Assembly: GCF_010119975.1 (NCBI RefSeq)
Contig: NZ_CP048222.1
Location: 744,001 to 808,000 of the forward strand
Length of the DNA: 64,000 nucleotides
Direction of reading: 5' to 3'
Source of the DNA: Rhodocytophaga rosea
GTDB taxonomy: Bacteria > Bacteroidota > Bacteroidia > Cytophagales > 172606-1
Position numbers and translations under genes: made by a program. The notes under the pieces are model-generated. The model was not told the DNA's origin. It made no database searches and was given only the letters and a program-made list of their open reading frames with translations. Below, in pieces: positions 1-64,000 of the stretch. Every line of letters starts with the position of its first letter. Position 1 is the first letter of the stretch.

Positions 1-9
1 CAATCAATA

Positions 10-1011
10 GTGAAAGATTTTACTGTCATTTTTTTTCAGCGTAAGCCCCGTACGTATGGCAATTTTAGTATTGAAATATTATTTGAAGCCATTCGTTCAA
101 AACTTCCTCCATTTATTCATAGCAAAACCGTAATATCAAAATACGAGAGTAATGGCCTTTGGAAGAGGATATATAACACTATAGAAGCTTATTTTCGGCA
201 AGGTGATATAAATCATGTAACTGGAGACGTACATTTTTTAACTTTTTTGCTGAAAAAGAAAAAAACCATTTTAACTATTCATGATTGTGGCTTCATGAAC
301 CATCCATCAAGAGTAGCCAGGCAAATATTGAAGCTGTTTTGGTTAAAATTTCCAATTGCACGAAGCGAACTAATTACTGTTGTATCGCAGGCTACTAAAG
401 ATGATATACTAAAACATATTTCTTGCAATCCTAAGAAGATTGTAGTGATTCCTAATTTTATTTTACCAGGATTTAACCTTTTTCCAAAAGAGTTTAATTC
501 AAAACAACCTAGGTTGCTACACATTGGAACAGCACCTAACAAAAATCTCGAACGGTTAATTGAAGCCATACAAGGCATTGATTGCCAGTTAGATATTATT
601 GGAAAATTAAACGAAAGGCAATTTAAGTTATTAAATAATTATAATATACAGTATACAAATTATTATAACCTGACTGAACTAGAAATTATTCAAAGGTATC
701 ATCAATGTGATATACTTACATTTGTTTCCACATTTGAAGGATTTGGAGTACCTATTTTAGAAGCTCAAGCTATCGAACGTGCAGTGATTACAAGTAGTAT
801 TTCTTCAATGCCTGAAGTAGCTGGTGATGGGGCTTGTTTAGTTGATCCATATAATGTAATTGATATTCGACAAGGTATTTTGAGAATCATAAAAGATGAA
901 GAATACCGCAACCAAATAATTTACAAGGGTAAAGAAAACGTGAAGCATTTTAAATTAGAGGTGATTATAAAACAATATGTAAATTTATATGAACAGTTAC
1001 TTCACTCCTAA
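10..1011 (+). CDS. GT4-family glycosyltransferase, possibly 5'-incomplete
   Basis: A retaining glycosyltransferase of the GT-B fold (glycosyl transferases group 1, GT4) that would transfer a sugar from a nucleotide sugar to a growing lipid-linked glycan in the cytoplasm. The C-terminal half carries the E-x7-E signature (EGFGVPILE) followed by a typical SSMPEVAGD acceptor/nucleotide loop. The N-terminus, with FFQRKP followed by NFSIE, resembles the start of this subfamily, so little is missing. The apparent start is GTG at position 10 and the frame stays open to the window edge, so the true start may lie upstream. It is the only plus-strand gene here and is convergent with the exosortase group, so it belongs to another transcription unit of the same polysaccharide locus. 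Sugar specificity cannot be read. Confidence 0.85.
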   Translation: MKDFTVIFFQRKPRTYGNFSIEILFEAIRSKLPPFIHSKTVISKYESNGLWKRIYNTIEAYFRQGDINHVTGDVHFLTFLLKKKKTILTIHDCGFMNHPSRVARQILKLFWLKFPIARSELITVVSQATKDDILKHISCNPKKIVVIPNFILPGFNLFPKEFNSKQPRLLHIGTAPNKNLERLIEAIQGIDCQLDIIGKLNERQFKLLNNYNIQYTNYYNLTELEIIQRYHQCDILTFVSTFEGFGVPILEAQAIERAVITSSISSMPEVAGDGACLVDPYNVIDIRQGILRIIKDEEYRNQIIYKGKENVKHFKLEVIIKQYVNLYEQLLHS

Positions 1012-1243
1012 ACGATTAATGGAATATTAACTAGAAATAATGAAACTTATTTAGCTCAAGAAATAAAGTAATTAGAGAAAATATCTGATTTTTTGCCAAA
1101 TCTAAAAAAGACTGTCTATCTGCTATAGAATATTATCCGTACCATATCGGCAGTATTTGTTTGGATCAGTTTAGACCGTTTTATAATGTTTATAAAAATT
1201 GGATTATTATCAGGATTAAGTATTACAGCTTGTAAAAAAGCTA

Positions 1244-1732
1244 TTATATTAACTGTTTATTAATTTGATTGAGTTTAAGCGTGGGGAGTAGAAATATGGT
1301 TGTAAGGGGAGTAGAGAAAAAATTAAATAATTCTACTGAAAAAATTCCTATTTCAAAAATACCCGTCATCTTACAGAGCAAGTTTGTACTTACATATAAA
1401 AAAAAGCCTAACAATATTAAGTAAAGAGAGAATTTAACAGATATAGTATTTTTGTAAACAATCCATATAATGGATATAGTTAACAATCCATTGAAGAAAT
1501 AATAAAAGATAAGTTCTATATTTTTAAGGTTATTTGAGGAAAAAGCTCCATAATTACCTAAAAATGAAAAATCTAAAAAACTGTTGATGAAATCAAAAAG
1601 ATAACCTTTATTATCGCCGTAATAGAATTGATAACAAAATATCTGTACAGCAAAAAGGAGTATTGAAAGTATTATTTTGAAACGCTTAGATACATAGATC
1701 TTGTGCTTCGTTCTAATAGGTTTTACTAGCAA
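1244..1732 (-). CDS. Probable XrtX-associated integral membrane protein
   Basis: A 162-residue, very hydrophobic protein with about four predicted membrane segments and no recognisable catalytic motif. It overlaps the 3' end of the exosortase gene by 20 bp, so the two are very likely co-translated. Bacteroidota exosortases are commonly followed by a small membrane protein, and I assign it as the exosortase-associated partner on that context. The apparent start is TTG at 1732; no ATG occurs until well inside the protein, so the start is uncertain. It is the last gene of the minus-strand polysaccharide block. Role unknown; it could help present substrate or stabilise the exosortase. Confidence 0.6.
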   Translation of the reverse strand: MLVKPIRTKHKIYVSKRFKIILSILLFAVQIFCYQFYYGDNKGYLFDFINSFLDFSFLGNYGAFSSNNLKNIELIFYYFFNGLLTISIIWIVYKNTISVKFSLYLILLGFFLYVSTNLLCKMTGIFEIGIFSVELFNFFSTPLTTIFLLPTLKLNQINKQLI

Positions 1733-2279
1733 CTTTATTTAAAATTAATAAGTTTTTTCTATTACTGAACCGATTAGCCCAGATCATCCAAAGTGCAAAA
1801 ACACATAAATATACCGCAACAGTATAAGTATATTTATGATTGAACTCAAAAGAACTTTGATAATGTATGCTGTTTAAAAGCAATATCTGGACACGTATTA
1901 AATTAATTAGGCAGATCAAAATACTCCCAAAAAATATGTAAACACCTTTTAAACGCCAGTTCCCTGGATATGCAATTATAAAACCAATAAATAGCATAAT
2001 AAGATTAAGCCCATTGCACGGATTGGCAATAAGAACTAAGGGTTTGTTATTATATTTAATCTCACTGTATTCAAAGTGGTTATTTTCGTAATAGTCTTTA
2101 TACTGCATATTGTAGCCCCACCAATTCATTATTCTACTACTTACCAAGGCAATACTAGAAGTCATTTTTTCCTCGACTTTAGTATCTTTGGATATCCAGC
2201 TATGATAGATAACATTCCATAAAACATATAGAAACAATGCCTTGATGAGAAATTTGTATAGTTGCTTATTAGAGTGCAT
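1713..2279 (-). CDS. Exosortase family protein, XrtX-like
   Basis: A multi-pass inner-membrane cysteine transpeptidase/protease that recognises a short C-terminal tripartite signal on exported proteins. Of 188 residues, the three expected catalytic positions are visible: Cys88 in NPCNGL, Arg129 in the LIRVQ segment and His148 in FNHKYT, each at the edge of a hydrophobic helix. That order and spacing is the exosortase signature. Bacteroidota members of this length next to polysaccharide genes are called XrtX. A small protein with a matching PID-type C-terminal signal is encoded immediately upstream (2372-2590), which supports the assignment. It sits between that gene and a membrane partner with which it overlaps. 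The subfamily label is inference; exosortase membership is strong. Confidence 0.85.
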   Translation of the reverse strand: MHSNKQLYKFLIKALFLYVLWNVIYHSWISKDTKVEEKMTSSIALVSSRIMNWWGYNMQYKDYYENNHFEYSEIKYNNKPLVLIANPCNGLNLIMLFIGFIIAYPGNWRLKGVYIFFGSILICLINLIRVQILLLNSIHYQSSFEFNHKYTYTVAVYLCVFALWMIWANRFSNRKNLLILNKVASKTY

Positions 2280-2327
2280 AAGTTACTTATCCAATTAATC
2301 AAAAACCTTTGTTAAGTTATTTAAAAT

Positions 2328-2361
2328 TAGAAAGGATGGAATTAATAATTCTATCCTTTCT
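2328..2361 (-). terminator. Terminator-like hairpin after the PID-CTERM gene
   Basis: Arms 2328-2343 and 2346-2361 are complementary over 16 bp with one wobble or mismatch and a very short loop. It lies 10 bp past the stop codon of the PID-CTERM gene on the minus strand. Because the exosortase gene begins only about 50 bp further on, it may attenuate rather than abolish read-through. Confidence 0.5.
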
Positions 2362-2371
2362 AAGAAACCAA

Positions 2372-2590
2372 TTATTCACTAGTCTCTTTTTTCTGAAATA
2401 AAAATTTACTAGCACCTAAGCCAATACCTGCAGCAAGTAATAAACTTAACCCACCATCTATAGGAATTTTTTTGGGATGATCTTTTCCTTTATGAGGAAT
2501 ATCAGTATCAGGCTTAAGTGCAAAACTTGACATACTGAAAAAACTAATAAAAGAGACAACAAGAAATGATTTTAAAATTGTGTTTTTCAT
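2372..2590 (-). CDS. Small exported protein with PID-CTERM sorting signal
   Basis: A 72-residue protein with an N-terminal signal peptide (about residues 1-24, ending SSFA), a short hydrophilic Lys/His/Pro stretch, then the signal Pro43-Ile44-Asp45 followed by GG, a hydrophobic helix (about 48-65) and a basic FQKK end. This motif, helix and basic tail arrangement is the exosortase-recognised tripartite signal; the PID motif is the type paired with XrtX in Bacteroidota. I chose the ATG at 2590 because it starts the signal peptide; an upstream in-frame extension looks non-coding. The mature part would be only about 20 residues, so it may be a peptide tag, anchor or linker rather than an enzyme. 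The exosortase gene follows on the same strand. Confidence 0.75.
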   Translation of the reverse strand: MKNTILKSFLVVSFISFFSMSSFALKPDTDIPHKGKDHPKKIPIDGGLSLLLAAGIGLGASKFLFQKKETSE

Positions 2591-3012
2591 ATATATAAAT
2601 AATTTACAATTCAGTAATAAATATACATAAATTCTTATTGTCTGCAAAATAATTAAAACTTGATTTATGTAGCTATCTTGTATATTTCTATCATTTGAGA
2701 ATATTATCAGGTAACCTCCTAATCGCTTTATACAACAAAGCAATTGCCATATTACTTTTGCTCCCCTAATTATAAACTGATTTATTGGATTTTATTGAAG
2801 CTATATTGAAAATAAGGCTGTTGTAATAGAACTGAACTCTTTCTTTTGAATTAGCTGACTATTGACTGACTTTTAAACTTTCGAAAATCTGTGTTGACTA
2901 TTAGTTTTATACAAAAGTCTACACAGATTCTAAAATGGCTCATTATAATTATATACAACAATAGAATGTATAAAACCCTCAACAGCTTCTTTCCTATAGA
3001 AACTGACTTATA
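2591..3012 (-). other. Intergenic region upstream of the PID-CTERM gene
   Basis: About 420 bp of AT-rich DNA between the PID-CTERM gene and the GT2 gene that ends at 3013. It should hold the promoter for the exosortase mini-locus, but I see no convincing Bacteroidota promoter match. A 64-codon open frame on the plus strand has no coding character. Confidence 0.5.
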
Positions 3013-3867
3013 TTATTTTATTTTTTTAATTTCTTCGATTTTAATATCGACAATTAATCTGAACCAGAAGCCTTGTAAAAAATGAAATATCCACCCTTGT
3101 TTACCATCCAAAATGCCTAATTTAAAAATAAAACGATAAAAGAAATATAAAAATGGCCGTATGTATAGAGGTAATTTCCACCATATACTTTTAAAAAATG
3201 CTATCCTTTCATCTGGGCTCCCAAAAAAATCAGGTTTAACCTGCTGTTTTCTAAGTTTTTCAAATCTCTCTACTTCCTCAATGGCAGTAAGATCACTATA
3301 TCTGTTATGCTTTTCTATCCAAAATCTTATTTCATTCTCTTTTAGATTTTCCTCTAATATATATCCCTTTTCCCAAATAAGTGTTTTACCAGGTACAACA
3401 AACCGATGATCCATATTTTCGTTTATATCTGAATAGCCTATTCCTGTCCGGAACATCTTCAATAGATATTTAGGAAAATATCCACCATGTTTAATCCAAC
3501 GTCCTTTAAAAAAATTTTTTCTATTAAAATAGATACCATCAACGTTTTTAGGAATTTGTAACAGATCAAACTCTTTTAATTTTTTAAATAACTCAATACT
3601 AACGATATGGTCAGCATCTAAGCCAATAGTCCAGGGTGTTGTTATACTAAAATTTTTTAATGCGTAATCCCATTGTTTTGGGTGATTTACAAATTTGTTT
3701 GTAAGTACAGTTGCACCGAATTCTTTGGCAATAGAGAGAGTCTCATCTGTACTTCCTGAGTCCAAAATATAAATTGATGCATGTAAATCTTTAATTGAAG
3801 ATAATAACCGTGGAAGATGTAATTTTTCATTATATGTCAATATAACAAATGAAAAACCTGGATGCAT
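3013..3867 (-). CDS. GT2-family glycosyltransferase
   Basis: An inverting GT-A-fold glycosyltransferase (GT2), similar in layout to the LPS core beta-glucosyltransferase WaaE/KdtX group. The N-terminus reads FVILTYNEK, followed by ILDSGSTDET for nucleotide binding and a GLDADH segment supplying the metal-binding DxD. At 284 residues it has the normal length. The last third is rich in aromatic and basic residues and probably attaches to the membrane surface. It lies at the 3' end of the minus-strand exopolysaccharide block, 185 bp from the next glycosyltransferase gene, and would add one sugar to the repeat unit on its lipid carrier. Donor and linkage are unknown. Confidence 0.88.
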   Translation of the reverse strand: MHPGFSFVILTYNEKLHLPRLLSSIKDLHASIYILDSGSTDETLSIAKEFGATVLTNKFVNHPKQWDYALKNFSITTPWTIGLDADHIVSIELFKKLKEFDLLQIPKNVDGIYFNRKNFFKGRWIKHGGYFPKYLLKMFRTGIGYSDINENMDHRFVVPGKTLIWEKGYILEENLKENEIRFWIEKHNRYSDLTAIEEVERFEKLRKQQVKPDFFGSPDERIAFFKSIWWKLPLYIRPFLYFFYRFIFKLGILDGKQGWIFHFLQGFWFRLIVDIKIEEIKKIK

Positions 3868-4052
3868 ATGTAATCTGTTTATTTTTTTCTTCTAGTGTAT
3901 ATTAGTTTGTAATCAGATTAAACCTTTAAAGTATATATTTGATTTAAATTGATTGTCTTCGAGAAATAATAAATCTACTTATCAGAATAGAATACTTATT
4001 GGCTGTAGTGTATTTTTTATCAATTCAGGATATCATTAATTAATTTTCTATG

Positions 4053-5195
4053 CTAATCATTGCTTATAAATAAAGTATTATAATCCTCAGTGAATGTTGA
4101 TTCTTTGATATAACGTTGTGCCATTTTTTGTGCTCCCTCAGCTAAAGAATCAAATTGTTTTTGCTCCATCTCAAATGCTTCAATGATTGCTTCTTTTAGT
4201 AAGTCTGGTCTTTCTAAAGGTATATCCCAGCCAGAACCAAAATTTTCTAAGTTTCTCCAAGGAGTTTTATCACTTATTATAACAGGGCGGCCAGCGTTTA
4301 GAGACTCAAATATTACATGCCCGAAATTTTCGCCGAAAGTAGGCATAATAAAAAAATGATATCGCGATAAAATTGAATAGGCCTCTTTCGGCTTAATTCC
4401 ACCTCTATAATTTACTTTTATGTTCGATGGCAAGGTTGCAATTAAATTTTGACAGGTTAGCCAGTAATCTTGATCATATATATGTCCATAAATATCATAT
4501 TCTATCAGAAAATTCAGTTCTGACAATAATTTCAAAACAAGCAAATGATTTTTTTTTGGTGCCAGCAGTGAAATAGTAACTAACTTAAGACTCTTACTTT
4601 TTTTAATAATAGGTGTAATGGGATAGGTTGTTAAGTCAGGTGTGTCGTTAGCTAAAATAACTTCTGCTTTCTGGCCAAATGTCTTTTTTACATCTAATAT
4701 TTCCTGATGGTCAGTAGCATGCCATCTTATTTTATTATGCATATTGGCCATTTTAAAAAGTTCTAGATACATTTTCTTTTTAAAAGGTTTTATTGCCAGA
4801 GCACCTGGATGTAATAGTCCCCGAGGGGCCATTACTACATTTATGTTCATTTGTTTGGCTAGATACAGAGGCGCTATGACAAAATAAAATTCATGAAATC
4901 CATTTAAATAAATAATATCTGGTTGGATTGAATGAATGAGATTTTTTATTTTTTGAAAACCGATTGTTTCTCTAGTTAAGTAAATAACCTTGCCTTTATT
5001 ATAAACATCTGTCCATTGATTCGTTTCTATTCCTTCTAATAGTTCTTTAGGTGCTCTATATTCATGATTCAATGTAATTACATAAAACCGGAATATATTA
5101 CTAAGACTTTTAACAAGGTTAACTAATGATTGTGGAACTCCGCCACCTTTATAAGCTGGCTCAAATGACTCGCTAAAAATGAGTATCTTCTTCAA
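4053..5195 (-). CDS. GT4-family glycosyltransferase
   Basis: A 380-residue GT-B glycosyltransferase. The N-terminal acceptor domain opens with FSESFEPAYKGGGVPQSL, the glycine-rich first loop of GT4 enzymes, and the C-terminal donor domain contains E-x7-E as ENFGHVIFE followed by AGRPVIISDKTPW. It is transcribed with the upstream glycosyltransferase genes; the gap to the next gene is only 37 bp. It probably adds one sugar to the polyprenyl-linked repeat unit at the cytoplasmic membrane face. No unusual features were seen, and the sugar is unknown. Confidence 0.88.
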   Translation of the reverse strand: MKKILIFSESFEPAYKGGGVPQSLVNLVKSLSNIFRFYVITLNHEYRAPKELLEGIETNQWTDVYNKGKVIYLTRETIGFQKIKNLIHSIQPDIIYLNGFHEFYFVIAPLYLAKQMNINVVMAPRGLLHPGALAIKPFKKKMYLELFKMANMHNKIRWHATDHQEILDVKKTFGQKAEVILANDTPDLTTYPITPIIKKSKSLKLVTISLLAPKKNHLLVLKLLSELNFLIEYDIYGHIYDQDYWLTCQNLIATLPSNIKVNYRGGIKPKEAYSILSRYHFFIMPTFGENFGHVIFESLNAGRPVIISDKTPWRNLENFGSGWDIPLERPDLLKEAIIEAFEMEQKQFDSLAEGAQKMAQRYIKESTFTEDYNTLFISND

Positions 5196-5232
5196 GATTT
5201 TGAGATTAATTTATTATTTAGAAAACAACTAA

Positions 5233-6432
5233 CTAAGATGTAATTATTTTATCCTGCCAGGTTCTTTGCTTAATATTGGTTATAATATTTTCATAACCAT
5301 AATTAGAAATGAGATTAAAGGATTTACTGCCCATCATAGCTAATTCTTCTTCAGACAAGCTTAATATTTTAGCTAAATAATCGGTCAGTTGAGCTATATT
5401 CCCTGTTTCAAAAACAAATCCATTTATTCCGTTTTTTACTAAATCTATGGAACATCCTGTCATATCAGATACTATAATAGGTAAAGAAAAATTCATAGCC
5501 TCGTTTACAGACAGCCCCCATGTTTCTCCAATATCCGAACACATTACAAATGCATCTGCTATAGCATAATATTGAATTATCTCTGCTTGGTTAACAAAAC
5601 CTGTTAAATACACATTTGCTATATTTTCATTTTGAATTAAATACTCCATCTCGGTCCGCAGTTTTCCTTCACCAACCATTATTAGGCTTACATCTTTTTG
5701 TTTCAAATTTTTGAATGCTGATAATAAATCTATAGGGCGTTTTTTAGCAATATATTTTCCAACATATAAAATAACTTTATGGTGTAAGGGTATGTTAAAC
5801 TTTTCCTTCAGACTGTTTTTTTCTTTTTGAAGTATTTTATAGGAGTTTTGAAATCTTTCATTATCTACTGCATACGGGGTAAAAATTAATTGACTTTCAT
5901 CAACTCCCATAGATAAATAAAAGCGTTTATTCTGTTCTCCAATGTATAAGAACTTGTCTACAAAATGAAAAAGGAAATTTTTAAGAAATATTTTTTTAAA
6001 TAACTGGTTCTTTTTTCCTTTTAAAATTTCCTGGTTATATGGGCTTTCGCCCCGTAGGTAAACAGTATGTCCATACATTTTTCCTAGAATAATAGCAAGT
6101 ACGGTTGTAAAATATGCCCAGCCATGTATTACTATTATACTTCTAGGTATCTTATGTAACTCAGTAATAATTGACAAATTTATTAATCCTAAAAACCCAT
6201 TGTGTATGGAGGGTTTCCATGAATAATTCTTTAAAAATTTATATGAATAGCCTTTTAGTAGAGGTATATCCCATTTAACTCCCACATTGAATTCTTTATC
6301 TTTGGCACCTTGAATACTCTCATCGGAACAATACAGAACCAAAAGATTAATTTCATTATCGCAGGAAATTTTCTCATACAAAGGAGCATTATACTGGATA
6401 GGATGAGAGTTAATAAAAACAAGATGTTGCAT
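5233..6432 (-). CDS. GT4-family glycosyltransferase
   Basis: A 399-residue GT-B enzyme. Its N-terminus (LVFINSHPIQYNAPLY) matches the GT4 subgroup that begins with a SHPIQY motif. The middle has the linker strand VILYVGKYIAKKRP that starts the donor domain. The C-terminus carries E-x7-E as ETWGLSVNE and a VSDMTG loop. The gene is 21 bp downstream of the next glycosyltransferase gene, so translational coupling in one operon is likely. It acts in the cytoplasm on lipid-linked precursor. Confidence 0.88.
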   Translation of the reverse strand: MQHLVFINSHPIQYNAPLYEKISCDNEINLLVLYCSDESIQGAKDKEFNVGVKWDIPLLKGYSYKFLKNYSWKPSIHNGFLGLINLSIITELHKIPRSIIVIHGWAYFTTVLAIILGKMYGHTVYLRGESPYNQEILKGKKNQLFKKIFLKNFLFHFVDKFLYIGEQNKRFYLSMGVDESQLIFTPYAVDNERFQNSYKILQKEKNSLKEKFNIPLHHKVILYVGKYIAKKRPIDLLSAFKNLKQKDVSLIMVGEGKLRTEMEYLIQNENIANVYLTGFVNQAEIIQYYAIADAFVMCSDIGETWGLSVNEAMNFSLPIIVSDMTGCSIDLVKNGINGFVFETGNIAQLTDYLAKILSLSEEELAMMGSKSFNLISNYGYENIITNIKQRTWQDKIITS

Positions 6433-6453
6433 AGAATAGATTACAACGATTAT

Positions 6454-7704
6454 TTATGAATAGATAAGCTGTGACTCACGGATTGAAATATCTTCAACAG
6501 CTTTGTTGACCTGTAAATAATAACTTTGCCATGTATAGGTTTGAGCTATTTCATAAGCTTGTAAGCCTATCTTCTTGATTTGATCACGGTTATAGTAAAA
6601 GAATAATATCTTTTCTTTGATAGCATCTATATTATCAATCGGAATTATAAAACCTCCTCCTTTAGCCACTGCATCTTTAGCTCCAGTGTTTTCAGAAATA
6701 ATTACCGGTGTACCACATGCCATTGCTTCTAATACCACCATCGCCCATCCATCCAGATAAGAAGGGAAAATAAATACATCAGCATTTTGGTAATAAGTTA
6801 CTAACTCATTGTGTGGGAGAAAAGGTATATGAACATACTCCCCTTCATATAAATCTAATACATCTTGTGCGTCCGCCACTGGTCCTACTAAAGTAAGTTG
6901 TATATCCGGTAAGCTCAGTTGACGTAAAGCCTCTAGAAAGAGATGTATACCTTTTCGTTTGGTTAATGTCCCTGCAAAAAGTAGTTTAAAGGTGGCTGAG
7001 GTATTATACTGTGATTTTAAAGCAAAATTATTTGGATCAAAACCTAGATTCAATGTATAGATTCGGCTCTCTGGAAAGCCTGCATCAACTAACGTTTGTC
7101 TAGCAAAAGTAGAAAGGGTAAAAACATAATCTGTATACTTGTAATGCTCGGTTTTAAGCGAATTAGTTTCTGCAAATAATGTATCAGACGATAGCGTTTT
7201 TCTAAAATCAGTATATTCATCCCGTAATTTTTCTATCAATTTATGATGCACCTGCGCCAAATCTAATACTGTTATTTTGCCAGAATTTTTTGCCGCTTTG
7301 AAAGTTAATAAAGATGCGTTTTCATAACCAATGACAATATTTACTTTTTCTTTAGTTATTTGTCTCGATACATACCAGTCATATAGTCTATCACTGTAGG
7401 AAATCCATCTTACATTTTCTTTTTTAAAAATAATACTTAATACTCTATATATAAACTCTGAATAAGGAAATATATATATCAAATCATTATTAAGCGGTTT
7501 AAAGTAACGTTTTAGAAGGTAGCCTGTAAGCCTTTTCTTAAAAAAACTAGGTAATGAAGGTACTATTGTAAAAGGGAAACTATCAGGTTTATACCATATA
7601 GATGTAGTAAATTTATTGAGGTATCCTTTTTGTTGTAAGGCATAGCAGAGCTGATGTACATGCTGCCTAGAGGGGTGTGATACCAGTATACTGATTTTTT
7701 TCAT
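6454..7704 (-). CDS. GT4-family glycosyltransferase
   Basis: A 416-residue GT-B glycosyltransferase. The donor domain begins at LLFAGTLTKRKG and contains LDGWAMVVLEAMACGTPVI, in which the first residue of the usual E-x7-E pair is Asp. That substitution occurs in active family members, so I do not take it as inactivation. Its start overlaps the 3' end of the polymerase-like gene by 38 bp, the tightest coupling in the operon, suggesting the two are made together. Confidence 0.87.
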   Translation of the reverse strand: MKKISILVSHPSRQHVHQLCYALQQKGYLNKFTTSIWYKPDSFPFTIVPSLPSFFKKRLTGYLLKRYFKPLNNDLIYIFPYSEFIYRVLSIIFKKENVRWISYSDRLYDWYVSRQITKEKVNIVIGYENASLLTFKAAKNSGKITVLDLAQVHHKLIEKLRDEYTDFRKTLSSDTLFAETNSLKTEHYKYTDYVFTLSTFARQTLVDAGFPESRIYTLNLGFDPNNFALKSQYNTSATFKLLFAGTLTKRKGIHLFLEALRQLSLPDIQLTLVGPVADAQDVLDLYEGEYVHIPFLPHNELVTYYQNADVFIFPSYLDGWAMVVLEAMACGTPVIISENTGAKDAVAKGGGFIIPIDNIDAIKEKILFFYYNRDQIKKIGLQAYEIAQTYTWQSYYLQVNKAVEDISIRESQLIYS

Positions 7705-8995
7705 GCTGAGCGATAATATTGATAGACACTAATATTCCTATTTCTGTCCAATAAACAACATTTTCTAACCAATTGAATACCTGCATGTTAAATATTAACA
7801 CAGTAGGAATTTGGTGAATTAATAATGATAAGGCTATTAATTTTAAGAATGGATCTTTCATCATTCTATAGGTTTTGAATGAATATAGAAATATTGACAT
7901 TCTCATTACAACAATAAGGATAAAACCTACTAAACCTACTTCTAAAACTAAGCGTTCAGACTCTTCTTCATAAGAGGGAAGGGGCCCACTCGGTTTCATT
8001 AAAGACTGAGCTCCCTGGTAAGTAGTTCCTAAACCAAAGCCGATTAATCCAGCTTGATCAAGATACTTGAACGGATTAAATGCATCTTCAATTCTACTTC
8101 CTACATTATCACTGTTTTCGACACGATCCATAAATGAACCAACTGAGGCACTTCCTGCTTCAGTCTGGGTAGCAACAAAATACATGAGTGCAGAAAGTAT
8201 AAAAAAGTTAAATACATATGATAAGACTTTCTTACCCTGAAGACTCACAGCATACATGAAAAAGATGATTGTTGCCATAATAAAAAATAATCCTACAGGC
8301 CCCCTGGATCCAGTCATGAAGATGTTAACAATGCCTAATAAAAATGTAGCTACTATTATTATGCTTTTCAGGTTAATTTGAGTTATACTAATTACCTGTA
8401 ATAAGAGTAATATGAGAACAAAATTGAGAAAGGAAGTGTAGGTGCCTATATAAGAAAAAATGGTTACAATTCTGGGGTATTTACCAACCAATGCAATCGA
8501 TGAAGGATCATCACTTACATATTTATTAATGAAGCCGTAAGGTGAAGAAAAATATTGAATGATTCCAAGTATGAAAATACCTAGACAGATAATAGTAAGA
8601 ATAAATAATGTATTCTTTATATGTTCTTTTCTGTATACCACTAAAGGTATGACTATAGCTACAGATAAAAAACCAAAATGCACAATTAATCCTATGATGC
8701 CTACCAGTACTGTTCCACTATAATCCAGATTAAAAAGTTCAAGAAAACAATAAAATAACAGAAAAACTACTATACCAATGAATGGGTATTGTTTGGTTTT
8801 GATTTGCCTTTTATTAGTAAAAAAAAATATAAGACAGGCAAATGAAAAAATATACTTAACAAAAAATAAAGGTGTAGCCAAACCAGGAACCACCCATTTT
8901 CTTAATATGCCTTCTAATAAAATAAACGCATAAAAATAAATGAGCAGATGCCTGAAAATAACTGCTTTATGTTCAACTTTATTAGTTAAGGTCAA
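7667..8995 (-). CDS. O-antigen ligase/polymerase-like membrane protein (Wzy-type)
   Basis: A 442-residue polytopic membrane protein with roughly ten to twelve hydrophobic segments and one larger periplasmic loop in the second half, the layout of Wzy_C (O-antigen ligase) proteins. The segment MTGSRGPVG is the conserved Ser/Arg-containing motif of this family. Within a cluster that also encodes a flippase, a Wzc-like kinase and an export lipoprotein, it is the natural candidate for the polymerase that joins flipped repeat units in the periplasm. Sequence alone cannot separate polymerase from ligase. About 180 bp without a gene separates it from the upstream glycosyltransferase gene. Confidence 0.82.
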   Translation of the reverse strand: MTLTNKVEHKAVIFRHLLIYFYAFILLEGILRKWVVPGLATPLFFVKYIFSFACLIFFFTNKRQIKTKQYPFIGIVVFLLFYCFLELFNLDYSGTVLVGIIGLIVHFGFLSVAIVIPLVVYRKEHIKNTLFILTIICLGIFILGIIQYFSSPYGFINKYVSDDPSSIALVGKYPRIVTIFSYIGTYTSFLNFVLILLLLQVISITQINLKSIIIVATFLLGIVNIFMTGSRGPVGLFFIMATIIFFMYAVSLQGKKVLSYVFNFFILSALMYFVATQTEAGSASVGSFMDRVENSDNVGSRIEDAFNPFKYLDQAGLIGFGLGTTYQGAQSLMKPSGPLPSYEEESERLVLEVGLVGFILIVVMRMSIFLYSFKTYRMMKDPFLKLIALSLLIHQIPTVLIFNMQVFNWLENVVYWTEIGILVSINIIAQHEKNQYTGITPL

Positions 8996-9175
8996 TGTAA
9001 AAGAATTGGCTATTTGAGTTATGATTTCATTAGAATAATTATATCAGTGTTTATCTATATGTCATAAAGCTTTGTTGAACTGAAGTAATTTATAGCATAA
9101 AACTGCACATTAATAAAATGTTGTAATTATGGGTAACCAAAGCTCACTAATATATTTTTCTTCATAAGATAAGCT

Positions 9176-10204
9176 TCAATTCTGGTTAACTAAATCTTTA
9201 AATATAGTAAGATAAAGACTTGCGATATGTTCTTCAGAATGATTTTTCAAATGAAAAGACGCGTTATTCCGACAAGCCAATAGCTTTGTTTGGTCTGTTA
9301 ATAATAAATACAATGTTTCAGCGAGTTTTTCTGCATTTCCATTAGGGAAAGTAACACCACAAGATCCTATTGCATCCTTAAGTCCTCCTTGCTCAGATCC
9401 TACTACCACACATCCACAAGCAATTCCCTCTAAAGAAACGATACCAAATGGCTCCGGCCATTTGGAGGGCACAACTAAAATCTGATGTTCGTTTAATATG
9501 TTAACAAGTTCTTTGCCTTTTTTCAAACCCATAAATTGTATCTGGTCAACTATTTTCAATTGTTTTGCTTGAAATAGTAATGAATCTTTTTCTGGCCCTT
9601 CTCCTACTATTGATAACACTGGAGTTATATTTCTTTTTTTAAGTAAAAAAAGTGCTGATAGTAGAATATCTACTCCTTTATCAGAAACGATTCTTCCTAG
9701 AAATATGAGTTCTTTGTTCCGGAGTATTCCTTCTATTTTAGTAAATATCCTACTTTCATAAGGGTTGGGAATTACATAGCTTTTGGCTGGAATACGCTGA
9801 GCTATTGATTTACTGATGGCAACATTTACTATATATCGACAAATGAATAATTTTAATTGGTCCTGCCATCCTTTTTTACCATTATGATCTCTGCTATACC
9901 ATGTTTCATGCATCACCACAAATTTTCTTCGAAAAAAAACAATTGGCCAGAAAGCTTTTAAACTGATGCCTTTATGAAAAAAGATATCACATTCCCAGAT
10001 AAGTATTAGCATTTTCCATAAAGACGGATTTCTTAGTACCTCATAAGCAAAATGTTGTCTATCAGAATTTGTGTTGCCTGGGGTCACAGTTATTAATTTA
10101 ACTTCATTACCTGCCAAATGAAATTGTTGAGCTAAAATTAAAGAGGTAGTTTCCATCCCACCAACTTTAGGATAAAATGGGCCAGAATAAATAAGAATTT
10201 TCAT
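9176..10204 (-). CDS. GT4-family glycosyltransferase
   Basis: A 342-residue GT-B enzyme. It starts YSGPFYPKVGGMET, a classic GT4 acceptor-domain start with the KVGG loop. The donor domain starts at LIFLGRIVSDKGVD and carries E-x7-E as EPFGIVSLE, then ACGCVVVGSEQGGLKD. It is 21 bp downstream of the next gene, in the same operon. It probably contributes one sugar to the exopolysaccharide repeat unit. Confidence 0.88.
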   Translation of the reverse strand: MKILIYSGPFYPKVGGMETTSLILAQQFHLAGNEVKLITVTPGNTNSDRQHFAYEVLRNPSLWKMLILIWECDIFFHKGISLKAFWPIVFFRRKFVVMHETWYSRDHNGKKGWQDQLKLFICRYIVNVAISKSIAQRIPAKSYVIPNPYESRIFTKIEGILRNKELIFLGRIVSDKGVDILLSALFLLKKRNITPVLSIVGEGPEKDSLLFQAKQLKIVDQIQFMGLKKGKELVNILNEHQILVVPSKWPEPFGIVSLEGIACGCVVVGSEQGGLKDAIGSCGVTFPNGNAEKLAETLYLLLTDQTKLLACRNNASFHLKNHSEEHIASLYLTIFKDLVNQN

Positions 10205-10225
10205 TAATTATCACCGGAATTTATA

Positions 10226-11404
10226 TTAATAGGCTGAAGTATTATTGACAAGCAGGTGAAAATAATTATAGTAAATTTTTTCCCAGTCTAGGTATTCATA
10301 AAAGGTCTTGTAAGCATTACTTTTTAAATGTTTTCTGAGGCTATCTGAATTTATAAGACTAATTATTTTAGAAGTAACTTCAGGCAAAGTGTTATTATTA
10401 CATAATAAAATATTGTGTCCGTCAGAAAAAAAACTGTCAGTCATATCTCCTTTAGTTCCTATTATCGGAAGCCCTGCCATATAAGCAGCTGCTAAAGTGC
10501 CGCTTTTAGTGCTAACTCCTCCCCAATTATCATACATAATATTTTCTAATTGTATGAAAGCATCTGCACATAAAAGGTGGCGATATACATCTTCAGAAGA
10601 CAGATATCCTGTTACAACTACATTGTCAGAAATTTTTAACTTCTCAGCCTCTTTTAGCATTTGTTGAATCCATAATTCGGGAAATTTCCCAATGAGTAAC
10701 AACCTAACTTTATAGGTTGAACTCAGTTGCGCAATTACATTCAATAAGACATCATGTCTTCTGGCATTAGCTCCAAACGTACATATCAAAAATTCGTCTT
10801 CTGGCTTTAATTTTCTTTTTAGCGTTTCTACTTCTTCATGGTTAACTTCATGCTGAATAATATTACTTCCAATTGGAATCTGATATATTTTTGAAGTAAA
10901 AGCATTTAGCATTTTTTTATATAAAGCAATACTTGTAATGCTATAGTTACTAACTAAAGCTAAAAAATATGAGATTAATCTTTGATTAATTGCTATTGGG
11001 ATATACTTTGGTTGTCTCCAATCAAAACGTATAGCTACCTCATGAAAAGTGGTTGTTATTTTATATCCATACAGTTTTAATATAAACATCAATACACATA
11101 TACTGTAAGGTATCCCATAATGATTAAATGCATGGGGCACATATTGTAAAGAAATATAATCTGGATGGATGTATTTTATTTCTTTTGAAAGTTTATAAAC
11201 TGCATCCAATGACCAATCTTTTATAATAGGTAGAACTTGTAAATGAGATTTTTGTATAGGTTTGGTTGTAGAATTATTCGTTGTTGAGCAAACTATATAA
11301 ACACTATGTCCATTTTTAATAAATTGTTGACTTAAATGTGCAGTGTAATCTCCAACACCGTCTATTATTGGAGGAAAATTATTTGTAATGAAAAGTATTT
11401 TCAA
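10226..11404 (-). CDS. GT4-like glycosyltransferase with divergent donor site
   Basis: A 392-residue GT-B-type glycosyltransferase. The N-terminus NNFPPIIDGVGDYTAHL is typical of GT4 enzymes, and a donor-domain strand (FLICTFGANARRHD) follows the linker. The usual E-x7-E motif is not evident: the region reads DNWGGVSTKSGTLAAAY before a normal GLPIIGTKGDMTD loop, so the catalytic site is diverged or this is a distinct subgroup. It lies within the exopolysaccharide operon, between a GT4 and a GT2 gene. Confidence 0.8.
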   Translation of the reverse strand: MKILFITNNFPPIIDGVGDYTAHLSQQFIKNGHSVYIVCSTTNNSTTKPIQKSHLQVLPIIKDWSLDAVYKLSKEIKYIHPDYISLQYVPHAFNHYGIPYSICVLMFILKLYGYKITTTFHEVAIRFDWRQPKYIPIAINQRLISYFLALVSNYSITSIALYKKMLNAFTSKIYQIPIGSNIIQHEVNHEEVETLKRKLKPEDEFLICTFGANARRHDVLLNVIAQLSSTYKVRLLLIGKFPELWIQQMLKEAEKLKISDNVVVTGYLSSEDVYRHLLCADAFIQLENIMYDNWGGVSTKSGTLAAAYMAGLPIIGTKGDMTDSFFSDGHNILLCNNNTLPEVTSKIISLINSDSLRKHLKSNAYKTFYEYLDWEKIYYNYFHLLVNNTSAY

Positions 11405-11487
11405 TATATACGATTTATGATGAATAAGATTACTACTTGATATAGCTTACATACAGATTTTCTGCAGATACTAGTTAAGTTACATAA

Positions 11488-12375
11488 CTAATTCTTTGTT
11501 TTATTATATGCTATACTTCGTCTGATATGTTGTTTGTGTAATTTAAAATAATGCAAAGCTTTTGATAGTGAGTGTAAAGCGATTTTTTGATCGAAAATTA
11601 TTTTTTTGAGTACTTCAGCTACAGTTAAAAGCTTATTTTTTAATCCTCTTTGATAAATAAAGGAATGGCAAAATACAGCGAAAAACATAGAAGATAATTC
11701 TAATTCTCTATTTGAAAAAGATCGGTTATTTTTATCATAATGATGTATAATATAAGTATCTTCCAATTGCCTAATTTTATATCCAAGCCAGTGTAATCTG
11801 CTGCCAAATTCTAAATAAGAAGCTCCGAACTTAAAAAACTCAACATTTAAAAATTGATTTTTGAAGATTTGTGCAGGATATATACTAGCTCCACATGATA
11901 TTGCCCAGCAATCTTGCGAATCAGAAGGCGTACTTGAATATCCACGTGGATGAAGCTGGCCAGGGCAAGGAGGTGGTAATAGCAGCGGATTTTTTGTATC
12001 TGGATATATTTCGCCAATAATCCAGATTGAATTTGGATCATTGTTAATGGCATTATAACACTTCTCAAAATGATCTTTAGGAAATTCATGATCATCATCC
12101 ATGGTACGTATATGTGTACCTTTGCAAACTAAAGCGACATAATTCCTATTAGCATACAATCCTCTTCTTGGACCACTTATATATTTACAATTCCATTTAT
12201 CTGCGAGTATTTTTGTTTCATTTTTTTTTTCATCGTCAGAGTCATCAGAAATAATTATTTCGAAGGGTTGAACGGTCTGTTGATGCAGACTTCTTAAACA
12301 TCTTTCTAAAGAATCTGCTCTATTCCGGGTAACAAGTGCTACGCTTATGGTATACTTTTTCTTTTCCGGTTCCAT
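11488..12375 (-). CDS. GT2-family glycosyltransferase
   Basis: A 295-residue GT-A enzyme. The N-terminus has SVALVTRNRADSLERCL and IIISDDSDDE for nucleotide-sugar binding, and RTMDDDHEF supplies the DxD metal site. A GASYLEFGSRLHW segment matches the general-base (ED-type) region of GT2 proteins. It lies in the exopolysaccharide operon, 83 bp from the next gene, and would act on the cytoplasmic side of the membrane. Specificity is unknown. Confidence 0.87.
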   Translation of the reverse strand: MEPEKKKYTISVALVTRNRADSLERCLRSLHQQTVQPFEIIISDDSDDEKKNETKILADKWNCKYISGPRRGLYANRNYVALVCKGTHIRTMDDDHEFPKDHFEKCYNAINNDPNSIWIIGEIYPDTKNPLLLPPPCPGQLHPRGYSSTPSDSQDCWAISCGASIYPAQIFKNQFLNVEFFKFGASYLEFGSRLHWLGYKIRQLEDTYIIHHYDKNNRSFSNRELELSSMFFAVFCHSFIYQRGLKNKLLTVAEVLKKIIFDQKIALHSLSKALHYFKLHKQHIRRSIAYNKTKN

Positions 12376-12563
12376 AATTCCAATTGATGCCTGTATTTAA
12401 TATTTTAAATTTATATGTGATACGTATTGAAATGACAGGAAAATACTGACTAATTTATCCGTATGATTTAATTATTCCATTTTCTCCTTATATAGTTTGG
12501 ATACAATTAGTATATACTTTACTTATTATCAGAGTATTTATTAAATATACTAATACCTATAAA

Positions 12564-13859
12564 TTAAACCTTTTCAACTTTTACTATAGAATCCTTAAAA
12601 AATGTAAAGAAACCTTTTACTGTTAGAAATATATTGATACAGAAATATGGTATTACAGAAATTAATCCAAATAGTATGGCACCATTTAAAGAACTAACGT
12701 CCATATATATAAGCAGGAAAACCTGAAGAAGAAGGGTTATAGGTATATAAAACCAAGAGTTTTTTACCCATCCACGAGTAGCATTAAGAGACCACATAAC
12801 TCCCACAACATTACTTAAAACAGTACTTAAAGAAATCAATACTAATTCTTTTTGAAGATGAGCATACTTATTGCCTAACACCCATAAGAACTGATCCGGA
12901 AAAAATGCAGAAGCTATTAGCAGTGACAGACAGAAACTTAAGTAAAGTAAAATAATTTGAAAGTATTTTTGCAGTAATTGTCGCGGTTCCTGACAGCTGG
13001 CAAATTTTGGCAATATTATAGAATTTAAAACTGAACCAATAATTGCATAGATAACACTTATTCGGCCAAGAGCACCTACTTCAGCAATATTCTCGGCTTT
13101 GCCAAAAACACCAATAAGCCATATCATTATTTGTGCTTGAAAACAGTAATACAATGTACTTGGAAATTGATGTTTAATAATTCTTATTATATCTTGCTGG
13201 TATTCTATATTAGTTCCTGCTTCAGCAGTAATGTAACTGTTAGTCCAATTACTTAACCATAACTGTCTTATTGCAAGAGCAAGTGAGCCAATCAAAATAG
13301 CTATTAAGCTATTTAGATAAGTGAAATAGCAGAGTAGTATAAGAGAAGTACGGATGAAGGACGTCCATAATTCCATATTTTGAATACGGGCAATTTCTGA
13401 ATGTAATCTTAATATTATAATTTGAATACCGGCAGTTAATTCATAATATAGTCCCCATAAAAGAGCTATTGTAATAAGAATTGAATAATAAGATGGGGCT
13501 CCATTGCTGTAAAGCATGTAAATCAGCACAGGAACTACTGCTACAATGATTATTGCAGCTAAATATTTTCTTAATTGAGTAGCTGTAATTATTAGCTGGC
13601 TGAATTTATATTGATCTTTCCAAATCTTTCCCCCAATAGAAGTCATACTAATGCTAATGCCGCTACTTACCAATACATTCATCATACTTACCATAGTGTT
13701 TGCTATCGTATAGTAAGAATACTCATCTTTGCTTAACAAACGGATAATAAAAAGTCCGGAAATTAAATTAAGACCCTGTGCTATTATTTGAACAGAGGCA
13801 AATTTAGAAATCACTTTTATCCAATGATAGGCTCTATTAGTAGATGCTGAAAAAAACAT
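12564..13859 (-). CDS. Polysaccharide flippase, Wzx/MATE-like
   Basis: A 431-residue polytopic membrane protein with about twelve hydrophobic helices and the N-terminal pattern VQIIAQGLNLISGLFIIRLLS, characteristic of the polysaccharide biosynthesis (PST/Wzx) flippase family. It would translocate the lipid-linked repeat unit across the inner membrane so that the Wzy-like protein can polymerise it. The gene follows the Wzc-like gene after 68 bp, as is common in such loci. The ATG at 13859 gives a full-length first helix. It is the only flippase in this operon. Confidence 0.87.
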   Translation of the reverse strand: MFFSASTNRAYHWIKVISKFASVQIIAQGLNLISGLFIIRLLSKDEYSYYTIANTMVSMMNVLVSSGISISMTSIGGKIWKDQYKFSQLIITATQLRKYLAAIIIVAVVPVLIYMLYSNGAPSYYSILITIALLWGLYYELTAGIQIIILRLHSEIARIQNMELWTSFIRTSLILLCYFTYLNSLIAILIGSLALAIRQLWLSNWTNSYITAEAGTNIEYQQDIIRIIKHQFPSTLYYCFQAQIMIWLIGVFGKAENIAEVGALGRISVIYAIIGSVLNSIILPKFASCQEPRQLLQKYFQIILLYLSFCLSLLIASAFFPDQFLWVLGNKYAHLQKELVLISLSTVLSNVVGVMWSLNATRGWVKNSWFYIPITLLLQVFLLIYMDVSSLNGAILFGLISVIPYFCINIFLTVKGFFTFFKDSIVKVEKV

Positions 13860-13927
13860 TGGTTTTGTACTAATCTAAGTGACAATAAATTTTATTTGTA
13901 TGTCGAAAATTACAAACGAAAGGAGCG

Positions 13928-16279
13928 TTAATTTTTATTAAGTATCTGCCACCATTTTTTTGATTTCTTCTGCTCTTGATAATAATAGGAACCATATTTT
14001 GAGACACCATAGCCGATCAAATTATCCATCTTCATATCATTCAATAAAATTGCCATATTACGTATCTTATGAATCCGATATATATCGTTCAAATGAGCTA
14101 AAAAAGACTTCTCAGTATAACTTTGCCTTACAACAACAATATTAATATCAGCATACTTCATCAATTCCAGGCCATCAGATATAATTCCAATAGGTGGAGT
14201 ATCTATGATAACACAATCAAACTGATTATGAATCTCATTTAAAAGTTTACGCATCTGACTACTTAGTATCAATTCTGCAGGATTTGGTGGTATATGCCCT
14301 GACCGAATAAGAGATAAGTTTTGTATTTGAGTTGGATTGATAATATCAACTATGGAAACATTGCCTGCGAGATAATTACTTAAGCCTAATATCTTTAAAT
14401 CAGCCGATAATTCAGTTTCATTTATTTTTCGCATGTCTGCCTGAATTAAAACAGTTTTTCTGCCAGCTGCCGCCAATATAGAGGCCAGATTTTCTGCACA
14501 AAATGATTTACCTTCGCCACTAACAGCAGAAGTAACCAAGATTATTTTAGACTGATTCGTACTGCTGGATAAAAAGCTAAGATTTGACCTGATTGAGCGA
14601 AATGACTCTGCTAAGGCACTTTTATGATTTTCATCATTCAATAATTTATTTTTTAGTTTACTATGTACCACCATACCCAACACCGGTAAAGCTGATAACT
14701 TGAGTATATCATCTTTTGTAGCAATTTTAGTATCCAATAAGTCAGTAAGAAATATGAGGCCAATTGGAATAATTAGACCTATAATTATGGCAGTCAGGTA
14801 ATTCTTCATTGGGCGTGGTTTAATAGGAACACCTGATACCCTGGCACGATCCACTATTTTAAAATCGGAGGTGTTAGAAGTCCTTGTGATCTCAGCTTCA
14901 GCCCGCTTCTGCATTAAAAACTGTACTAAACTTTCACTGATTACATAATTTCGTTTGATGTCTACTAATTTTCGTTCAGCTGATGGTAATTCCTTTTGTG
15001 AGGCTAGGTGAGTATTTATTTTATTAGTTATATTGTTAATGGTAAGTGCATTAGCCGCTTTCAAGCCTTGTATTTTTTTCTGAATACTGTTTTTAAGCTC
15101 TGCTATTTTCTGTTCATTAACTTGAATATAAGGGTTCTTTAATTTATTATCTGACTTTAATAATTTATTTTCTAGTTGAGTGGCCACCAGATTTTCAATA
15201 GTTGCCTCTAAGCCTGGATCTTTTATGGATAAGTAAGGAGGGATTACAATCTGATCAACCTCATTGTTTTGTTGTAAAGTACTGGTAATAAAATCATAAT
15301 AGCGGTTTGCCATTAATAAATTTGCCTTTTCCTGTTCTAGGGCACGTATATCTGTATATAATTGATTTCCTTGTTCGCTCAGATCAATAGAAGGATTCTG
15401 ACCTTTAAATTGCTCTAACTGAAGCTCAATAAAATCAAGAGAATCAGTATTCATTGCCAGTTGCTGATTAATAAAGTTTACCGTTTTATCAGAGGCAATA
15501 TTCTTTTCTTTTATATCTTCATTAATAAAATTAATTACGTGCTGGTTTAAAAAGTCTATTTCTTTTGCCGGAGTTTCACTTATCATAGAAAGAAAGATTA
15601 CAGAGGATTCTTTATCATCTGCTTCAATACCCAGGTTATCTTGATAATGTTGTATAATGTTATTGATATCATTTACCTGAAATATTATTTCTTCATTTTC
15701 AATGACATTAAGATTATTTAAGTAAGCAGTAAAAGTAAAACCATTAATTTTTGCTGCCTTTCCAAATGCATAAGTTTTATTTTTAAAGTTAACGTCTTCC
15801 TCATTCATCTTCACTGAGAAAGTTTTTTTGTTGTTGATTACGCAAATAATAGGTTGATTATATGGAATGGTCTCTGAAGTAGTATCTGGTACAATTGTTA
15901 TAGGGCTATCTTTATATAATTCATAAACTTTGATATTTCCCTCTTTGAAATATGATACTTCTAAAGTCAGACTTTTTACAGTAGCTTCAACTAGTGAAAA
16001 CGAGTTAAGTTTAATTACCTCAGCAGCTAAATTGGTTCCAGTTGCATTTTGTTCGAATAACAGAGCAGCAATATTGGGGTTCTCTTTGGGTTGTTTTACA
16101 TAAATGGAGGTACTAATATAATATTCAGGAACGGTATATCTATTTACAAGATAGGCTATAGCTAAACATATAAATACAGATAATGCCAGTATATGCCATT
16201 TACGAAAAACTTTCTCTGCTATTTTACGCAGCTCAAAAAAGCTATCTTGATTTTGGCTATTTACATAATCTTCTGCCAC
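13928..16279 (-). CDS. Wzc-like polysaccharide co-polymerase and tyrosine autokinase
   Basis: A 783-residue bacterial tyrosine kinase fused to a Wzz-type chain-length domain. It has a first membrane helix at about 30-47, a long periplasmic coiled-coil region (about 260-465), a second helix at about 494-512, and a cytoplasmic kinase domain. The kinase shows Walker A AVSGEGKS (585-592), Walker A' LIQADMRK (611-618) and Walker B CVIIDTPP (689-696). The C-terminus has a tyrosine cluster (Tyr757, 762, 765-767) suited to autophosphorylation. It controls polymer length and couples to the export lipoprotein encoded 7 bp upstream. It lies second in the operon, the standard Bacteroidota order. Full length, with no defects seen. 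Confidence 0.95.
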   Translation of the reverse strand: MAEDYVNSQNQDSFFELRKIAEKVFRKWHILALSVFICLAIAYLVNRYTVPEYYISTSIYVKQPKENPNIAALLFEQNATGTNLAAEVIKLNSFSLVEATVKSLTLEVSYFKEGNIKVYELYKDSPITIVPDTTSETIPYNQPIICVINNKKTFSVKMNEEDVNFKNKTYAFGKAAKINGFTFTAYLNNLNVIENEEIIFQVNDINNIIQHYQDNLGIEADDKESSVIFLSMISETPAKEIDFLNQHVINFINEDIKEKNIASDKTVNFINQQLAMNTDSLDFIELQLEQFKGQNPSIDLSEQGNQLYTDIRALEQEKANLLMANRYYDFITSTLQQNNEVDQIVIPPYLSIKDPGLEATIENLVATQLENKLLKSDNKLKNPYIQVNEQKIAELKNSIQKKIQGLKAANALTINNITNKINTHLASQKELPSAERKLVDIKRNYVISESLVQFLMQKRAEAEITRTSNTSDFKIVDRARVSGVPIKPRPMKNYLTAIIIGLIIPIGLIFLTDLLDTKIATKDDILKLSALPVLGMVVHSKLKNKLLNDENHKSALAESFRSIRSNLSFLSSSTNQSKIILVTSAVSGEGKSFCAENLASILAAAGRKTVLIQADMRKINETELSADLKILGLSNYLAGNVSIVDIINPTQIQNLSLIRSGHIPPNPAELILSSQMRKLLNEIHNQFDCVIIDTPPIGIISDGLELMKYADINIVVVRQSYTEKSFLAHLNDIYRIHKIRNMAILLNDMKMDNLIGYGVSKYGSYYYQEQKKSKKWWQILNKN

Positions 16280-16286
16280 AAATTTA

Positions 16287-17063
16287 TTATTTTAAGATTT
16301 GGAATAAAATCAGACTTATGCTTGCAGCTACAGACACAATAACACTAATGGTACTCATTTGATTCTGTCGAACATTCTTCGCTTTTAAAGGATCTACCAT
16401 AACAATATCATTTGGCTGCAAGAAGTATTGGTCAGAGAGTAATACATTATCTTCCAGCACATTTAATTTAAATATTTTGGCTGTTTCATTTTCGTGGCGA
16501 ATTATTCGGATATTGGCACGGTCTGCAAAGTCGGTTAATCCTCCTGCCCGGCCTAGCGCTTCTAATAAATTAACTTTAGCTTCAGTAGCTGTATATGTGC
16601 CTTGTTGATTTACCTCACCTAATATAGTAAAGCTAAAATTAGTTAATTTGATGCTTATCGTAGGGCTTTTCAGATAATCTATTGATAATTCTTTTAGTTT
16701 TTCTTCTGTTTCTCGGATGGTAAGCCCTCCTACTTGTATATATCCCAAAACAGGTAGCTCAACCCGGCCTTGTTTATCCAGCTTTAATTCTATTTCCGGA
16801 GCACCAAAAAAGTTGAACTTTTCTTGTGTTAAGCTAAATATACGAACCATAATCCGGTCGCCTGACCTCAAATGGTATTCTGTATCTTTCAATTTGAAAG
16901 TTTTACCCACTTCTTTACCAGAATTTATTATGTCAGCTTCGTTATCCTGTAAATTAACTAGCTTTTTACCACTAATGCAGGAAGCAATAGAGAAAATTAG
17001 CAAGCAAAAAAACAAGATTCGGATTGATACCATTGTATTATTAGTTAAAAGAAATTTATGCAT
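16287..17063 (-). CDS. Wza-like polysaccharide export lipoprotein
   Basis: A 258-residue outer-membrane export protein of the polysaccharide biosynthesis/export family. A lipoprotein signal peptide ends in the lipobox IASC with Cys29 if translation starts at 17063; an internal Met at 17033 would give a 19-residue signal and is equally plausible. The Poly_export domain (about 65-145, with YHLRSGDRIMVRI) is followed by a SLBB-type domain (FTILGEVNQQGTY) and a C-terminal hydrophobic helix (about 238-256). This short form with a C-terminal helix is usual in Bacteroidota. It is the first gene of the minus-strand operon and would form the exit channel with the Wzc-like kinase. Confidence 0.92.
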   Translation of the reverse strand: MHKFLLTNNTMVSIRILFFCLLIFSIASCISGKKLVNLQDNEADIINSGKEVGKTFKLKDTEYHLRSGDRIMVRIFSLTQEKFNFFGAPEIELKLDKQGRVELPVLGYIQVGGLTIRETEEKLKELSIDYLKSPTISIKLTNFSFTILGEVNQQGTYTATEAKVNLLEALGRAGGLTDFADRANIRIIRHENETAKIFKLNVLEDNVLLSDQYFLQPNDIVMVDPLKAKNVRQNQMSTISVIVSVAASISLILFQILK

Positions 17064-17901
17064 TATATAGAAGGCTACTTATATATTTCTATGCTTTATT
17101 TTACAGGTAGATACAACTTTATCTAAAAAAGGTCAAATAGGGTATTATAATTTACATACTGAAAATATAACAGTCTTTTTTACTATTTTAAATAAAAGAG
17201 AAAAATCCATTTACATCTTTGCAAACTATTGCTCAAGTCAATCCATTATTTGAATGGTATTGAAAGATTTAATATGTTGGAGGTGCTATATCTTTTGGAG
17301 TTGTGTATACATTGCTTAGCCATTTGTATTATTAAAGTTTGACAAACCTTAATGTGTTTAATAGTTAGGCCTTTATGTTATTATGCTTTAGGTGATAGGA
17401 TTGGAAAGGTTATGCAAAAATAAAGACTTACAATTTGGTATATGTAATTTTTCGATGAAACAGTATTTTGGACACACCAAATTCTTGTATAAAATATAAT
17501 AATTTCAATCTACCTTACAAAGGTTTTTAGAAGTACAATGTATATAGCTTATCCATCGCATTTATCAAATATATTTATCAAACAACACGAATACGACAAG
17601 ATGAATCAAATTTATTTAGCAAATAACTGGTTTTAGGTTGATTTTTTTGAATTTTCCTACTTTTATTTATGGAGAGAGTTTTTCAGAAATTGGATATACC
17701 TAAGACATATACATGTGAAATACTAGTACACATTTTTCTATTTAAGAATTGACATTTATATTTATAGAAATACAACATATGAAATATGCTCACAAACAAT
17801 TAAGCAAAGTTGAAGGTCTAGTGATATGATAATATTTGCTTAGGTAATAGTTTACAGGGTAAAATGCTTTTTTGAAACTTAAGGTCATTATGCTATATAA
17901 T
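17064..17901. other. Intergenic region containing the exopolysaccharide operon promoter
   Basis: About 840 bp without a gene, very AT-rich, between the Wza-like gene start and the terminator of the giant secreted-protein gene. The promoter of the exopolysaccharide operon must lie at the left end. I looked for the Bacteroidota TTG/TAnnTTTG pattern with 17-20 bp spacing on the minus strand and found only poorly spaced matches, so none is assigned. No RNA gene was recognised. Confidence 0.5.
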
Positions 17902-17954
17902 AAAATTAGGATGAATAAGATTAAAAATATAATAATCTTATTCATCCTAATTTT
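17902..17954 (-). terminator. Strong terminator hairpin, perfect 22-bp stem
   Basis: Arms 17902-17923 and 17933-17954 are perfectly complementary over 22 bp with a 9-nt A/T loop. It lies 47 bp past the stop of the 1991-residue gene on the minus strand. The stem ends in A/T pairs, so the transcript ends in U-rich sequence on either strand. Confidence 0.8.
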
Positions 17955-18001
17955 GCTTGCTTCAGTTCTATTTGAAATAAATTATTCCGCTTTTTATTCG
18001 A

Positions 18002-21000
18002 TTACTTTAACAGCACTATCTTTTCATATACCACTTTTTTCTTAGTAACCAAGCGAGCCATATAAACGCCTTTACTTAACTTTTCACCATTTAGTGTAAA
18101 CTTGTATAACTTATTTGCTTCTATTTCTCCACTATATAACTTAGTAACCAGTGTACCCTGGCTGGTATAGATTTCCAAAGCTACTTGTTCAGTCTCTATT
18201 GACTTAAGTTCTAATGTTATTGTAGAAGAGAATGGATTTGGATATGCAATAATTCCAGGAGCTTCCTCTTGTAATACTTCGTTGGATACTCTAGCTGATG
18301 CATTATTAACAAAAGGCGATAGTCTGCTTCCGGCAATGGGACGTTCCATGATGCCACTGGGCAACTGCCAGCCTACAGCTAGGTTATCTCCTCCTCCTCC
18401 TTCTTTGTGTAAAGCTTCGATGTAATACTTCTGTCCGGCTTGTAAAGCTATTAAGGCTGATTTCTGAGTAGCATACTTGGTCCATTCCCTGGAACCTGTC
18501 CAGCTGGTGGAAAAAGCAATCCGTTGTTTGTTGGCCGGGTTGTCATTGGTAGACAGCCACAGCTCACAATCATCATCAGCTGCGATCCAGAAAGTATAGT
18601 TGCCCGAAGCCGGTGGACAAATAAAGCCTCTGATGCGTTGAGCATAACTATCTCCTATGTTACCCGGGGTTTCAAAAATAGTAAGTTGAGAAACCGAGCT
18701 TGGAGTAGTATTGACAGGAATAGCTGTTACTTCTGTTCCCGGTACATTGGTCCATAGTTCTCTTAGGATACTGCCGGTGGCTGAACAGTTAGCAGGGATA
18801 GCATTCACTATAACACTAACCTCATCGAAAGCTGCATTTTGGTTAACAGACAACCTGAACACATAGGTGCCCTGGATCAAGCCACTCACCATTGGATTAG
18901 CAATAGTGGCATTGCTGAAGTTAGCTGTATTGGGTCCACTCATCTGACTCCAGGCATAACTATTCACAGGCGCACCACTGGCTGATCCATTGAGCGCAAC
19001 ACTATTGGTAGGCAAACTGATAATCTGATCCTCGCCTGCATCTACTGTCGGTATCAACGTAAAAGGAGACAATCTGCTTCCGGCAATGGGGCGTTCCATG
19101 ATGCCACTGGGCAACTGCCAGCCTACAGCTAGGTTATCTCCTCCTCCTCCTTCTTTGTGTAAAGCTTCGATGTAATACTTCTGTCCGGCTTGTAAAGCTA
19201 TTAAGGCTGATTTCTGAGTAGCATACTTGGTCCATTCCCTGGAACCTGTCCAGCTGGTGGAAAAAGCAATCCGTTGTTTGTTGGCCGGGTTGTCATTGGT
19301 AGACAGCCACAACTCACAATCATCATCAGCTGCGATCCAGAAAGTATAGTTGCCCGAAGCCGGTGGACAAATAAAGCCTCTGATGCGTTGAGCATAACTA
19401 TCTCCTATGTTACCCGGGGTTTCAAAAATAGTAAGTTGAGAAACCGAGCTTGGAGTAGTATTGACAGGAATAGCTGTTACTTCTGTTCCCGGTACATTGG
19501 TCCATAGTTCTCTTAGGATACTGCCGGTGGCTGAACAGTTAGCAGGGATAGCATTCACTATAACACTAACCTCATCGAAAGCTGCATTTTGGTTAACAGA
19601 CAACCTGAACACATAGGTGCCCTGGATCAAGCCACTCACCATTGGATTAGCAATAGTGGCATTGCTGAAGTTAGCTGTATTGGGTCCACTCATCTGACTC
19701 CAGGCATAACTATTCACAGGCGCACCACTGGCTGATCCATTGAGCGCAACACTATTGGTAGGCAAACTGATAATCTGATCCTCGCCTGCATCTACTGTCG
19801 GTATCAACGTAAAAGGAGACAATCTGCTTCCGGCAATGGGACGTTCCATGATGCCACTGGGCAACTGCCAGCCTACAGCTAGGTTATCTCCTCCTCCTCC
19901 TTCTTTGTGTAAAGCTTCGATGTAATACTTCTGTCCGGCTTGTAAAGCTATTAAGGCTGATTTCTGAGTAGCATACTTGGTCCATTCCCTGGAACCTGTC
20001 CAGCTGGTGGAAAAAGCAATCCGTTGTTTGTTGGCCGGGTTGTCATTGGTAGACAGCCACAGCTCACAATCATCATCAGCTGCGATCCAGAAAGTATAGT
20101 TGCCCGAAGCCGGTGGACAAATAAAGCCTCTGATGCGTTGAGCATAACTATCTCCTATGTTACCCGGGGTTTCAAAAATAGTAAGTTGAGAAACCGAGCT
20201 TGGAGTAGTATTGACAGGAATAGCTGTTACTTCTGTTCCCGGTACATTGCTCCATAATTCTCTCAAGATACTACCGGTGGCTGAACAAGCTGCATTATCA
20301 TGTCCTTCTCCTGTTAAGTTAATGGTTAATTTGGGGTTTGTACCGGTATGGGTAATATTTAATTGCGCTGTTTTTAGGCCTAAAGAAATGGGTGTAAAGG
20401 TTAATTGTATTGGAATCGAAGCACCAGCCGCAATTGTGGTTGATGCAGTAAAATCATGTTGAAATTCACTGCTATTTGCACCTGTAATAGTAACACCTGT
20501 TACATTTAATGCAGTCATACCAGTATTAGAGATCGATATTGTTTGCGGTGTGGAAGTAGTCCCTGCTTGCTGTGAGAAGAAATGGACTGAAGTAGGAGTA
20601 GCTACAAGCGTTGGTTCTGAATTTCCAGTATAAGGCCATATTTCAATGGCAGAAATTTTAGGCTGATCTATGGTGGCAGTGAAATTAATATTTAACATAC
20701 CATCTGTAACAGTTACATTAAAAGTTTTAATAACTGCTTTCATAGGACCTATTTCTTCATAAATATCAAAATCGTCTAATTCTATTGTACCACCTTCTAT
20801 ATTTACATCAAATACACGTTCTCTCGCTGCTCCATATCCGCCTCCTGTGGCACCCATATAAATTTCTGCAAAATGTAGTTTCACAGTATAGGTATCCGGA
20901 CTTACTACAGGGAAATTGTAACTAAATTGTTTGGTTGGAGAATTACGCTCTGTTTTATATAAATCATCATCAGCTGTCCCTTCAATATCTTCAATGTTGA

Positions 21001-23977
21001 AATTTGAATACGTTTCTCCTCCTGTAAAGTACTGATCCGCACTCCAGATTTTACCGTTATAATTAATCTCCGGTCCACCTGCATTCACCAGGTATAAAGC
21101 AGATGCATTACTTGAAGGAGCAATACTTATTGCAAATATATCACTGGCTGTTCCTCCTTTGCCATCGTTTACAGTTACTTTTACATTTATTGTAGAAGGA
21201 TTATTACTGGTGGGTATTCCATTAAAAGTGCGTGTACTTCCATTAAATTTTAACCAGGCAGGTAATGCACTGTTATTTGACAGCGTAGCTGAGTAAGTTA
21301 GGTTATCTCCATTTTCATCTGTAAACGTAGTATCAGCGACAACAAAATTGAAGTTTACCTCTACTTTTGCATTTTGATCTGGAATTTCATTGAGCAAGAT
21401 AGGTGCCTGATTGCTATTGTAGGTTACATGGATAAAATCCCAGGTTGCAGTGAAAGGAGTAGCCCCTCGTGAAGTAGAGATAATCCCTACCGCCAGAGCA
21501 GGTGTTGATTGAATACTCGTTAATAATGGACCACTTACCGCAATAGGAGAGCCAATAGAAACAACTGTACCGCCATTTTTGGCATATCTCGCCTGTACAG
21601 TACCTGCGATTGGATTAACCGCTAATAGTAAATCCAGACTTTGCGAAGGCAGCACACCAATACTGTATTGCTGGATAACCGGAACACCTCCATTTTCATA
21701 CACTACTTCTATTCCTGGTGTGCCCCCATTTGCGTTCAGTACAATTTTAATATAGTTATTCTGATCTCCGGTTCCTATATACACACCTTGTGACTGGAAA
21801 TTTGCAGGGGTTTGATTATTAAAAAATGCACCCAGCATACGTGCACGAACCGTGTAAGGCTCTGTATTAGAATCAACATTGATACCAAATTGAAACGCAT
21901 TTTCCTGGTTATTCTGATTACCCAAGGCATCTCCTATAGAAGCATCCACTACTGAAAATGCACCAACAGCACCTCCAGGAATTAAATTATCTTCATTAAA
22001 TTGTTGCAAATAATTAGTTGTACCATTTCTCATCAATCCTGTAAAGCCTAATCCAAAAAGTCCTGTACCAGGATCATTATTAAACAAGTCATAGTTTATA
22101 GGTAGTGTAGTTGCTATTCCATTGTCAGCATCGAGTGCAAAGTAATCTTGAATATCTGCTATACCATCATTGTCATCATCAAGGTCATTTAAATTCGAAA
22201 CTAAATCGCGGTCAAAATCAGCAGGCTTACTGGCTGCTGAGCAAGGGTTGGTATTATTATCAATTTCATCCGCATTAGTATAGCCATCGCTATCATCATC
22301 ATTTGCATTGTCCTGGCCTGTACAATCATCCGGTTGGAAATCTTGGGGCTCGAAAACTACAATTGAACTACTTCCATAGGTTGCTGCCCATACCGTACCT
22401 GGGAAAATATCATTATCGCCCTGTGTAGTTATATCCAATGGCTCAGCTCCAAAACCGGAAGCAAAGGCGGGATCTTGATTTTCCTTTTTCCCGGCTAATC
22501 TGTTTAAAACACCGGTGCCTGCTGTATTCAAATTGATTCTATAAATATCTCCGAAAAAGCCAGCGGCAAGTATATCTCCTTTTAATGCATTATTAAAATT
22601 AGAGGCTGTATATTCTGCTAATCCATTGGTAGATGGTGAGAAGTTTATTAAAGTACGATCGGTTTCTCCCGGATTTTGAAAGTCACCTTCAATAGGATTA
22701 GCCATACTCACCGGAACTGGAGGCCAGTCAGCTGGTAATGGATTTGCTCCGGTTTTGCTTGTGCGCCATACGCCAACTCCACCTGTAATGGAACCTGTGT
22801 GTGTATATAAGCCCGCACCTGCCGGATTAGCACGAATAGGCGTAGGATGTCCCCCATAATAGCTTCCGGGCACATACGTATCTATATTGCCAATATATTC
22901 AAATCCATTTAAATTATTAACTGCGTCATCATTTGGGCCTGGGCTGGAAGATCCGGGTTCTCCAGGTATATAATTATTTGTTACATTGCCATTAGATCCT
23001 TCATTAGCTGGATGTCCCCCCCATCCTTGATTTGCACCGTTATCTACTACATACATACGGCGGGCTTTTGTAATAACCAAATCATAAGGTGTGCGATACC
23101 CTGGTGAATAAATTTGTACTGGCCCCCCAATAACGATCTTAGCCTGATTTAATCCATCGTTGCCACCAAAAGGATCATTAATATCAGTCCCATCGGCATT
23201 ATTTGTACGGGTGGGATCGTCCAGCGTAGGTAAATCATATTTATATCTGTTATTACTTGTACCTTTAGTAGTCATCGCATCTATGGCATCCAAATCCACA
23301 GAAATGATAGCAGCAGAAAGGGCATATTCAGTAATAAATGCAAAATTACTTGAGGGCGCACCAGCATTAGTAAAGCCACCCACAGCCACATACATCGTAT
23401 TCGTTTGTGTATCTAACTGCAACCCATTGATAGAATGGTTTTCTTCAGAGCGAGGCAAGCCACGAACTAAATCTATTTTCTCCCATAAACTTCCATTTTT
23501 TGTCAGGCGGGAGATTATACCTGAATTGGTATCTAAATTTGCATCACCATTCCCTCCTGGCCCCCCAATGCGGCTATCACTAGACCCTACATACAATACA
23601 GGGTCGGCAGCAGTACCAGTAACTAGTATACCGGTTACTTGCCTTGTTGTAACACTGGCAGCTGCTGATCCATCATCATTGTGATTAGGAATACTATTAA
23701 TAAGAGTAATAGTTTCTGTGGAAGTTACTGTGTAAGTGTTTGGCCCTTCCCTCACAATGGTTAACACTTTGATTATTCCGTTCTGTTGTGAAACATACAA
23801 ACGGCCATCAGGACCAAATTGTAAAGAAGTAGGATTAATCAGCGAAACTCCTGTTAGCTGGCCTACAGCAAAGTTAAATTGCCCGTATAGGTTTGTAGTG
23901 AATAAACTCAGTAAAAAAAATAAGGCAATAGGGATAAAAGCCACCTTTCTTTTAAAGATAGTATACTGTATTTCCAT
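18002..23977 (-). CDS. Giant T9SS-secreted multidomain protein with triple PA14 repeats
   Basis: A 1991-residue secreted surface protein. In order: signal peptide (about 1-32); a PQQ/sorbosone-dehydrogenase-like beta-propeller region (about 33-545, beginning NPTSLQFGPDGRLYV); an acidic Asp/Asn-rich calcium-binding-like stretch (about 549-616); a lectin-like sandwich (about 616-850); a putative-Ig domain (about 856-950); a malectin-like domain (about 961-1110); a choice-of-anchor-D-like domain (about 1112-1229); three PA14 domains (about 1231-1386, 1481-1636, 1731-1886) separated by two PKD-like domains; and a T9SS type A sorting domain (about 1905-1991, with YPNPFSSTITLEL). PA14 and malectin modules bind carbohydrate in many proteins, so polysaccharide binding or breakdown at the cell surface is inferred. 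An IS element sits 36 bp upstream of the start, which may have changed its expression. Confidence 0.88.
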   Translation of the reverse strand: MEIQYTIFKRKVAFIPIALFFLLSLFTTNLYGQFNFAVGQLTGVSLINPTSLQFGPDGRLYVSQQNGIIKVLTIVREGPNTYTVTSTETITLINSIPNHNDDGSAAASVTTRQVTGILVTGTAADPVLYVGSSDSRIGGPGGNGDANLDTNSGIISRLTKNGSLWEKIDLVRGLPRSEENHSINGLQLDTQTNTMYVAVGGFTNAGAPSSNFAFITEYALSAAIISVDLDAIDAMTTKGTSNNRYKYDLPTLDDPTRTNNADGTDINDPFGGNDGLNQAKIVIGGPVQIYSPGYRTPYDLVITKARRMYVVDNGANQGWGGHPANEGSNGNVTNNYIPGEPGSSSPGPNDDAVNNLNGFEYIGNIDTYVPGSYYGGHPTPIRANPAGAGLYTHTGSITGGVGVWRTSKTGANPLPADWPPVPVSMANPIEGDFQNPGETDRTLINFSPSTNGLAEYTASNFNNALKGDILAAGFFGDIYRINLNTAGTGVLNRLAGKKENQDPAFASGFGAEPLDITTQGDNDIFPGTVWAATYGSSSIVVFEPQDFQPDDCTGQDNANDDDSDGYTNADEIDNNTNPCSAASKPADFDRDLVSNLNDLDDDNDGIADIQDYFALDADNGIATTLPINYDLFNNDPGTGLFGLGFTGLMRNGTTNYLQQFNEDNLIPGGAVGAFSVVDASIGDALGNQNNQENAFQFGINVDSNTEPYTVRARMLGAFFNNQTPANFQSQGVYIGTGDQNNYIKIVLNANGGTPGIEVVYENGGVPVIQQYSIGVLPSQSLDLLLAVNPIAGTVQARYAKNGGTVVSIGSPIAVSGPLLTSIQSTPALAVGIISTSRGATPFTATWDFIHVTYNSNQAPILLNEIPDQNAKVEVNFNFVVADTTFTDENGDNLTYSATLSNNSALPAWLKFNGSTRTFNGIPTSNNPSTINVKVTVNDGKGGTASDIFAISIAPSSNASALYLVNAGGPEINYNGKIWSADQYFTGGETYSNFNIEDIEGTADDDLYKTERNSPTKQFSYNFPVVSPDTYTVKLHFAEIYMGATGGGYGAARERVFDVNIEGGTIELDDFDIYEEIGPMKAVIKTFNVTVTDGMLNINFTATIDQPKISAIEIWPYTGNSEPTLVATPTSVHFFSQQAGTTSTPQTISISNTGMTALNVTGVTITGANSSEFQHDFTASTTIAAGASIPIQLTFTPISLGLKTAQLNITHTGTNPKLTINLTGEGHDNAACSATGSILRELWSNVPGTEVTAIPVNTTPSSVSQLTIFETPGNIGDSYAQRIRGFICPPASGNYTFWIAADDDCELWLSTNDNPANKQRIAFSTSWTGSREWTKYATQKSALIALQAGQKYYIEALHKEGGGGDNLAVGWQLPSGIMERPIAGSRLSPFTLIPTVDAGEDQIISLPTNSVALNGSASGAPVNSYAWSQMSGPNTANFSNATIANPMVSGLIQGTYVFRLSVNQNAAFDEVSVIVNAIPANCSATGSILRELWTNVPGTEVTAIPVNTTPSSVSQLTIFETPGNIGDSYAQRIRGFICPPASGNYTFWIAADDDCELWLSTNDNPANKQRIAFSTSWTGSREWTKYATQKSALIALQAGQKYYIEALHKEGGGGDNLAVGWQLPSGIMERPIAGSRLSPFTLIPTVDAGEDQIISLPTNSVALNGSASGAPVNSYAWSQMSGPNTANFSNATIANPMVSGLIQGTYVFRLSVNQNAAFDEVSVIVNAIPANCSATGSILRELWTNVPGTEVTAIPVNTTPSSVSQLTIFETPGNIGDSYAQRIRGFICPPASGNYTFWIAADDDCELWLSTNDNPANKQRIAFSTSWTGSREWTKYATQKSALIALQAGQKYYIEALHKEGGGGDNLAVGWQLPSGIMERPIAGSRLSPFVNNASARVSNEVLQEEAPGIIAYPNPFSSTITLELKSIETEQVALEIYTSQGTLVTKLYSGEIEANKLYKFTLNGEKLSKGVYMARLVTKKKVVYEKIVLLK
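18323..20282. repeat. 750-bp tandem repeat, 2.6 copies, inside the giant gene
   Basis: The DNA repeats with an exact 750-bp period (for example CTGCTTCCGG at 18325, 19075 and 19825). Two full units each encode PA14 plus PKD and a partial third encodes PA14 only. Copies are almost identical, with single-base differences such as those near 18342/19092 and 18562/19312; divergence begins after about 20249. The period is divisible by three, so copy-number change keeps the frame. This indicates very recent tandem duplication. Confidence 0.95.
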
Positions 23978-24013
23978 ATAAATGTGGGTTTAATTATAAT
24001 AAGGTTTTAATTA

Positions 24014-24877
24014 GAGAACGTTTTGAAATATTATACTGGTTTTCTTTTAAGCAGTGTGTCAATAAAGGCTAATTGTAGCATAGCTTCCGAACTTTCTGTG
24101 CTTTTCTCAAAGTCACGGCTCAATCTACGCTTAAAATTGAGCCATCCGTAACTGCGTTCTACCACCCAACGGCCTCCTGCCGGCACAAAGCCCTTTACGC
24201 TTTCAGGCTTTTGTACAATTTCTACCTTCCATCCATAGTCTCTTTCTATCTCTTCTACAAAGGTATCTTTGTAGCCATTATCTGCTTTTAGTGTATGTAG
24301 GCGGCAAGACTTACCCTTCAGCTTAGCTGCTAACTCATAACCGGCTGTAGTGTCTGACACATGGGCGGCTGTTACATGCACAGCCCAAGGAATACCTAAA
24401 CAATCCACTGCTAGATGTCTTTTTCTGCCATTCACCTTTTTGTTGCCATCTATGCCCTTGTCTTGGGAAGTAAACTGTACAATCTTTACACTTTGACTAT
24501 CAATAGCTAACACGCTTGGCAAGGCTTGTCGGCCTGCTTTTTTTCTTTCTCTGATTGCTAAAAAAGCCAACAGCTCTTCGATGATGCCTCGCTTCTTCCA
24601 CTGCCTGTAATGGTAATAAATGGTTTGCCAGGGTGGGTATTTACTTTCCATGTTGCGCCATTGACTACCTGTAGTAAGTAGCCATAGAATAGCATTAAGA
24701 ATAACACGTTTGTCATGTTTGATTTTTCTTTGGTTATCTACTACTTCCTTGATAATTTCCCACTCACAATCAGTGAGTTCGAAGAATCTTTCTTGCATAA
24801 AACTTTTTGGTTGGACACCACAAGTTTACTCACTGATTCTTTCTTTTACCCTATTTCTATCCTTTCAAAACATTCTC
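24014..24877 (-). mobile_element. IS5-family insertion sequence (IS1031-like), 864 bp
   Basis: A complete insertion sequence. Inverted repeats at 24014-24028 (GAGAACGTTTTGAAA) and 24863-24877 match with one difference. TTA flanks both sides (24011-24013 and 24878-24880), fitting the 3-bp TNA target duplication of IS1031-type IS5 elements. One intact transposase gene fills the element. It lies 36 bp upstream of the start codon of the giant secreted-protein gene, in the same orientation. Confidence 0.9.
24031..24798 (-). CDS. IS5-family DDE transposase
   Basis: A 255-residue transposase catalysing cut-and-paste movement of its element. An N-terminal DUF4096-type region (with SQWRNM and PPWQTIYYHYRQW) is followed by an RNase-H-like DDE domain with Asp100 in LAIDSQS, Asp173 in KADNGYKD and Glu214 in VVERSYGW. 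The sequence is intact and the ends of the element are recognisable, so it is probably active. Its stop codon is about 17 bp inside the left end, so transcription from the element could run on into the secreted-protein gene. Confidence 0.95.
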   Translation of the reverse strand: MQERFFELTDCEWEIIKEVVDNQRKIKHDKRVILNAILWLLTTGSQWRNMESKYPPWQTIYYHYRQWKKRGIIEELLAFLAIRERKKAGRQALPSVLAIDSQSVKIVQFTSQDKGIDGNKKVNGRKRHLAVDCLGIPWAVHVTAAHVSDTTAGYELAAKLKGKSCRLHTLKADNGYKDTFVEEIERDYGWKVEIVQKPESVKGFVPAGGRWVVERSYGWLNFKRRLSRDFEKSTESSEAMLQLAFIDTLLKRKPV

Positions 24878-25594
24878 TTATACAATAAGAAAATATTTAT
24901 CTCTAAGCTTTGCATTAATAGGTATTCCATGCAAAAACCCATTCCTAAATTATTAGAATCAGTTTATTGCATTACACACATAACTTTCATGAAAGATTTA
25001 TGCTTATTCTGTTAGATAGATAGCATTTGATTAATTACTAAATGAGTAAGGAGTATTAAAAGAAATAAATTATAAATGCTTAAGGTGCTGGGTTACTTAT
25101 GAGCTGGCTTCAATGTTGAACAACATAGGTTTTTTCAGGTAATCTTTTTGAGGATAATCAGATTTAAAAACATATGATCTTCAATTTATTTTTATTAAAA
25201 GTATAGGGATAGTACATTTTTTATGTGACGTGATGAATATTTACAGTTTATTATTTTTTCATCAAAAAAGTAAACTTCTATACAAGAACTTGCTTTAAAA
25301 TAAAACATCTAAAAAACAAATCAAATAGTACAATATCCTTAAAAGTGCTATTTATACTAAAAAATAGCACTTTTAGTAAGAACAAGAATATTTATAACAG
25401 ATAAAATGTTGCAATTCCTTACAAAGGTGACTTTTGGATTATGATTCAAATATATGGAAATCTATTAGTAAATAAAATACCTAATTCTAGGTATTTTTAC
25501 ATATTTATTTTAAGAAGTAGATAAAATACAGAAATACTGCGATTTTGCTTATTTTACTATCTTATCCAATTTGACCTACTACAAACCAAGAAAC
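24878..25594. other. Intergenic DNA upstream of the IS element
   Basis: About 720 bp of AT-rich sequence with no credible gene. It presumably contains the original promoter of the giant gene, now about 0.9 kb from its start because of the IS insertion. A terminator-like hairpin (25341-25374) lies inside and is annotated separately. Confidence 0.5.
25341..25374. terminator. Orphan terminator-like hairpin
   Basis: Arms 25341-25353 and 25362-25374 are perfectly complementary over 13 bp, with an 8-nt loop and A4/T4 ends, so it could work on either strand. No gene ends near it: the closest is more than 250 bp away and has its own terminator. Confidence 0.5.
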
Positions 25595-25640
25595 AAAACC
25601 AGCTTAAAAAAGAAAAATATTTCTTTCTTAAGCTGGTTTT
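25595..25640 (-). terminator. Terminator hairpin after the frameshifted surface-protein gene
   Basis: Arms 25595-25615 and 25621-25640 pair over about 20 bp with one mismatch. It lies about 34 bp past the stop codon of the minus-strand gene ending at 25674, and A/T-rich stem ends give a U-rich transcript end. Confidence 0.75.
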
Positions 25641-25673
25641 TAGACTCAGTTAATGTAGTCTAATATAAGCAAA

Positions 25674-28600
25674 TTAATGAATTATCAATTTGCTTATATT
25701 GGTTTGATCTCTATATCTAGTTCTAACTATATATATACCTGTCGGTAATTCCTGTAAATTAATGGTAAGTGTATTTTTACTTATTACACCTTGAACAGTT
25801 TTTCTGGTTATAGATAAATTATCAATGAAGGACACTTCCACTACTTCGTCTGCCCCATATGGAAAAACTATATTTAACAGGCCTTTAGCAGGATTAGGGT
25901 ATAATTGTATATTTTCTGCTTTCACTGTCTCAATATCATTGCCAACCCGTCCGTTAGAGCTAGACAGAGGGTATAGATAATTCTTAGGAATGATCTGTTT
26001 TGCCTGCCTTGCGCTACTCCAATATAATTTGGAAATAGCACCGCCACCATCCTCAAAATACTCAATCTTGATTGAATACTTCTGCCCCGCTGTAAGAGTG
26101 ATATTTCCATTGGTTTCTGAATGAGACCGATTCCAGTTATTAATAAGTTGCTGGCCATTTACCCATAATCTGACTCCATCATCTGAAAGAATGTGAAAAG
26201 TATATGGTTCACTATACAAAGCTTGAATCTGTCCCTCCCAACGAACGGAAAATTGATCTACACCCATACTGCTAGTCGGAGCAAAGTTACCCCAATCAAA
26301 ATTTACAGTTGCATCAATTCGCTTCATAGTACTTCCGGTTAAATCCATATTATCATAATATGTAGCACTTAACCCTGTTCCTTCTGAAGGAGTAGGAGTT
26401 GTAGTGGTAGAATTCCTATACAAAACAGAGGCAGGAATAACTTGCTTATTAATATTTGATGCTGAATAACTCACACTTAGAGCTTCACCTCCATCATCTT
26501 CAAAATAAGTTACACTAAAACTATGTTTACCTGCTTTCAAGCCAATTTTTCCTGATTTCTCAATGGATCCATGCGAACCACCATTATCTACTACTAGAGT
26601 ATTGCCTATGTATAAGCGGCTGCCATCGTCTGAAGTTGTATAGAAAGTATATTCTCCATCAGTGGGTACCGAAATATAGCCATTGAATCTGAATCCATAA
26701 AAATCATTCCGGTTACGGTTTGCGAGACTAATAGAAGTTACAGTACCGTTTTTAAAAGCTGTTAAGCTATTAAAATCAGGAATATCACTCCATGTACCTT
26801 CATAATAACTATAATCTAATCCATTGGTAGTATTAGCAGGATTTTCTGGTGTACGTAGCGTAGTTGTAGGTGGAGGAGTGGTACCACTTACCACAGTTCC
26901 ATTAGTACGGTACCAGTTATCCCATCCGGAGATCTTGTAGATACGCACCTCATTTTCAGCTCCCCCGTAATAATACACCGTGCCATTGCTTGGATCCTCA
27001 TACAAGCCTCCTGCCCCATTCTCACTAGACTGCGTGTAAGCCGTCATAGGAGCCACCGAGGTATTGGGGTTATCAAACAAGCCCCCTACCCATAAGCCAT
27101 CCTTGTCCCATACATAGGTGAAAGCCGTCCAATCTGTACGTCCGTTGTAACCTCCATTAAAGTCAGCTGCCACCACACATTCATGCACCACGCCTACCGT
27201 GTTTTTGAAAGCAGACCATATTTCTCCGGGCAGAATGGTATGGTTCATATCATAATAGTTTTTGGTTTTGGTATTTCTACCGGCTCTCCAGGCTAAAGTG
27301 CCATCGGCATTGAACTTGAGCAGGTGGACTTCTTCAGGAGCACCCCAACCTTTGTCTCCCATCCCTACAGCTGTATATAAGGGATAGCCTACTCCCTCAG
27401 TAGCAAAATAGTGTGAAGCAACATATGCATTAGACTGGCCATTGGATTTAAGCATAAAAGCAGGCCAGGGAGCAAAGTCTTTGGCCGGAAAGTCTTCATA
27501 AACCGGTGAGCCGGCTCCATTCCACTCCCTTACTTTTAGCATAGCTATTGTTCCCAGAGAATACCTGTCATAAATGTAAGTAAAATCAGGCATTACTCTT
27601 AGATTACGGATATACGGCAGATATTTAATTCTGCGTTTTTCGCTATCCTGTAAGAGTCCATCTCCATTGCCATCCGTCCAGATCGCTCCATAGTTATAGT
27701 CATTATTGTCGTAACCAAACCGGATATTTACTGCAGGCATTAATCTCCAGTTACTCTCATCTACTTTAATAATTTTAACTTCTGGCTCTCCTGCCCCCAT
27801 ATCAAAGCAGAGATAGGTGGTATTATTGTGCACCAAAGGCTTCCATACACTCAGGCCTGTGCCCATCGAACCATTGTAATGCATCTTGCTTTCTGAAAGC
27901 AAATTGATGTTATACACTGAATGTACACTCCAGGACTTGCTTGCTAAATCTACCTTGGCTCTGATCAGACACGAATTGCCTAAAGTAAGCCATACTACCG
28001 TAGGATCATTCTGCTCTGCCTGACCGAAAGCCGTCCAGGTGGTGCCCCCACTAACTCCTTGACCAAACTTCCACTTGCATTGATGTAAGCCACCCGGGGA
28101 ATGGCACGCTTGCCCGGCTCAGTCACATAAAAGCCTCCTTTGTTGTCTGAACATATATCAGAAATATCATAAAAGTCTGTAGCCACATGCAAACCAAAAG
28201 CTCTGCCGGTTTTTCTGCCATAGCTTTTAAGCAAGCTGCCCGAGGAAGAAAACTTCTTGACCTGATTGCCCCCTGCTTTTTCAGCTACTAAGATCTCTCC
28301 TGTGCTTCGGTCCACATCCAAACGCCAGGGAGCATCTAAAGCTGTCGCGGCAATAACCTGCACCAGGGTTTTGTTACTTCTTGAAAAGCGTACTACTTTT
28401 CCTTCAGAGATAGCCAGCACATTGCCTGCATTGTCAATGGCTACTCCCAATGGAGCAGGAATGGTTACCTGGTCTAAAACAGCCCCATTAGCCGGGTTAC
28501 GCCACTGGATCAGGTTCTGTTCTTTGTAGCTGATCACTAGATGAGAAGTGGTGGCGATGCGGGCTCCGGCCATGTCCATGAGTTGCATCATGGCGATCTG

Positions 28601-29311
28601 GCCTCTGCCGGGTCTGGTTTTGCCCGGATACAGGGCATCCCATCGGCTGCCCACATAGTTGGCAGAGGTCCCCACTGACTGATACATTCTATTGATCTCG
28701 CTTGTCGAGTGAAAGGAGACATAGCCATCGGCTTGCAAGCCATAGATTTTGCCTTCCAGGATGGTACGGGCAAAATAGCCCTGACCTATATCCGGCTGCC
28801 AGCCGCTAAAAACCAGCTGTGAAAGTGACCGGTCAAGCTTAACCTGGGTGCGGACATTTTCTCCACCTCCGGCCGCCACATAGGCATGGGTTTCATCCAC
28901 AGCTACCGAACTGGTGCCCTCATGATTGCCTAAACCTGATTCCCATTGGCGGTTGGCGCCATTAGGATAACTCGAACCTACCCCCGTGATGAACTCTGCC
29001 TGCAGCCCTGAAGGGGTTTTGAGCAGTTTCCATTTGTATTGTAAAGGATTGGCTAAGGTGTTGCCTTTGCCATCTTTGCCATCCCAAAGCAGGTTATAGC
29101 TGCCTGCATTCTGGCTTTGTCCATGGAGGAGTTCCCGCACAATGGCTCCTTTCTCATCATAGATATTGACGGAGACTTTACCGGAAGAGGGTAAGGAGTA
29201 GTTGACGTAATAGGATTGAGCCATGCTCAGGTATGGCAGCCATAGTAAGATTAGCAGCAGCGCCAGGGGAAGGCGGCTCCTGGTATAAGTAGGTGAAGGA
29301 CATCTATCCAT
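25674..29311 (-). pseudogene. Frameshifted T9SS surface protein: propeller, two PA14, type A sorting domain
   Basis: Restoring one base gives a protein of about 1212 residues. It has a signal peptide (1-32), a FlgD/Ig-like domain (about 33-95), a propeller-like region to about 804, two PA14 domains (about 827-962 and 979-1117) and a T9SS type A sorting domain (about 1127-1212, with YPNPAKGLLN). The break is at 28045-28049, where five C (G on the coding strand) occur against six in the intact paralogue at 34866-34871. The first open part (27995-29311, 438 codons) then ends after a short out-of-frame tail, and the remainder is open from 27917. There is no other lesion, so the change is recent, phase-variable or a sequencing error. 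The first 2.44 kb is nearly identical to the paralogue ending at 36133. Confidence 0.85.
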
Positions 29312-29339
29312 TTTTTCTCTTTTTAAAAGTGTATATTTT
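26897..29339. repeat. Long direct repeat, copy 1 (2443 bp, N-terminal surface-protein module)
   Basis: Collinear with 33718-36161. It covers the first ~804 codons and 28 bp of leader. The only net length difference is the single C at 28045-28049. Large parts, including both sides of position 28805, are almost identical, but differences cluster in a few patches, notably 28805-28844. Confidence 0.95.
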
Positions 29340-30329
29340 ATAATAAGTCAGTAATAGCTTCATTTATTCCTTAACAGGATAATTGCATAAATATCCACCT
29401 AATCACTTTAAGTGTAGCATTTATACTGTCTGGTATCTTTTATTAATAAATAGTGCTTAATGTATATAAGCAATAGCTGGAGGTAAAGAGATAATATAAC
29501 CTTATAGATAGATTGTAAAATTGTGGTCAATCAAAGTTAAATATGCCTATTATTAATAGATATAATTTACTTACACACAAGAGATTGATTTACAGATTGT
29601 ATAACCTTATCAATAATGATTATTTTCTCTTAATAAGAATTTCATTTAAGGAGATAGTTTCGAAGAGAATATAGCTAATCCAAGGATAAGCCTTTTAGCA
29701 ATCTATTACTTACTCCATTAAACGAACTCTAATTTACAATTTAATTTAACAGTATAATATATACTTCTTAAATAGTAGAGGAACCATTGATAAGTATTCA
29801 CCTGGGGATGAGGACGGGGAATTTCTTGCAAATAAATGCAGTTTAGTTTTAAGCGATTTCATAATGCAAAATTTAAGTGTATTTATAATTCTAGCACATG
29901 GGTCTTGTCTTAGTTAGACAAAGATTAATTGTAATATAAAACAAATAGCATTAGTACTTTAGTATTAATCTTATTGATTAAATTATTAACTTAATGAATT
30001 ATTATTTAATAACAAGCTCTAATACAAGCAAATACAATGACATTCAAATTAGTATAAGAATTGAACAAATAAATCAAAACAGATATTTACTGTAGTAAAT
30101 TTATTGTATATTTTTTATCAAAATTAAAGTATTCTTATAAAGCATCATTGTATTCTATATTTGAATTTTATTTAAGCACTAAATATAAAAATAAATGATC
30201 AATAGTTTCATAGTCGTATGTACGAGTTCAAAGCTATAAATCAAAAGATTAAATGCAACTAATTGCTAAAAATTCATTATATATTACACTTATATATTGA
30301 TATATTTATATTATTAGCTAAAAGATATA
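29340..30329. other. Intergenic DNA between the two module-sharing surface genes
   Basis: About 1 kb of very AT-rich DNA with no credible open reading frame or RNA gene. The promoter of the frameshifted surface-protein gene must lie at the left end. The leader shared with the paralogue stops at 29339, so any promoter beyond that is not shared. Confidence 0.5.
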
Positions 30330-30373
30330 AAAGTATCAAGGTTAGTTTAAGATAACTAAACTTTGATACTTTT
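30330..30373 (-). terminator. Terminator hairpin after the SprB-repeat gene
   Basis: Arms about 30330-30347 and 30354-30373 pair over about 19 bp with a one-base bulge, flanked by A and T runs. It lies about 60 bp beyond the stop codon of the minus-strand gene ending at 30434. Confidence 0.65.
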
Positions 30374-30433
30374 ATAAACAAAATAAACATGGACGTATAC
30401 TATTAATTTCAGAATAACTCAAATTTTAATCTA

Positions 30434-33400
30434 TTATCTAATTAAGGTTATAGTTCCTGTTTTGATAGTAATTCGTTTATTACTTTTAATTACATAATAA
30501 TAAGCTTCAGCAAGTAAAGGCTTTCCTTCAAATCTTCCATCCCAGTTGTTAGTATATGGTTTAGCTTGAAATACTTTACTTCCATTTCTATTAAAGATGA
30601 TTACTTCATATTCAGGATGTAACTCAATATTGTCTATCTTCCAAAAATCATTAACGCCATCCTCATTGGGAGTAAACAAATTATCAGGCTTTAAAACTAT
30701 TTCCTGATTTAGTAGAGTAGAACCCTCTAAAATATAAAAGGTCACGGTTAAAGCTGTACCTGGAACATTAGATTTATTGTAAGGGATTGCAGATAATGTA
30801 TATTTTCCCGGGGCTAAATTCCAAGGGCTGAAGTCTTCATAATTATTTCCTGATAGTGAGTATGGAGCAGTATATTCAATTACATATTCAGTATTACCAT
30901 TTAACCCAAACTGAACTTTACTGATAGCATCAGGAGAAGTGGTATTAGCCCGCATATTTAGATTACGGGTAGGCAAAGCAGATAGGATAAGGCTATCTCC
31001 ATTGCGTACCGGATTAAAAGAAGCGATAGGCTGATCGGTATCGGCATTGATCAGGCTGAAGCCGAGGACTGCTACAGGTTCTGTTTTATTGACAAGAACA
31101 GTTTGGCTAACTGAGCATTTATTTTGATCGGTTACTGTAACCGTATAGGAACCGGCAGTAATGCCAGTCAGGTCTTTGGTAGTAGCCCCATTAGACCACA
31201 GATAGGTATATGCTCCAGTTCCTCCACTCACCGTTAGGGTAATCGAGCCATCCTTACCCACAGCCGTTTCATTGCCTGTTTTATTACTAATAATTATTGC
31301 TTGAGGTTGAGTGAGGCTAAGGCTTTTGCTTACTTTGGTTCCTGCCTGATCGGTTACTGTAACCGTATAGGAACCGGCCTGTAAGCCAGATACAGAGGCC
31401 GCAGTAGCTCCGCTAGACCATTGATACGTATAAGGTGCCACCCCTCCACTAACCGTAGCTGATACACTGCCATTATTTTGTCCATTACAAGTGATGTTTG
31501 TAGCGTTAGTAGTAAGAGACAAAGAAGTAGGAAGGGTTACCTTTTCAATAATATAAAAAGTGATGGTTAAAGCTGTACCTGGAAGATTAGATTTATTGTA
31601 AGGAATCGCTTTTAGTATATATTTTCCGGGTGTTAAATTCCATTTAATATAATCATTGTCAGTATCTCCTGCCAAAGAGTAAGGGGCTACAGCTTCAACC
31701 CGGTAATTGGTAGTGGTATTCAAATCAAACTGGACTTTACTGATAGCATCAGGAGAAGTGGTATTAGCCCGCATATTTAGATTACGGGTAGGCAAAGCAG
31801 ATAGGATAAGGCTATCTCCATTGCGTACCGGATTAAAAGAAGCGATAGGCTGATCGGTATCGGCATTGATCAGGCTGAAGCCGAGGACTGCTACAGGTTC
31901 ATTTTTACTCACCACAATGGTTTGGCTGGCTGTACATTTATTTTGATCGGTAACTGTAACCGAATAGGAACCGGCAGTCAAAGATGTCAAATCTTTAGTA
32001 GTAGCTCCATTAGACCATAAGTAAGTATAAGTCCCGGTTCCCCCACTTACCGTTAAACTGATAGATGCATCCTTGCCCACAGCTGTTTCCTGTTTTACGG
32101 TTGTAATGATTTTAATAGGAAGAGGTTGATAAATAACTATTGTCTTGAGCTGTTTATTACCTGCCAAGTCAGTTACCGTTACCGTATAGGAATCTGCTTT
32201 TAATCCAGATACAGATGCTGTTGTAGCTCCAGTAGACCATAAATAAGTATACGGAGATATCCCACCTGAAGCAGTTACTGAAGCAGAAGCATTGCTTGCT
32301 CTATAACAGGTTACATTCTGAGAACTTGCAGCGATGGTTAAGGGAACAGTTGTTTTACTCACCACAATGGTTTGGCTCGCTGTACATTTATTTTGATCGG
32401 TAACCGTAACCGAATATGAGCCTGCAGTTAGCGCCGTTATGTCTTTAGTAGTAGCACCATTGGACCACAGGTAGGTAAATGCTCCAGTTCCCCCACTTAC
32501 TGTTAGGGTAATCGAGCCGTCTTTTCCTGCTACTGTTTCACTTGCTGTCTTATTTGTGATTGTAATAGCTAAAGGTTGTGTAAGGGTAATAGTTTTTGTT
32601 TGTGTAAGACCAGCTTTATCTGTTACAGTTATAGAATAATCGCCAGCTTTCAAGTAATTGATTTGAGCTGCACTTGTACCGTTAGACCAGGCAAATGTAT
32701 AAGGTGCTGTTCCTCCAGTAGCTGTTGCAATTGCACTTCCATCAGTTATTCCATTACAGGTAACATTAGTAAAAGTAACACTAATAGTAAGCGGAACATT
32801 TTTACTCACTACGATGGTCTGGCTGGCGGAGCATTTATTTTGATCAGTGACAGTAACCGAGTAGGAACCGGCAGTAATGCCAGTCAGGTCTTTGCTAGTA
32901 GCCCCATTGGACCACAGGTAGGTATATGCTCCGGTTCCCCCACTCACCGTTAGGGTAATCGCTCCATCCTTACCCACAGCCGTTTCATTGCCTGTTTTAT
33001 TACTAATAGTTATTGCTTGAGGTTGAGTGAGGCTAAGGCTTTTGCTTACTTTGGTTCCTGCCTGATCGGTTACTGTAATCGTATAGGAACCGGCCTGTAA
33101 GCCAGATACAGAGGCCGTAGTAGCTCCGCTAGACCATTGATACGTATAAGGGGCTACCCCTCCACTAACCGTAGCTGATACACTGCCATTATTTTGTCCG
33201 TAGCACGACACGTTCTGTAAACTTGCAGTGATAGTTAAGGGAGCAACTGTTTTACTCACTACAATAGCCTGGCTAGCTGAGCATTTATTTTGATCGGTTA
33301 CTGTAACCGTATAGGAACCGGCTGCAATGCCAGTCAGGTCTTTGGTAATAACCCCATTGGACCATAGGTAGGTATATGCTCCAGTTCCCCCACTCACTGT

Positions 33401-36133
33401 TAGGGTAATCGAGCCATCTTTTCCTGTTATACTTTCAGAAACAGTTGTACTGCTAACTGCTAATATTTTAGGTTGAGCGAGGGTAACTTCTTTACTTAAT
33501 TTTACACCTATTTTATCAGTAACGGTTACAGAATAAGTACCTACTTCTAACCCTGAAACAGCGGCTGTTGTTTGCCCATTGGACCATAGATACGTATAAG
33601 GAGCGGTACCTCCAGTAACCGAAGCAGAGATACTGCCATTATCTAATCCATAACAAGTTACCTGCTCAAGTGTTGTAGCGATATCTAAAGATGCACCAAC
33701 AGTTGTATTAGCTACCATTCCATTAGTACGGTACCAGTTATCCCATCCGGAGATCTTGTAGATACGCACCTCATTTTCAGCTCCCCCGTAATAATACACC
33801 GTGCCATTGCTTGGATCCTCATACAAGCCTCCTGCCCCATTCTCACTAGACTGCGTGTAAGCCGTCATAGGAGCCACCGAGGTATTGGGGTTGTCAAACA
33901 AGCCCCCTACCCATAAGCCATCCTTGTCCCATACATAGGTGAAAGCTGTCCAATCCGTGCGCCCATTATGGCCTCCATTAAAGTCAGCTGCCACCACACA
34001 CTCATGTACTACACCTACCGTATTTTTAAAGGTAGACCATATTTCTCCGGGCAGAATGGTATGGTTCATATCATAATAGTTTTTGGTTTTGGTATTTCTA
34101 CCGGCTCTCCAGGCTAAAGTGCCATCAGCATTGAACTTGAGCAGGTGGACTTCTTCAGGAGTACCCCATCCTTTGTCTCCCATCCCTACAGCTGTGTATA
34201 AAGGATGCCCTACTCCTTTAGAAGCGAAAAAGTGACCAGCGCCATACACGTTAGACTGGCCATCGGATTTGAGCATAAAAGCAGGCCAGGGAGCAAAGTC
34301 TTTAGCCGGAAAGTCTTCATAGACCGGTGAGCCGGCTCCATTCCACTCCCTTATCTTTAACATGGCTATTGTTCCCTTAGATTCTCTGTCATATACATAG
34401 CTGAAATCATCCATTACGCGAATATTTTTAACATACGGCAAGTATTTGATTCTGCGTTTTTCGCTATCCTGTAAGAGTCCATCTCCATTGCCATCGGTCC
34501 AGATCGCTCCATAATCATAATCATTGTTATCAAAGCCAAAGTAAGCAATTACTGCAGGTAATAATTTCCAGTTACTCTCATCTACTTTGAGTACTTTTAT
34601 TTGATTTTGACCGGATCCCATATCAAAGCAGAGATAGGTGGTATTATTGTGCACCAAAGGCTTCCATACACTCAGGCCTGTGCCCATCGAACCATTGTAA
34701 TGCATCTTGCTTTCTGAAAGCAAATTGATGTTATACACTGAATGTACACTCCAGGACTTGCTTGCTAAATCCACCTTGGCTCTGATCAGACACGAATTAC
34801 CCAAAGTAAGCCATACTACCGTAGGATCATTCTGCTCTGCCTGACCGAAAGCCGTCCAGGTGGTGCCCCCCACTAACTCCTTGACCAAACTTCCACTTGC
34901 ATTGATGTAAGCCACCCGGGGAATGGCACGCTTGCCCGGCTCAGTCACATAAAAGCCTCCTTTGTTGTCTGAACATATATCAGAAATATCATAAAAGTCT
35001 GTAGCCACATGCAAACCAAAAGCTCTGCCGGTTTTTCTGCCATAGCTTTTAAGCAAGCTGCCCGAGGAAGAAAACTTCTTGACCTGATTGCCCCCTGCTT
35101 TTTCAGCTACTAAGATCTCTCCTGTGCTTCGGTCCACATCCAAACGCCAGGGAGCATCTAAAGCTGTCGCGGCAATAACCTGCACCAGGGTTTTGTTACT
35201 TCTTGAAAAGCGTACTACTTTTCCTTCAGAGATAGCCAGCACATTGCCTGCATTGTCAATGGCTACTCCCAATGGAGCAGGAATGGTTACCTGGTCTAAG
35301 ACAGCCCCATTAGCCGGGTTACGCCACTGGATCAGGTTCTGTTCTTTGTAGCTGATCACTAGATGAGAAGTGGTGGCGATGCGGGCTCCGGCCATGTCCA
35401 TGAGTTGCATCATGGTGATCTGGCCTCTGCCGGGTCTGGTTTTGCCCGGATACAGGGCATCCCATCGGCTGCCCACATAGTTGGCAGAGGTCCCCACTGA
35501 CTGATACATTCTATTGATCTCGCTTGTCGAGTGAAAGGAGACATAGCCATCGGCTTGCAAGCCATAGATTTTGCCTTCCAGGATGGTACGGGCAAAATAG
35601 CCCTGACCTATATCCGGCTGCCAGCCACTGGCAATGCTCTGCGTTAATTCTAAGTTGAACTTGCCATGGGTGCGGACATTTTCTCCACCTCCGGCCGCCA
35701 CATAGGCATGGGTTTCATCCACAGCTACCGAACTGGTGCCCTCATGATTGCCTAAACCTGATTCCCATTGGCGGTTGGCGCCATTAGGATAACTCGAACC
35801 TACCCCCGTGATGAACTCTGCCTGCAGCCCTGAAGGGGTTTTGAGCAGTTTCCATTTGTATTGTAAAGGATTGGCTAAGGTGTTGCCTTTGCCATCTTTG
35901 CCATCCCAAAGCAGGTTATAGCTGCCTGCATTCTGGCTTTGTCCATGGAGGAGTTCCCGCACAATGGCTCCTTTCTCATCATAGATATTGACGGAGACTT
36001 TACCGGAAGAGGGTAAGGAGTAGTTGACGTAATAGGATTGAGCCATGCTCAGGTATGGCAGCCATAGTAAGATTAGCAGCAGCGCCAGGGGAAGGCGGCT
36101 CCTGGTATAAGTAGGTGAAGGACATCTATCCAT
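30434..36133 (-). CDS. Giant T9SS type B adhesin-like protein with SprB repeats
   Basis: A 1899-residue secreted protein. Signal peptide 1-32; FlgD/Ig-like domain about 33-95; propeller-like region to about 805; eight alternating SprB-type repeats (about 814-1401, two subtypes recognisable by CYGQNNGS and GKDGSITL); a domain beginning FSLINADTDQPI (about 1411-1524); two more SprB repeats (about 1534-1681); a second copy of that domain (about 1686-1804); and a gliding-motility-associated C-terminal domain, the T9SS type B signal (about 1815-1899, with FTPNEDGVNDFW). SprB repeats are known from the Flavobacterium gliding adhesin, so surface adhesion or gliding is inferred. The first 2.44 kb is shared with the frameshifted neighbour, which has a different C-terminus and sorting type. 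The six-C run at 34866-34871 keeps this copy in frame. Confidence 0.9.
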   Translation of the reverse strand: MDRCPSPTYTRSRLPLALLLILLWLPYLSMAQSYYVNYSLPSSGKVSVNIYDEKGAIVRELLHGQSQNAGSYNLLWDGKDGKGNTLANPLQYKWKLLKTPSGLQAEFITGVGSSYPNGANRQWESGLGNHEGTSSVAVDETHAYVAAGGGENVRTHGKFNLELTQSIASGWQPDIGQGYFARTILEGKIYGLQADGYVSFHSTSEINRMYQSVGTSANYVGSRWDALYPGKTRPGRGQITMMQLMDMAGARIATTSHLVISYKEQNLIQWRNPANGAVLDQVTIPAPLGVAIDNAGNVLAISEGKVVRFSRSNKTLVQVIAATALDAPWRLDVDRSTGEILVAEKAGGNQVKKFSSSGSLLKSYGRKTGRAFGLHVATDFYDISDICSDNKGGFYVTEPGKRAIPRVAYINASGSLVKELVGGTTWTAFGQAEQNDPTVVWLTLGNSCLIRAKVDLASKSWSVHSVYNINLLSESKMHYNGSMGTGLSVWKPLVHNNTTYLCFDMGSGQNQIKVLKVDESNWKLLPAVIAYFGFDNNDYDYGAIWTDGNGDGLLQDSEKRRIKYLPYVKNIRVMDDFSYVYDRESKGTIAMLKIREWNGAGSPVYEDFPAKDFAPWPAFMLKSDGQSNVYGAGHFFASKGVGHPLYTAVGMGDKGWGTPEEVHLLKFNADGTLAWRAGRNTKTKNYYDMNHTILPGEIWSTFKNTVGVVHECVVAADFNGGHNGRTDWTAFTYVWDKDGLWVGGLFDNPNTSVAPMTAYTQSSENGAGGLYEDPSNGTVYYYGGAENEVRIYKISGWDNWYRTNGMVANTTVGASLDIATTLEQVTCYGLDNGSISASVTGGTAPYTYLWSNGQTTAAVSGLEVGTYSVTVTDKIGVKLSKEVTLAQPKILAVSSTTVSESITGKDGSITLTVSGGTGAYTYLWSNGVITKDLTGIAAGSYTVTVTDQNKCSASQAIVVSKTVAPLTITASLQNVSCYGQNNGSVSATVSGGVAPYTYQWSSGATTASVSGLQAGSYTITVTDQAGTKVSKSLSLTQPQAITISNKTGNETAVGKDGAITLTVSGGTGAYTYLWSNGATSKDLTGITAGSYSVTVTDQNKCSASQTIVVSKNVPLTISVTFTNVTCNGITDGSAIATATGGTAPYTFAWSNGTSAAQINYLKAGDYSITVTDKAGLTQTKTITLTQPLAITITNKTASETVAGKDGSITLTVSGGTGAFTYLWSNGATTKDITALTAGSYSVTVTDQNKCTASQTIVVSKTTVPLTIAASSQNVTCYRASNASASVTASGGISPYTYLWSTGATTASVSGLKADSYTVTVTDLAGNKQLKTIVIYQPLPIKIITTVKQETAVGKDASISLTVSGGTGTYTYLWSNGATTKDLTSLTAGSYSVTVTDQNKCTASQTIVVSKNEPVAVLGFSLINADTDQPIASFNPVRNGDSLILSALPTRNLNMRANTTSPDAISKVQFDLNTTTNYRVEAVAPYSLAGDTDNDYIKWNLTPGKYILKAIPYNKSNLPGTALTITFYIIEKVTLPTSLSLTTNATNITCNGQNNGSVSATVSGGVAPYTYQWSSGATAASVSGLQAGSYTVTVTDQAGTKVSKSLSLTQPQAIIISNKTGNETAVGKDGSITLTVSGGTGAYTYLWSNGATTKDLTGITAGSYTVTVTDQNKCSVSQTVLVNKTEPVAVLGFSLINADTDQPIASFNPVRNGDSLILSALPTRNLNMRANTTSPDAISKVQFGLNGNTEYVIEYTAPYSLSGNNYEDFSPWNLAPGKYTLSAIPYNKSNVPGTALTVTFYILEGSTLLNQEIVLKPDNLFTPNEDGVNDFWKIDNIELHPEYEVIIFNRNGSKVFQAKPYTNNWDGRFEGKPLLAEAYYYVIKSNKRITIKTGTITLIR
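30915..31081. repeat. 167-bp direct repeat, copy 1
   Basis: This segment matches 31734-31900 base for base as far as I can compare. It encodes the FSLINADTDQPI half of the second such domain in the SprB-repeat protein. Identity beyond what selection would require indicates recent duplication or gene conversion. Confidence 0.9.
31734..31900. repeat. 167-bp direct repeat, copy 2
   Basis: Partner of 30915-31081, in the first FSLINADTDQPI domain. The sequences diverge sharply on both sides of the 167-bp block. Confidence 0.9.
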
Positions 36134-36161
36134 TTTTTCTCTTTTTAAAAGTGTATATTTT
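33718..36161. repeat. Long direct repeat, copy 2 (2444 bp, N-terminal surface-protein module)
   Basis: Partner of 26897-29339. Homology begins in the codons just after the propeller-like module and ends 28 bp upstream of the start codon. On both sides the flanking sequence is unrelated. Confidence 0.95.
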
Positions 36162-36809
36162 TAGCAAGCCATACCCATTTTGAGAACTGGCTTAGCTTGC
36201 AAAAACCAGAATTTAAAGTACTTTCTAAAAAGAATGAGTCTTATCACCGCCATAATCATGTAAGTTAAAACTCAGATTGAGTGGACATTATATGTTAACC
36301 AGGACAGCTTTACATAAGAGATGAGATTGGATAGGTCTTATAACTGTGGCTTTATATACTTATTAATTCATTTTTAATTCTGAGCAGTTATTAAAAAACA
36401 TAATCTAATACAAATCATTGATAATGAGTATATTAATTTATTAGCAAGAATTTTCAGACTTATCTTTCTGATTATAAATAGCCATATTTTTGCACTGTAT
36501 TCAGGCTAATTACTTTAGTAGATTTATTACATCTCTGGGATGGGTATACATTTAGTGTCTCAGTTGTAGAGGATAATTCTAGTTAAAATTGCACAAGCAG
36601 TCTTAAAAGACAGCATCTAAAAGGATGTAGTTCATCCGTATAATAGATCAAATAAAACATGAGCAAAACACAAAATTTATACGCATTCAATAGATGGAAA
36701 ATTGCTTTTTGTTAAGGCAGTTAAGAAACTAGCATATGTTATATAACTAAGTCAGGGCTACTATAAAGACAGACAATTGATGTTACGCCTATTGATTGAA
36801 TTGTAATCC
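36162..36809. other. Intergenic DNA
   Basis: About 650 bp, AT-rich, no gene or structured RNA recognised. It should contain the promoter of the SprB-repeat gene at its left end. I saw no clear terminator for the gene ending at 36810. Confidence 0.5.
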
Positions 36810-38741
36810 TTATTCAATGATTACTTTTTTCCTGATAAGTCCATCTGATGTGATAATGGTTAGGAAGTAGATACCATTATTTAGGTTCAAATGCTGATTA
36901 AATAAATTGACACGATTGATTGGATCTCCATACAAAACTCTCTCTACTATTTTTTTTCCTACAATATCTTCAATCAGAACTACAATTTTTTGATTGTTTG
37001 CAGATGATTTTGTTTCTAAATATAGATGTTTACTGTCGGTTGGATTGGGAAATATAGAATAGTTATTTAGGGCATCTATTGGTAATACTATACTAACAAT
37101 TTTAGAGTATGTGGATTTTCCATTATAATCAGTCTGTTTTAGTCTATAATAGGATATTCCGTGCAAAGGATCGTTATCAATGGCTGAGTAAGACTTCACC
37201 TGATTACTGTTTCCTGCACCTAGTATCTCAAGGATGCTGTTAAAAGAAAGGTTATCAGTAGATCTTTCAATAGTAAAATGAGAATTATTAGCTTCCGAAG
37301 CGGTATTCCATCGCAGGTCCACCGAATTCATGGAAGATCTATGGGCACTGAAAGAGATTAAATCTATAGGCAGTACAACTGTCCCTTCCAGTTTAAGTAA
37401 CCAAAAATCAGCATCCCCTTTACTTGGCGCTGTTTTATTTCCGCTTACATTTGAAAAAGAAGTTCCTGCCAGCAGATAACCACCATCCCTAGTTTCAAGT
37501 ATAGTTGATATAAGGTCTTCCTGTAATCCTCCATATACAGCATCCCATTCTTTTGATCCATCTTCAAATAATTTTATGACCCAATAATCAGATGCACCAA
37601 AATTAGGCTGACTCTTATCTTTATCATTACTAGACAAAGACCATCCTCCCAGCAGAAAACCACCATCTAAGGTTTGGATCACTGATTTTAGCTCATCATC
37701 TAACTTTCCTCCATATTTATATTCCCAAACAACTGAGCCAATACTATTTAATTTTATTATCCAAAAATCTTTGTCATCAGGTTCCCCTAACACCGGATCT
37801 TTGGATTTGGTAGTGCTTCCAATTATATATTCGCCATTATTCGTTTCAAGTATGGAGGTTAGCGTTTCTTCATCCGTGCCGCCAAGCGTAATATCCCACT
37901 CAATCTCCCGTAACTTATTTAATTTGATAATCCATAGATCTGAATCTCCTATCGCATTTTGTGACTTATCCCCACTTTTGTTTGAATAACTACGTCCTGC
38001 AAACAAATATCCTCCGTCAAGCGTCTGAATCGCAGAAATAGAACCTCCATTTTCTACTTCGTTTTCATAATCCGATCCACCTAAACGTTTATCCCATTGA
38101 ACAGTACCTGAGGCACTTAAGCCAATAAGCCTAAAGTCATAGCCTCCTCTGGAGAGATCCCCTCCCAGATCACCTGTATTTGGTGTGGAATTAGTAAATC
38201 CGGCTATTAAATAATTACCATCATTCGACTGTTGGATTGAAAATCCATAATCTTCCTCGTCTCCTCCTATTCTGGTTTCCCATTGAATATTATTTCCGTC
38301 TTCGGATATTTTAACTACCCAGATATCAGAGTATCCTCCTTTGCTAGAACTAGAGATATTTCCACTATTTATTACTGATTCAGTATAGCCTATCAATACA
38401 AATCCCTTATTTATTAGATCTTCAGTTGAATCAAAAACATAATCATTAGCTGAACTACCTAATAATTTGTTCCATTGAACTGTTCCACGTTCGTCTGTTT
38501 TTATTACCCAGTAATCATAATTTCCTTGTGCAGGTCCAGAAACATCCCCATCAATATTATTAGCATTTCCAATCGACAAATATCCTCCATCACTTGTTTT
38601 AATACATTTTACTAAATATTCTCCCCCTTTACCGCCTAAAGAAATATCGCCCATTTGAGTAATTACCTGCCCAAAAGATTCTGAGTATAATCCCAAGAGT
38701 AACAATACATATATATAATACTTTGGATGAATAAATTTCAT
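36810..38741 (-). CDS. T9SS type A secreted protein with repeated DxDxWIIKL-type units
   Basis: A 643-residue secreted protein of unknown function. A signal peptide (about 1-25, ending SFGQ) precedes about eight imperfect repeats (about 30-460) of roughly 55 residues. Each contains a SDYWVIKL- or SDLWIIKL-like strand, a W-D/E-x3-GG turn and a DGGYLLAG-like strand, a pattern expected of a beta-propeller. A domain of about 85 residues with LRWNTASEANNSHFTIERS follows, then a T9SS type A sorting domain (about 565-643, with FPNPTDSKHLYL and a KKVIIE end). I chose the ATG at 38741, which begins the signal peptide; an upstream in-frame Met adds only 13 polar residues. It is probably exposed on the surface or released. 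Confidence 0.85.
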   Translation of the reverse strand: MKFIHPKYYIYVLLLLGLYSESFGQVITQMGDISLGGKGGEYLVKCIKTSDGGYLSIGNANNIDGDVSGPAQGNYDYWVIKTDERGTVQWNKLLGSSANDYVFDSTEDLINKGFVLIGYTESVINSGNISSSSKGGYSDIWVVKISEDGNNIQWETRIGGDEEDYGFSIQQSNDGNYLIAGFTNSTPNTGDLGGDLSRGGYDFRLIGLSASGTVQWDKRLGGSDYENEVENGGSISAIQTLDGGYLFAGRSYSNKSGDKSQNAIGDSDLWIIKLNKLREIEWDITLGGTDEETLTSILETNNGEYIIGSTTKSKDPVLGEPDDKDFWIIKLNSIGSVVWEYKYGGKLDDELKSVIQTLDGGFLLGGWSLSSNDKDKSQPNFGASDYWVIKLFEDGSKEWDAVYGGLQEDLISTILETRDGGYLLAGTSFSNVSGNKTAPSKGDADFWLLKLEGTVVLPIDLISFSAHRSSMNSVDLRWNTASEANNSHFTIERSTDNLSFNSILEILGAGNSNQVKSYSAIDNDPLHGISYYRLKQTDYNGKSTYSKIVSIVLPIDALNNYSIFPNPTDSKHLYLETKSSANNQKIVVLIEDIVGKKIVERVLYGDPINRVNLFNQHLNLNNGIYFLTIITSDGLIRKKVIIE

Positions 38742-39333
38742 ACTAAAGGTGGTTGTAATAGAATATGGCTCATTGACCATCTAAATAAATTATTGCAATC
38801 TAAGGTTAGTAAAAAGATCAATGATTTAAAATAATTGAAATAGAGAAAGATACATAATTTAATTGACATGGATACAATCTTATGACGAATCAACACTCAA
38901 GGTCATTATGAGAACTGTAACAGCTTCCAAATGTAGTTGCTTCCAAACTTAGCAAAGAAGGCACTTTGAAACACTTGGGCGTAGTTTACTTTAACTATCA
39001 AATAAGGTATGAGTAAAATCTCCAGACAAATGAAGGGGCAGAGTGTTAGTTCCTATCATTATTTTATGGTAAAAGGTATTAGCACTAAAAACGTTCTCAC
39101 TATTTTATTTTGTATGCGACTGCTTATAATTAACTACTGCTGAGATTAACTTTAATAAAAGGTATGCGAGATTTAGCAAATGCACTTAGCTCACAATCTT
39201 AATTACTATTTAATAGCTCACAGTTTAAATTATCCTTTTGATAAATTAGATATTAATTACTATATATAACGTTCAATTTTGATCTTGAACCAGAATTCTT
39301 TCCCAACTTTGATCTGTCATAATTAATTTCTTA
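38742..39333. other. Divergent intergenic region before the ABC polysaccharide locus
   Basis: About 590 bp between two divergently transcribed genes, so it must hold both promoters. On the plus strand a TTG (39287) and CAACTTTG (39306-39313) resemble the Bacteroidota promoter but with 16-bp spacing and one mismatch; I do not assign it. No other element was recognised. Confidence 0.4.
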
Positions 39334-40203
39334 ATGGAGCATCAATTAGTGCCAAATAAGGCAAAAAAATGGACGCTAATCATTAAACCGAAAACAAATT
39401 GGTTTGATCTACATCTGTATGATCTGTGGCGCTACCGCGACTTGCTTTTTATGTTTGTAAGGCGGGATTTTGTATCTGTCTATAAACAGACTATACTAGG
39501 GCCACTGTGGTTTATTGTCCAGCCTTTGCTTACTACGCTAATGTTTATTATTGTTTTTGACAAAGTAGCAGAAATTCCAACAGACAGTGCGCCTCCGGCT
39601 TTATTTTATTTATCTGGTTTAGTGATATGGAATTATTTCTCCAGCTGTTTAACTAAAACAGCAACCACCTTTACAGCAAATGAAAATCTCTTTGGCAATG
39701 TTTACTTTCCAAGATTAATTGTTCCCTTATCAAATGTACTCTCAGCCTTGATAGGATTTGGTATTCAACTGCTGTTGCTACTGGTTTTAATCGCGTACTT
39801 TTATTTCTTTTTAAACAGTACCATACATTTTAATACTTATATATTTCTCATTCCTTTTCTACTACTAATTGTTGCAGCATTAGGACTTGGATTAGGAATA
39901 ATTATCTCGTCTGTAACAACCAAATACCGCGACCTAACTTTTTTAATTACTTTTGGGGTACAACTCCTCATGTATGCAACGCCGGTTATTTATCCAGTAT
40001 CCTTTTTTAAAGGAAAATACAAAGCTTTTCTTTTAGCGAATCCTATTACACCGCTGATAGAAGTTTTCAGATACTCCTTATTAGGAATCGGAGAATTTAA
40101 TATCTGGTACATCTCCTATAGCTTTTTATTTACATTTATCACTCTTCTGATCGGTATTTTAATATTTAATAGGGTAGAGAAAAACTTTATGGATGTTATT
40201 TAA
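39334..40203 (+). CDS. ABC-2 type polysaccharide export permease (Wzm-like)
   Basis: The membrane subunit of an ABC transporter that moves finished, lipid-linked polysaccharide from cytoplasm to periplasm. It has 289 residues and six predicted membrane helices; the cytoplasmic N-terminus includes LYDLWRYRDLLFMFVRRDF, the usual pre-helix motif of Wzm/TagG-type permeases, followed by YKQTILGPLWFIVQPL. The ATPase gene follows after 6 bp, so the two are coupled. First gene of the plus-strand locus. Confidence 0.93.
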   Translation: MEHQLVPNKAKKWTLIIKPKTNWFDLHLYDLWRYRDLLFMFVRRDFVSVYKQTILGPLWFIVQPLLTTLMFIIVFDKVAEIPTDSAPPALFYLSGLVIWNYFSSCLTKTATTFTANENLFGNVYFPRLIVPLSNVLSALIGFGIQLLLLLVLIAYFYFFLNSTIHFNTYIFLIPFLLLIVAALGLGLGIIISSVTTKYRDLTFLITFGVQLLMYATPVIYPVSFFKGKYKAFLLANPITPLIEVFRYSLLGIGEFNIWYISYSFLFTFITLLIGILIFNRVEKNFMDVI

Positions 40204-40209
40204 AACAAT

Positions 40210-41517
40210 ATGTCAGAAGTAGTAATCAGTGTAGAGGGCTTAGGTAAAAGATACCGCCTGGGAAGTATAGGTACTGGTACCCTAAGCCAGGATTTAAATA
40301 TCTGGTGGGCTAATTTGAGAGGAAAAGAAAACCCGTACGCAAAACTGGAACCAGACTATCCTACTCACTCTAAAGACAATGAATTCTGGGCTTTAAAAGA
40401 TTTAAATTTTGAAATTAGCCAAGGGCAGGCAGTGGGTATTATTGGTATGAATGGGGCAGGAAAGTCTACCTTGTTAAAAATTCTATCCCGCATAACAGCA
40501 CCTACCTTAGGTGAAATAAAAGTAGACGGGCGTATAGCAAGCTTACTGGAAGTTGGAACTGGATTTCATCCGGATTTAACAGGCAGGGAAAATATTTTCC
40601 TTAATGGGGCTATTTTAGGCATGTCAAAGTTTGAGATCAGAAGTAAACTAGATGAAATTATTTCGTTTTCGGGTGTGGAAAAACACATTGATACACCTGT
40701 GAAACGCTATAGCAGCGGAATGCATGTCCGCTTAGGCTTTGCCGTGGCTGCCCATCTGGAACCTGAGATTTTAATAGTAGACGAGGTTTTGGCAGTTGGC
40801 GATGCTGAATTTCAAAAGAAATGTATAGGTAAAATGAAGGAAGTAGCCGGAGAGGGCCGCACTATCTTATTTGTAAGCCATAATATGGCAGCTGTTGCAA
40901 AACTTTGTAGCAGAGCGATTTTATTAAGACAAGGAAAAATACACTTAGACAGCACGGTAGATGATGCAATAGGAACATACCTTAATTTGTTTTCTAAAGA
41001 TTCAAAGCCTGAAATTACCTGGGAGTACTTTGGGCAATCCGTGGATAATGTCCAGATAATTGCGTTGAGACTTTTGCGGGAAGACGGAACGATTTGCGGC
41101 CATTTTTACATAAATGAAAATTTTTATATTGAAATTGAATACATAAATTTGAAAGAGGGCTTATTACTGTCCAGCTATTTTGAGCTTCGAAGTTTACTGG
41201 AAGCAGGAGTATTGTCATCAGCCAACTGGGCATCCGCTACGGCAAACGAAGATAATTATTCAAATACCGCTTTTAAAAAAGGAAAATATAAGTCGCGTAT
41301 GAAAATTCCAGGCAACCTTTTAAATGAAGGAACTTACCGAATTAATGCCTGGATACTGGAAAATGTATCTGCTACGGCTGCAGAGGCCAAAGAACCGCTC
41401 ATGGTTACTATTGTTGATACTGGAGAAATGAGAAAAGAGTATACCGGAGAATGGTTTGGCGTAGTGCGCCCAAAACTGGAGTGGTATACCAAGGCAATCA
41501 ATGATGAAAAGCTATAA
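40210..41517 (+). CDS. ABC polysaccharide exporter ATPase with C-terminal binding domain (Wzt-like)
   Basis: The ATP-hydrolysing subunit of the exporter. Walker A is GMNGAGKS (79-86), the ABC signature YSSGM is at 167-171, Walker B ILIVDE at 187-192 and the switch histidine at 224. Residues from about 255 to 435 form an extra beta-rich Wzt_C-like domain. In characterised systems this domain recognises the modified non-reducing end of the glycan and so couples chain termination to export; methyltransferase genes downstream fit that logic. It pairs with the permease gene just upstream. Full length and intact. Confidence 0.93.
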   Translation: MSEVVISVEGLGKRYRLGSIGTGTLSQDLNIWWANLRGKENPYAKLEPDYPTHSKDNEFWALKDLNFEISQGQAVGIIGMNGAGKSTLLKILSRITAPTLGEIKVDGRIASLLEVGTGFHPDLTGRENIFLNGAILGMSKFEIRSKLDEIISFSGVEKHIDTPVKRYSSGMHVRLGFAVAAHLEPEILIVDEVLAVGDAEFQKKCIGKMKEVAGEGRTILFVSHNMAAVAKLCSRAILLRQGKIHLDSTVDDAIGTYLNLFSKDSKPEITWEYFGQSVDNVQIIALRLLREDGTICGHFYINENFYIEIEYINLKEGLLLSSYFELRSLLEAGVLSSANWASATANEDNYSNTAFKKGKYKSRMKIPGNLLNEGTYRINAWILENVSATAAEAKEPLMVTIVDTGEMRKEYTGEWFGVVRPKLEWYTKAINDEKL

Positions 41518-41604
41518 AACAATAAAGAGTATAGCTTTCCATATATGCATACATGTTTTAAATAGATAAACAGGCGAACGATTACTAAGAATCAATTCTG
41601 CATT

Positions 41605-42465
41605 ATGACTTCTACTACTCAGCCTTTTGTAAATTCACTTATTTGCCCGGTTTGTAAAGGAAAAATTGAGTATACAGATGATATGATAAGCTGCCTTTCA
41701 TGTCACTCTCAATTTCCTCAGCCAAAAAAAGAATACATTAATTTGTTACCCCATGAAGCAATAAATAAAAAAGAGGGCAACTGGCAGGAGAGGCAGCAGG
41801 AGATGGAGCTTTGGTATAAAGATCTGTTGACAGATATAAATTCAGCTGTATCTCTTTTTAAGCATGATTATGCCCCTTTTAGCGATTATTTTGCCAAATT
41901 GTCGGGAAATATATTGGATCTGGGAGGTGGAGTCGGAGTGGTAAGACATTATCTGCCTGAAAATTGTAATTACATAGTGGTAGATCCATCTACGGATTGG
42001 CTTAGCTCTGACTGGAATTTGCTTTCAAAATCGTACCCATGTTTAGCTGAAAAACCAAATTTTATTATGGGGGTAGGTGAATTTTTGATGTTCAATGATA
42101 ATTCCTTTGATTCTGTGCTTGCTTTCTGGAGTATAAACCATGTAAACGACCCTTTGAAAGTATTTAAAGAAGTACAAAGAGTATTAAAACCCGGTGGAAA
42201 ATTCCTGGTCGTATTTGAGGATATGGAACCCTGGTGGAGCGATTTTTTAAGTAGCTCCATGCGTCGCCAGTTTGAGCAGGAAAGACTAAAGGAAATGATC
42301 GATCAGAAGATAAAATCTAGTTTACTGGGAAACAAATGGCCAGTACAGGCTGATCATATTTTCATCACAGATAAAGATATAAAAGAGTGGATTAATAACC
42401 GTTTTGAGAAAATAAACAGGCAATGGATAGGAACCTATTTAACCTATGAATTTAAAAAAAATTAA
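41605..42465 (+). CDS. SAM-dependent methyltransferase with N-terminal zinc-ribbon
   Basis: A 286-residue class I methyltransferase. An N-terminal Trm112-like zinc-ribbon has Cys14, Cys17, Cys30 and Cys33. The SAM-binding motif is LDLGGGVGV (about 104-112), followed by an acidic residue in VVDPS, a post-I FDSVLAFWSINHV segment and RVLKPGGKFLVVFED. In this locus it may methylate a sugar of the polysaccharide, possibly as the terminating modification read by the Wzt-like domain; that is inference. It starts 87 bp after the ATPase gene. About 290 bp without a gene follows. Confidence 0.85.
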   Translation: MTSTTQPFVNSLICPVCKGKIEYTDDMISCLSCHSQFPQPKKEYINLLPHEAINKKEGNWQERQQEMELWYKDLLTDINSAVSLFKHDYAPFSDYFAKLSGNILDLGGGVGVVRHYLPENCNYIVVDPSTDWLSSDWNLLSKSYPCLAEKPNFIMGVGEFLMFNDNSFDSVLAFWSINHVNDPLKVFKEVQRVLKPGGKFLVVFEDMEPWWSDFLSSSMRRQFEQERLKEMIDQKIKSSLLGNKWPVQADHIFITDKDIKEWINNRFEKINRQWIGTYLTYEFKKN

Positions 42466-42758
42466 GCGAGTTTGTCTGCTATCATTCCTGTTTTTAAGCA
42501 AGCCAGAAGTTGCTACATCCTGGCAAAGCCTTATCTGAACTCCTAATAACAGACGTACTGACTTTAATAATCTTACGAAAGAAAGCTTACCAGGTGAATA
42601 AAAAGAAGAAATACTATTAGTTTATATTTTGGCTGATTTTATCTTCTGATGCCTAAACGGCAATTAATAGATACATCGTTGAAGTGTAGTAATAGAAGCA
42701 GATAAATATAGGACGGTCTCTAAGCTGGTAGTTCGTAAATAGTTTTGAAAACTAAAAT

Positions 42759-43952
42759 ATGTATATGTTGCCTGTGCCATCCGAGTTTCCCTTGGTTTCA
42801 GTAATTATTCCCTGTTTTAACCATGGCAAATATTTGGCAGAAGCTATTGAATGTATTCGTAACCAGACCTATGTACATACGGAGATAATAGTTGTAGACG
42901 ATGGATCAACAGATACTACAAAAGAAGTAGCAGCTAAATTTTCCAACGTTATGTATGTATATCAGGAAAACCAGGGCCTGTCTGCTGCCAGAAACACTGG
43001 AATTAAACATAGTAATGGGGATTTTCTGGTTTTTCTGGATGCAGATGATTTGTTGTACAATTACACTATCGAATATAATCTTCAATACTTACAGAAAAAT
43101 CCGGAGGCAGCCTTTGTTTCCGGAGCCAGTGACATAACTACTATTGATAAAACAAAACTGGATGAAAAAAAGGAAGATGTTACCTCTGATCACTATCTAA
43201 ACTTATTGAGAAGTAATTATATTGGTATGCATGGCACAGTTATGTATAGGCAGTATGTATTCAATGAGTTTACATATGATACATCCTTAAAAGCCTGTGA
43301 AGATTACGACATATATCTAAGGATTGCCCGCAAATATCCTGTAATTCATCATACAAGAAAGTTAGCGATGTATCGTATGCACAATTACAATATGTCTGCT
43401 AATAGTTCACTGATGCTGGAAACAGCTTTGCAGGTTCTCAGGAAACAGGAATCTTCTCTTACCTCAAGCTTAGAAAGAAGAGCTTACAGAGAAGGAATAA
43501 AAGGCTATAAGACTTACTATGGTATGCTTCTTTTTCTTCAACTTAAAACAGGTGACATAAAGCCTTCCAAAGAAGCGGTCGCTTTATTAAAAAATAATAA
43601 TCTTAAATTTTATCTTAGGTATAAATTCGCAGATATAATAGTGAAGAATTTTAAAACTTCCCTCAAGAAAATAATACCTTCTTTTGGTTTACGCTCCTTA
43701 CATAAGTTGGGTTTCTACAACAGGTTCCGCCCCTCAACCGGAAGGGTAGAGGCAGGAGATTTTTACCGGACCACTCCCTTTAGTACTTCTTTTGGGTATG
43801 ACAGGGGGGGCCCATTGACCGGTACTATATTGAAAATTTCTTGCAGGCTGAAGCTGGCAGTATTCACGGAAAAGTGCTGGAGATCGGTGATAATGAATAT
43901 ACTCTGCGCTTTGGTAAAAAAAATGTGCAAACCAGCGAAATTCTGCACGTGA
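42759..43952 (+). CDS. GT2-family glycosyltransferase, out-of-frame fusion to methyltransferase
   Basis: A GT-A glycosyltransferase: PLVSVIIPCFNHGKYL, IIVVDDGSTD and the DxD segment FLDADD are all present, with KACEDYDIYLRIA as the catalytic-base region. The expected GT2 part ends near residue 330. The following residues, FYRTTPFSTSFGYDRGG, are the start of a methyltransferase domain, after which the frame runs into unrelated sequence and stops at 43952. Adding one base to the G7 run at 43804-43810 would join it to the methyltransferase frame (PIDRYYIENFL). So the GT part is intact but its tail is a frameshift product; see the next gene. Confidence 0.85.
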   Translation: MYMLPVPSEFPLVSVIIPCFNHGKYLAEAIECIRNQTYVHTEIIVVDDGSTDTTKEVAAKFSNVMYVYQENQGLSAARNTGIKHSNGDFLVFLDADDLLYNYTIEYNLQYLQKNPEAAFVSGASDITTIDKTKLDEKKEDVTSDHYLNLLRSNYIGMHGTVMYRQYVFNEFTYDTSLKACEDYDIYLRIARKYPVIHHTRKLAMYRMHNYNMSANSSLMLETALQVLRKQESSLTSSLERRAYREGIKGYKTYYGMLLFLQLKTGDIKPSKEAVALLKNNNLKFYLRYKFADIIVKNFKTSLKKIIPSFGLRSLHKLGFYNRFRPSTGRVEAGDFYRTTPFSTSFGYDRGGPLTGTILKISCRLKLAVFTEKCWRSVIMNILCALVKKMCKPAKFCT

Positions 43953-44380
43953 ATGATAGTAATCCTCATGCGACTATAATCGGTGATTTAAGTGATGCAC
44001 CTCATATTCCAGAAAATAGTTTTGACTGTATTATACTTACCCAAACCCTTCATTTAGTGTATGATTACAAAGCTGTAATACGTACCTGTTTCAGGGTTTT
44101 AAAGCCTGGAGGTACATTACTACTCACAGTGCCTGGGATTACTCCTATTGATTATGGCGAATGGGAAAGTACATGGTACTGGTCTTTTACCGGACGTGCC
44201 ATAGAGAAAATTTTAGCAGAAGTTTTTCCCACAAATCAAATAAAGATCAACACGTATGGCAATACGTATGTAGCGGCTGCTTTTTTGTATGGAATGGGAT
44301 TACCAGAATTAAAAAAAGAAATGTTGGAAATTCATGACCCGCATATGCAGGTAATTATTACGGCAAATTCAGTAAAATAG
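43841..44380 (+). CDS. Methyltransferase domain, N-terminus displaced by frameshift
   Basis: The class I SAM-dependent methyltransferase half of an apparent GT2-methyltransferase fusion. GKVLEIGDNEYTLRFG is motif I, DSFDCIILTQTLH-like sequence (NSFDCIILTQTLH) is motif IV, and RVLKPGGTLLLTVPG follows. The frame upstream of 43841 continues back through FLQ, ENF and DRYYI to the G run at 43804-43810 and is closed by TGA at 43799, so the first ~30 residues of the domain are encoded in the other frame. If translation starts at the CTG/ATG-poor region near 43841 the product would lack the conserved DRGxPIDRYY segment and may be impaired. The deacetylase gene follows after 6 bp. Confidence 0.75.
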   Translation: MQAEAGSIHGKVLEIGDNEYTLRFGKKNVQTSEILHVNDSNPHATIIGDLSDAPHIPENSFDCIILTQTLHLVYDYKAVIRTCFRVLKPGGTLLLTVPGITPIDYGEWESTWYWSFTGRAIEKILAEVFPTNQIKINTYGNTYVAAAFLYGMGLPELKKEMLEIHDPHMQVIITANSVK

Positions 44381-44386
44381 TATAGT

Positions 44387-45400
44387 ATGCGCCTATACCA
44401 GTGGATTAAAAATGCTACAAGAACCGCTAAACCCTATCATCTTGTTTTAATGTATCATAGGGTGGCCGAGCCGGCTTTAGATCCTTGGGAACTTGCGGTA
44501 AGTGCAAAAAATTTTGAACAGCAATTGCAGGTACTGAAAAAAACAGGAGTAGTAGTTCCGATGAATGTATTAGTTGAACAACTTCATTCAAAATCACTAA
44601 AGCCCTTTATTGTCATCTCATTTGATGATGGATACGTAGATAACTATCTGGAAGCAAAGCCTCTTTTAGAGAAATACGAATTGCCTGCCACTTTTTTTAT
44701 CAGCAACAAACATATTGGAACTACAAAGGCGTTTTGGTGGGACGAATTAGCCTATCTTTTGTTACAAGTGAAATCTCTTCCGGCTACTCTATCGATTCAT
44801 TTAAACAAAGAGCTAATTATTTATAATTTAAAAGATGATGCGGTGTTAACAGAAGAAAAGTTTCAGAAACACAGGCTTTGGAACTATACATTAACACCCC
44901 CAACTCGTAGAGCTGCTCTTTATATAAGCCTATGGAAATTGTTAAGTCCCTTACCCTATGAGGAACAACAAGATTTTCTTGAAGAATTAAAGCGTTGGGC
45001 CGGAACACAGCAACAAATAGATGCAAACTATTTTTCAATGTCCGAAAGGCAACTTACCGATTTAGCCGACTGCGAGTTATTTACTGTAGGAGGACACACT
45101 GTTTCGCATCTTGCCCTTTCACATCATGCCGTAGAGATACAGCATCAGGAAATAGCTCATAACAAACAGTATTTGGAAGCGGCAACCGGAGAAGAGATTG
45201 ATACTTTTGCGTATCCTTCCGGAAACTTTAATGAAACTACAGTAAATATATTGAAGCAGCAAGGCTTTAGAAGTGCCTTTACTACCCATCACCAATCAGT
45301 CCAAAGCCAGACAGATCCTTTTAGAGTAGGAAGATTTCAAATAGGAAACTGGTCTGGAAAAAAGTTTAATCAAATGCTTTCCCAGTTCTCACATAATTAA
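44387..45400 (+). CDS. Polysaccharide deacetylase (NodB/CE4 family)
   Basis: A 337-residue carbohydrate esterase 4 protein that removes acetyl groups from N-acetyl sugars. The NodB domain shows ISFDDGY with Asp80-Asp81 and the metal-binding pair His237 and His241 in GGHTVSHL, then FAYPSG and the C-terminal barrel strands. No signal peptide is evident, so it may act on cytoplasmic lipid-linked intermediates or at the membrane. It lies between the methyltransferase and a GT2 gene, 6 bp from each, so it is part of the ABC-type polysaccharide operon. Confidence 0.9.
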   Translation: MRLYQWIKNATRTAKPYHLVLMYHRVAEPALDPWELAVSAKNFEQQLQVLKKTGVVVPMNVLVEQLHSKSLKPFIVISFDDGYVDNYLEAKPLLEKYELPATFFISNKHIGTTKAFWWDELAYLLLQVKSLPATLSIHLNKELIIYNLKDDAVLTEEKFQKHRLWNYTLTPPTRRAALYISLWKLLSPLPYEEQQDFLEELKRWAGTQQQIDANYFSMSERQLTDLADCELFTVGGHTVSHLALSHHAVEIQHQEIAHNKQYLEAATGEEIDTFAYPSGNFNETTVNILKQQGFRSAFTTHHQSVQSQTDPFRVGRFQIGNWSGKKFNQMLSQFSHN

Positions 45401-45406
45401 TATGTT

Positions 45407-46318
45407 ATGAACATTTCTGCTAATCCAAAAGTGTCTATAATAACGTGTTTTTTAAATGTAGGTGAATTCCTACAGGAAGCCATAGAAAGTGTCTTACATC
45501 AACAGTACCATAATTGGGAAATGTGGCTTATTGATGATGGGTCTACTGATTGTAGTACTCAGATTGCAAAAGAATATGCCGCTAAGTACACAGATAAAAT
45601 CATATATTATGAGCATGAGGGGCATCAGAACATTGGTGCCAGTGCCAGCCGAAATATAGGTATTGAACGTTCTACCGGTGAGTTAATTGCTTTTCTGGAT
45701 GGCGATGATGTATGGTTACCCAACTTGTTAGCAGAGTTAATCAGACTATTACAGCAACATAAGGTTGCAATGGTATGCGAGGCTACAGAATACTGGTATA
45801 CCTGGAATGAATCTGCTAATCAGAATACTGTAACGCCTGTAGGGGGAGTCCAAGATTGCGTAAATTTGCCGCCGCAGCTTATGCTCGATTTATATCCCTT
45901 AGGCAAAGGAGCGGCTCCCTGTATCTGTGGTATGTTAGTCAGGAAGGACGCTTTACAAAAGCATGGAGGATTTGAATCCTGTTTCAAAGGAATGTATGAT
46001 GATCAGGCTCTTTTAATTAAGTTTTACCTGAATGAAGCAGTTTATATATCATCGGGTTGTCATAATCTGTACCGGCAACGCCCAAATTCTTTAGTACAGT
46101 CATCTTTTAAAAGTGGAAGATACTATCAGGACAGAAAGCAATTTCTGGAATGGCTAAAACGCTATTTTACTATAAATAAAATTGAAAATGAGATGATAAA
46201 TAAAACGTTAAAAAAAGTGCTGTATCCATACCGGTATCCATTCATTTATGCAGTAACCCATACTTTACCTAGAAGGGGAATGACCCTTTTGCGGAAGATA
46301 AATCGAAAACTGAGCTAA
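45407..46318 (+). CDS. GT2-family glycosyltransferase
   Basis: A 303-residue GT-A glycosyltransferase with VSIITCFLNVGEFLQEAIES, MWLIDDGSTD and FLDGDD, in which the metal motif is DGD/DD, normal for GT2. GMYDDQALLIKFY gives the catalytic acidic pair. A short basic C-terminal tail probably contacts the membrane. Flanked by the deacetylase (6 bp) and another GT2 gene (11 bp) in one operon. Confidence 0.88.
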   Translation: MNISANPKVSIITCFLNVGEFLQEAIESVLHQQYHNWEMWLIDDGSTDCSTQIAKEYAAKYTDKIIYYEHEGHQNIGASASRNIGIERSTGELIAFLDGDDVWLPNLLAELIRLLQQHKVAMVCEATEYWYTWNESANQNTVTPVGGVQDCVNLPPQLMLDLYPLGKGAAPCICGMLVRKDALQKHGGFESCFKGMYDDQALLIKFYLNEAVYISSGCHNLYRQRPNSLVQSSFKSGRYYQDRKQFLEWLKRYFTINKIENEMINKTLKKVLYPYRYPFIYAVTHTLPRRGMTLLRKINRKLS

Positions 46319-46329
46319 TACGCAGAAAT

Positions 46330-47346
46330 ATGGACAAACCTTTGCTAACGGTTTTAATGCCAGTATATAATGCAGAACGATTTTTATATGAGGCAATAGA
46401 AAGTGTATTGAATCAGACATTCAGAAATTTTGAATTTTTGATTATTGATGACGGCTCAACAGATGAAAGTGAAACCATTGTTTGTTCATTTTCCGACCCA
46501 CGTATCCGATTTTATAGGAATGATGGAAACAGGGGAATTACAGAAACATTAAACAGAGGTATTGAATTAGCTAAGGCAGAATATATTGCCCGGATGGACG
46601 CAGATGATATTTGTTATGCTGAACGGCTTGAAAAGCAGTATGCCTTTATAAATTCTCATCCAGATGGTGCTCTATTTTCGTGTTGGGCTAAGGAAGTAAC
46701 AGAAGACAGGCAGCCTATTGGAACTTCACATTTTCCTCCGAACCATTATTATTACAATTTAACTTTTTCGTGTTGGATATATCATCCTACTATGGTATAC
46801 AGGCGGGATGCCGTTAAGTCGATAGGGAATTATACCATACCCTATTCAGAAGATTATGAATTAGCCTGGCAACTCTCCCGGAAATATAAAATGTACCATT
46901 TGCCAGAAGTGTTATTAGAATACCGTGTCAATACTCAGAGTCTGTGGCAGGTAACAAAGAAACAAGAATACAGGGAAACTTTTTTCAAGCAAGTACGAAG
47001 AAATATTCTTTATTATATGGATGATTCTTCTATTTCATTAGAGGAATGGCATCTAGTATGCTTAAGTAATTATGATTCTGCAGTGGCAGATGTTAGCATG
47101 GATAAATTATTAAGTTGTATAACCCTGTTAGATGCTGTTTCAGAGAGAATACTTATAAAAGAAAACCCAAATAGAGACACAGAGTCTATAAAGGCAGCTG
47201 CTAGGAATAAGCGGGAAGATATGATATTATTATTTTCCTCTAAGTTAAATTATTATGAAAGATTAAAATTAATAACCAGCATACGGGGTTGCAATGTATT
47301 ATACAAGCTCATTCTAAGATGGTTAGTAAAATTGAATATTATATAG
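46330..47346 (+). CDS. GT2-family glycosyltransferase
   Basis: A 338-residue GT-A glycosyltransferase with LTVLMPVYNAERFLYEAIES, FLIIDDGSTDES and ARMDADD, followed by SEDYELAWQLS as catalytic-base region. A helical C-terminal domain (about 225-338) is longer than in minimal GT2 enzymes. It is the last gene of the plus-strand polysaccharide operon and is convergent with a truncated surface-protein remnant that starts about 40 bp further on. Confidence 0.88.
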   Translation: MDKPLLTVLMPVYNAERFLYEAIESVLNQTFRNFEFLIIDDGSTDESETIVCSFSDPRIRFYRNDGNRGITETLNRGIELAKAEYIARMDADDICYAERLEKQYAFINSHPDGALFSCWAKEVTEDRQPIGTSHFPPNHYYYNLTFSCWIYHPTMVYRRDAVKSIGNYTIPYSEDYELAWQLSRKYKMYHLPEVLLEYRVNTQSLWQVTKKQEYRETFFKQVRRNILYYMDDSSISLEEWHLVCLSNYDSAVADVSMDKLLSCITLLDAVSERILIKENPNRDTESIKAAARNKREDMILLFSSKLNYYERLKLITSIRGCNVLYKLILRWLVKLNII

Positions 47347-47387
47347 ATAGTCAAATTATTGAGTGAGTTTAAAATAAATGCATCCAC

Positions 47388-47812
47388 TTCTTGAGGATCC
47401 GGATAAGAGTTAGGCTTTACCTCTACCCTTGTTAGCGGACCAAGACCTGTCATGCCATCCCAGACACGCCATTTGGTAGGTCCGCTGATCGCTGTGGAGT
47501 TGTTGCCGGTCACGCCTTCCCACTCATATTTTATATTATTACTGACTAGTTTGATATGGTAGTTGCCCTCAGTGACTGTTCTGCCTTCATCATCTTTACT
47601 ATCCCAGTTGCCTGTGTGGCTGCCGGCATTATAGGATACGCTATCCAGAGCGATTTGATAAGGGTACCATCTGCTTTGTACACCCCTGTACTTGTGCGTG
47701 CACTATTGGTAAGGTTAGAGGATTTCTGACTCAGGGCTATATTAGGGAAGGCACAGAGGCCTATCAGCAAAATACCTATCAGATACCCTGCAAGTCTCTT
47801 CTTGACGATCAT
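47388..47812 (-). pseudogene. Truncated, frameshifted N-terminus of a third FlgD-like surface protein
   Basis: A remnant of a secreted protein. A signal peptide starts with ATG at 47812 (MIVKKRLAGYLIG, ending ALSQ), then a FlgD/Ig-like domain: VYKADGTLIKSLW in one frame continues as DSVSYNAGSHTGNWD in another, with a single-base deletion near 47655. The second frame carries on through YHIKLVSNN and EWEGVTGNN to about 47390 and then loses coding character. It parallels the GAIVRELLHG and NAGSYNLLWDGKDG region of the two intact-length neighbours, and the leader sequence TTAAAAGTGTATA is also shared. The right edge of the leader is occupied by an IS630-family element. Confidence 0.75.
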
Positions 47813-47840
47813 TATACTTAAAGTATATATTTTAAAAGTG

Positions 47841-48951
47841 TATAAGTAATTAAACACAATTAAGTATAATATTTTCATCTACTTCAAGTTTTTTAAAATC
47901 AAGTTTAAAGTAAGTACCCAATCCTGAAAAGATGGTATAAAGTGCCTCCTTAAGCGCTTCTACAGACAGATAGTCTTCGGCTTTGAGCCAATGATATTTC
48001 ACCTGCTTCCAAAATCGTTCGATCCTGTTAAGATGAGGACTATACTTAGGCAGCAAAAAGATGTATAATCCTTTCTGTTCCCATTCTTCTTTTTTGACTT
48101 CCCATAGGCCACATGTATGCCAGGAGGCGTTGTCTAAGACTATGACAGTAAACTTGGAAATAGATGTTGAGAAGGCCTCTACACATTCAATGATAAAGTC
48201 AGCGTTTAGACTCCCACTTTTCTGATAAGTAAGCAACTCATTATTTGTACTTAACAAGCCAAATACATTTATCCTTGTACTTCTTTGGGATAAAATAGGG
48301 GCGTGTTCGCCTTTTTTGATCCATCCATAAGGTACACAAGGGGTAAGGCAAAACCCTGATTCGTCTCCAAAATATAAATCTATACTGCCTGTCTGTGCCA
48401 AATAAAGCAAAGCATGTAATCGCTTGACTTTCTGCTCATATGCTTCTTTGTTTTGCAATGGCTTTATCCATTTACGGAAACGTTTCCATCGGTAGTCAAT
48501 TTTTTTAAAAACCGCTTCAAGGTCATCTCACTCATAGCCGTGCCTAATTTAGCTTCTATCTCTCGCTTAGCTAATTTAAGTTGTTGTTTTTCTTTCTCTA
48601 TGCTATTTTCCACTACTTCAACATGGGTAGCATTACTGGTAGTAAGGATGGGTTTTCTGCCTTTCCCTTTTTGGTTCTTTAACCCTACCACACCTGTTTT
48701 CTCAAAGCGATCAAACCACTTATAAATACTTAACTGACTTACTTGAAAAATGCTTGCTAACTTCTGTACTTGATAGCCTTGATTGGATAACAGTATACAT
48801 TGGCAACGGTTACGTTCCTGATAACTTTTACTATCTTTATGAATCTTCTCTAAGTCTTGTTTTTGCTTGTCTGTAATCTTCTTGATATAACGCATAAGCA
48901 AAGATACAATTTGCCAAAATCTTATACTTAATTGTGTACTCTTACTTATAT
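47841..48951 (-). mobile_element. IS630-family insertion sequence, about 1.1 kb
   Basis: Inverted repeats TATAAGTAA followed after four bases by ACACAATTAAGTATAA occur at 47841-47869 and, reversed, at 48923-48951. The ends include TA, fitting the TA target duplication of IS630/Tc1-mariner elements. The element contains one transposase read in two frames. It sits about 30 bp upstream of the start of the truncated surface-protein remnant and directly abuts the start of a degenerate IS5-like transposase. Confidence 0.85.
47850..48895 (-). CDS. IS630-family transposase, probable -1 programmed frameshift
   Basis: The N-terminal part (start ATG 48895, frame ending 48464) contains helix-turn-helix DNA-binding segments (YQVQKLASIFQVSQLSIYKWF). 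The C-terminal part (frame ending 47850) contains the DDE/D catalytic domain with GDESGF, VLDNASWH and PHLNRIERFWK. They join at T-TTA-AAA-AAA (coding strand, 48500-48507), where a -1 shift changes KKLTTDGN to KKIDYRWKRFRKW, the sequence expected for the family. The fused product is about 345-350 residues, normal for IS630. Such slippery-site frameshifting is known in IS elements; here it is inferred from the motif. The stop codon lies inside the left inverted repeat. Confidence 0.85.
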
Positions 48952-49826
48952 GGCCAGTATCTATCAAAACCTACAGACCGACAAGCAATACAAAGCCGCC
49001 TGTGGGCTAAGTTTATCCGAATTTGAAAGTCTTTTTCTGATTTTCGACACATTGTATTTTGCAAAGACAGCAAATCCTTATCTAACAGATAAACAACCCC
49101 TCCTAACTGATAAAAGGGAGGCCCTGTTTTTTGTTTTGCATTACTTCAAATCCTATCCTACGCTGGAGAATATGGGACTTTACTTCGGCTTTTCTGTTTT
49201 TAGCGTTGTCAGTATCTGGAACGCTTAAAACCTGTCTTAAAAACGGCCCTAAGCCAAAAGCAAGACACCAAAGCCGTCCTTTTCAAAGACCAGTCAGCTT
49301 TTGATAAAGCCTTTGAAAATGTGGATGAAATCTATGTCGATGTAACAGAAATACCCGTTGAAAGACCTCAAGATAAGCAAATGTAAGCAAGTAAATATAG
49401 CGGTAAAAAAAAACACATGCCCTCAAATGGCTCCTGATTTGTGATAAAAACAAGCGTATCCTCTTTGTGAGTAGCTGCTATGGCGGTAAAGTGCATGATT
49501 TTACAATTTTCAAAGAACTATGTACCGGTTTTGATTTTTCTAAGATGAAAGTTTACGTGGATTTAGGCTTTCTAGGGATAAAAAAAGTTATAAAATACAA
49601 GCAGTTATTTATTCCCCATAAAGCCTCAAAAAAACATCCGCTTACCCGGGATCAAAAAGAGGCAAATTGTACTTATTCAAAAACAAGGGTAGGTATTGAA
49701 AACGCAATAGCCAAGATAAAATCGTTTTTCATACTCAGAAGTAAAAACAGGATAAGAATTGCCAATAAATTAAATGATACCATCGGAATATGTTCATTGC
49801 TTTCAAACTTTAAATTAATGCACTGA
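48950..49826 (+). pseudogene. Degenerate IS5-like (DDE_Tnp_4/HARBI1-type) transposase
   Basis: A transposase broken into at least three frames. Segment one (48950-49228) has the HTH-like region from MASIYQNLQT to VVSIWNA. Segment two runs in another frame from YLERLKPVL (about 49210) to a stop at 49384 and contains the first catalytic Asp in YVDVTEIPVERP. Segment three (open from about 49467, with earlier SGKKKH coding traces) contains YVDLGFLG and RVGIENAIAKIK, the remaining Asp and Glu. The catalytic residues survive but the protein cannot be made without several shifts. The IS630 element abuts its ATG, so flanking repeats are lost on that side and I could not define its ends. Confidence 0.8.
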
Positions 49827-50271
49827 TTATCACCTAATAAAAACTCTAATAAAGTTACTTTAGACTTTTCAAGACCTGGAAAACCCACATATAACCCCTT
49901 TATTGAATCTTTTAATGGCAGTTTCCGGGATGAGTGTTTAAATATTCACTGGTTCTTATCATTAGAAGATGCCAAAGAAAAAATATAATTAATAAAACCA
50001 AATTTTACCATATATTCATATTAATTTATCACAAAAAAGTACAATTTAATTTACCATAAATTTTATTATTTAGATACATTATATCAATAAAGTACAAAAC
50101 GATTCTATCGCTGGTAGGTCAACAATAAAAGCCTTATTTCGCAAGATTTAGGGCTTTTTTGTGTTATGTGTAAGTTAGCGGTAAAGTAAAATATTACAAA
50201 GTGAGTTTAAACAGGTTAAGAAAGTAGTTTAAATAGTATTATTAATTTTTCTTACCTATTAATTACCATAT
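49827..50271 (+). other. Intergenic DNA between degenerate transposase and tRNA-like sequence
   Basis: About 445 bp, AT-rich. It contains one clear rho-independent-type terminator (50127-50160, annotated separately). No gene or integrase was recognised. Confidence 0.5.
50127..50160 (+). terminator. Rho-independent-type terminator
   Basis: Stem AAAAGCCTT (50127-50135) pairs with AGGGCTTTT (50150-50158), nine pairs with one G-U, a 14-nt loop and a T run after it. It lies 300 bp past the degenerate transposase, so the gene it once served may have been lost. Confidence 0.6.
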
Positions 50272-50349
50272 GTGCCTTTATAGCTAGAGTTGGTAGAGCA
50301 GTTGACTCTTAATCAGCGAGTCGAGAGGTTGAAGATCAACAGGGTCACA
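50272..50349 (+). tRNA. Degenerate tRNA-Lys(CTT)-like sequence
   Basis: The 5' half is a good tRNA match: acceptor GTGCCTT, a D arm with GTTGGTAGAGC, and an anticodon stem GTTGA/TCAGC enclosing CTCTTAA, giving anticodon CTT (Lys). The 3' acceptor strand (50342-50348) pairs with the 5' end with one mismatch. The T arm is abnormal: there is no GTTCGA-type loop, only GTTG-AAGAT-CAAC, and GCA rather than CCA follows. It is therefore probably a tRNA pseudogene or an integration scar rather than a working tRNA. Confidence 0.4.
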
Positions 50350-50387
50350 GCATTTCTATGGACTATAAGCCTAGTGCTTGGATACAT

Positions 50388-50573
50388 TTAGGAAGCTTTT
50401 TTATTGTAGTGCTCAATTTTTACAATTTTGTATCTGACTTTAAAATAAACTGGTTCGCTATTGTGATCCCAAACAATGGCACGCTTACCCGTTGTAGGGT
50501 GCTTGAGATAAACTTTATACCAGGTACCTCCTTTCCAGGCTCGATACCATTTAATGCTTTCTAACAGCTGCAT
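50388..50573 (-). CDS. Small hypothetical protein
   Basis: A 61-residue basic protein, rich in Trp, Tyr and Lys (KWYRAWKGGTWYKVYLKHP), with the composition of a folded beta-rich domain and no signal peptide or membrane helix. I do not recognise a family. It is better protein-like than the overlapping plus-strand frame. It stands alone between the tRNA-like sequence and the response-regulator gene, in a region of decay, so it may be a fragment. Confidence 0.4.
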   Translation of the reverse strand: MQLLESIKWYRAWKGGTWYKVYLKHPTTGKRAIVWDHNSEPVYFKVRYKIVKIEHYNKKAS

Positions 50574-50957
50574 ACTCTTTTTTTGCTTACTATATCCAAG
50601 TAGATATATTTCTTTTTTTTAATAATGATTCAGTTATAGTATCTGAATATACGCTATTGATGCCTAAAAGTGGTTTCCTTTTCGATCAATGATAGATGTA
50701 GGGCTACAAAATACGTAAGTGCATTGGTATTAAGGTAAGAGGCCTCATACTTTAGGAGAGGCTATTTAATTTATATATATCTTTACTGCCTACAACTCTT
50801 TTCAAGCAAATACGTTTGTCTGCTTTACTTACTACTCTGTTACTTTTTTACAAAAAAAATAGCTAGTAAGCTAATTAGATAATCATAAGAAATAATTTTG
50901 CAGCTTTTTGATATGGCTGGTATTGTCTTTACGTGTAAACACTATACCACCATTGCT
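50574..50957. other. Intergenic DNA before the response-regulator gene
   Basis: About 380 bp, AT-rich, no gene recognised. It presumably carries the response-regulator promoter, and that of the small minus-strand gene if real. Confidence 0.45.
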
Positions 50958-51356
50958 ATGACAACGCACTACCCATTTAAAAACATTTTACTTGTAGATG
51001 ATGATGAAATAAGTACGCTTATATCCTCTACCCTGCTCAAGCACGCAAAGCTTGCCACTCAGATACAAAGTGTATATAATGGTAAGGAAGCTATAGAGTA
51101 TCTGACAAAAGAATGTTCAGAAAATAAGTTTTGCCCCTCCTTGCTATTTTTAGATCTAAACATGCCAGTGATGGATGGCTTTGAATTCTTAGAAGCCTAT
51201 ACCCATAATGAGCGGCTAAGTCAAATGGATTTATCTATTGTTGTTCTTACTTCATCAGCGCACTCAAAAGACAAAGAAAAAGTAAGTCAATATCCTATTA
51301 AAGGTTTTATTACTAAACCCATTACTCCAGAAAAGATTCAGGCTATATTCAGCTGA
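50958..51356 (+). CDS. Single-domain CheY-like response regulator
   Basis: A 132-residue receiver domain with no output domain. Acidic pocket residues Asp14-Asp15 (LLVDDDE), phospho-acceptor Asp66 (LFLDLNMP), Thr98 (VVLTSS) and Lys120 (ITKPI) are all present. It would relay phosphate from a histidine kinase to another partner or act by binding a target. I chose the ATG at 50958 because the receiver fold begins there; the frame extends upstream for 20 codons without family resemblance. No kinase is adjacent, so it is an orphan, common in Cytophagales. Confidence 0.9.
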   Translation: MTTHYPFKNILLVDDDEISTLISSTLLKHAKLATQIQSVYNGKEAIEYLTKECSENKFCPSLLFLDLNMPVMDGFEFLEAYTHNERLSQMDLSIVVLTSSAHSKDKEKVSQYPIKGFITKPITPEKIQAIFS

Positions 51357-51382
51357 TACTTTTCCAATAGGAAGCTCTTTAT

Positions 51383-51571
51383 TTATTTTCTGTTTCTCAT
51401 TGAGTCCATGTACACTTCAGTTTCAACTGCATGATGCTGATAGTGTTCTCTCGATTGGGCTACAGTGCTTTTGCTTACTAAAATAAGATTTTTAGAGATA
51501 CCTATTTGTTGCTCTACCCGCTTAAATAGGTTATCCATATACTCAGAAGTTAATTTTGAGTGCCTCTCCAT
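51383..51571 (-). CDS. Small hypothetical protein
   Basis: A 62-residue hydrophilic, probably helical protein (YMDNLFKRVEQQIGISKN). No family recognised, and no signal peptide or membrane helix. It is convergent with the response-regulator gene, 26 bp apart. Coding potential is moderate; it could be spurious. Confidence 0.35.
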   Translation of the reverse strand: MERHSKLTSEYMDNLFKRVEQQIGISKNLILVSKSTVAQSREHYQHHAVETEVYMDSMRNRK

Positions 51572-52062
51572 GCCTGTACAGTTTAATCATCTATATAAAA
51601 ATAACGGATAGCTATATATCCAATAAGGTATTAATCTCTCATTACTGACGAACAAATACTTAAAAATAGTCTCCCATACTAACGGAAAGCAAAACAAAAA
51701 GCCTCAGCAACACTGAGGTCTTTTGTGAACGGACCAAGCTAGCTGACTGATCCGTTGCTGATGCTTACTTAGCTTGATAGGGATTCTGACTATCACTAGA
51801 AAGTTACCCTCTTTTCACACAGAAGGAATTAAAACAAAATTAAATAATGATATGATTGGATTAAAATATGATTAATTTTCTAAGCAGTTGTTAAATTCAG
51901 TAAAATCCAAAATGGTCTAAATGTGTTAAAGAATGTACGAATAGTATTAAAAAATACTGACAAAAAACAGTACAATGATTCCTGCACTATTGATCATTTG
52001 CAAAAGAAAGTTCCTAATTTCCAATATTTATTGGTATTCTTCTTTTCTTGTTTTCTTTGTTA
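51572..52062. other. Intergenic DNA with one hairpin
   Basis: About 490 bp. A short terminator-like hairpin lies at 51696-51724; otherwise no gene or RNA was recognised. Confidence 0.45.
51696..51724. terminator. Terminator-like hairpin
   Basis: AAAAAGCCTCAG pairs with CTGAGGTCTTTT around a 5-nt loop with one bulge, and A and T runs flank it, so it could act on either strand. Genes on both sides are distant (about 120 bp or more). Confidence 0.5.
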
Positions 52063-52507
52063 ATCAACCTTAGAAAAGTTTATTACCCTGGCCAGCATGG
52101 TACAGATAATAAGCAGGCCCATACTGACAATGGCAGGCTGCAACCAGAAATAGTGGGTTAAGCCACTGCTGCACAAGTATCCGGATAATAACAATAATGC
52201 CAGTAAATAAAGAATAGGTCCAGGCCCAGTATTTGTCCTGATAGATATTGAATTCACAAGCCCAATTCCAAGTAGGTCTGATAAGTAATCCACCCAGGGT
52301 AATCATAGGAAAGAGACCATTAAAAACAAGCAGAATTATGCCAGGAATCAGATAGGTATTGAAAGGGGTTGCCTGTAGTCATTCTATAGGTATTTCTAAA
52401 GCTGTACCCTGAGGATATAAAATAAGCATCACTCCACCTGCTATTGCATTCAATCCAAGCAATAGATGGAGAAATAAACGTAGATATAGTTCGGGAGGGC
52501 ATTGCAT
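52063..52507 (-). pseudogene. Broken multi-pass membrane protein gene
   Basis: Reading from ATG 52507, a hydrophobic protein of about 145 residues with four membrane segments is evident: QCPPELYLRLFLHLLLG, then ALEIPIE, a TGA stop where Trp would fit, LQATPFNTYLIPGIILL, and YWAWTYSLFTGIIVIIRI. The best C-terminal helix (FWLQPAIVSMGLLIICTML) is in a different frame, so there is also a frameshift near 52150. Two lesions indicate a true pseudogene unless both are sequence errors. Family unknown; it resembles small DoxX- or DUF-type membrane proteins only in general character. Confidence 0.65.
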
Positions 52508-52656
52508 CTATTTCTTTTGTAATTGAAAAATAAACTTACCAGTCTAAACTTAAACCAACTGATTCTTATCAACTTAGCCTGTTATAAATTCTCTAACAAA
52601 AATAAAACCTGCACTTTTGTAGCGCAGGTTTTCATACCATCTTTTACATATCTGTT

Positions 52657-53628
52657 CTATTGTGACCACGCGGTAGGCTCTCTATCCCAGCGGTGCGCTT
52701 TTAGTTGTTGCAATACATCTTTAGATAATCCTTTACCGTCACTGGCGGCAATATTCGATTTTACATGTGGCTCTTTCCGCATTCCCGGAATGGTGGTATG
52801 TACGTGTTTGTTACTCAGAATAAAACGAAGTGCCATTTCGGGCATACTCATTCCATTTGGCAACAAAGGTTTTAGCTGATCAGCATGATCAACACTCGAA
52901 TGGAGATTTTCCGGAACAAAATAGGTACTGCGCCAGTCGTCCTTGGGAAATACGGTGTCTTTGGTAAGGGTGCCGGTTAATGTACCTTCGTCGAAAGGAA
53001 CCCTGGCTATAATACCAATGTCGAGTTTTTCACACAAAGGGAATAATTCATCTTCCGGAGCCTGATCAAAAATATTGTAAATTACCTGCACAGCATCAAC
53101 AAAACCGGTTTTGAGTGAAGCCAGGCAATTTTCAGGCTCCCATCGGTTCACACTAATCCCCATCGCCTGAATTTTACCTTCCTGCTTCAGCTTTTCTACC
53201 GCCCGTTGCCAGCGTTCATCGGTAGCCCAGCTATCTTCCCACACATGAAACTGCTGCAGGTCTATGGTTTCTACGCCCAGGTTTTTCAGGCTTTTTTCTG
53301 TATATTCCACAATATGTTCCGGTGGAAAACATTCATCTAAGGTATAGCCACGTCTGGAAGGCCATTTAAAGTTTTTAGGGGGAATTTTAGTAGCCAGGTA
53401 CAATTGCTTGCCTGGATACCGCTTGAGTATTTTGCCCAGAATCTGCTCACTTCTCCCACTCCCATAGCCCCAGGCCGTATCAAAAAAATTGCATCCCAGC
53501 TCTACCGCTATATCCAGGGACCGCTCCGACTCCTTATCGTCGGAACCTGTCCATCCGGCAAGGCCCCACATGCCATAGCCTATTTCACTTACTTTCCAGT
53601 TGGTTCGTCCAAATCTTCTATATTCCAT
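52657..53628 (-). CDS. Aldo/keto reductase
   Basis: A 323-residue NADPH-dependent (beta/alpha)8-barrel oxidoreductase that reduces aldehydes or ketones to alcohols. The catalytic tetrad is visible: Asp50 (FFDTAWGYG), Tyr55, Lys81 (LATKIPP) and His128 (QQFHVW). The C-terminal coenzyme-binding part (ALRFILSNKHVHTTIPGM) is present. Cytosolic, with no signal peptide. It stands alone on the minus strand next to the glycoside-oxidation cassette; a role in reducing keto-sugars is possible but not shown. Intact. Confidence 0.93.
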   Translation of the reverse strand: MEYRRFGRTNWKVSEIGYGMWGLAGWTGSDDKESERSLDIAVELGCNFFDTAWGYGSGRSEQILGKILKRYPGKQLYLATKIPPKNFKWPSRRGYTLDECFPPEHIVEYTEKSLKNLGVETIDLQQFHVWEDSWATDERWQRAVEKLKQEGKIQAMGISVNRWEPENCLASLKTGFVDAVQVIYNIFDQAPEDELFPLCEKLDIGIIARVPFDEGTLTGTLTKDTVFPKDDWRSTYFVPENLHSSVDHADQLKPLLPNGMSMPEMALRFILSNKHVHTTIPGMRKEPHVKSNIAASDGKGLSKDVLQQLKAHRWDREPTAWSQ

Positions 53629-53831
53629 ATAATACTTGTTAAGGTGGTTAAATAAACAGGCAAAGGAAGGAAATAAAATGATTTGTTGTCACTTACCAGG
53701 AAAAAATTAAAATCAGGGGCAAGCAATTTTAGTAAAAACTGGTGCTCCGGTATTACTTACCGTCATCCGCCAGCAGGAACCATCCGGAGATTATATAAAG
53801 TATGGAAAAACGATAAGAAAGTGGGAACAGA

Positions 53832-54311
53832 TTATTTTATCTTATTGATACGGAAATTCTTGTTGACTTTTTTGTCATGGCTGATGATAGCCAAGATATA
53901 GGAGCCTGTAGTAAGTTCGCGTACATCTATTTCTGTTTCGCCCATAATTGAAAATGCATTTACCAGCTCTCCTTTCATAGTCCGGATGGTAGCTGTATAG
54001 CGCTCTGAAGGGTCTGCCGCTATATGTAGCACATCCTGTGTCGGATTAGGAAAAACAGATAACTCGATATCCGCCAGTTTTCCAGCAGATTCACGTGCCA
54101 TGGGAAGCACAAGCAGATTACTTTGCTGGTAGCCACTATTGATAATTAAGTGCGGCGAACTGCCTCGTATTGCAGCAGGTTGATCAATAGGCCAGGATAA
54201 GTTAAGGGTGCTATTGGTCGAGTTTCTGCCTCCGCTACCGCTTACTGTCTGCCCTCTTGCTAGCGGTACCAGACATACAAAAACTATTATATACAGTAAA
54301 ATTTTTGTCAT
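53832..54311 (-). CDS. Small T9SS type A sorting-domain protein
   Basis: A 159-residue secreted protein. A signal peptide (about 1-20, ending ARGQ) is followed by a Ser/Asn-rich stretch with NSTLNLSWPIDQPA and a T9SS type A sorting domain (about 82-159) with VFPNPTQDVLHI and GSYILAII. There is little room for another domain, so it may be a stub or a small surface peptide. Its start is divergent from the oxidoreductase gene. Confidence 0.8.
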   Translation of the reverse strand: MTKILLYIIVFVCLVPLARGQTVSGSGGRNSTNSTLNLSWPIDQPAAIRGSSPHLIINSGYQQSNLLVLPMARESAGKLADIELSVFPNPTQDVLHIAADPSERYTATIRTMKGELVNAFSIMGETEIDVRELTTGSYILAIISHDKKVNKNFRINKIK

Positions 54312-54664
54312 ACAGGCGGGGTTTATGAAAGCAAGTTCAGTAAAAGTGGTGAGGAAAAAAATACCTAATTTCCGGTATTTTTTATAAAATTTTCTTCAGT
54401 TTAAACATACTAAGACGGGTAGAGTACTGTACTATTTTTCAGCAGCATATATAACCGTCAGCGGATAAAACAGATTAGTAGATGACTTACTCAAACTATA
54501 TTTTTACTCCTGTTTCTTCCTGTTTAATGCTAATGAAAAACAGGGCTTACTCAATTTGAATATCACTTTTAAAACAAAAAATATAATAATATATTTAGGA
54601 TTTGATAAGCAGGATTATTCTTTCAAGTGCAGATAATCTGTTTTCACCTAAACCATTTTCAATT
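54312..54664. other. Divergent intergenic region before the glycoside-oxidation cassette
   Basis: About 350 bp between divergent genes; it must contain the promoters of the small T9SS gene and of the oxidoreductase cassette. No specific site was recognised. Confidence 0.45.
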
Positions 54665-55981
54665 ATGGCAGCCCCCTCACGCCGTTCCTTTCTTATTCAA
54701 TCTTCTACCTTACTGGCTGGTGCTGGGTTAGCTACTATTCCTGTTACACAGACACAGGCTGAGCCTGCCGCCGGAAAAATCAATATTGCCCTGATTGGCT
54801 GCAAAAATATGGGCTGGGCTAACCTTACCTCCATACTTAAATTGCCGGATGTAGAATGTCTGGCGCTTTGTGATGTGGATGATTCTGTGCTCAACAGCCG
54901 GGCGGCTGAACTGGAGAAAAAGACCGGAAAAAAAGTGGCTTTGTATAAGGATTTTCGCAAACTGCTCGAACGTAAGGATATTCAGGCTGTCATTATCGGT
55001 ACGCCGGATCACTGGCATGCCCTGCAAACTATGTATGCCTGTGAAGCCGGAAAAGATGTATATGTGGAAAAACCTCTTGCCAATTCGATTGAAGAATGCC
55101 TGGCTATGGTAGCCGCTGCCAGAAAATACAACCGGGTGGTACAGGTAGGTCAGTGGCAACGCAGCGGACCGCATTTTGATGAAGCCCTCACCTATGCTAC
55201 ATCCGGCAAACTGGGTAAAATCCGAACCGTGAAAGCATGGGCGTATATGGGCTATGGCAAAGAATTTCCACCAGTACCAGATGAACCCGTTCCGGCTGGG
55301 GTAGATTATAAAATGTGGCTGGGCCCGGCACCTGACCGGCCATTCAATAAAAACCGCTTTCATGGCAGTTTCCGCTATTTCTGGGACTATGCCGGCGGCC
55401 TGATGACCGACTGGGGTGTGCATATGATTGACATGGGTTTGAAAGGAATGAAGGTAAGTACTCCTAAATCAGTGCAGTCGCTGGGCGGTAAACTGGGCTT
55501 CCCTGAACATGCCGATGAAACGCCTGATACCATGCAAACAGTGTATGAATTTGACGGATTTACGCTGCTCTGGGAACAAGCCAAAGGGATTGCCCGTGGA
55601 CCGTATGATAGAGATCATGGGGTGGCGTTTATTGGAAATTTAGGAACCATGGTTGCTGACCGGAGTAAATGGGAAGTGTTCCCGGAAGTAGAAAATGGTA
55701 AATACCTCACTGATATGATGCCGCCCCATCCGGTTCAGGGAAATACCCTTGATTTGCATACCAAAAACTTTGTTGATTGTATTAAAAGCCGGCAAAAGCC
55801 CAATGGCGATGTAGAAATAGGCGCACATACTGCCATTTGTGCCCAACTGGGCAATATTTCCCACCGCCTGGGCAGAAAGATATTCTGGGATTCTGCAAAA
55901 AATGTAATCGTAAATGATCCCAAAGCCGAGGAGATGGCCAAAGCACATTACCATAATGGATGGCAGCTGCCAAAAGTGTAA
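54665..55981 (+). CDS. Tat-exported Gfo/Idh/MocA oxidoreductase
   Basis: A 438-residue NAD(P)-dependent sugar oxidoreductase. A twin-arginine signal (SRRSFL, Arg6-Arg7, then a hydrophobic stretch to about 34) directs folded export. The Rossmann motif is ALIGCKNMGW, and the conserved EKP is in VYVEKPLANS. A long C-terminal alpha/beta domain contains GGLMTDWGVHMID. I chose ATG 54665, which gives the Tat signal; an upstream TTG at 54602 adds an unlikely extension. Members of this group next to DUF1080 genes oxidise the C3 hydroxyl of glycosides; that role here is inferred from context. The paralogue follows after 85 bp. Confidence 0.92.
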   Translation: MAAPSRRSFLIQSSTLLAGAGLATIPVTQTQAEPAAGKINIALIGCKNMGWANLTSILKLPDVECLALCDVDDSVLNSRAAELEKKTGKKVALYKDFRKLLERKDIQAVIIGTPDHWHALQTMYACEAGKDVYVEKPLANSIEECLAMVAAARKYNRVVQVGQWQRSGPHFDEALTYATSGKLGKIRTVKAWAYMGYGKEFPPVPDEPVPAGVDYKMWLGPAPDRPFNKNRFHGSFRYFWDYAGGLMTDWGVHMIDMGLKGMKVSTPKSVQSLGGKLGFPEHADETPDTMQTVYEFDGFTLLWEQAKGIARGPYDRDHGVAFIGNLGTMVADRSKWEVFPEVENGKYLTDMMPPHPVQGNTLDLHTKNFVDCIKSRQKPNGDVEIGAHTAICAQLGNISHRLGRKIFWDSAKNVIVNDPKAEEMAKAHYHNGWQLPKV

Positions 55982-56066
55982 AATTCACCCGTAAAAATTC
56001 ATCTTACTACAAATTTCTGTACATTTAAGGCTTCTTAATAATTTATAATTTTATCCTGTTAAGATT

Positions 56067-57410
56067 ATGGAAAATTTCTCCAGACGACAATTTTTAGCCA
56101 GTTCTTCCAAACTTGCCGCTGGTGCCGGGCTGGCTTCCCTGCCGGTAGTAGATGCCCTGGCCGATAATCCGAAGAAAAAAACGGCCGCCAATGATAAAGT
56201 GCAGATTGCCTTGATCGGTTGTAATGGGATGGGCTGGTCAAATCTAAATTCTCATCTGAAACTGCCCGAAGTGGAAGTTGTAGGCTTATGTGATGTAGAT
56301 AACAATGTACTCACCCGCCGTTCGGCAGAACTGGAAAAAATGACCGGCAAAAAAGTAACTCAATACAAAGACTTCCGCAAGGTGCTGGAAAACAAAGATG
56401 TAGATGCGGTCATTATTGCTACCCCCGATCACTGGCACTGCCTCACCATGGTAAATGCCTGTGAAGCCGGAAAAGATGTATATGTAGAAAAACCTCTGGC
56501 TAACTCTGTAGAAGAATGCCAGGTGATGATGGATGCGGCCAAAAAATATAACAAAGTGGTACAGGTAGGCCAATGGCAGCGAAGTGGTCCGCACTGGCAA
56601 AAGGCCATAGACTATGTGCAGTCTGGTAAGCTGGGTAAAATCAGGCTGGTAAAATCATGGGCCTATATGGGCTGGATGAAAGAAATACAACCAAAACCAG
56701 ATGGGCCGGCACCAGCAGGCGTAGATTATGATATGTGGCTGGGACCTGCAGAAAAGCGGCCATTTAACCCCAATCGCTTTCACTTTAATTTCCGCTGGTA
56801 CTGGGATTATGCCGGCGGCCTGATGACCGACTGGGGTGTTCACCTGATTGATATGGTACTCTATGGCATGAAAGCCGCAGGTCCAAAATCAGTGGTATCG
56901 ATGGGCGGAAAGTTTGCCTATCCAACTGGTGCCATGGAAACTCCGGATACACAGCAAGCCATTTATGAGTTTGACGATTTCTCGATGATCTGGGAACATG
57001 CCGTTGGTATTAATATCGGTCCCTATAACCGCGATCATGGCGTGGCGTTTATCGGAAACCTGGGTACGCTGGTGGTAGACAGAGCAAAATGGGAAGTATT
57101 TCCGGAAATAGAAAACAACGAATACAAAACAGCCGCTATTCCGGTGCAAGCCAGAGGAGGTGCCGACGGAGGGCTGGACAGCCATACTAAAAATTTCATC
57201 GAATGTATTAAAACCCGTCAGAAACCCAATTGTGATGTATGGACCGCTGCCAATACGGCTATCAATGCGCACCTGGGTAATATTGCCTTCAAAACCGGAC
57301 GCAAAGTATACTGGGATGCCGAAAAACAACAGTTTAAAGACGATCCCAAAGCCAATGAACTGTTAAAGGCGAATTATCACAATGGCTGGAAACTGCCGCT
57401 CATGAGTTAG
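56067..57410 (+). CDS. Tat-exported Gfo/Idh/MocA oxidoreductase, tandem paralogue
   Basis: A 447-residue paralogue of the upstream gene, with Tat signal SRRQFL (Arg6-Arg7), Rossmann motif ALIGCNGMGW, VYVEKPLANS and GGLMTDWGVHLID. The two are collinear along their whole length, so they arose by tandem duplication and probably act on different substrates. It leads into three DUF1080 genes on the same strand after a 175-bp gap. The likely role is NAD(P)-dependent oxidation of glycosides at C3 outside the cytoplasm. Confidence 0.92.
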   Translation: MENFSRRQFLASSSKLAAGAGLASLPVVDALADNPKKKTAANDKVQIALIGCNGMGWSNLNSHLKLPEVEVVGLCDVDNNVLTRRSAELEKMTGKKVTQYKDFRKVLENKDVDAVIIATPDHWHCLTMVNACEAGKDVYVEKPLANSVEECQVMMDAAKKYNKVVQVGQWQRSGPHWQKAIDYVQSGKLGKIRLVKSWAYMGWMKEIQPKPDGPAPAGVDYDMWLGPAEKRPFNPNRFHFNFRWYWDYAGGLMTDWGVHLIDMVLYGMKAAGPKSVVSMGGKFAYPTGAMETPDTQQAIYEFDDFSMIWEHAVGINIGPYNRDHGVAFIGNLGTLVVDRAKWEVFPEIENNEYKTAAIPVQARGGADGGLDSHTKNFIECIKTRQKPNCDVWTAANTAINAHLGNIAFKTGRKVYWDAEKQQFKDDPKANELLKANYHNGWKLPLMS

Positions 57411-57585
57411 ATTAGTGAATAGTCAGTGGTGAATGGTCTGTTAGGCATCAACACAAATATATTTAAGTATTGAACTACTATTTTGCTATGAATTCACAAC
57501 ATTGCCCAATGACTGTTGACTAATGCTTAGTAAGTAATGAATTTTTCTTAAAAATTTGAACACTTAATCCTTTACCTAATAACCT

Positions 57586-58395
57586 ATGTATTTACATTTT
57601 TTTAACAAGAGAAATCTGTCCTGTTTATTATTTACCCTTTGCAGTGCTGGTAGTTTTCAAAGTATGGGCCAGAACCAAAGTCAGGGCCAGGTACCCCAAC
57701 CTATGCCCATGAAGCCTGAAATGACTGAATTCTGGGAACCGCAGGTTAAGGTAGTTACGCCTGGAGCCATGGCCAGTAATCAGCTCATGCCTCCTCCATC
57801 GGATGCCGTTGTGTTATTCGATGGAAAAGATCTTTCCAAGTGGAAAGGCAAAGATGGGGAAGCTAAATGGAAAGTAGCGGATGGCGTATTTACCGTAAAC
57901 AAAGGCACCGGCGATATTGAAACCAAAGAAACTTTTGAAGATTATCAGCTGCACATCGAATGGCGTATCCCACAGGATATTCAGGGACAAAGCCAGGGAA
58001 GGGGCAATAGTGGTATATTCATGCAAGGTATTTATGAACTGCAGGTATTAGATAATTACAATAACCGCACCTATGCCAATGGCCAGGCAGGCAGTATCTA
58101 CAAACAAACACCTCCCCTGGTAAATGCCATGCGTAAACCTGGTGAATGGAACGTATATGATGTTATTTACACGGCACCACGCTTTAAGGAAGATGGTTCG
58201 CTAATTACTCCAGCCAGAATCACGGTATTACACAATGGCGTACTGGTACAGAATAATTTTGAAATCAGGGGCGATACGCCTTATATCGGCTTGCCTAAAT
58301 ATACCAAACATGGCAAAGGTCCCATCAAACTACAGGATCATGGCGACCCCAGCAAACCCATTAGTTTCCGCAATATCTGGATTAGAAACTTATAG
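57586..58395 (+). CDS. DUF1080 / 3-keto-disaccharide hydrolase-like protein
   Basis: A 269-residue exported protein with a jelly-roll (concanavalin-like) DUF1080 domain, now linked to hydrolysis of 3-keto-glycosides. A signal peptide (about 1-29) is followed by a Pro/Met-rich linker (PQPMPMKPEMTEFWEP) and the domain proper from about residue 75 (VLFDGKDLSKWKG). GNSGIFMQGIYELQVLDN and QDHGDPSKPISFRNIWIR are family hallmarks. It is the first of three paralogues. It likely cleaves the glycoside after oxidation by the upstream enzymes. Start chosen at the ATG that begins the signal. Confidence 0.9.
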   Translation: MYLHFFNKRNLSCLLFTLCSAGSFQSMGQNQSQGQVPQPMPMKPEMTEFWEPQVKVVTPGAMASNQLMPPPSDAVVLFDGKDLSKWKGKDGEAKWKVADGVFTVNKGTGDIETKETFEDYQLHIEWRIPQDIQGQSQGRGNSGIFMQGIYELQVLDNYNNRTYANGQAGSIYKQTPPLVNAMRKPGEWNVYDVIYTAPRFKEDGSLITPARITVLHNGVLVQNNFEIRGDTPYIGLPKYTKHGKGPIKLQDHGDPSKPISFRNIWIRNL

Positions 58396-58418
58396 AGAAA
58401 GCCTGCTTAAATTCAGCC

Positions 58419-58486
58419 TGTCTTACTTATTATAGTATATCAGAAGAAATTCAACACTCTTTTGTTAAGGTATAATAAGTAAGACA
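58419..58486. repeat. Perfect 16-bp inverted repeat with 36-nt spacer
   Basis: TGTCTTACTTATTATA at 58419-58434 is the exact reverse complement of 58471-58486. It lies between the first and second DUF1080 genes. The wide spacer makes it unlike a simple terminator; it could be a processing site, an attenuating structure or an operator. Confidence 0.7.
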
Positions 58487-58541
58487 AGTGCAGTCATTTT
58501 TATCATTCTACAACAGTTCACTTATATTCTTATTTGAAAGC

Positions 58542-59378
58542 ATGTATAAACCAATATCCTTTGTAAAACCAATTCTGTCCCTGATTGGCTTATCTCTTTT
58601 TTCCTTCGCCCATGCCCAGAATCAACAGGCACAGGTACCGGAACCCATGCCCATGAAACCCCAGATGACCGAGTTCTGGGAACCAGAAGTAAAAGTAATT
58701 ACACCTGGCGCCATGCCCGCCAACCAGATGATGCCTCCTCCTTCGGATGCCATTGTGTTATTCGATGGCAAAGACCTCTCAAAGTGGAGAAGCAAAAAAG
58801 ATGGCGGCGAAGCCAAATGGAAAGTAGAAAATGGCGTATTTACGGTAGCAAAAGGCACAGGCGACATTTCTACCAAGCAAAAGTTTGAAGATTACCAGTT
58901 GCATATTGAATGGCAGATTCCATCCGATATTCAGGGGCAAAGCCAGGCACGAGGCAACAGCGGCGTATTTTTGCAGGACCCCAGTGAGGAAGTAAAACAA
59001 CCCAGCGATTACTGGTACGAAGTACAGGTATTAGATAACTATAACAACCGTACCTATGCCAATGGCCAGGCCGGTAGCCTTTACAAACAAAAAACACCTT
59101 TGGTAAACGCTATGCGTAAGCCGGGAGAGTGGAATGTATATGATATTATCTATACGGCTCCCCGTTTTAAAGAGGATGGTAGTTTGTTCTCACCAGCCAG
59201 GGTTACAGTCATTCACAATGGTGTACTGGTACAGAATAATGCAGAGATAAGAGGACATACAGCATATATTGGCATTCCTTTTTACAAAAAGCATGGCAAA
59301 GCGCCTATCACTTTACAGGATCATGGCGACCCCAGCAAACCCATCAGTTTCCGTAATATCTGGCTAAGGGAACTATAA
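58542..59378 (+). CDS. DUF1080 / 3-keto-disaccharide hydrolase-like protein, second paralogue
   Basis: A 278-residue paralogue of its neighbours. Signal peptide about 1-25 (ending AHAQ), the same linker (PEPMPMKPQMTEFWEP), then IVLFDGKDLSKW and the DUF1080 jelly roll. It has an insertion absent from the other two between GNSGVFLQ and EVQVLDN (DPSEEVKQPSDYWY), placed next to the predicted active groove, which may change specificity. I chose ATG 58542, which starts the signal; an upstream in-frame Met is less likely. A terminator hairpin follows at 59393. Confidence 0.9.
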   Translation: MYKPISFVKPILSLIGLSLFSFAHAQNQQAQVPEPMPMKPQMTEFWEPEVKVITPGAMPANQMMPPPSDAIVLFDGKDLSKWRSKKDGGEAKWKVENGVFTVAKGTGDISTKQKFEDYQLHIEWQIPSDIQGQSQARGNSGVFLQDPSEEVKQPSDYWYEVQVLDNYNNRTYANGQAGSLYKQKTPLVNAMRKPGEWNVYDIIYTAPRFKEDGSLFSPARVTVIHNGVLVQNNAEIRGHTAYIGIPFYKKHGKAPITLQDHGDPSKPISFRNIWLREL

Positions 59379-59392
59379 TCAATTTATTCAGG

Positions 59393-59430
59393 CAGGTTTG
59401 AATGGAAAATTAACATTCAAACCTGTTTCT
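59393..59430 (+). terminator. Rho-independent-type terminator
   Basis: CAGGTTTGAATG (59393-59404) pairs perfectly with CATTCAAACCTG (59414-59425) around a 9-nt loop, followed by TTTCTTTTT. It lies 14 bp after the second DUF1080 gene, so the third may need its own promoter or read-through. Confidence 0.85.
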
Positions 59431-59484
59431 TTTTAGAACAAACGTATCTAACACATTGAACCCTATTTTAACGCTGTTCCAATC

Positions 59485-60282
59485 ATGCATAAACACATAT
59501 CTCTGCTAAAACCATTTTTTTTACTTTCTGGACTGGCATTTTTCACCGGTGCATATGCCCAGAACCAGCAGGCACAGGTACCGGAACCCATGCCCATGAA
59601 ATCTCAGATGACAGAATATTATGAGCCGGTTCCGAAAGTGGTAACGCCAGGTGCTGTACCCAGCAATTGGGTAGTTCCTCCCCCATCGGATGCGATGGTA
59701 TTATTCGATGGAAAAGATTTGTCTAAGTGGAAAGGCAAAGATGGAGAAGCCAAGTGGACCGTATCTGACGGCGTATTTACAGTGGTAAAAGGTACCGGCG
59801 ATATTGAAACCAAAGAAACCTTTGAAGATTATCAGTTGCATATTGAATTTAAAATACCAGTCGATATTCAGGGGGAAGGCCAGTACAGGGGCAATAGTGG
59901 TATATTTATGCAGGGTATTTATGAAGTGCAGTTACTGGATTCGTATAATAACCGCACCTATGTAAACGGCCAGGCAGGCAGTATTTACAAACAATCGCCT
60001 CCGCTTGTGAATGCCATGCGCAAGCCAGGAGAGTGGAATGTATATGATATTATTTATACGGCACCACGTTTTAAGGAAGATGGCTCTTTACACTCTCCAG
60101 CCCGGATTACGGTGATCCAGAATGGCATTGTGATTCAGAATAACTTTACGCTCACTGGAAATACCCCGAATGTGGGTTTGCCTAAATACACCAAACATGG
60201 CAAAGGTCCCATAAAATTGCAGGACCATAATGATCCCAGCAAACCGATCAGTTTCCGTAATATCTGGATCAGAAATCTGTAA
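59485..60282 (+). CDS. DUF1080 / 3-keto-disaccharide hydrolase-like protein, third paralogue
   Basis: A 265-residue paralogue. Signal peptide about 1-25 (ending AYAQ), linker PEPMPMKSQMTEYYEP, then MVLFDGKDLSKWKG, GNSGIFMQGIYEVQLLD and QDHNDPSKPISFRNIWIR. It lacks the insertion of the second paralogue and is closer in length to the first. It is separated from the second by a strong terminator, so expression may differ. The role is inferred as for the other two. Confidence 0.9.
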   Translation: MHKHISLLKPFFLLSGLAFFTGAYAQNQQAQVPEPMPMKSQMTEYYEPVPKVVTPGAVPSNWVVPPPSDAMVLFDGKDLSKWKGKDGEAKWTVSDGVFTVVKGTGDIETKETFEDYQLHIEFKIPVDIQGEGQYRGNSGIFMQGIYEVQLLDSYNNRTYVNGQAGSIYKQSPPLVNAMRKPGEWNVYDIIYTAPRFKEDGSLHSPARITVIQNGIVIQNNFTLTGNTPNVGLPKYTKHGKGPIKLQDHNDPSKPISFRNIWIRNL

Positions 60283-60304
60283 TACTTATAATTGATCATC
60301 CAAT

Positions 60305-60340
60305 AAAATGGCGTAGTCAGTCTGGTTACGCTATTTTTTT
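60305..60340 (+). terminator. Rho-independent-type terminator
   Basis: AAAATGGCGTA (60305-60315) pairs with TACGCTATTTT (60327-60337) with one G-U pair and an 11-nt loop, followed by a T run. It lies 23 bp past the third DUF1080 gene. Confidence 0.8.
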
Positions 60341-60368
60341 TCGCTTACAACCTTTAATATCTATAGAT

Positions 60369-61178
60369 ATGTTTGAGAAAATGATCAAATATTTAAGGGT
60401 ATTCAACACATTAATTGTAGCGCTGTTCCTGCTGATAATATTGTTTGTGATCATAAAATATGGTGACAAGATAATGGCAAACATTATCTACTCAACAGAT
60501 GACCTTTATGCTACTAATTATGAAGATGATATTATTGTTGGCGAAAAATTAGAGCAGGCAAAGAAAGACAGTCTGATTTTACAAGGATTAAGTTATGATG
60601 CTCCTCAAAGTATTAGAAACTCTACCAATAAATTAGTTGTGATATCTGCTCTTACTTATGAACAGGCAAGAAAGGTTGAAGAAACTGCAGGTTCGGCAGG
60701 AGATATATCATTCAACTTCAGTATTTACAATTGCCTTAACATAGTTTTCCTGGATAAGGATTATAAAGTAATCCGCCGCTTATTGAATAAGAAAGGGTTT
60801 ATATCAGATTACGAAATTCCTTCCAACCATTCAAGAGATGATAAGCCTGATACAACTGTAAAACTTATCACCTACCTGATAGGTTTTGAGGATTCGAACA
60901 AAGATGGCGTTTTAAATGTAAGTGATCACAAAGACTTATATATTTCTGACCTATCTGGAGGAAACTTAACAAAAGTTACCCGGAATATAGATCTTGTCAG
61001 ATATGAATTTCAAAATAACTATTCCAAAATCTTCATTACCTACAAAGACCGCAGTTCTGAACGAGAAGAATACAAAAAAGAAAAATACGCCATTTATACC
61101 ATTGCTACCGGCAAACTTCAGAAGCTGAATGAACTAGAAAAAGAACTGGCAGAAATTGAAAAGATGCTGATTAATTGA
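60369..61178 (+). CDS. Membrane-anchored hypothetical protein with EF-hand-like loop
   Basis: A 269-residue protein of unknown family. One N-terminal membrane helix (about 13-31, LIVALFLLIILFVIIKYG) anchors a soluble domain. Residues about 175-186 (DSNKDGVLNVSD) match the 12-residue EF-hand/dockerin calcium loop with acids at positions 1, 5 and 12. Around it are strands resembling a TolB-like propeller fragment (DLYISDLSGGNLTKVT). The C-terminus is a charged helix, possibly a coiled coil. It follows the DUF1080 terminator and has no obvious functional link to that cassette. Confidence 0.75.
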   Translation: MFEKMIKYLRVFNTLIVALFLLIILFVIIKYGDKIMANIIYSTDDLYATNYEDDIIVGEKLEQAKKDSLILQGLSYDAPQSIRNSTNKLVVISALTYEQARKVEETAGSAGDISFNFSIYNCLNIVFLDKDYKVIRRLLNKKGFISDYEIPSNHSRDDKPDTTVKLITYLIGFEDSNKDGVLNVSDHKDLYISDLSGGNLTKVTRNIDLVRYEFQNNYSKIFITYKDRSSEREEYKKEKYAIYTIATGKLQKLNELEKELAEIEKMLIN

Positions 61179-61355
61179 TTTCTATGAGAGTATTTATTAC
61201 ATCTTTTGTAGGAGTCACCTTATACAACCTTTGGGTCAGCATGGGCCTTGTGCGGGTTGTATAGAGGGAACGATGCAAAAGCGATGCCCGTCCGGCCGTG
61301 AAGACACAGATTTCTTCGCAAAATGTATTTTCTACAAAGTATTGTGGAGACACAA

Positions 61356-62222
61356 TTACAACTTATACACCATACTAATCCCCTTACCATTCGGTGCCAG
61401 ACTGAAAGCAAACTTATTATGCTTCTTTTTCAGAGCCGGATAAATCCGCAGTACGCTTTCTGCACAGGCAATGCCCAAAGCTGAGCCCAGTAATATATCC
61501 GAAAACCAGTGTGCGCCCACATATACCCTGGATGCCCCGGTAATGACCGGTAAAGCAAAAAATACCACTTTCAGCGGCACAAAATTCACCTGCCTGGCCA
61601 GAATCCAGGAAGTGGCCACCGAAAGCATAGTATGTCCGGAGGGAAAAGAATGATAGGCCGCATCGTTGCTGAAAGGTTTAAAAGTAAAGGGACTCCGGTT
61701 GGCTGCCGGACGGCCCCTGCCTACAACTTCTTTGGCAAGAGTTTGCAACAAACCAGACGTAGAAACCGAAGCAATTACCATAATTCCTGTATCCCGGAGC
61801 CAGTCATTATTCAGCAATACCCCAGCTCCCCAGAGGGTAAGCATAAAGGGATAATTGTGTTCCGGCTGCCCCAGAAAATCGCCTATTTTTTCCAGTTCAT
61901 TGAGTGCCCCACTCCTGTTACGCTGCATAAAACTGTAGATGTCTTTGTCTACGAACATGGCTGCACCAGAAATAGCCAAAGCACCTCCCACCCGCAGGAA
62001 ATCCCGTTTCTGCCAGTGAAAAGGCCTGGCATAGGTATGCACAATAGTTAAAAAAGTAAGCTTCCCATCGGTAGCTATCCTTCTGAAAATAGTATTCTTC
62101 TTGCGGATGGTATCACTGGGTAGGGCAACCGTATCTGCCGGTTGAACTGCAACAGTATCCTGTGCATAAAGATCAGCAGCATTTAACAGCAGGCAAAGAA
62201 GCAGAGAAAAGAGCAATCGCAT
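61356..62222 (-). CDS. PAP2-family phosphatase
   Basis: A 288-residue type 2 phosphatidic-acid phosphatase-like protein. A signal peptide (about 1-20, ending LYAQ) precedes a core with the three family motifs: Lys164 to Arg171-Pro172 (KEVVGRGRP), PSGH at 194-197, and Ser231-Arg232 to His238 and Asp242 (SRVYVGAHWFSD). It would dephosphorylate a lipid phosphate such as undecaprenyl diphosphate or phosphatidate in the periplasm. Bacteroidota forms with a signal peptide and fewer membrane helices are common. Convergent with the EF-hand-like gene. Confidence 0.92.
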   Translation of the reverse strand: MRLLFSLLLCLLLNAADLYAQDTVAVQPADTVALPSDTIRKKNTIFRRIATDGKLTFLTIVHTYARPFHWQKRDFLRVGGALAISGAAMFVDKDIYSFMQRNRSGALNELEKIGDFLGQPEHNYPFMLTLWGAGVLLNNDWLRDTGIMVIASVSTSGLLQTLAKEVVGRGRPAANRSPFTFKPFSNDAAYHSFPSGHTMLSVATSWILARQVNFVPLKVVFFALPVITGASRVYVGAHWFSDILLGSALGIACAESVLRIYPALKKKHNKFAFSLAPNGKGISMVYKL

Positions 62223-62423
62223 AGGTTGGGTTGAGTCTATATAAGGGTAATCTATGTATTCTCCTTAAGTTTACGCCAGCGTCCTTCATATACAAAATCT
62301 GACATTGCTTTTCTCGTTTTATTTTTAGCAAAAAAATATATTATATGCCTTTGTCTAAAAATTTATCTTCACCATTTGAATATAAGGTATTACCCTAACC
62401 ATTAATGCCAAACCGTTTTTAAC

Positions 62424-62467
62424 TTAGGAGTCTTTGGTAAAACAAGTAGTTATCCAAAGACTCCTAA
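62424..62467 (-). terminator. Terminator-like hairpin after the TonB receptor gene
   Basis: A perfect 14-bp stem (62424-62437 with 62454-62467) and a 16-nt loop lie just 7 bp past the stop codon of the minus-strand receptor gene. There is no clear U run beyond the stem, so it may instead stabilise the 3' end. Confidence 0.6.
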
Positions 62468-62474
62468 TAAAACA

Positions 62475-64000
62475 TTAATCAAAAATATACCGCAAGCCAA
62501 TCTGTGCCCGCCACCGGCTGTTAAGTCCGGTATCGTTTACAAAAGTACGGTCGCCTCCGCTGAAACGATAGGTAGGTGTATCCGTACCAGCCAGGTAGCC
62601 AGCAAATTCCAGTGGACGGTTGTTGGCATAAATCTGCCGTTCACCCCAGTTAGAATTGATCAGATTTCCTAAGTTCTGAATATCAAAACTGATCTGAAAG
62701 GTGTGTTTTTTACCTAAGGCATTCAGTGCAAAATCCTGTAGAATTTTCATATCCAGCTGCGTATACCAGGGACTAATAGCTCCGTTACGTTCGGCATACT
62801 GTCCCCGGCGGGAGCTTAAATACTCATCCTGCCCGATATAGGAGTTGAGTTGCTGCCATTGCTGCTGGGCTGAGGAAATGATATTTCCTTGTGCGTCTTT
62901 TATATCTACCAATGTAATCTGATCCTGGCTGGACGGCACAAAAATCAGGTCGTTACCGAATATGGCATCCCGGTTCATATCGCCGGCATAGGTATAGGAG
63001 AAACGGCTGCCTTGCCCTGCTTCAAAGAAGAAACTGATGCCAGTGGCAAAATATTTTCCGTATTCAAAGCGGTGGCCAAGGGCGGCAATAATGCGGTGCT
63101 GCAAGCCAAAATCACTATAGGCCAGAGAAGGCGTATTGGAATTGCCAATGACCGGATTCCGCTGGAAGGCATCTGCCGCAATCTCTCCGGGATTAGACGT
63201 TACATCTTTTGCCCTGGAAAAAGTATAGGCTGCCATCAGGTATAATCCGCTGGTAAAATCTTTCCGCAATTGTCCCGTCAGGCTATACTGGTGGCCTTTA
63301 TTGGTGTTTTCCAGCACAATTACGCCAGCATCCAGAAAGGTGCCTATGCCATTAGGTCCGGTAAAGTTTGTATTTAATCTGGGGCCAGTTTCCGGATAGA
63401 TCAGGCGGTTGTCGGCACCATTGGCCCGTTCGGTAGGTACCACCTGGTTGTAGTTGCGGTGAATAGCGGCATTCATGTCTTCAGAATAAATAAATTCAGC
63501 CGTAGCCGTAATTCCTCCCGGCAATACCTGATCGATGGCCAGGTTAGTACGCCATACCTGCGGAAACTTAAAGTCTTTGGCTGTCCCATTGATCTGGAAG
63601 GTATAAAAATCATCAAAACGGGCATTGGAAGCCTGATTACCCACCCATACAAATGGGATACGTCCGGTAAAAATACCTGTTCCTCCCCGGATCTGGGTCG
63701 TATAATCTCCATTAATAGAATAATTAAATCCTAACCTGGGCGACCATAGCGGTGTGGCTTTGGGAAAATTAGTTATATCTACTTTCGCGGGATTACCCTC
63801 CGGGTCTACAAAGTTTGCAGCGAGAATTTGTTCATTCTGGGGCACATCGGTATTATAAATAGGCAGATCGGCACGTAAACCGAAAGTCAGTTTGAAGTTT
63901 TGCTGGACCTGCCATTCATCCTGCACATATAAACCCAGTTGGCCCACATTTACATCCACCGATTTTACCGGCCTGGTACCACCAGCCTGCGAAACCGCAT
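62475..64000 (-). CDS. TonB-dependent outer-membrane receptor, 3' part only
   Basis: The C-terminal 508 residues of an outer-membrane TonB-dependent transporter; the frame is open to the window edge, so the plug domain and N-terminus lie beyond 64000. Beta-barrel strands are evident, with LGLYVQDEWQ, FKLTFGLRADLP and the C-terminal WRAQIGLRYIFD, ending in Phe-Asp near the barrel terminus. It is closest in style to the large Oar-like receptors with a carboxypeptidase-regulatory-like N-terminal domain. It would import a bulky substrate, plausibly a glycan given its neighbours, though specificity cannot be read. Confidence 0.88.
   Translation of the reverse strand, partial: AVSQAGGTRPVKSVDVNVGQLGLYVQDEWQVQQNFKLTFGLRADLPIYNTDVPQNEQILAANFVDPEGNPAKVDITNFPKATPLWSPRLGFNYSINGDYTTQIRGGTGIFTGRIPFVWVGNQASNARFDDFYTFQINGTAKDFKFPQVWRTNLAIDQVLPGGITATAEFIYSEDMNAAIHRNYNQVVPTERANGADNRLIYPETGPRLNTNFTGPNGIGTFLDAGVIVLENTNKGHQYSLTGQLRKDFTSGLYLMAAYTFSRAKDVTSNPGEIAADAFQRNPVIGNSNTPSLAYSDFGLQHRIIAALGHRFEYGKYFATGISFFFEAGQGSRFSYTYAGDMNRDAIFGNDLIFVPSSQDQITLVDIKDAQGNIISSAQQQWQQLNSYIGQDEYLSSRRGQYAERNGAISPWYTQLDMKILQDFALNALGKKHTFQISFDIQNLGNLINSNWGERQIYANNRPLEFAGYLAGTDTPTYRFSGGDRTFVNDTGLNSRWRAQIGLRYIFD

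Follow-up and report, generated by a model that had tools for sequence, protein, structure and literature searches.

Two neighboring surface-protein genes of Rhodocytophaga rosea share one N-terminal head on different tails with different T9SS sorting types, and this arrangement is likely the outcome of an old duplication of the head, its union with different tails by domain shuffling, and a later, partial, and recent gene conversion confined to the head. The evidence is a mosaic of near-identical tracts and strongly diverged patches within the shared head, found together with tails that resemble those of other proteins in the same genome.

The Shared Head and Its Genomic Context

The window analyzed was a 64,000-nucleotide stretch of the genome (contig NZ_CP048222.1, positions 744,001 to 808,000), and window coordinates are used throughout unless stated. 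The gene pair comprised the following features:

26897..29339, minus strand: copy A head with its 28 bp leader, 95% identical to copy B and split over two reading frames
25674..26896, minus strand: copy A tail, encoding a pair of PA14 domains and, at about 25680-25904, the T9SS type A sorting domain, with an open frame of its own
27995-29311, minus strand: copy A ORF 1, 438 aa, without a sorting domain
25674-27917, minus strand: copy A ORF 2, 747 aa from a GTG
33718..36161, minus strand: copy B head with its 28 bp leader, encoding a likely signal peptide (by eye), an FlgD-type Ig domain, and a propeller region
30434..33717, minus strand: copy B tail, with SprB repeats in ten stretches followed by the CHU_C / T9SS type B sorting domain at about 30443-30688
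30434-36133, minus strand: copy B ORF, intact, 1899 aa, with the head, the SprB stretches, and the type B domain

Both genes lie in tandem on the minus strand with copy A downstream of copy B, such that the two heads form direct repeats with a start-to-start distance of 6.8 kb. The heads (26897-29339 and 33718-36161) were collinear and 95% identical over 2443 bases, the shared block measuring 2443 bases in copy A and 2444 in copy B. Identity started exactly 28 bp before each ATG (29311 in copy A and 36133 in copy B) and stopped after the codons for ...WYRTNG, which is the end of the head. A likeness of the two heads by chance is excluded. A sequence-only reading of this DNA had described one 2.44-kb N-terminal module on two surface-protein genes, with sharp homology edges that included one 28 bp upstream of the ATG, and the collinear alignment with edges at the leader start and the head end bore out both points. 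The self-search that had been proposed as a check was performed on the 8.98-Mb single-contig genome at the DNA level (33 of 33 candidates scored) and returned exactly two head copies, with neither a third copy nor a silent cassette. A search of the genome with the head protein added only one match, covering 58 query residues in the Ig part, and the head had no match in the plasmid collection.

Genes for polysaccharide were present on both sides of the surface-protein cluster (12564-17063 and 39334-42465), the related families being Wzz/AAA, Poly_export, and Polysacc_synt_3; and an ABC-2 plus ABC_tran pair with a methyltransferase. An IS4/IS5-type transposase gene lies just downstream of copy A (24031-24798, minus strand) and a second transposase (47850-48967, minus strand) extends over two ORFs, one with the HTH part and one with the DDE_3 part, which we presume may be a normal frameshifted IS630-type element. 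Scans for sigma-70 promoters and terminators gave the same counts as in shuffled sequences.

Tails and T9SS Sorting Signals

The different C-termini and sorting types that had been read from the sequence were confirmed by family matches, with two PA14 domains and type A in copy A versus ten SprB stretches and CHU_C / type B in copy B. The copy A C-terminus matched TIGR04183 / PF18962 in a frame that differs from that of the gene start as assembled, and the copy B C-terminus matched TIGR04131 / PF13585 in frame with the signal peptide judged by eye. The copy B tail also contained five 300-nt direct repeats (31084-33549) that were 70-92% identical to the reference copy and spaced by 819, 450, 447, and 450; given such internal repeats, the SprB stalk may lengthen or shorten.

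Both tails resemble tails on other heads in the same genome. Over 998 aligned residues, the copy B tail shared 50% identity with a 2271-aa protein encoded at 8.71 Mb whose N-terminal part is different. The alignment starts at residue 812 of copy B, shortly after residue 805, where the head ends. Over the last 95 residues of the two proteins, 65 of the 88 aligned residues were identical, the sorting domains being 74% identical. The locus is arranged as follows:

L098:3829-10644 (8.71 Mb): 2271-aa SprB/type B protein, then a PorP/SprF gene at L098:2301-3767

A PA14 region of copy A shared 58% identity across 156 residues with that of a GSDH-domain protein encoded in the same genome. GC3 was about 0.53 in the large tracts of the head, 0.43 in tail A, and 0.29 in tail B.

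In Flavobacterium johnsoniae, type A signals use PorV and type B signals use PorP/SprF-family shuttles, with 3 of 12 type B genes being orphans and similar type B signals able to share shuttles (PMC12618676). On that scheme, the cell would display the same head through PorV where the signal is type A and through a PorP/SprF-family shuttle where it is type B (PMC12618676). No PorP/SprF gene was found next to copy B or elsewhere in the window, and four PorP-family loci over the cut-off were present in the genome, one of them beside the SprB protein at 8.71 Mb. Because the sorting domains are 74% identical, copy B would probably use the shuttle encoded beside this related SprB protein. A putative adhesin or glycan-binding role of the head might be guessed from its domain company.

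A Mosaic of Identical Tracts and Divergent Patches

The differences between the heads were unevenly distributed, and the tracts and patches that carry the argument were:

28845..29339, minus strand: converted tract 1, all 495 bases matching copy B 35667-36161
28805..28844, minus strand (copy B 35627-35666): patch 1, 23 of 40 columns differing, between identical runs of 495 and 210
28050..28804, minus strand: converted tract 2, matching copy B 34872-35626 at 753 of 755 bases, with two single substitutions
27306..27795, minus strand (copy B 34127-34616): patch 2, 490 columns, 82% identical, dS 0.64, dN 0.12
27072..27212, minus strand (copy B 33893-34033): patch 3, 141 columns, 88% identical, dS 0.78, dN 0.02
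26897..27071, minus strand: converted tract at the head 3' end, 175 bases identical to copy B 33718-33892

The head alignment comprised 2445 columns with 133 substitutions and two gap columns (one at the very edge), and these 135 differing columns were strongly clustered. Identical runs of 495, 428, 210, 175, 155, and 115 columns alternated with the three divergent patches, and the longest run was reached in none of 10,000 shuffles, the shuffle maximum being 249. The same pattern was observed at the 358 four-fold sites, where patches 1, 2, and 3 had 0 of 1, 12 of 55, and 8 of 22 positions differing, against 3 of 280 in the tracts, and where the observed longest unchanged run was reached by 4 of 10,000 shuffles. 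Tract dS was 0 to 0.01 in four stretches and 0.08 in a short one (columns 1476-1661). In patch 1, synonymous change was saturated and dN was 0.61 on 15 codons, and dN/dS was about 0.02-0.19 in patches 2 and 3. Two hallmarks of gene conversion were found, namely sharp-edged identical tracts alternating with diverged patches beyond chance and synonymous divergence near zero in the tracts and high in the patches. Judged by these substitution rates, patches 2 and 3 are old and were under purifying selection and the tracts are recent. As the old patches lie within tracts of near-zero dS, two old and separately diverged heads would seem to have been partly overwritten.

Two other causes of the identical tracts were considered and set aside: selection at the DNA level, which would hardly place a dS near 0 beside one >0.6 without a functional border; and mis-polishing with short reads, since runs of 428 and 495 bases would exceed usual short reads.

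The patches were also compared with nine relatives of the head, the partial heads L025 and L032 being left out in addition to the two loci omitted from the structure alignment (see below). In patch 2, copies A and B were identical at 131 of 163 residues and each matched the relatives at 29-49 of 150-157; in patch 3, they were identical at 46 of 48 residues and matched the relatives at no more than 31 of 46. A and B are thus mutually closest in patches 2 and 3 alike, and patch 2 came from no distant source. Its GC3 was 0.37-0.39 in both copies, below that of the large tracts (about 0.53), and goes beyond what conversion alone explains. In patch 1, A and B shared 4 of 14 residues, a number equal to that shared by B with three of the relatives, and this hairpin could be a separate replacement.

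An AlphaFold model of the copy B head, built on a 12-sequence alignment for which L031 (match hull of 1137 residues, longer than the head) and L033 (51 residues) were left out of the 13 loci, had a pLDDT of 84.2 and a pTM of 0.88. Patch 1 corresponds in this model to one beta-hairpin at mature residues 124-137. The matches listed by Foldseek against the PDB included tandem-propeller proteins such as 1nr0 (two seven-bladed propellers), with a TM-score of at most 0.47 by query length among the best 50 rows, and support only the general fold of the model. Among PDB sequences, a profile search returned chiefly NHL-type propellers and FlgD, with no full-length relative.

Relatives of the Head and Domain Shuffling

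The head was present in three sister-genus genomes at about 40% identity. Matches were found in 4 of 148 relatives, 5 of 390 genomes of the order, and 1 of 395 genomes of the phylum, with at most six candidates per genome scored in the first of these searches and at most two in the others, the own genome being counted in each case and the fifth genome of the order (G272) having a weak partial match of 90 bits. In an alignment search of a contig collection, in which records near the own genome may be left out, 13 of 37 stretches encoded relatives with 40% or lower identity in the best segment; a pattern search of this collection matched seven stretches, none of which encodes a relative. The sister-genus contigs were titled Cytophagales bins, and the head also occurred in a few bins labeled Chthoniobacteraceae, Verrucomicrobia, Planctomycetota, and others. 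The relatives and order searches yielded no head in the genus mate G001, and a syntenic locus was not recovered there, the homologs of two flanking genes lying on separate contigs and no neighbor in three G001 stretches matching an ORF of the 18-36 kb region. The nearest relatives are about 40-42% identical, and no strain or ortholog near enough to polarize the tracts or to reveal the state before conversion was found.

The sister-genus heads carried other tails or none: a malectin domain and type A sorting domain in L016 and no tail in L015, L017, and L019. In L014, the head is followed by an N-gap and then by Big_7, PA14, and type A domains, a connection across the gap that we infer. In a sister-genus genome, about L020 7514-9277 (G004:C193) holds a decayed head whose match is interrupted by 12 stops. 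Because sister-genus heads and same-genome tails occur in other combinations, heads and tails are generally recombined in this protein group.

The Frame Break in Copy A and Assembly Quality

The net one-base difference between the two collinear modules, as it had been described before, is a reading-frame break inside copy A. The collinearity was upheld, and copy A as one gene was not, as it forms two ORFs in the assembly; as assembled, its start would yield a 438-residue protein without any sorting domain. The relevant sites were:

28045..28049, minus strand: frame-break site of copy A, a five-G run with six G at the same place in copy B
L077:15292-16886 (genome 7315292-7316886), minus strand: atpD (F1 beta subunit), split in two frames at a five-C run

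The break sits inside a converted tract and, if real, is for that reason probably younger than the conversion of its tract. A coding-frame scan of 464 kb (the window plus 20 stretches of 20 kb), which gave 140 rows at an arbitrary score threshold, also recovered the copy A break. Hand grouping of the rows without a nearby ATG, to which the check for runs was confined, gave 12 frame-switch places, several of which are doubtful as gene breaks. At 3 of the 12, a five-base G or C run lay within 20 bases, and G/C runs of exactly five numbered 146 in the 464 kb, or about one per 3.2 kb. The three run-associated places were copy A, atpD, and L075, the last an unconfirmed break without a family match in either part. 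The two atpD halves cover profile positions 2-117 and 109-462, and this is the only clear F1-beta gene in the genome; the other matches to the family were weak (96 and 34 bits) and would represent the alpha subunit and another ATPase. The atpD split is most probably an assembly error and, since a cell with a single, broken F1-beta gene is implausible, the assembly probably contains uncorrected single-base losses at G/C runs.

The copy A frameshift is accordingly graded as most likely an assembly error at the G run. That it is a real break, which would make copy A either a true pseudogene of recent origin or a phase-variable gene with the G run as its off switch, is rather doubtful. The break is present in the assembled sequence at such a run, and no further interruption is seen downstream before the type A domain ends, as in a very recent loss. 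Against this, the single atpD is broken alike at a five-base C run, which would be hardly tolerable for a respiring cell, and three of 12 frame-switch places, one of the three unconfirmed, lie near five-base G/C runs that occur only about once per 3.2 kb. For contingency loci, runs of 5-6 would be short. The finding is a warning that this assembly has frame breaks at short G/C runs, atpD included.

Origin of the Gene Pair

In the likely sequence of events, a gene whose secreted product contained an Ig domain and beta-propellers would have been duplicated in the lineage of this bacterium and the two heads joined to different tails by ordinary domain shuffling. Both heads would then have diverged for long under purifying selection, as recorded by the dS of 0.64-0.78 in patches 2 and 3, before conversion between the tandem repeats replaced several stretches of one head with the sequence of the other, as recorded by the tracts with dS of 0-0.01. 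The conversion would presumably be RecA-dependent, and its direction likewise is a presumption. The edges of the block would be the ends of homology between the two genes, and sharp edges are then expected without a cassette mechanism, because conversion must stop where homology ends. The earlier proposal of a cassette exchange onto alternative stalks holds insofar as recombination occurred between the heads and one head is carried on two stalks and sorting types, but a recent exchange of the head as a whole is not the reading that best fits old patches (dS of 0.64, 0.78, and a saturated 40-bp patch) amid tracts mostly at dS 0-0.01. Old, separate lineages without recombinants, the observation that had been named as speaking against the proposal, were half borne out: the genes look old, but recombination occurred.

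A recent copying of the head cassette, in which the whole head from the 28 bp leader to the head end was placed before another tail and patches were later imported from other strains by homologous recombination, is an unlikely alternative with several observations on its side. Import of patches into a recently duplicated head would give the same mosaic, the large tracts have dS near 0, and GC3 differs among the head, tail A, and tail B as for modules of different origin. The coincidence of the block edges with the leader and the domain end also fits, yet sharp edges are equally expected where homology ends, and the copying requires a precise recent fusion at the domain end plus about three imports. 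The patch dS of 0.64-0.78 further needs donors that had diverged to that extent, yet were closer than any relative found. A still smaller chance is given to a maintained double display, in which recurrent conversion would keep one head functionally the same on the PorV/type A and SprF-like/type B routes and selection would protect a few patches, above all the 40-bp hairpin, so that the heads differ just at a binding surface.

Least probable, and by our estimate very improbable, is an active switching in which recurrent crossover or conversion between the 2.44-kb direct repeats swaps head alleles or tails and varies the surface within the population. Long identical tandem direct repeats favor homologous recombination, a dS of 0 makes some tracts look very recent, and a crossover between the repeats would join the copy B start to the copy A tail. 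However, only two copies exist, one of them frameshifted as assembled, and patches 2 and 3 are constrained (dN/dS of 0.02-0.19) rather than hypervariable. Neither several cassettes nor silent copies were found in the genome, and nine ORFs of 18002-42465 searched with Pfam included an IS transposase and no site-specific recombinase.

Comparison With Known Systems and Significance

The closest parallel is the mtrA-1/mtrA-2 pair of methanogens, described as paralogs in which a distinct domain was gained by shuffling and fusion and the common domain was homogenized by conversion (PMC4632066). Both pairs are paralogs of different architecture with a homogenized common domain, but mtrA encodes an archaeal methyltransferase subunit and its conversion persisted through two lineages (PMC4632066), whereas the present case concerns one genome, a secreted propeller protein, a partial conversion, and tails of different T9SS class. 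Concerted evolution of prokaryotic paralogs is alike in that paralogs are nearer to each other than to orthologs; the cases in the portion of that work cited here are recurrent, long-lasting, and spread over many species, whereas no orthologous pair was found for the present genes (PMC6053082). As here, Bacteroidota surface proteins of Porphyromonas gingivalis are varied by domain rearrangement and recombination, but the sections cited report a strain comparison with exchange inferred via horizontal transfer and not two neighbors in one genome (PMC5266723). F. johnsoniae likewise has both type A and type B T9SS substrates; its reporter proteins were fused to either CTD type, and in the excerpt of that study a natural one-head pair was not noticed (PMC12618676). 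Among the best-ranked papers in the literature searches, none described a natural pair in which both sorting types carry one head.

The gene pair is a case of two T9SS proteins with different tails whose shared domain has undergone partial concerted evolution, and in which an apparent cassette exchange is explicable by partial gene conversion between old paralogs. It provides a clean natural case of one surface head on both T9SS sorting classes and can serve to ask what difference the sorting class makes to a constant head.
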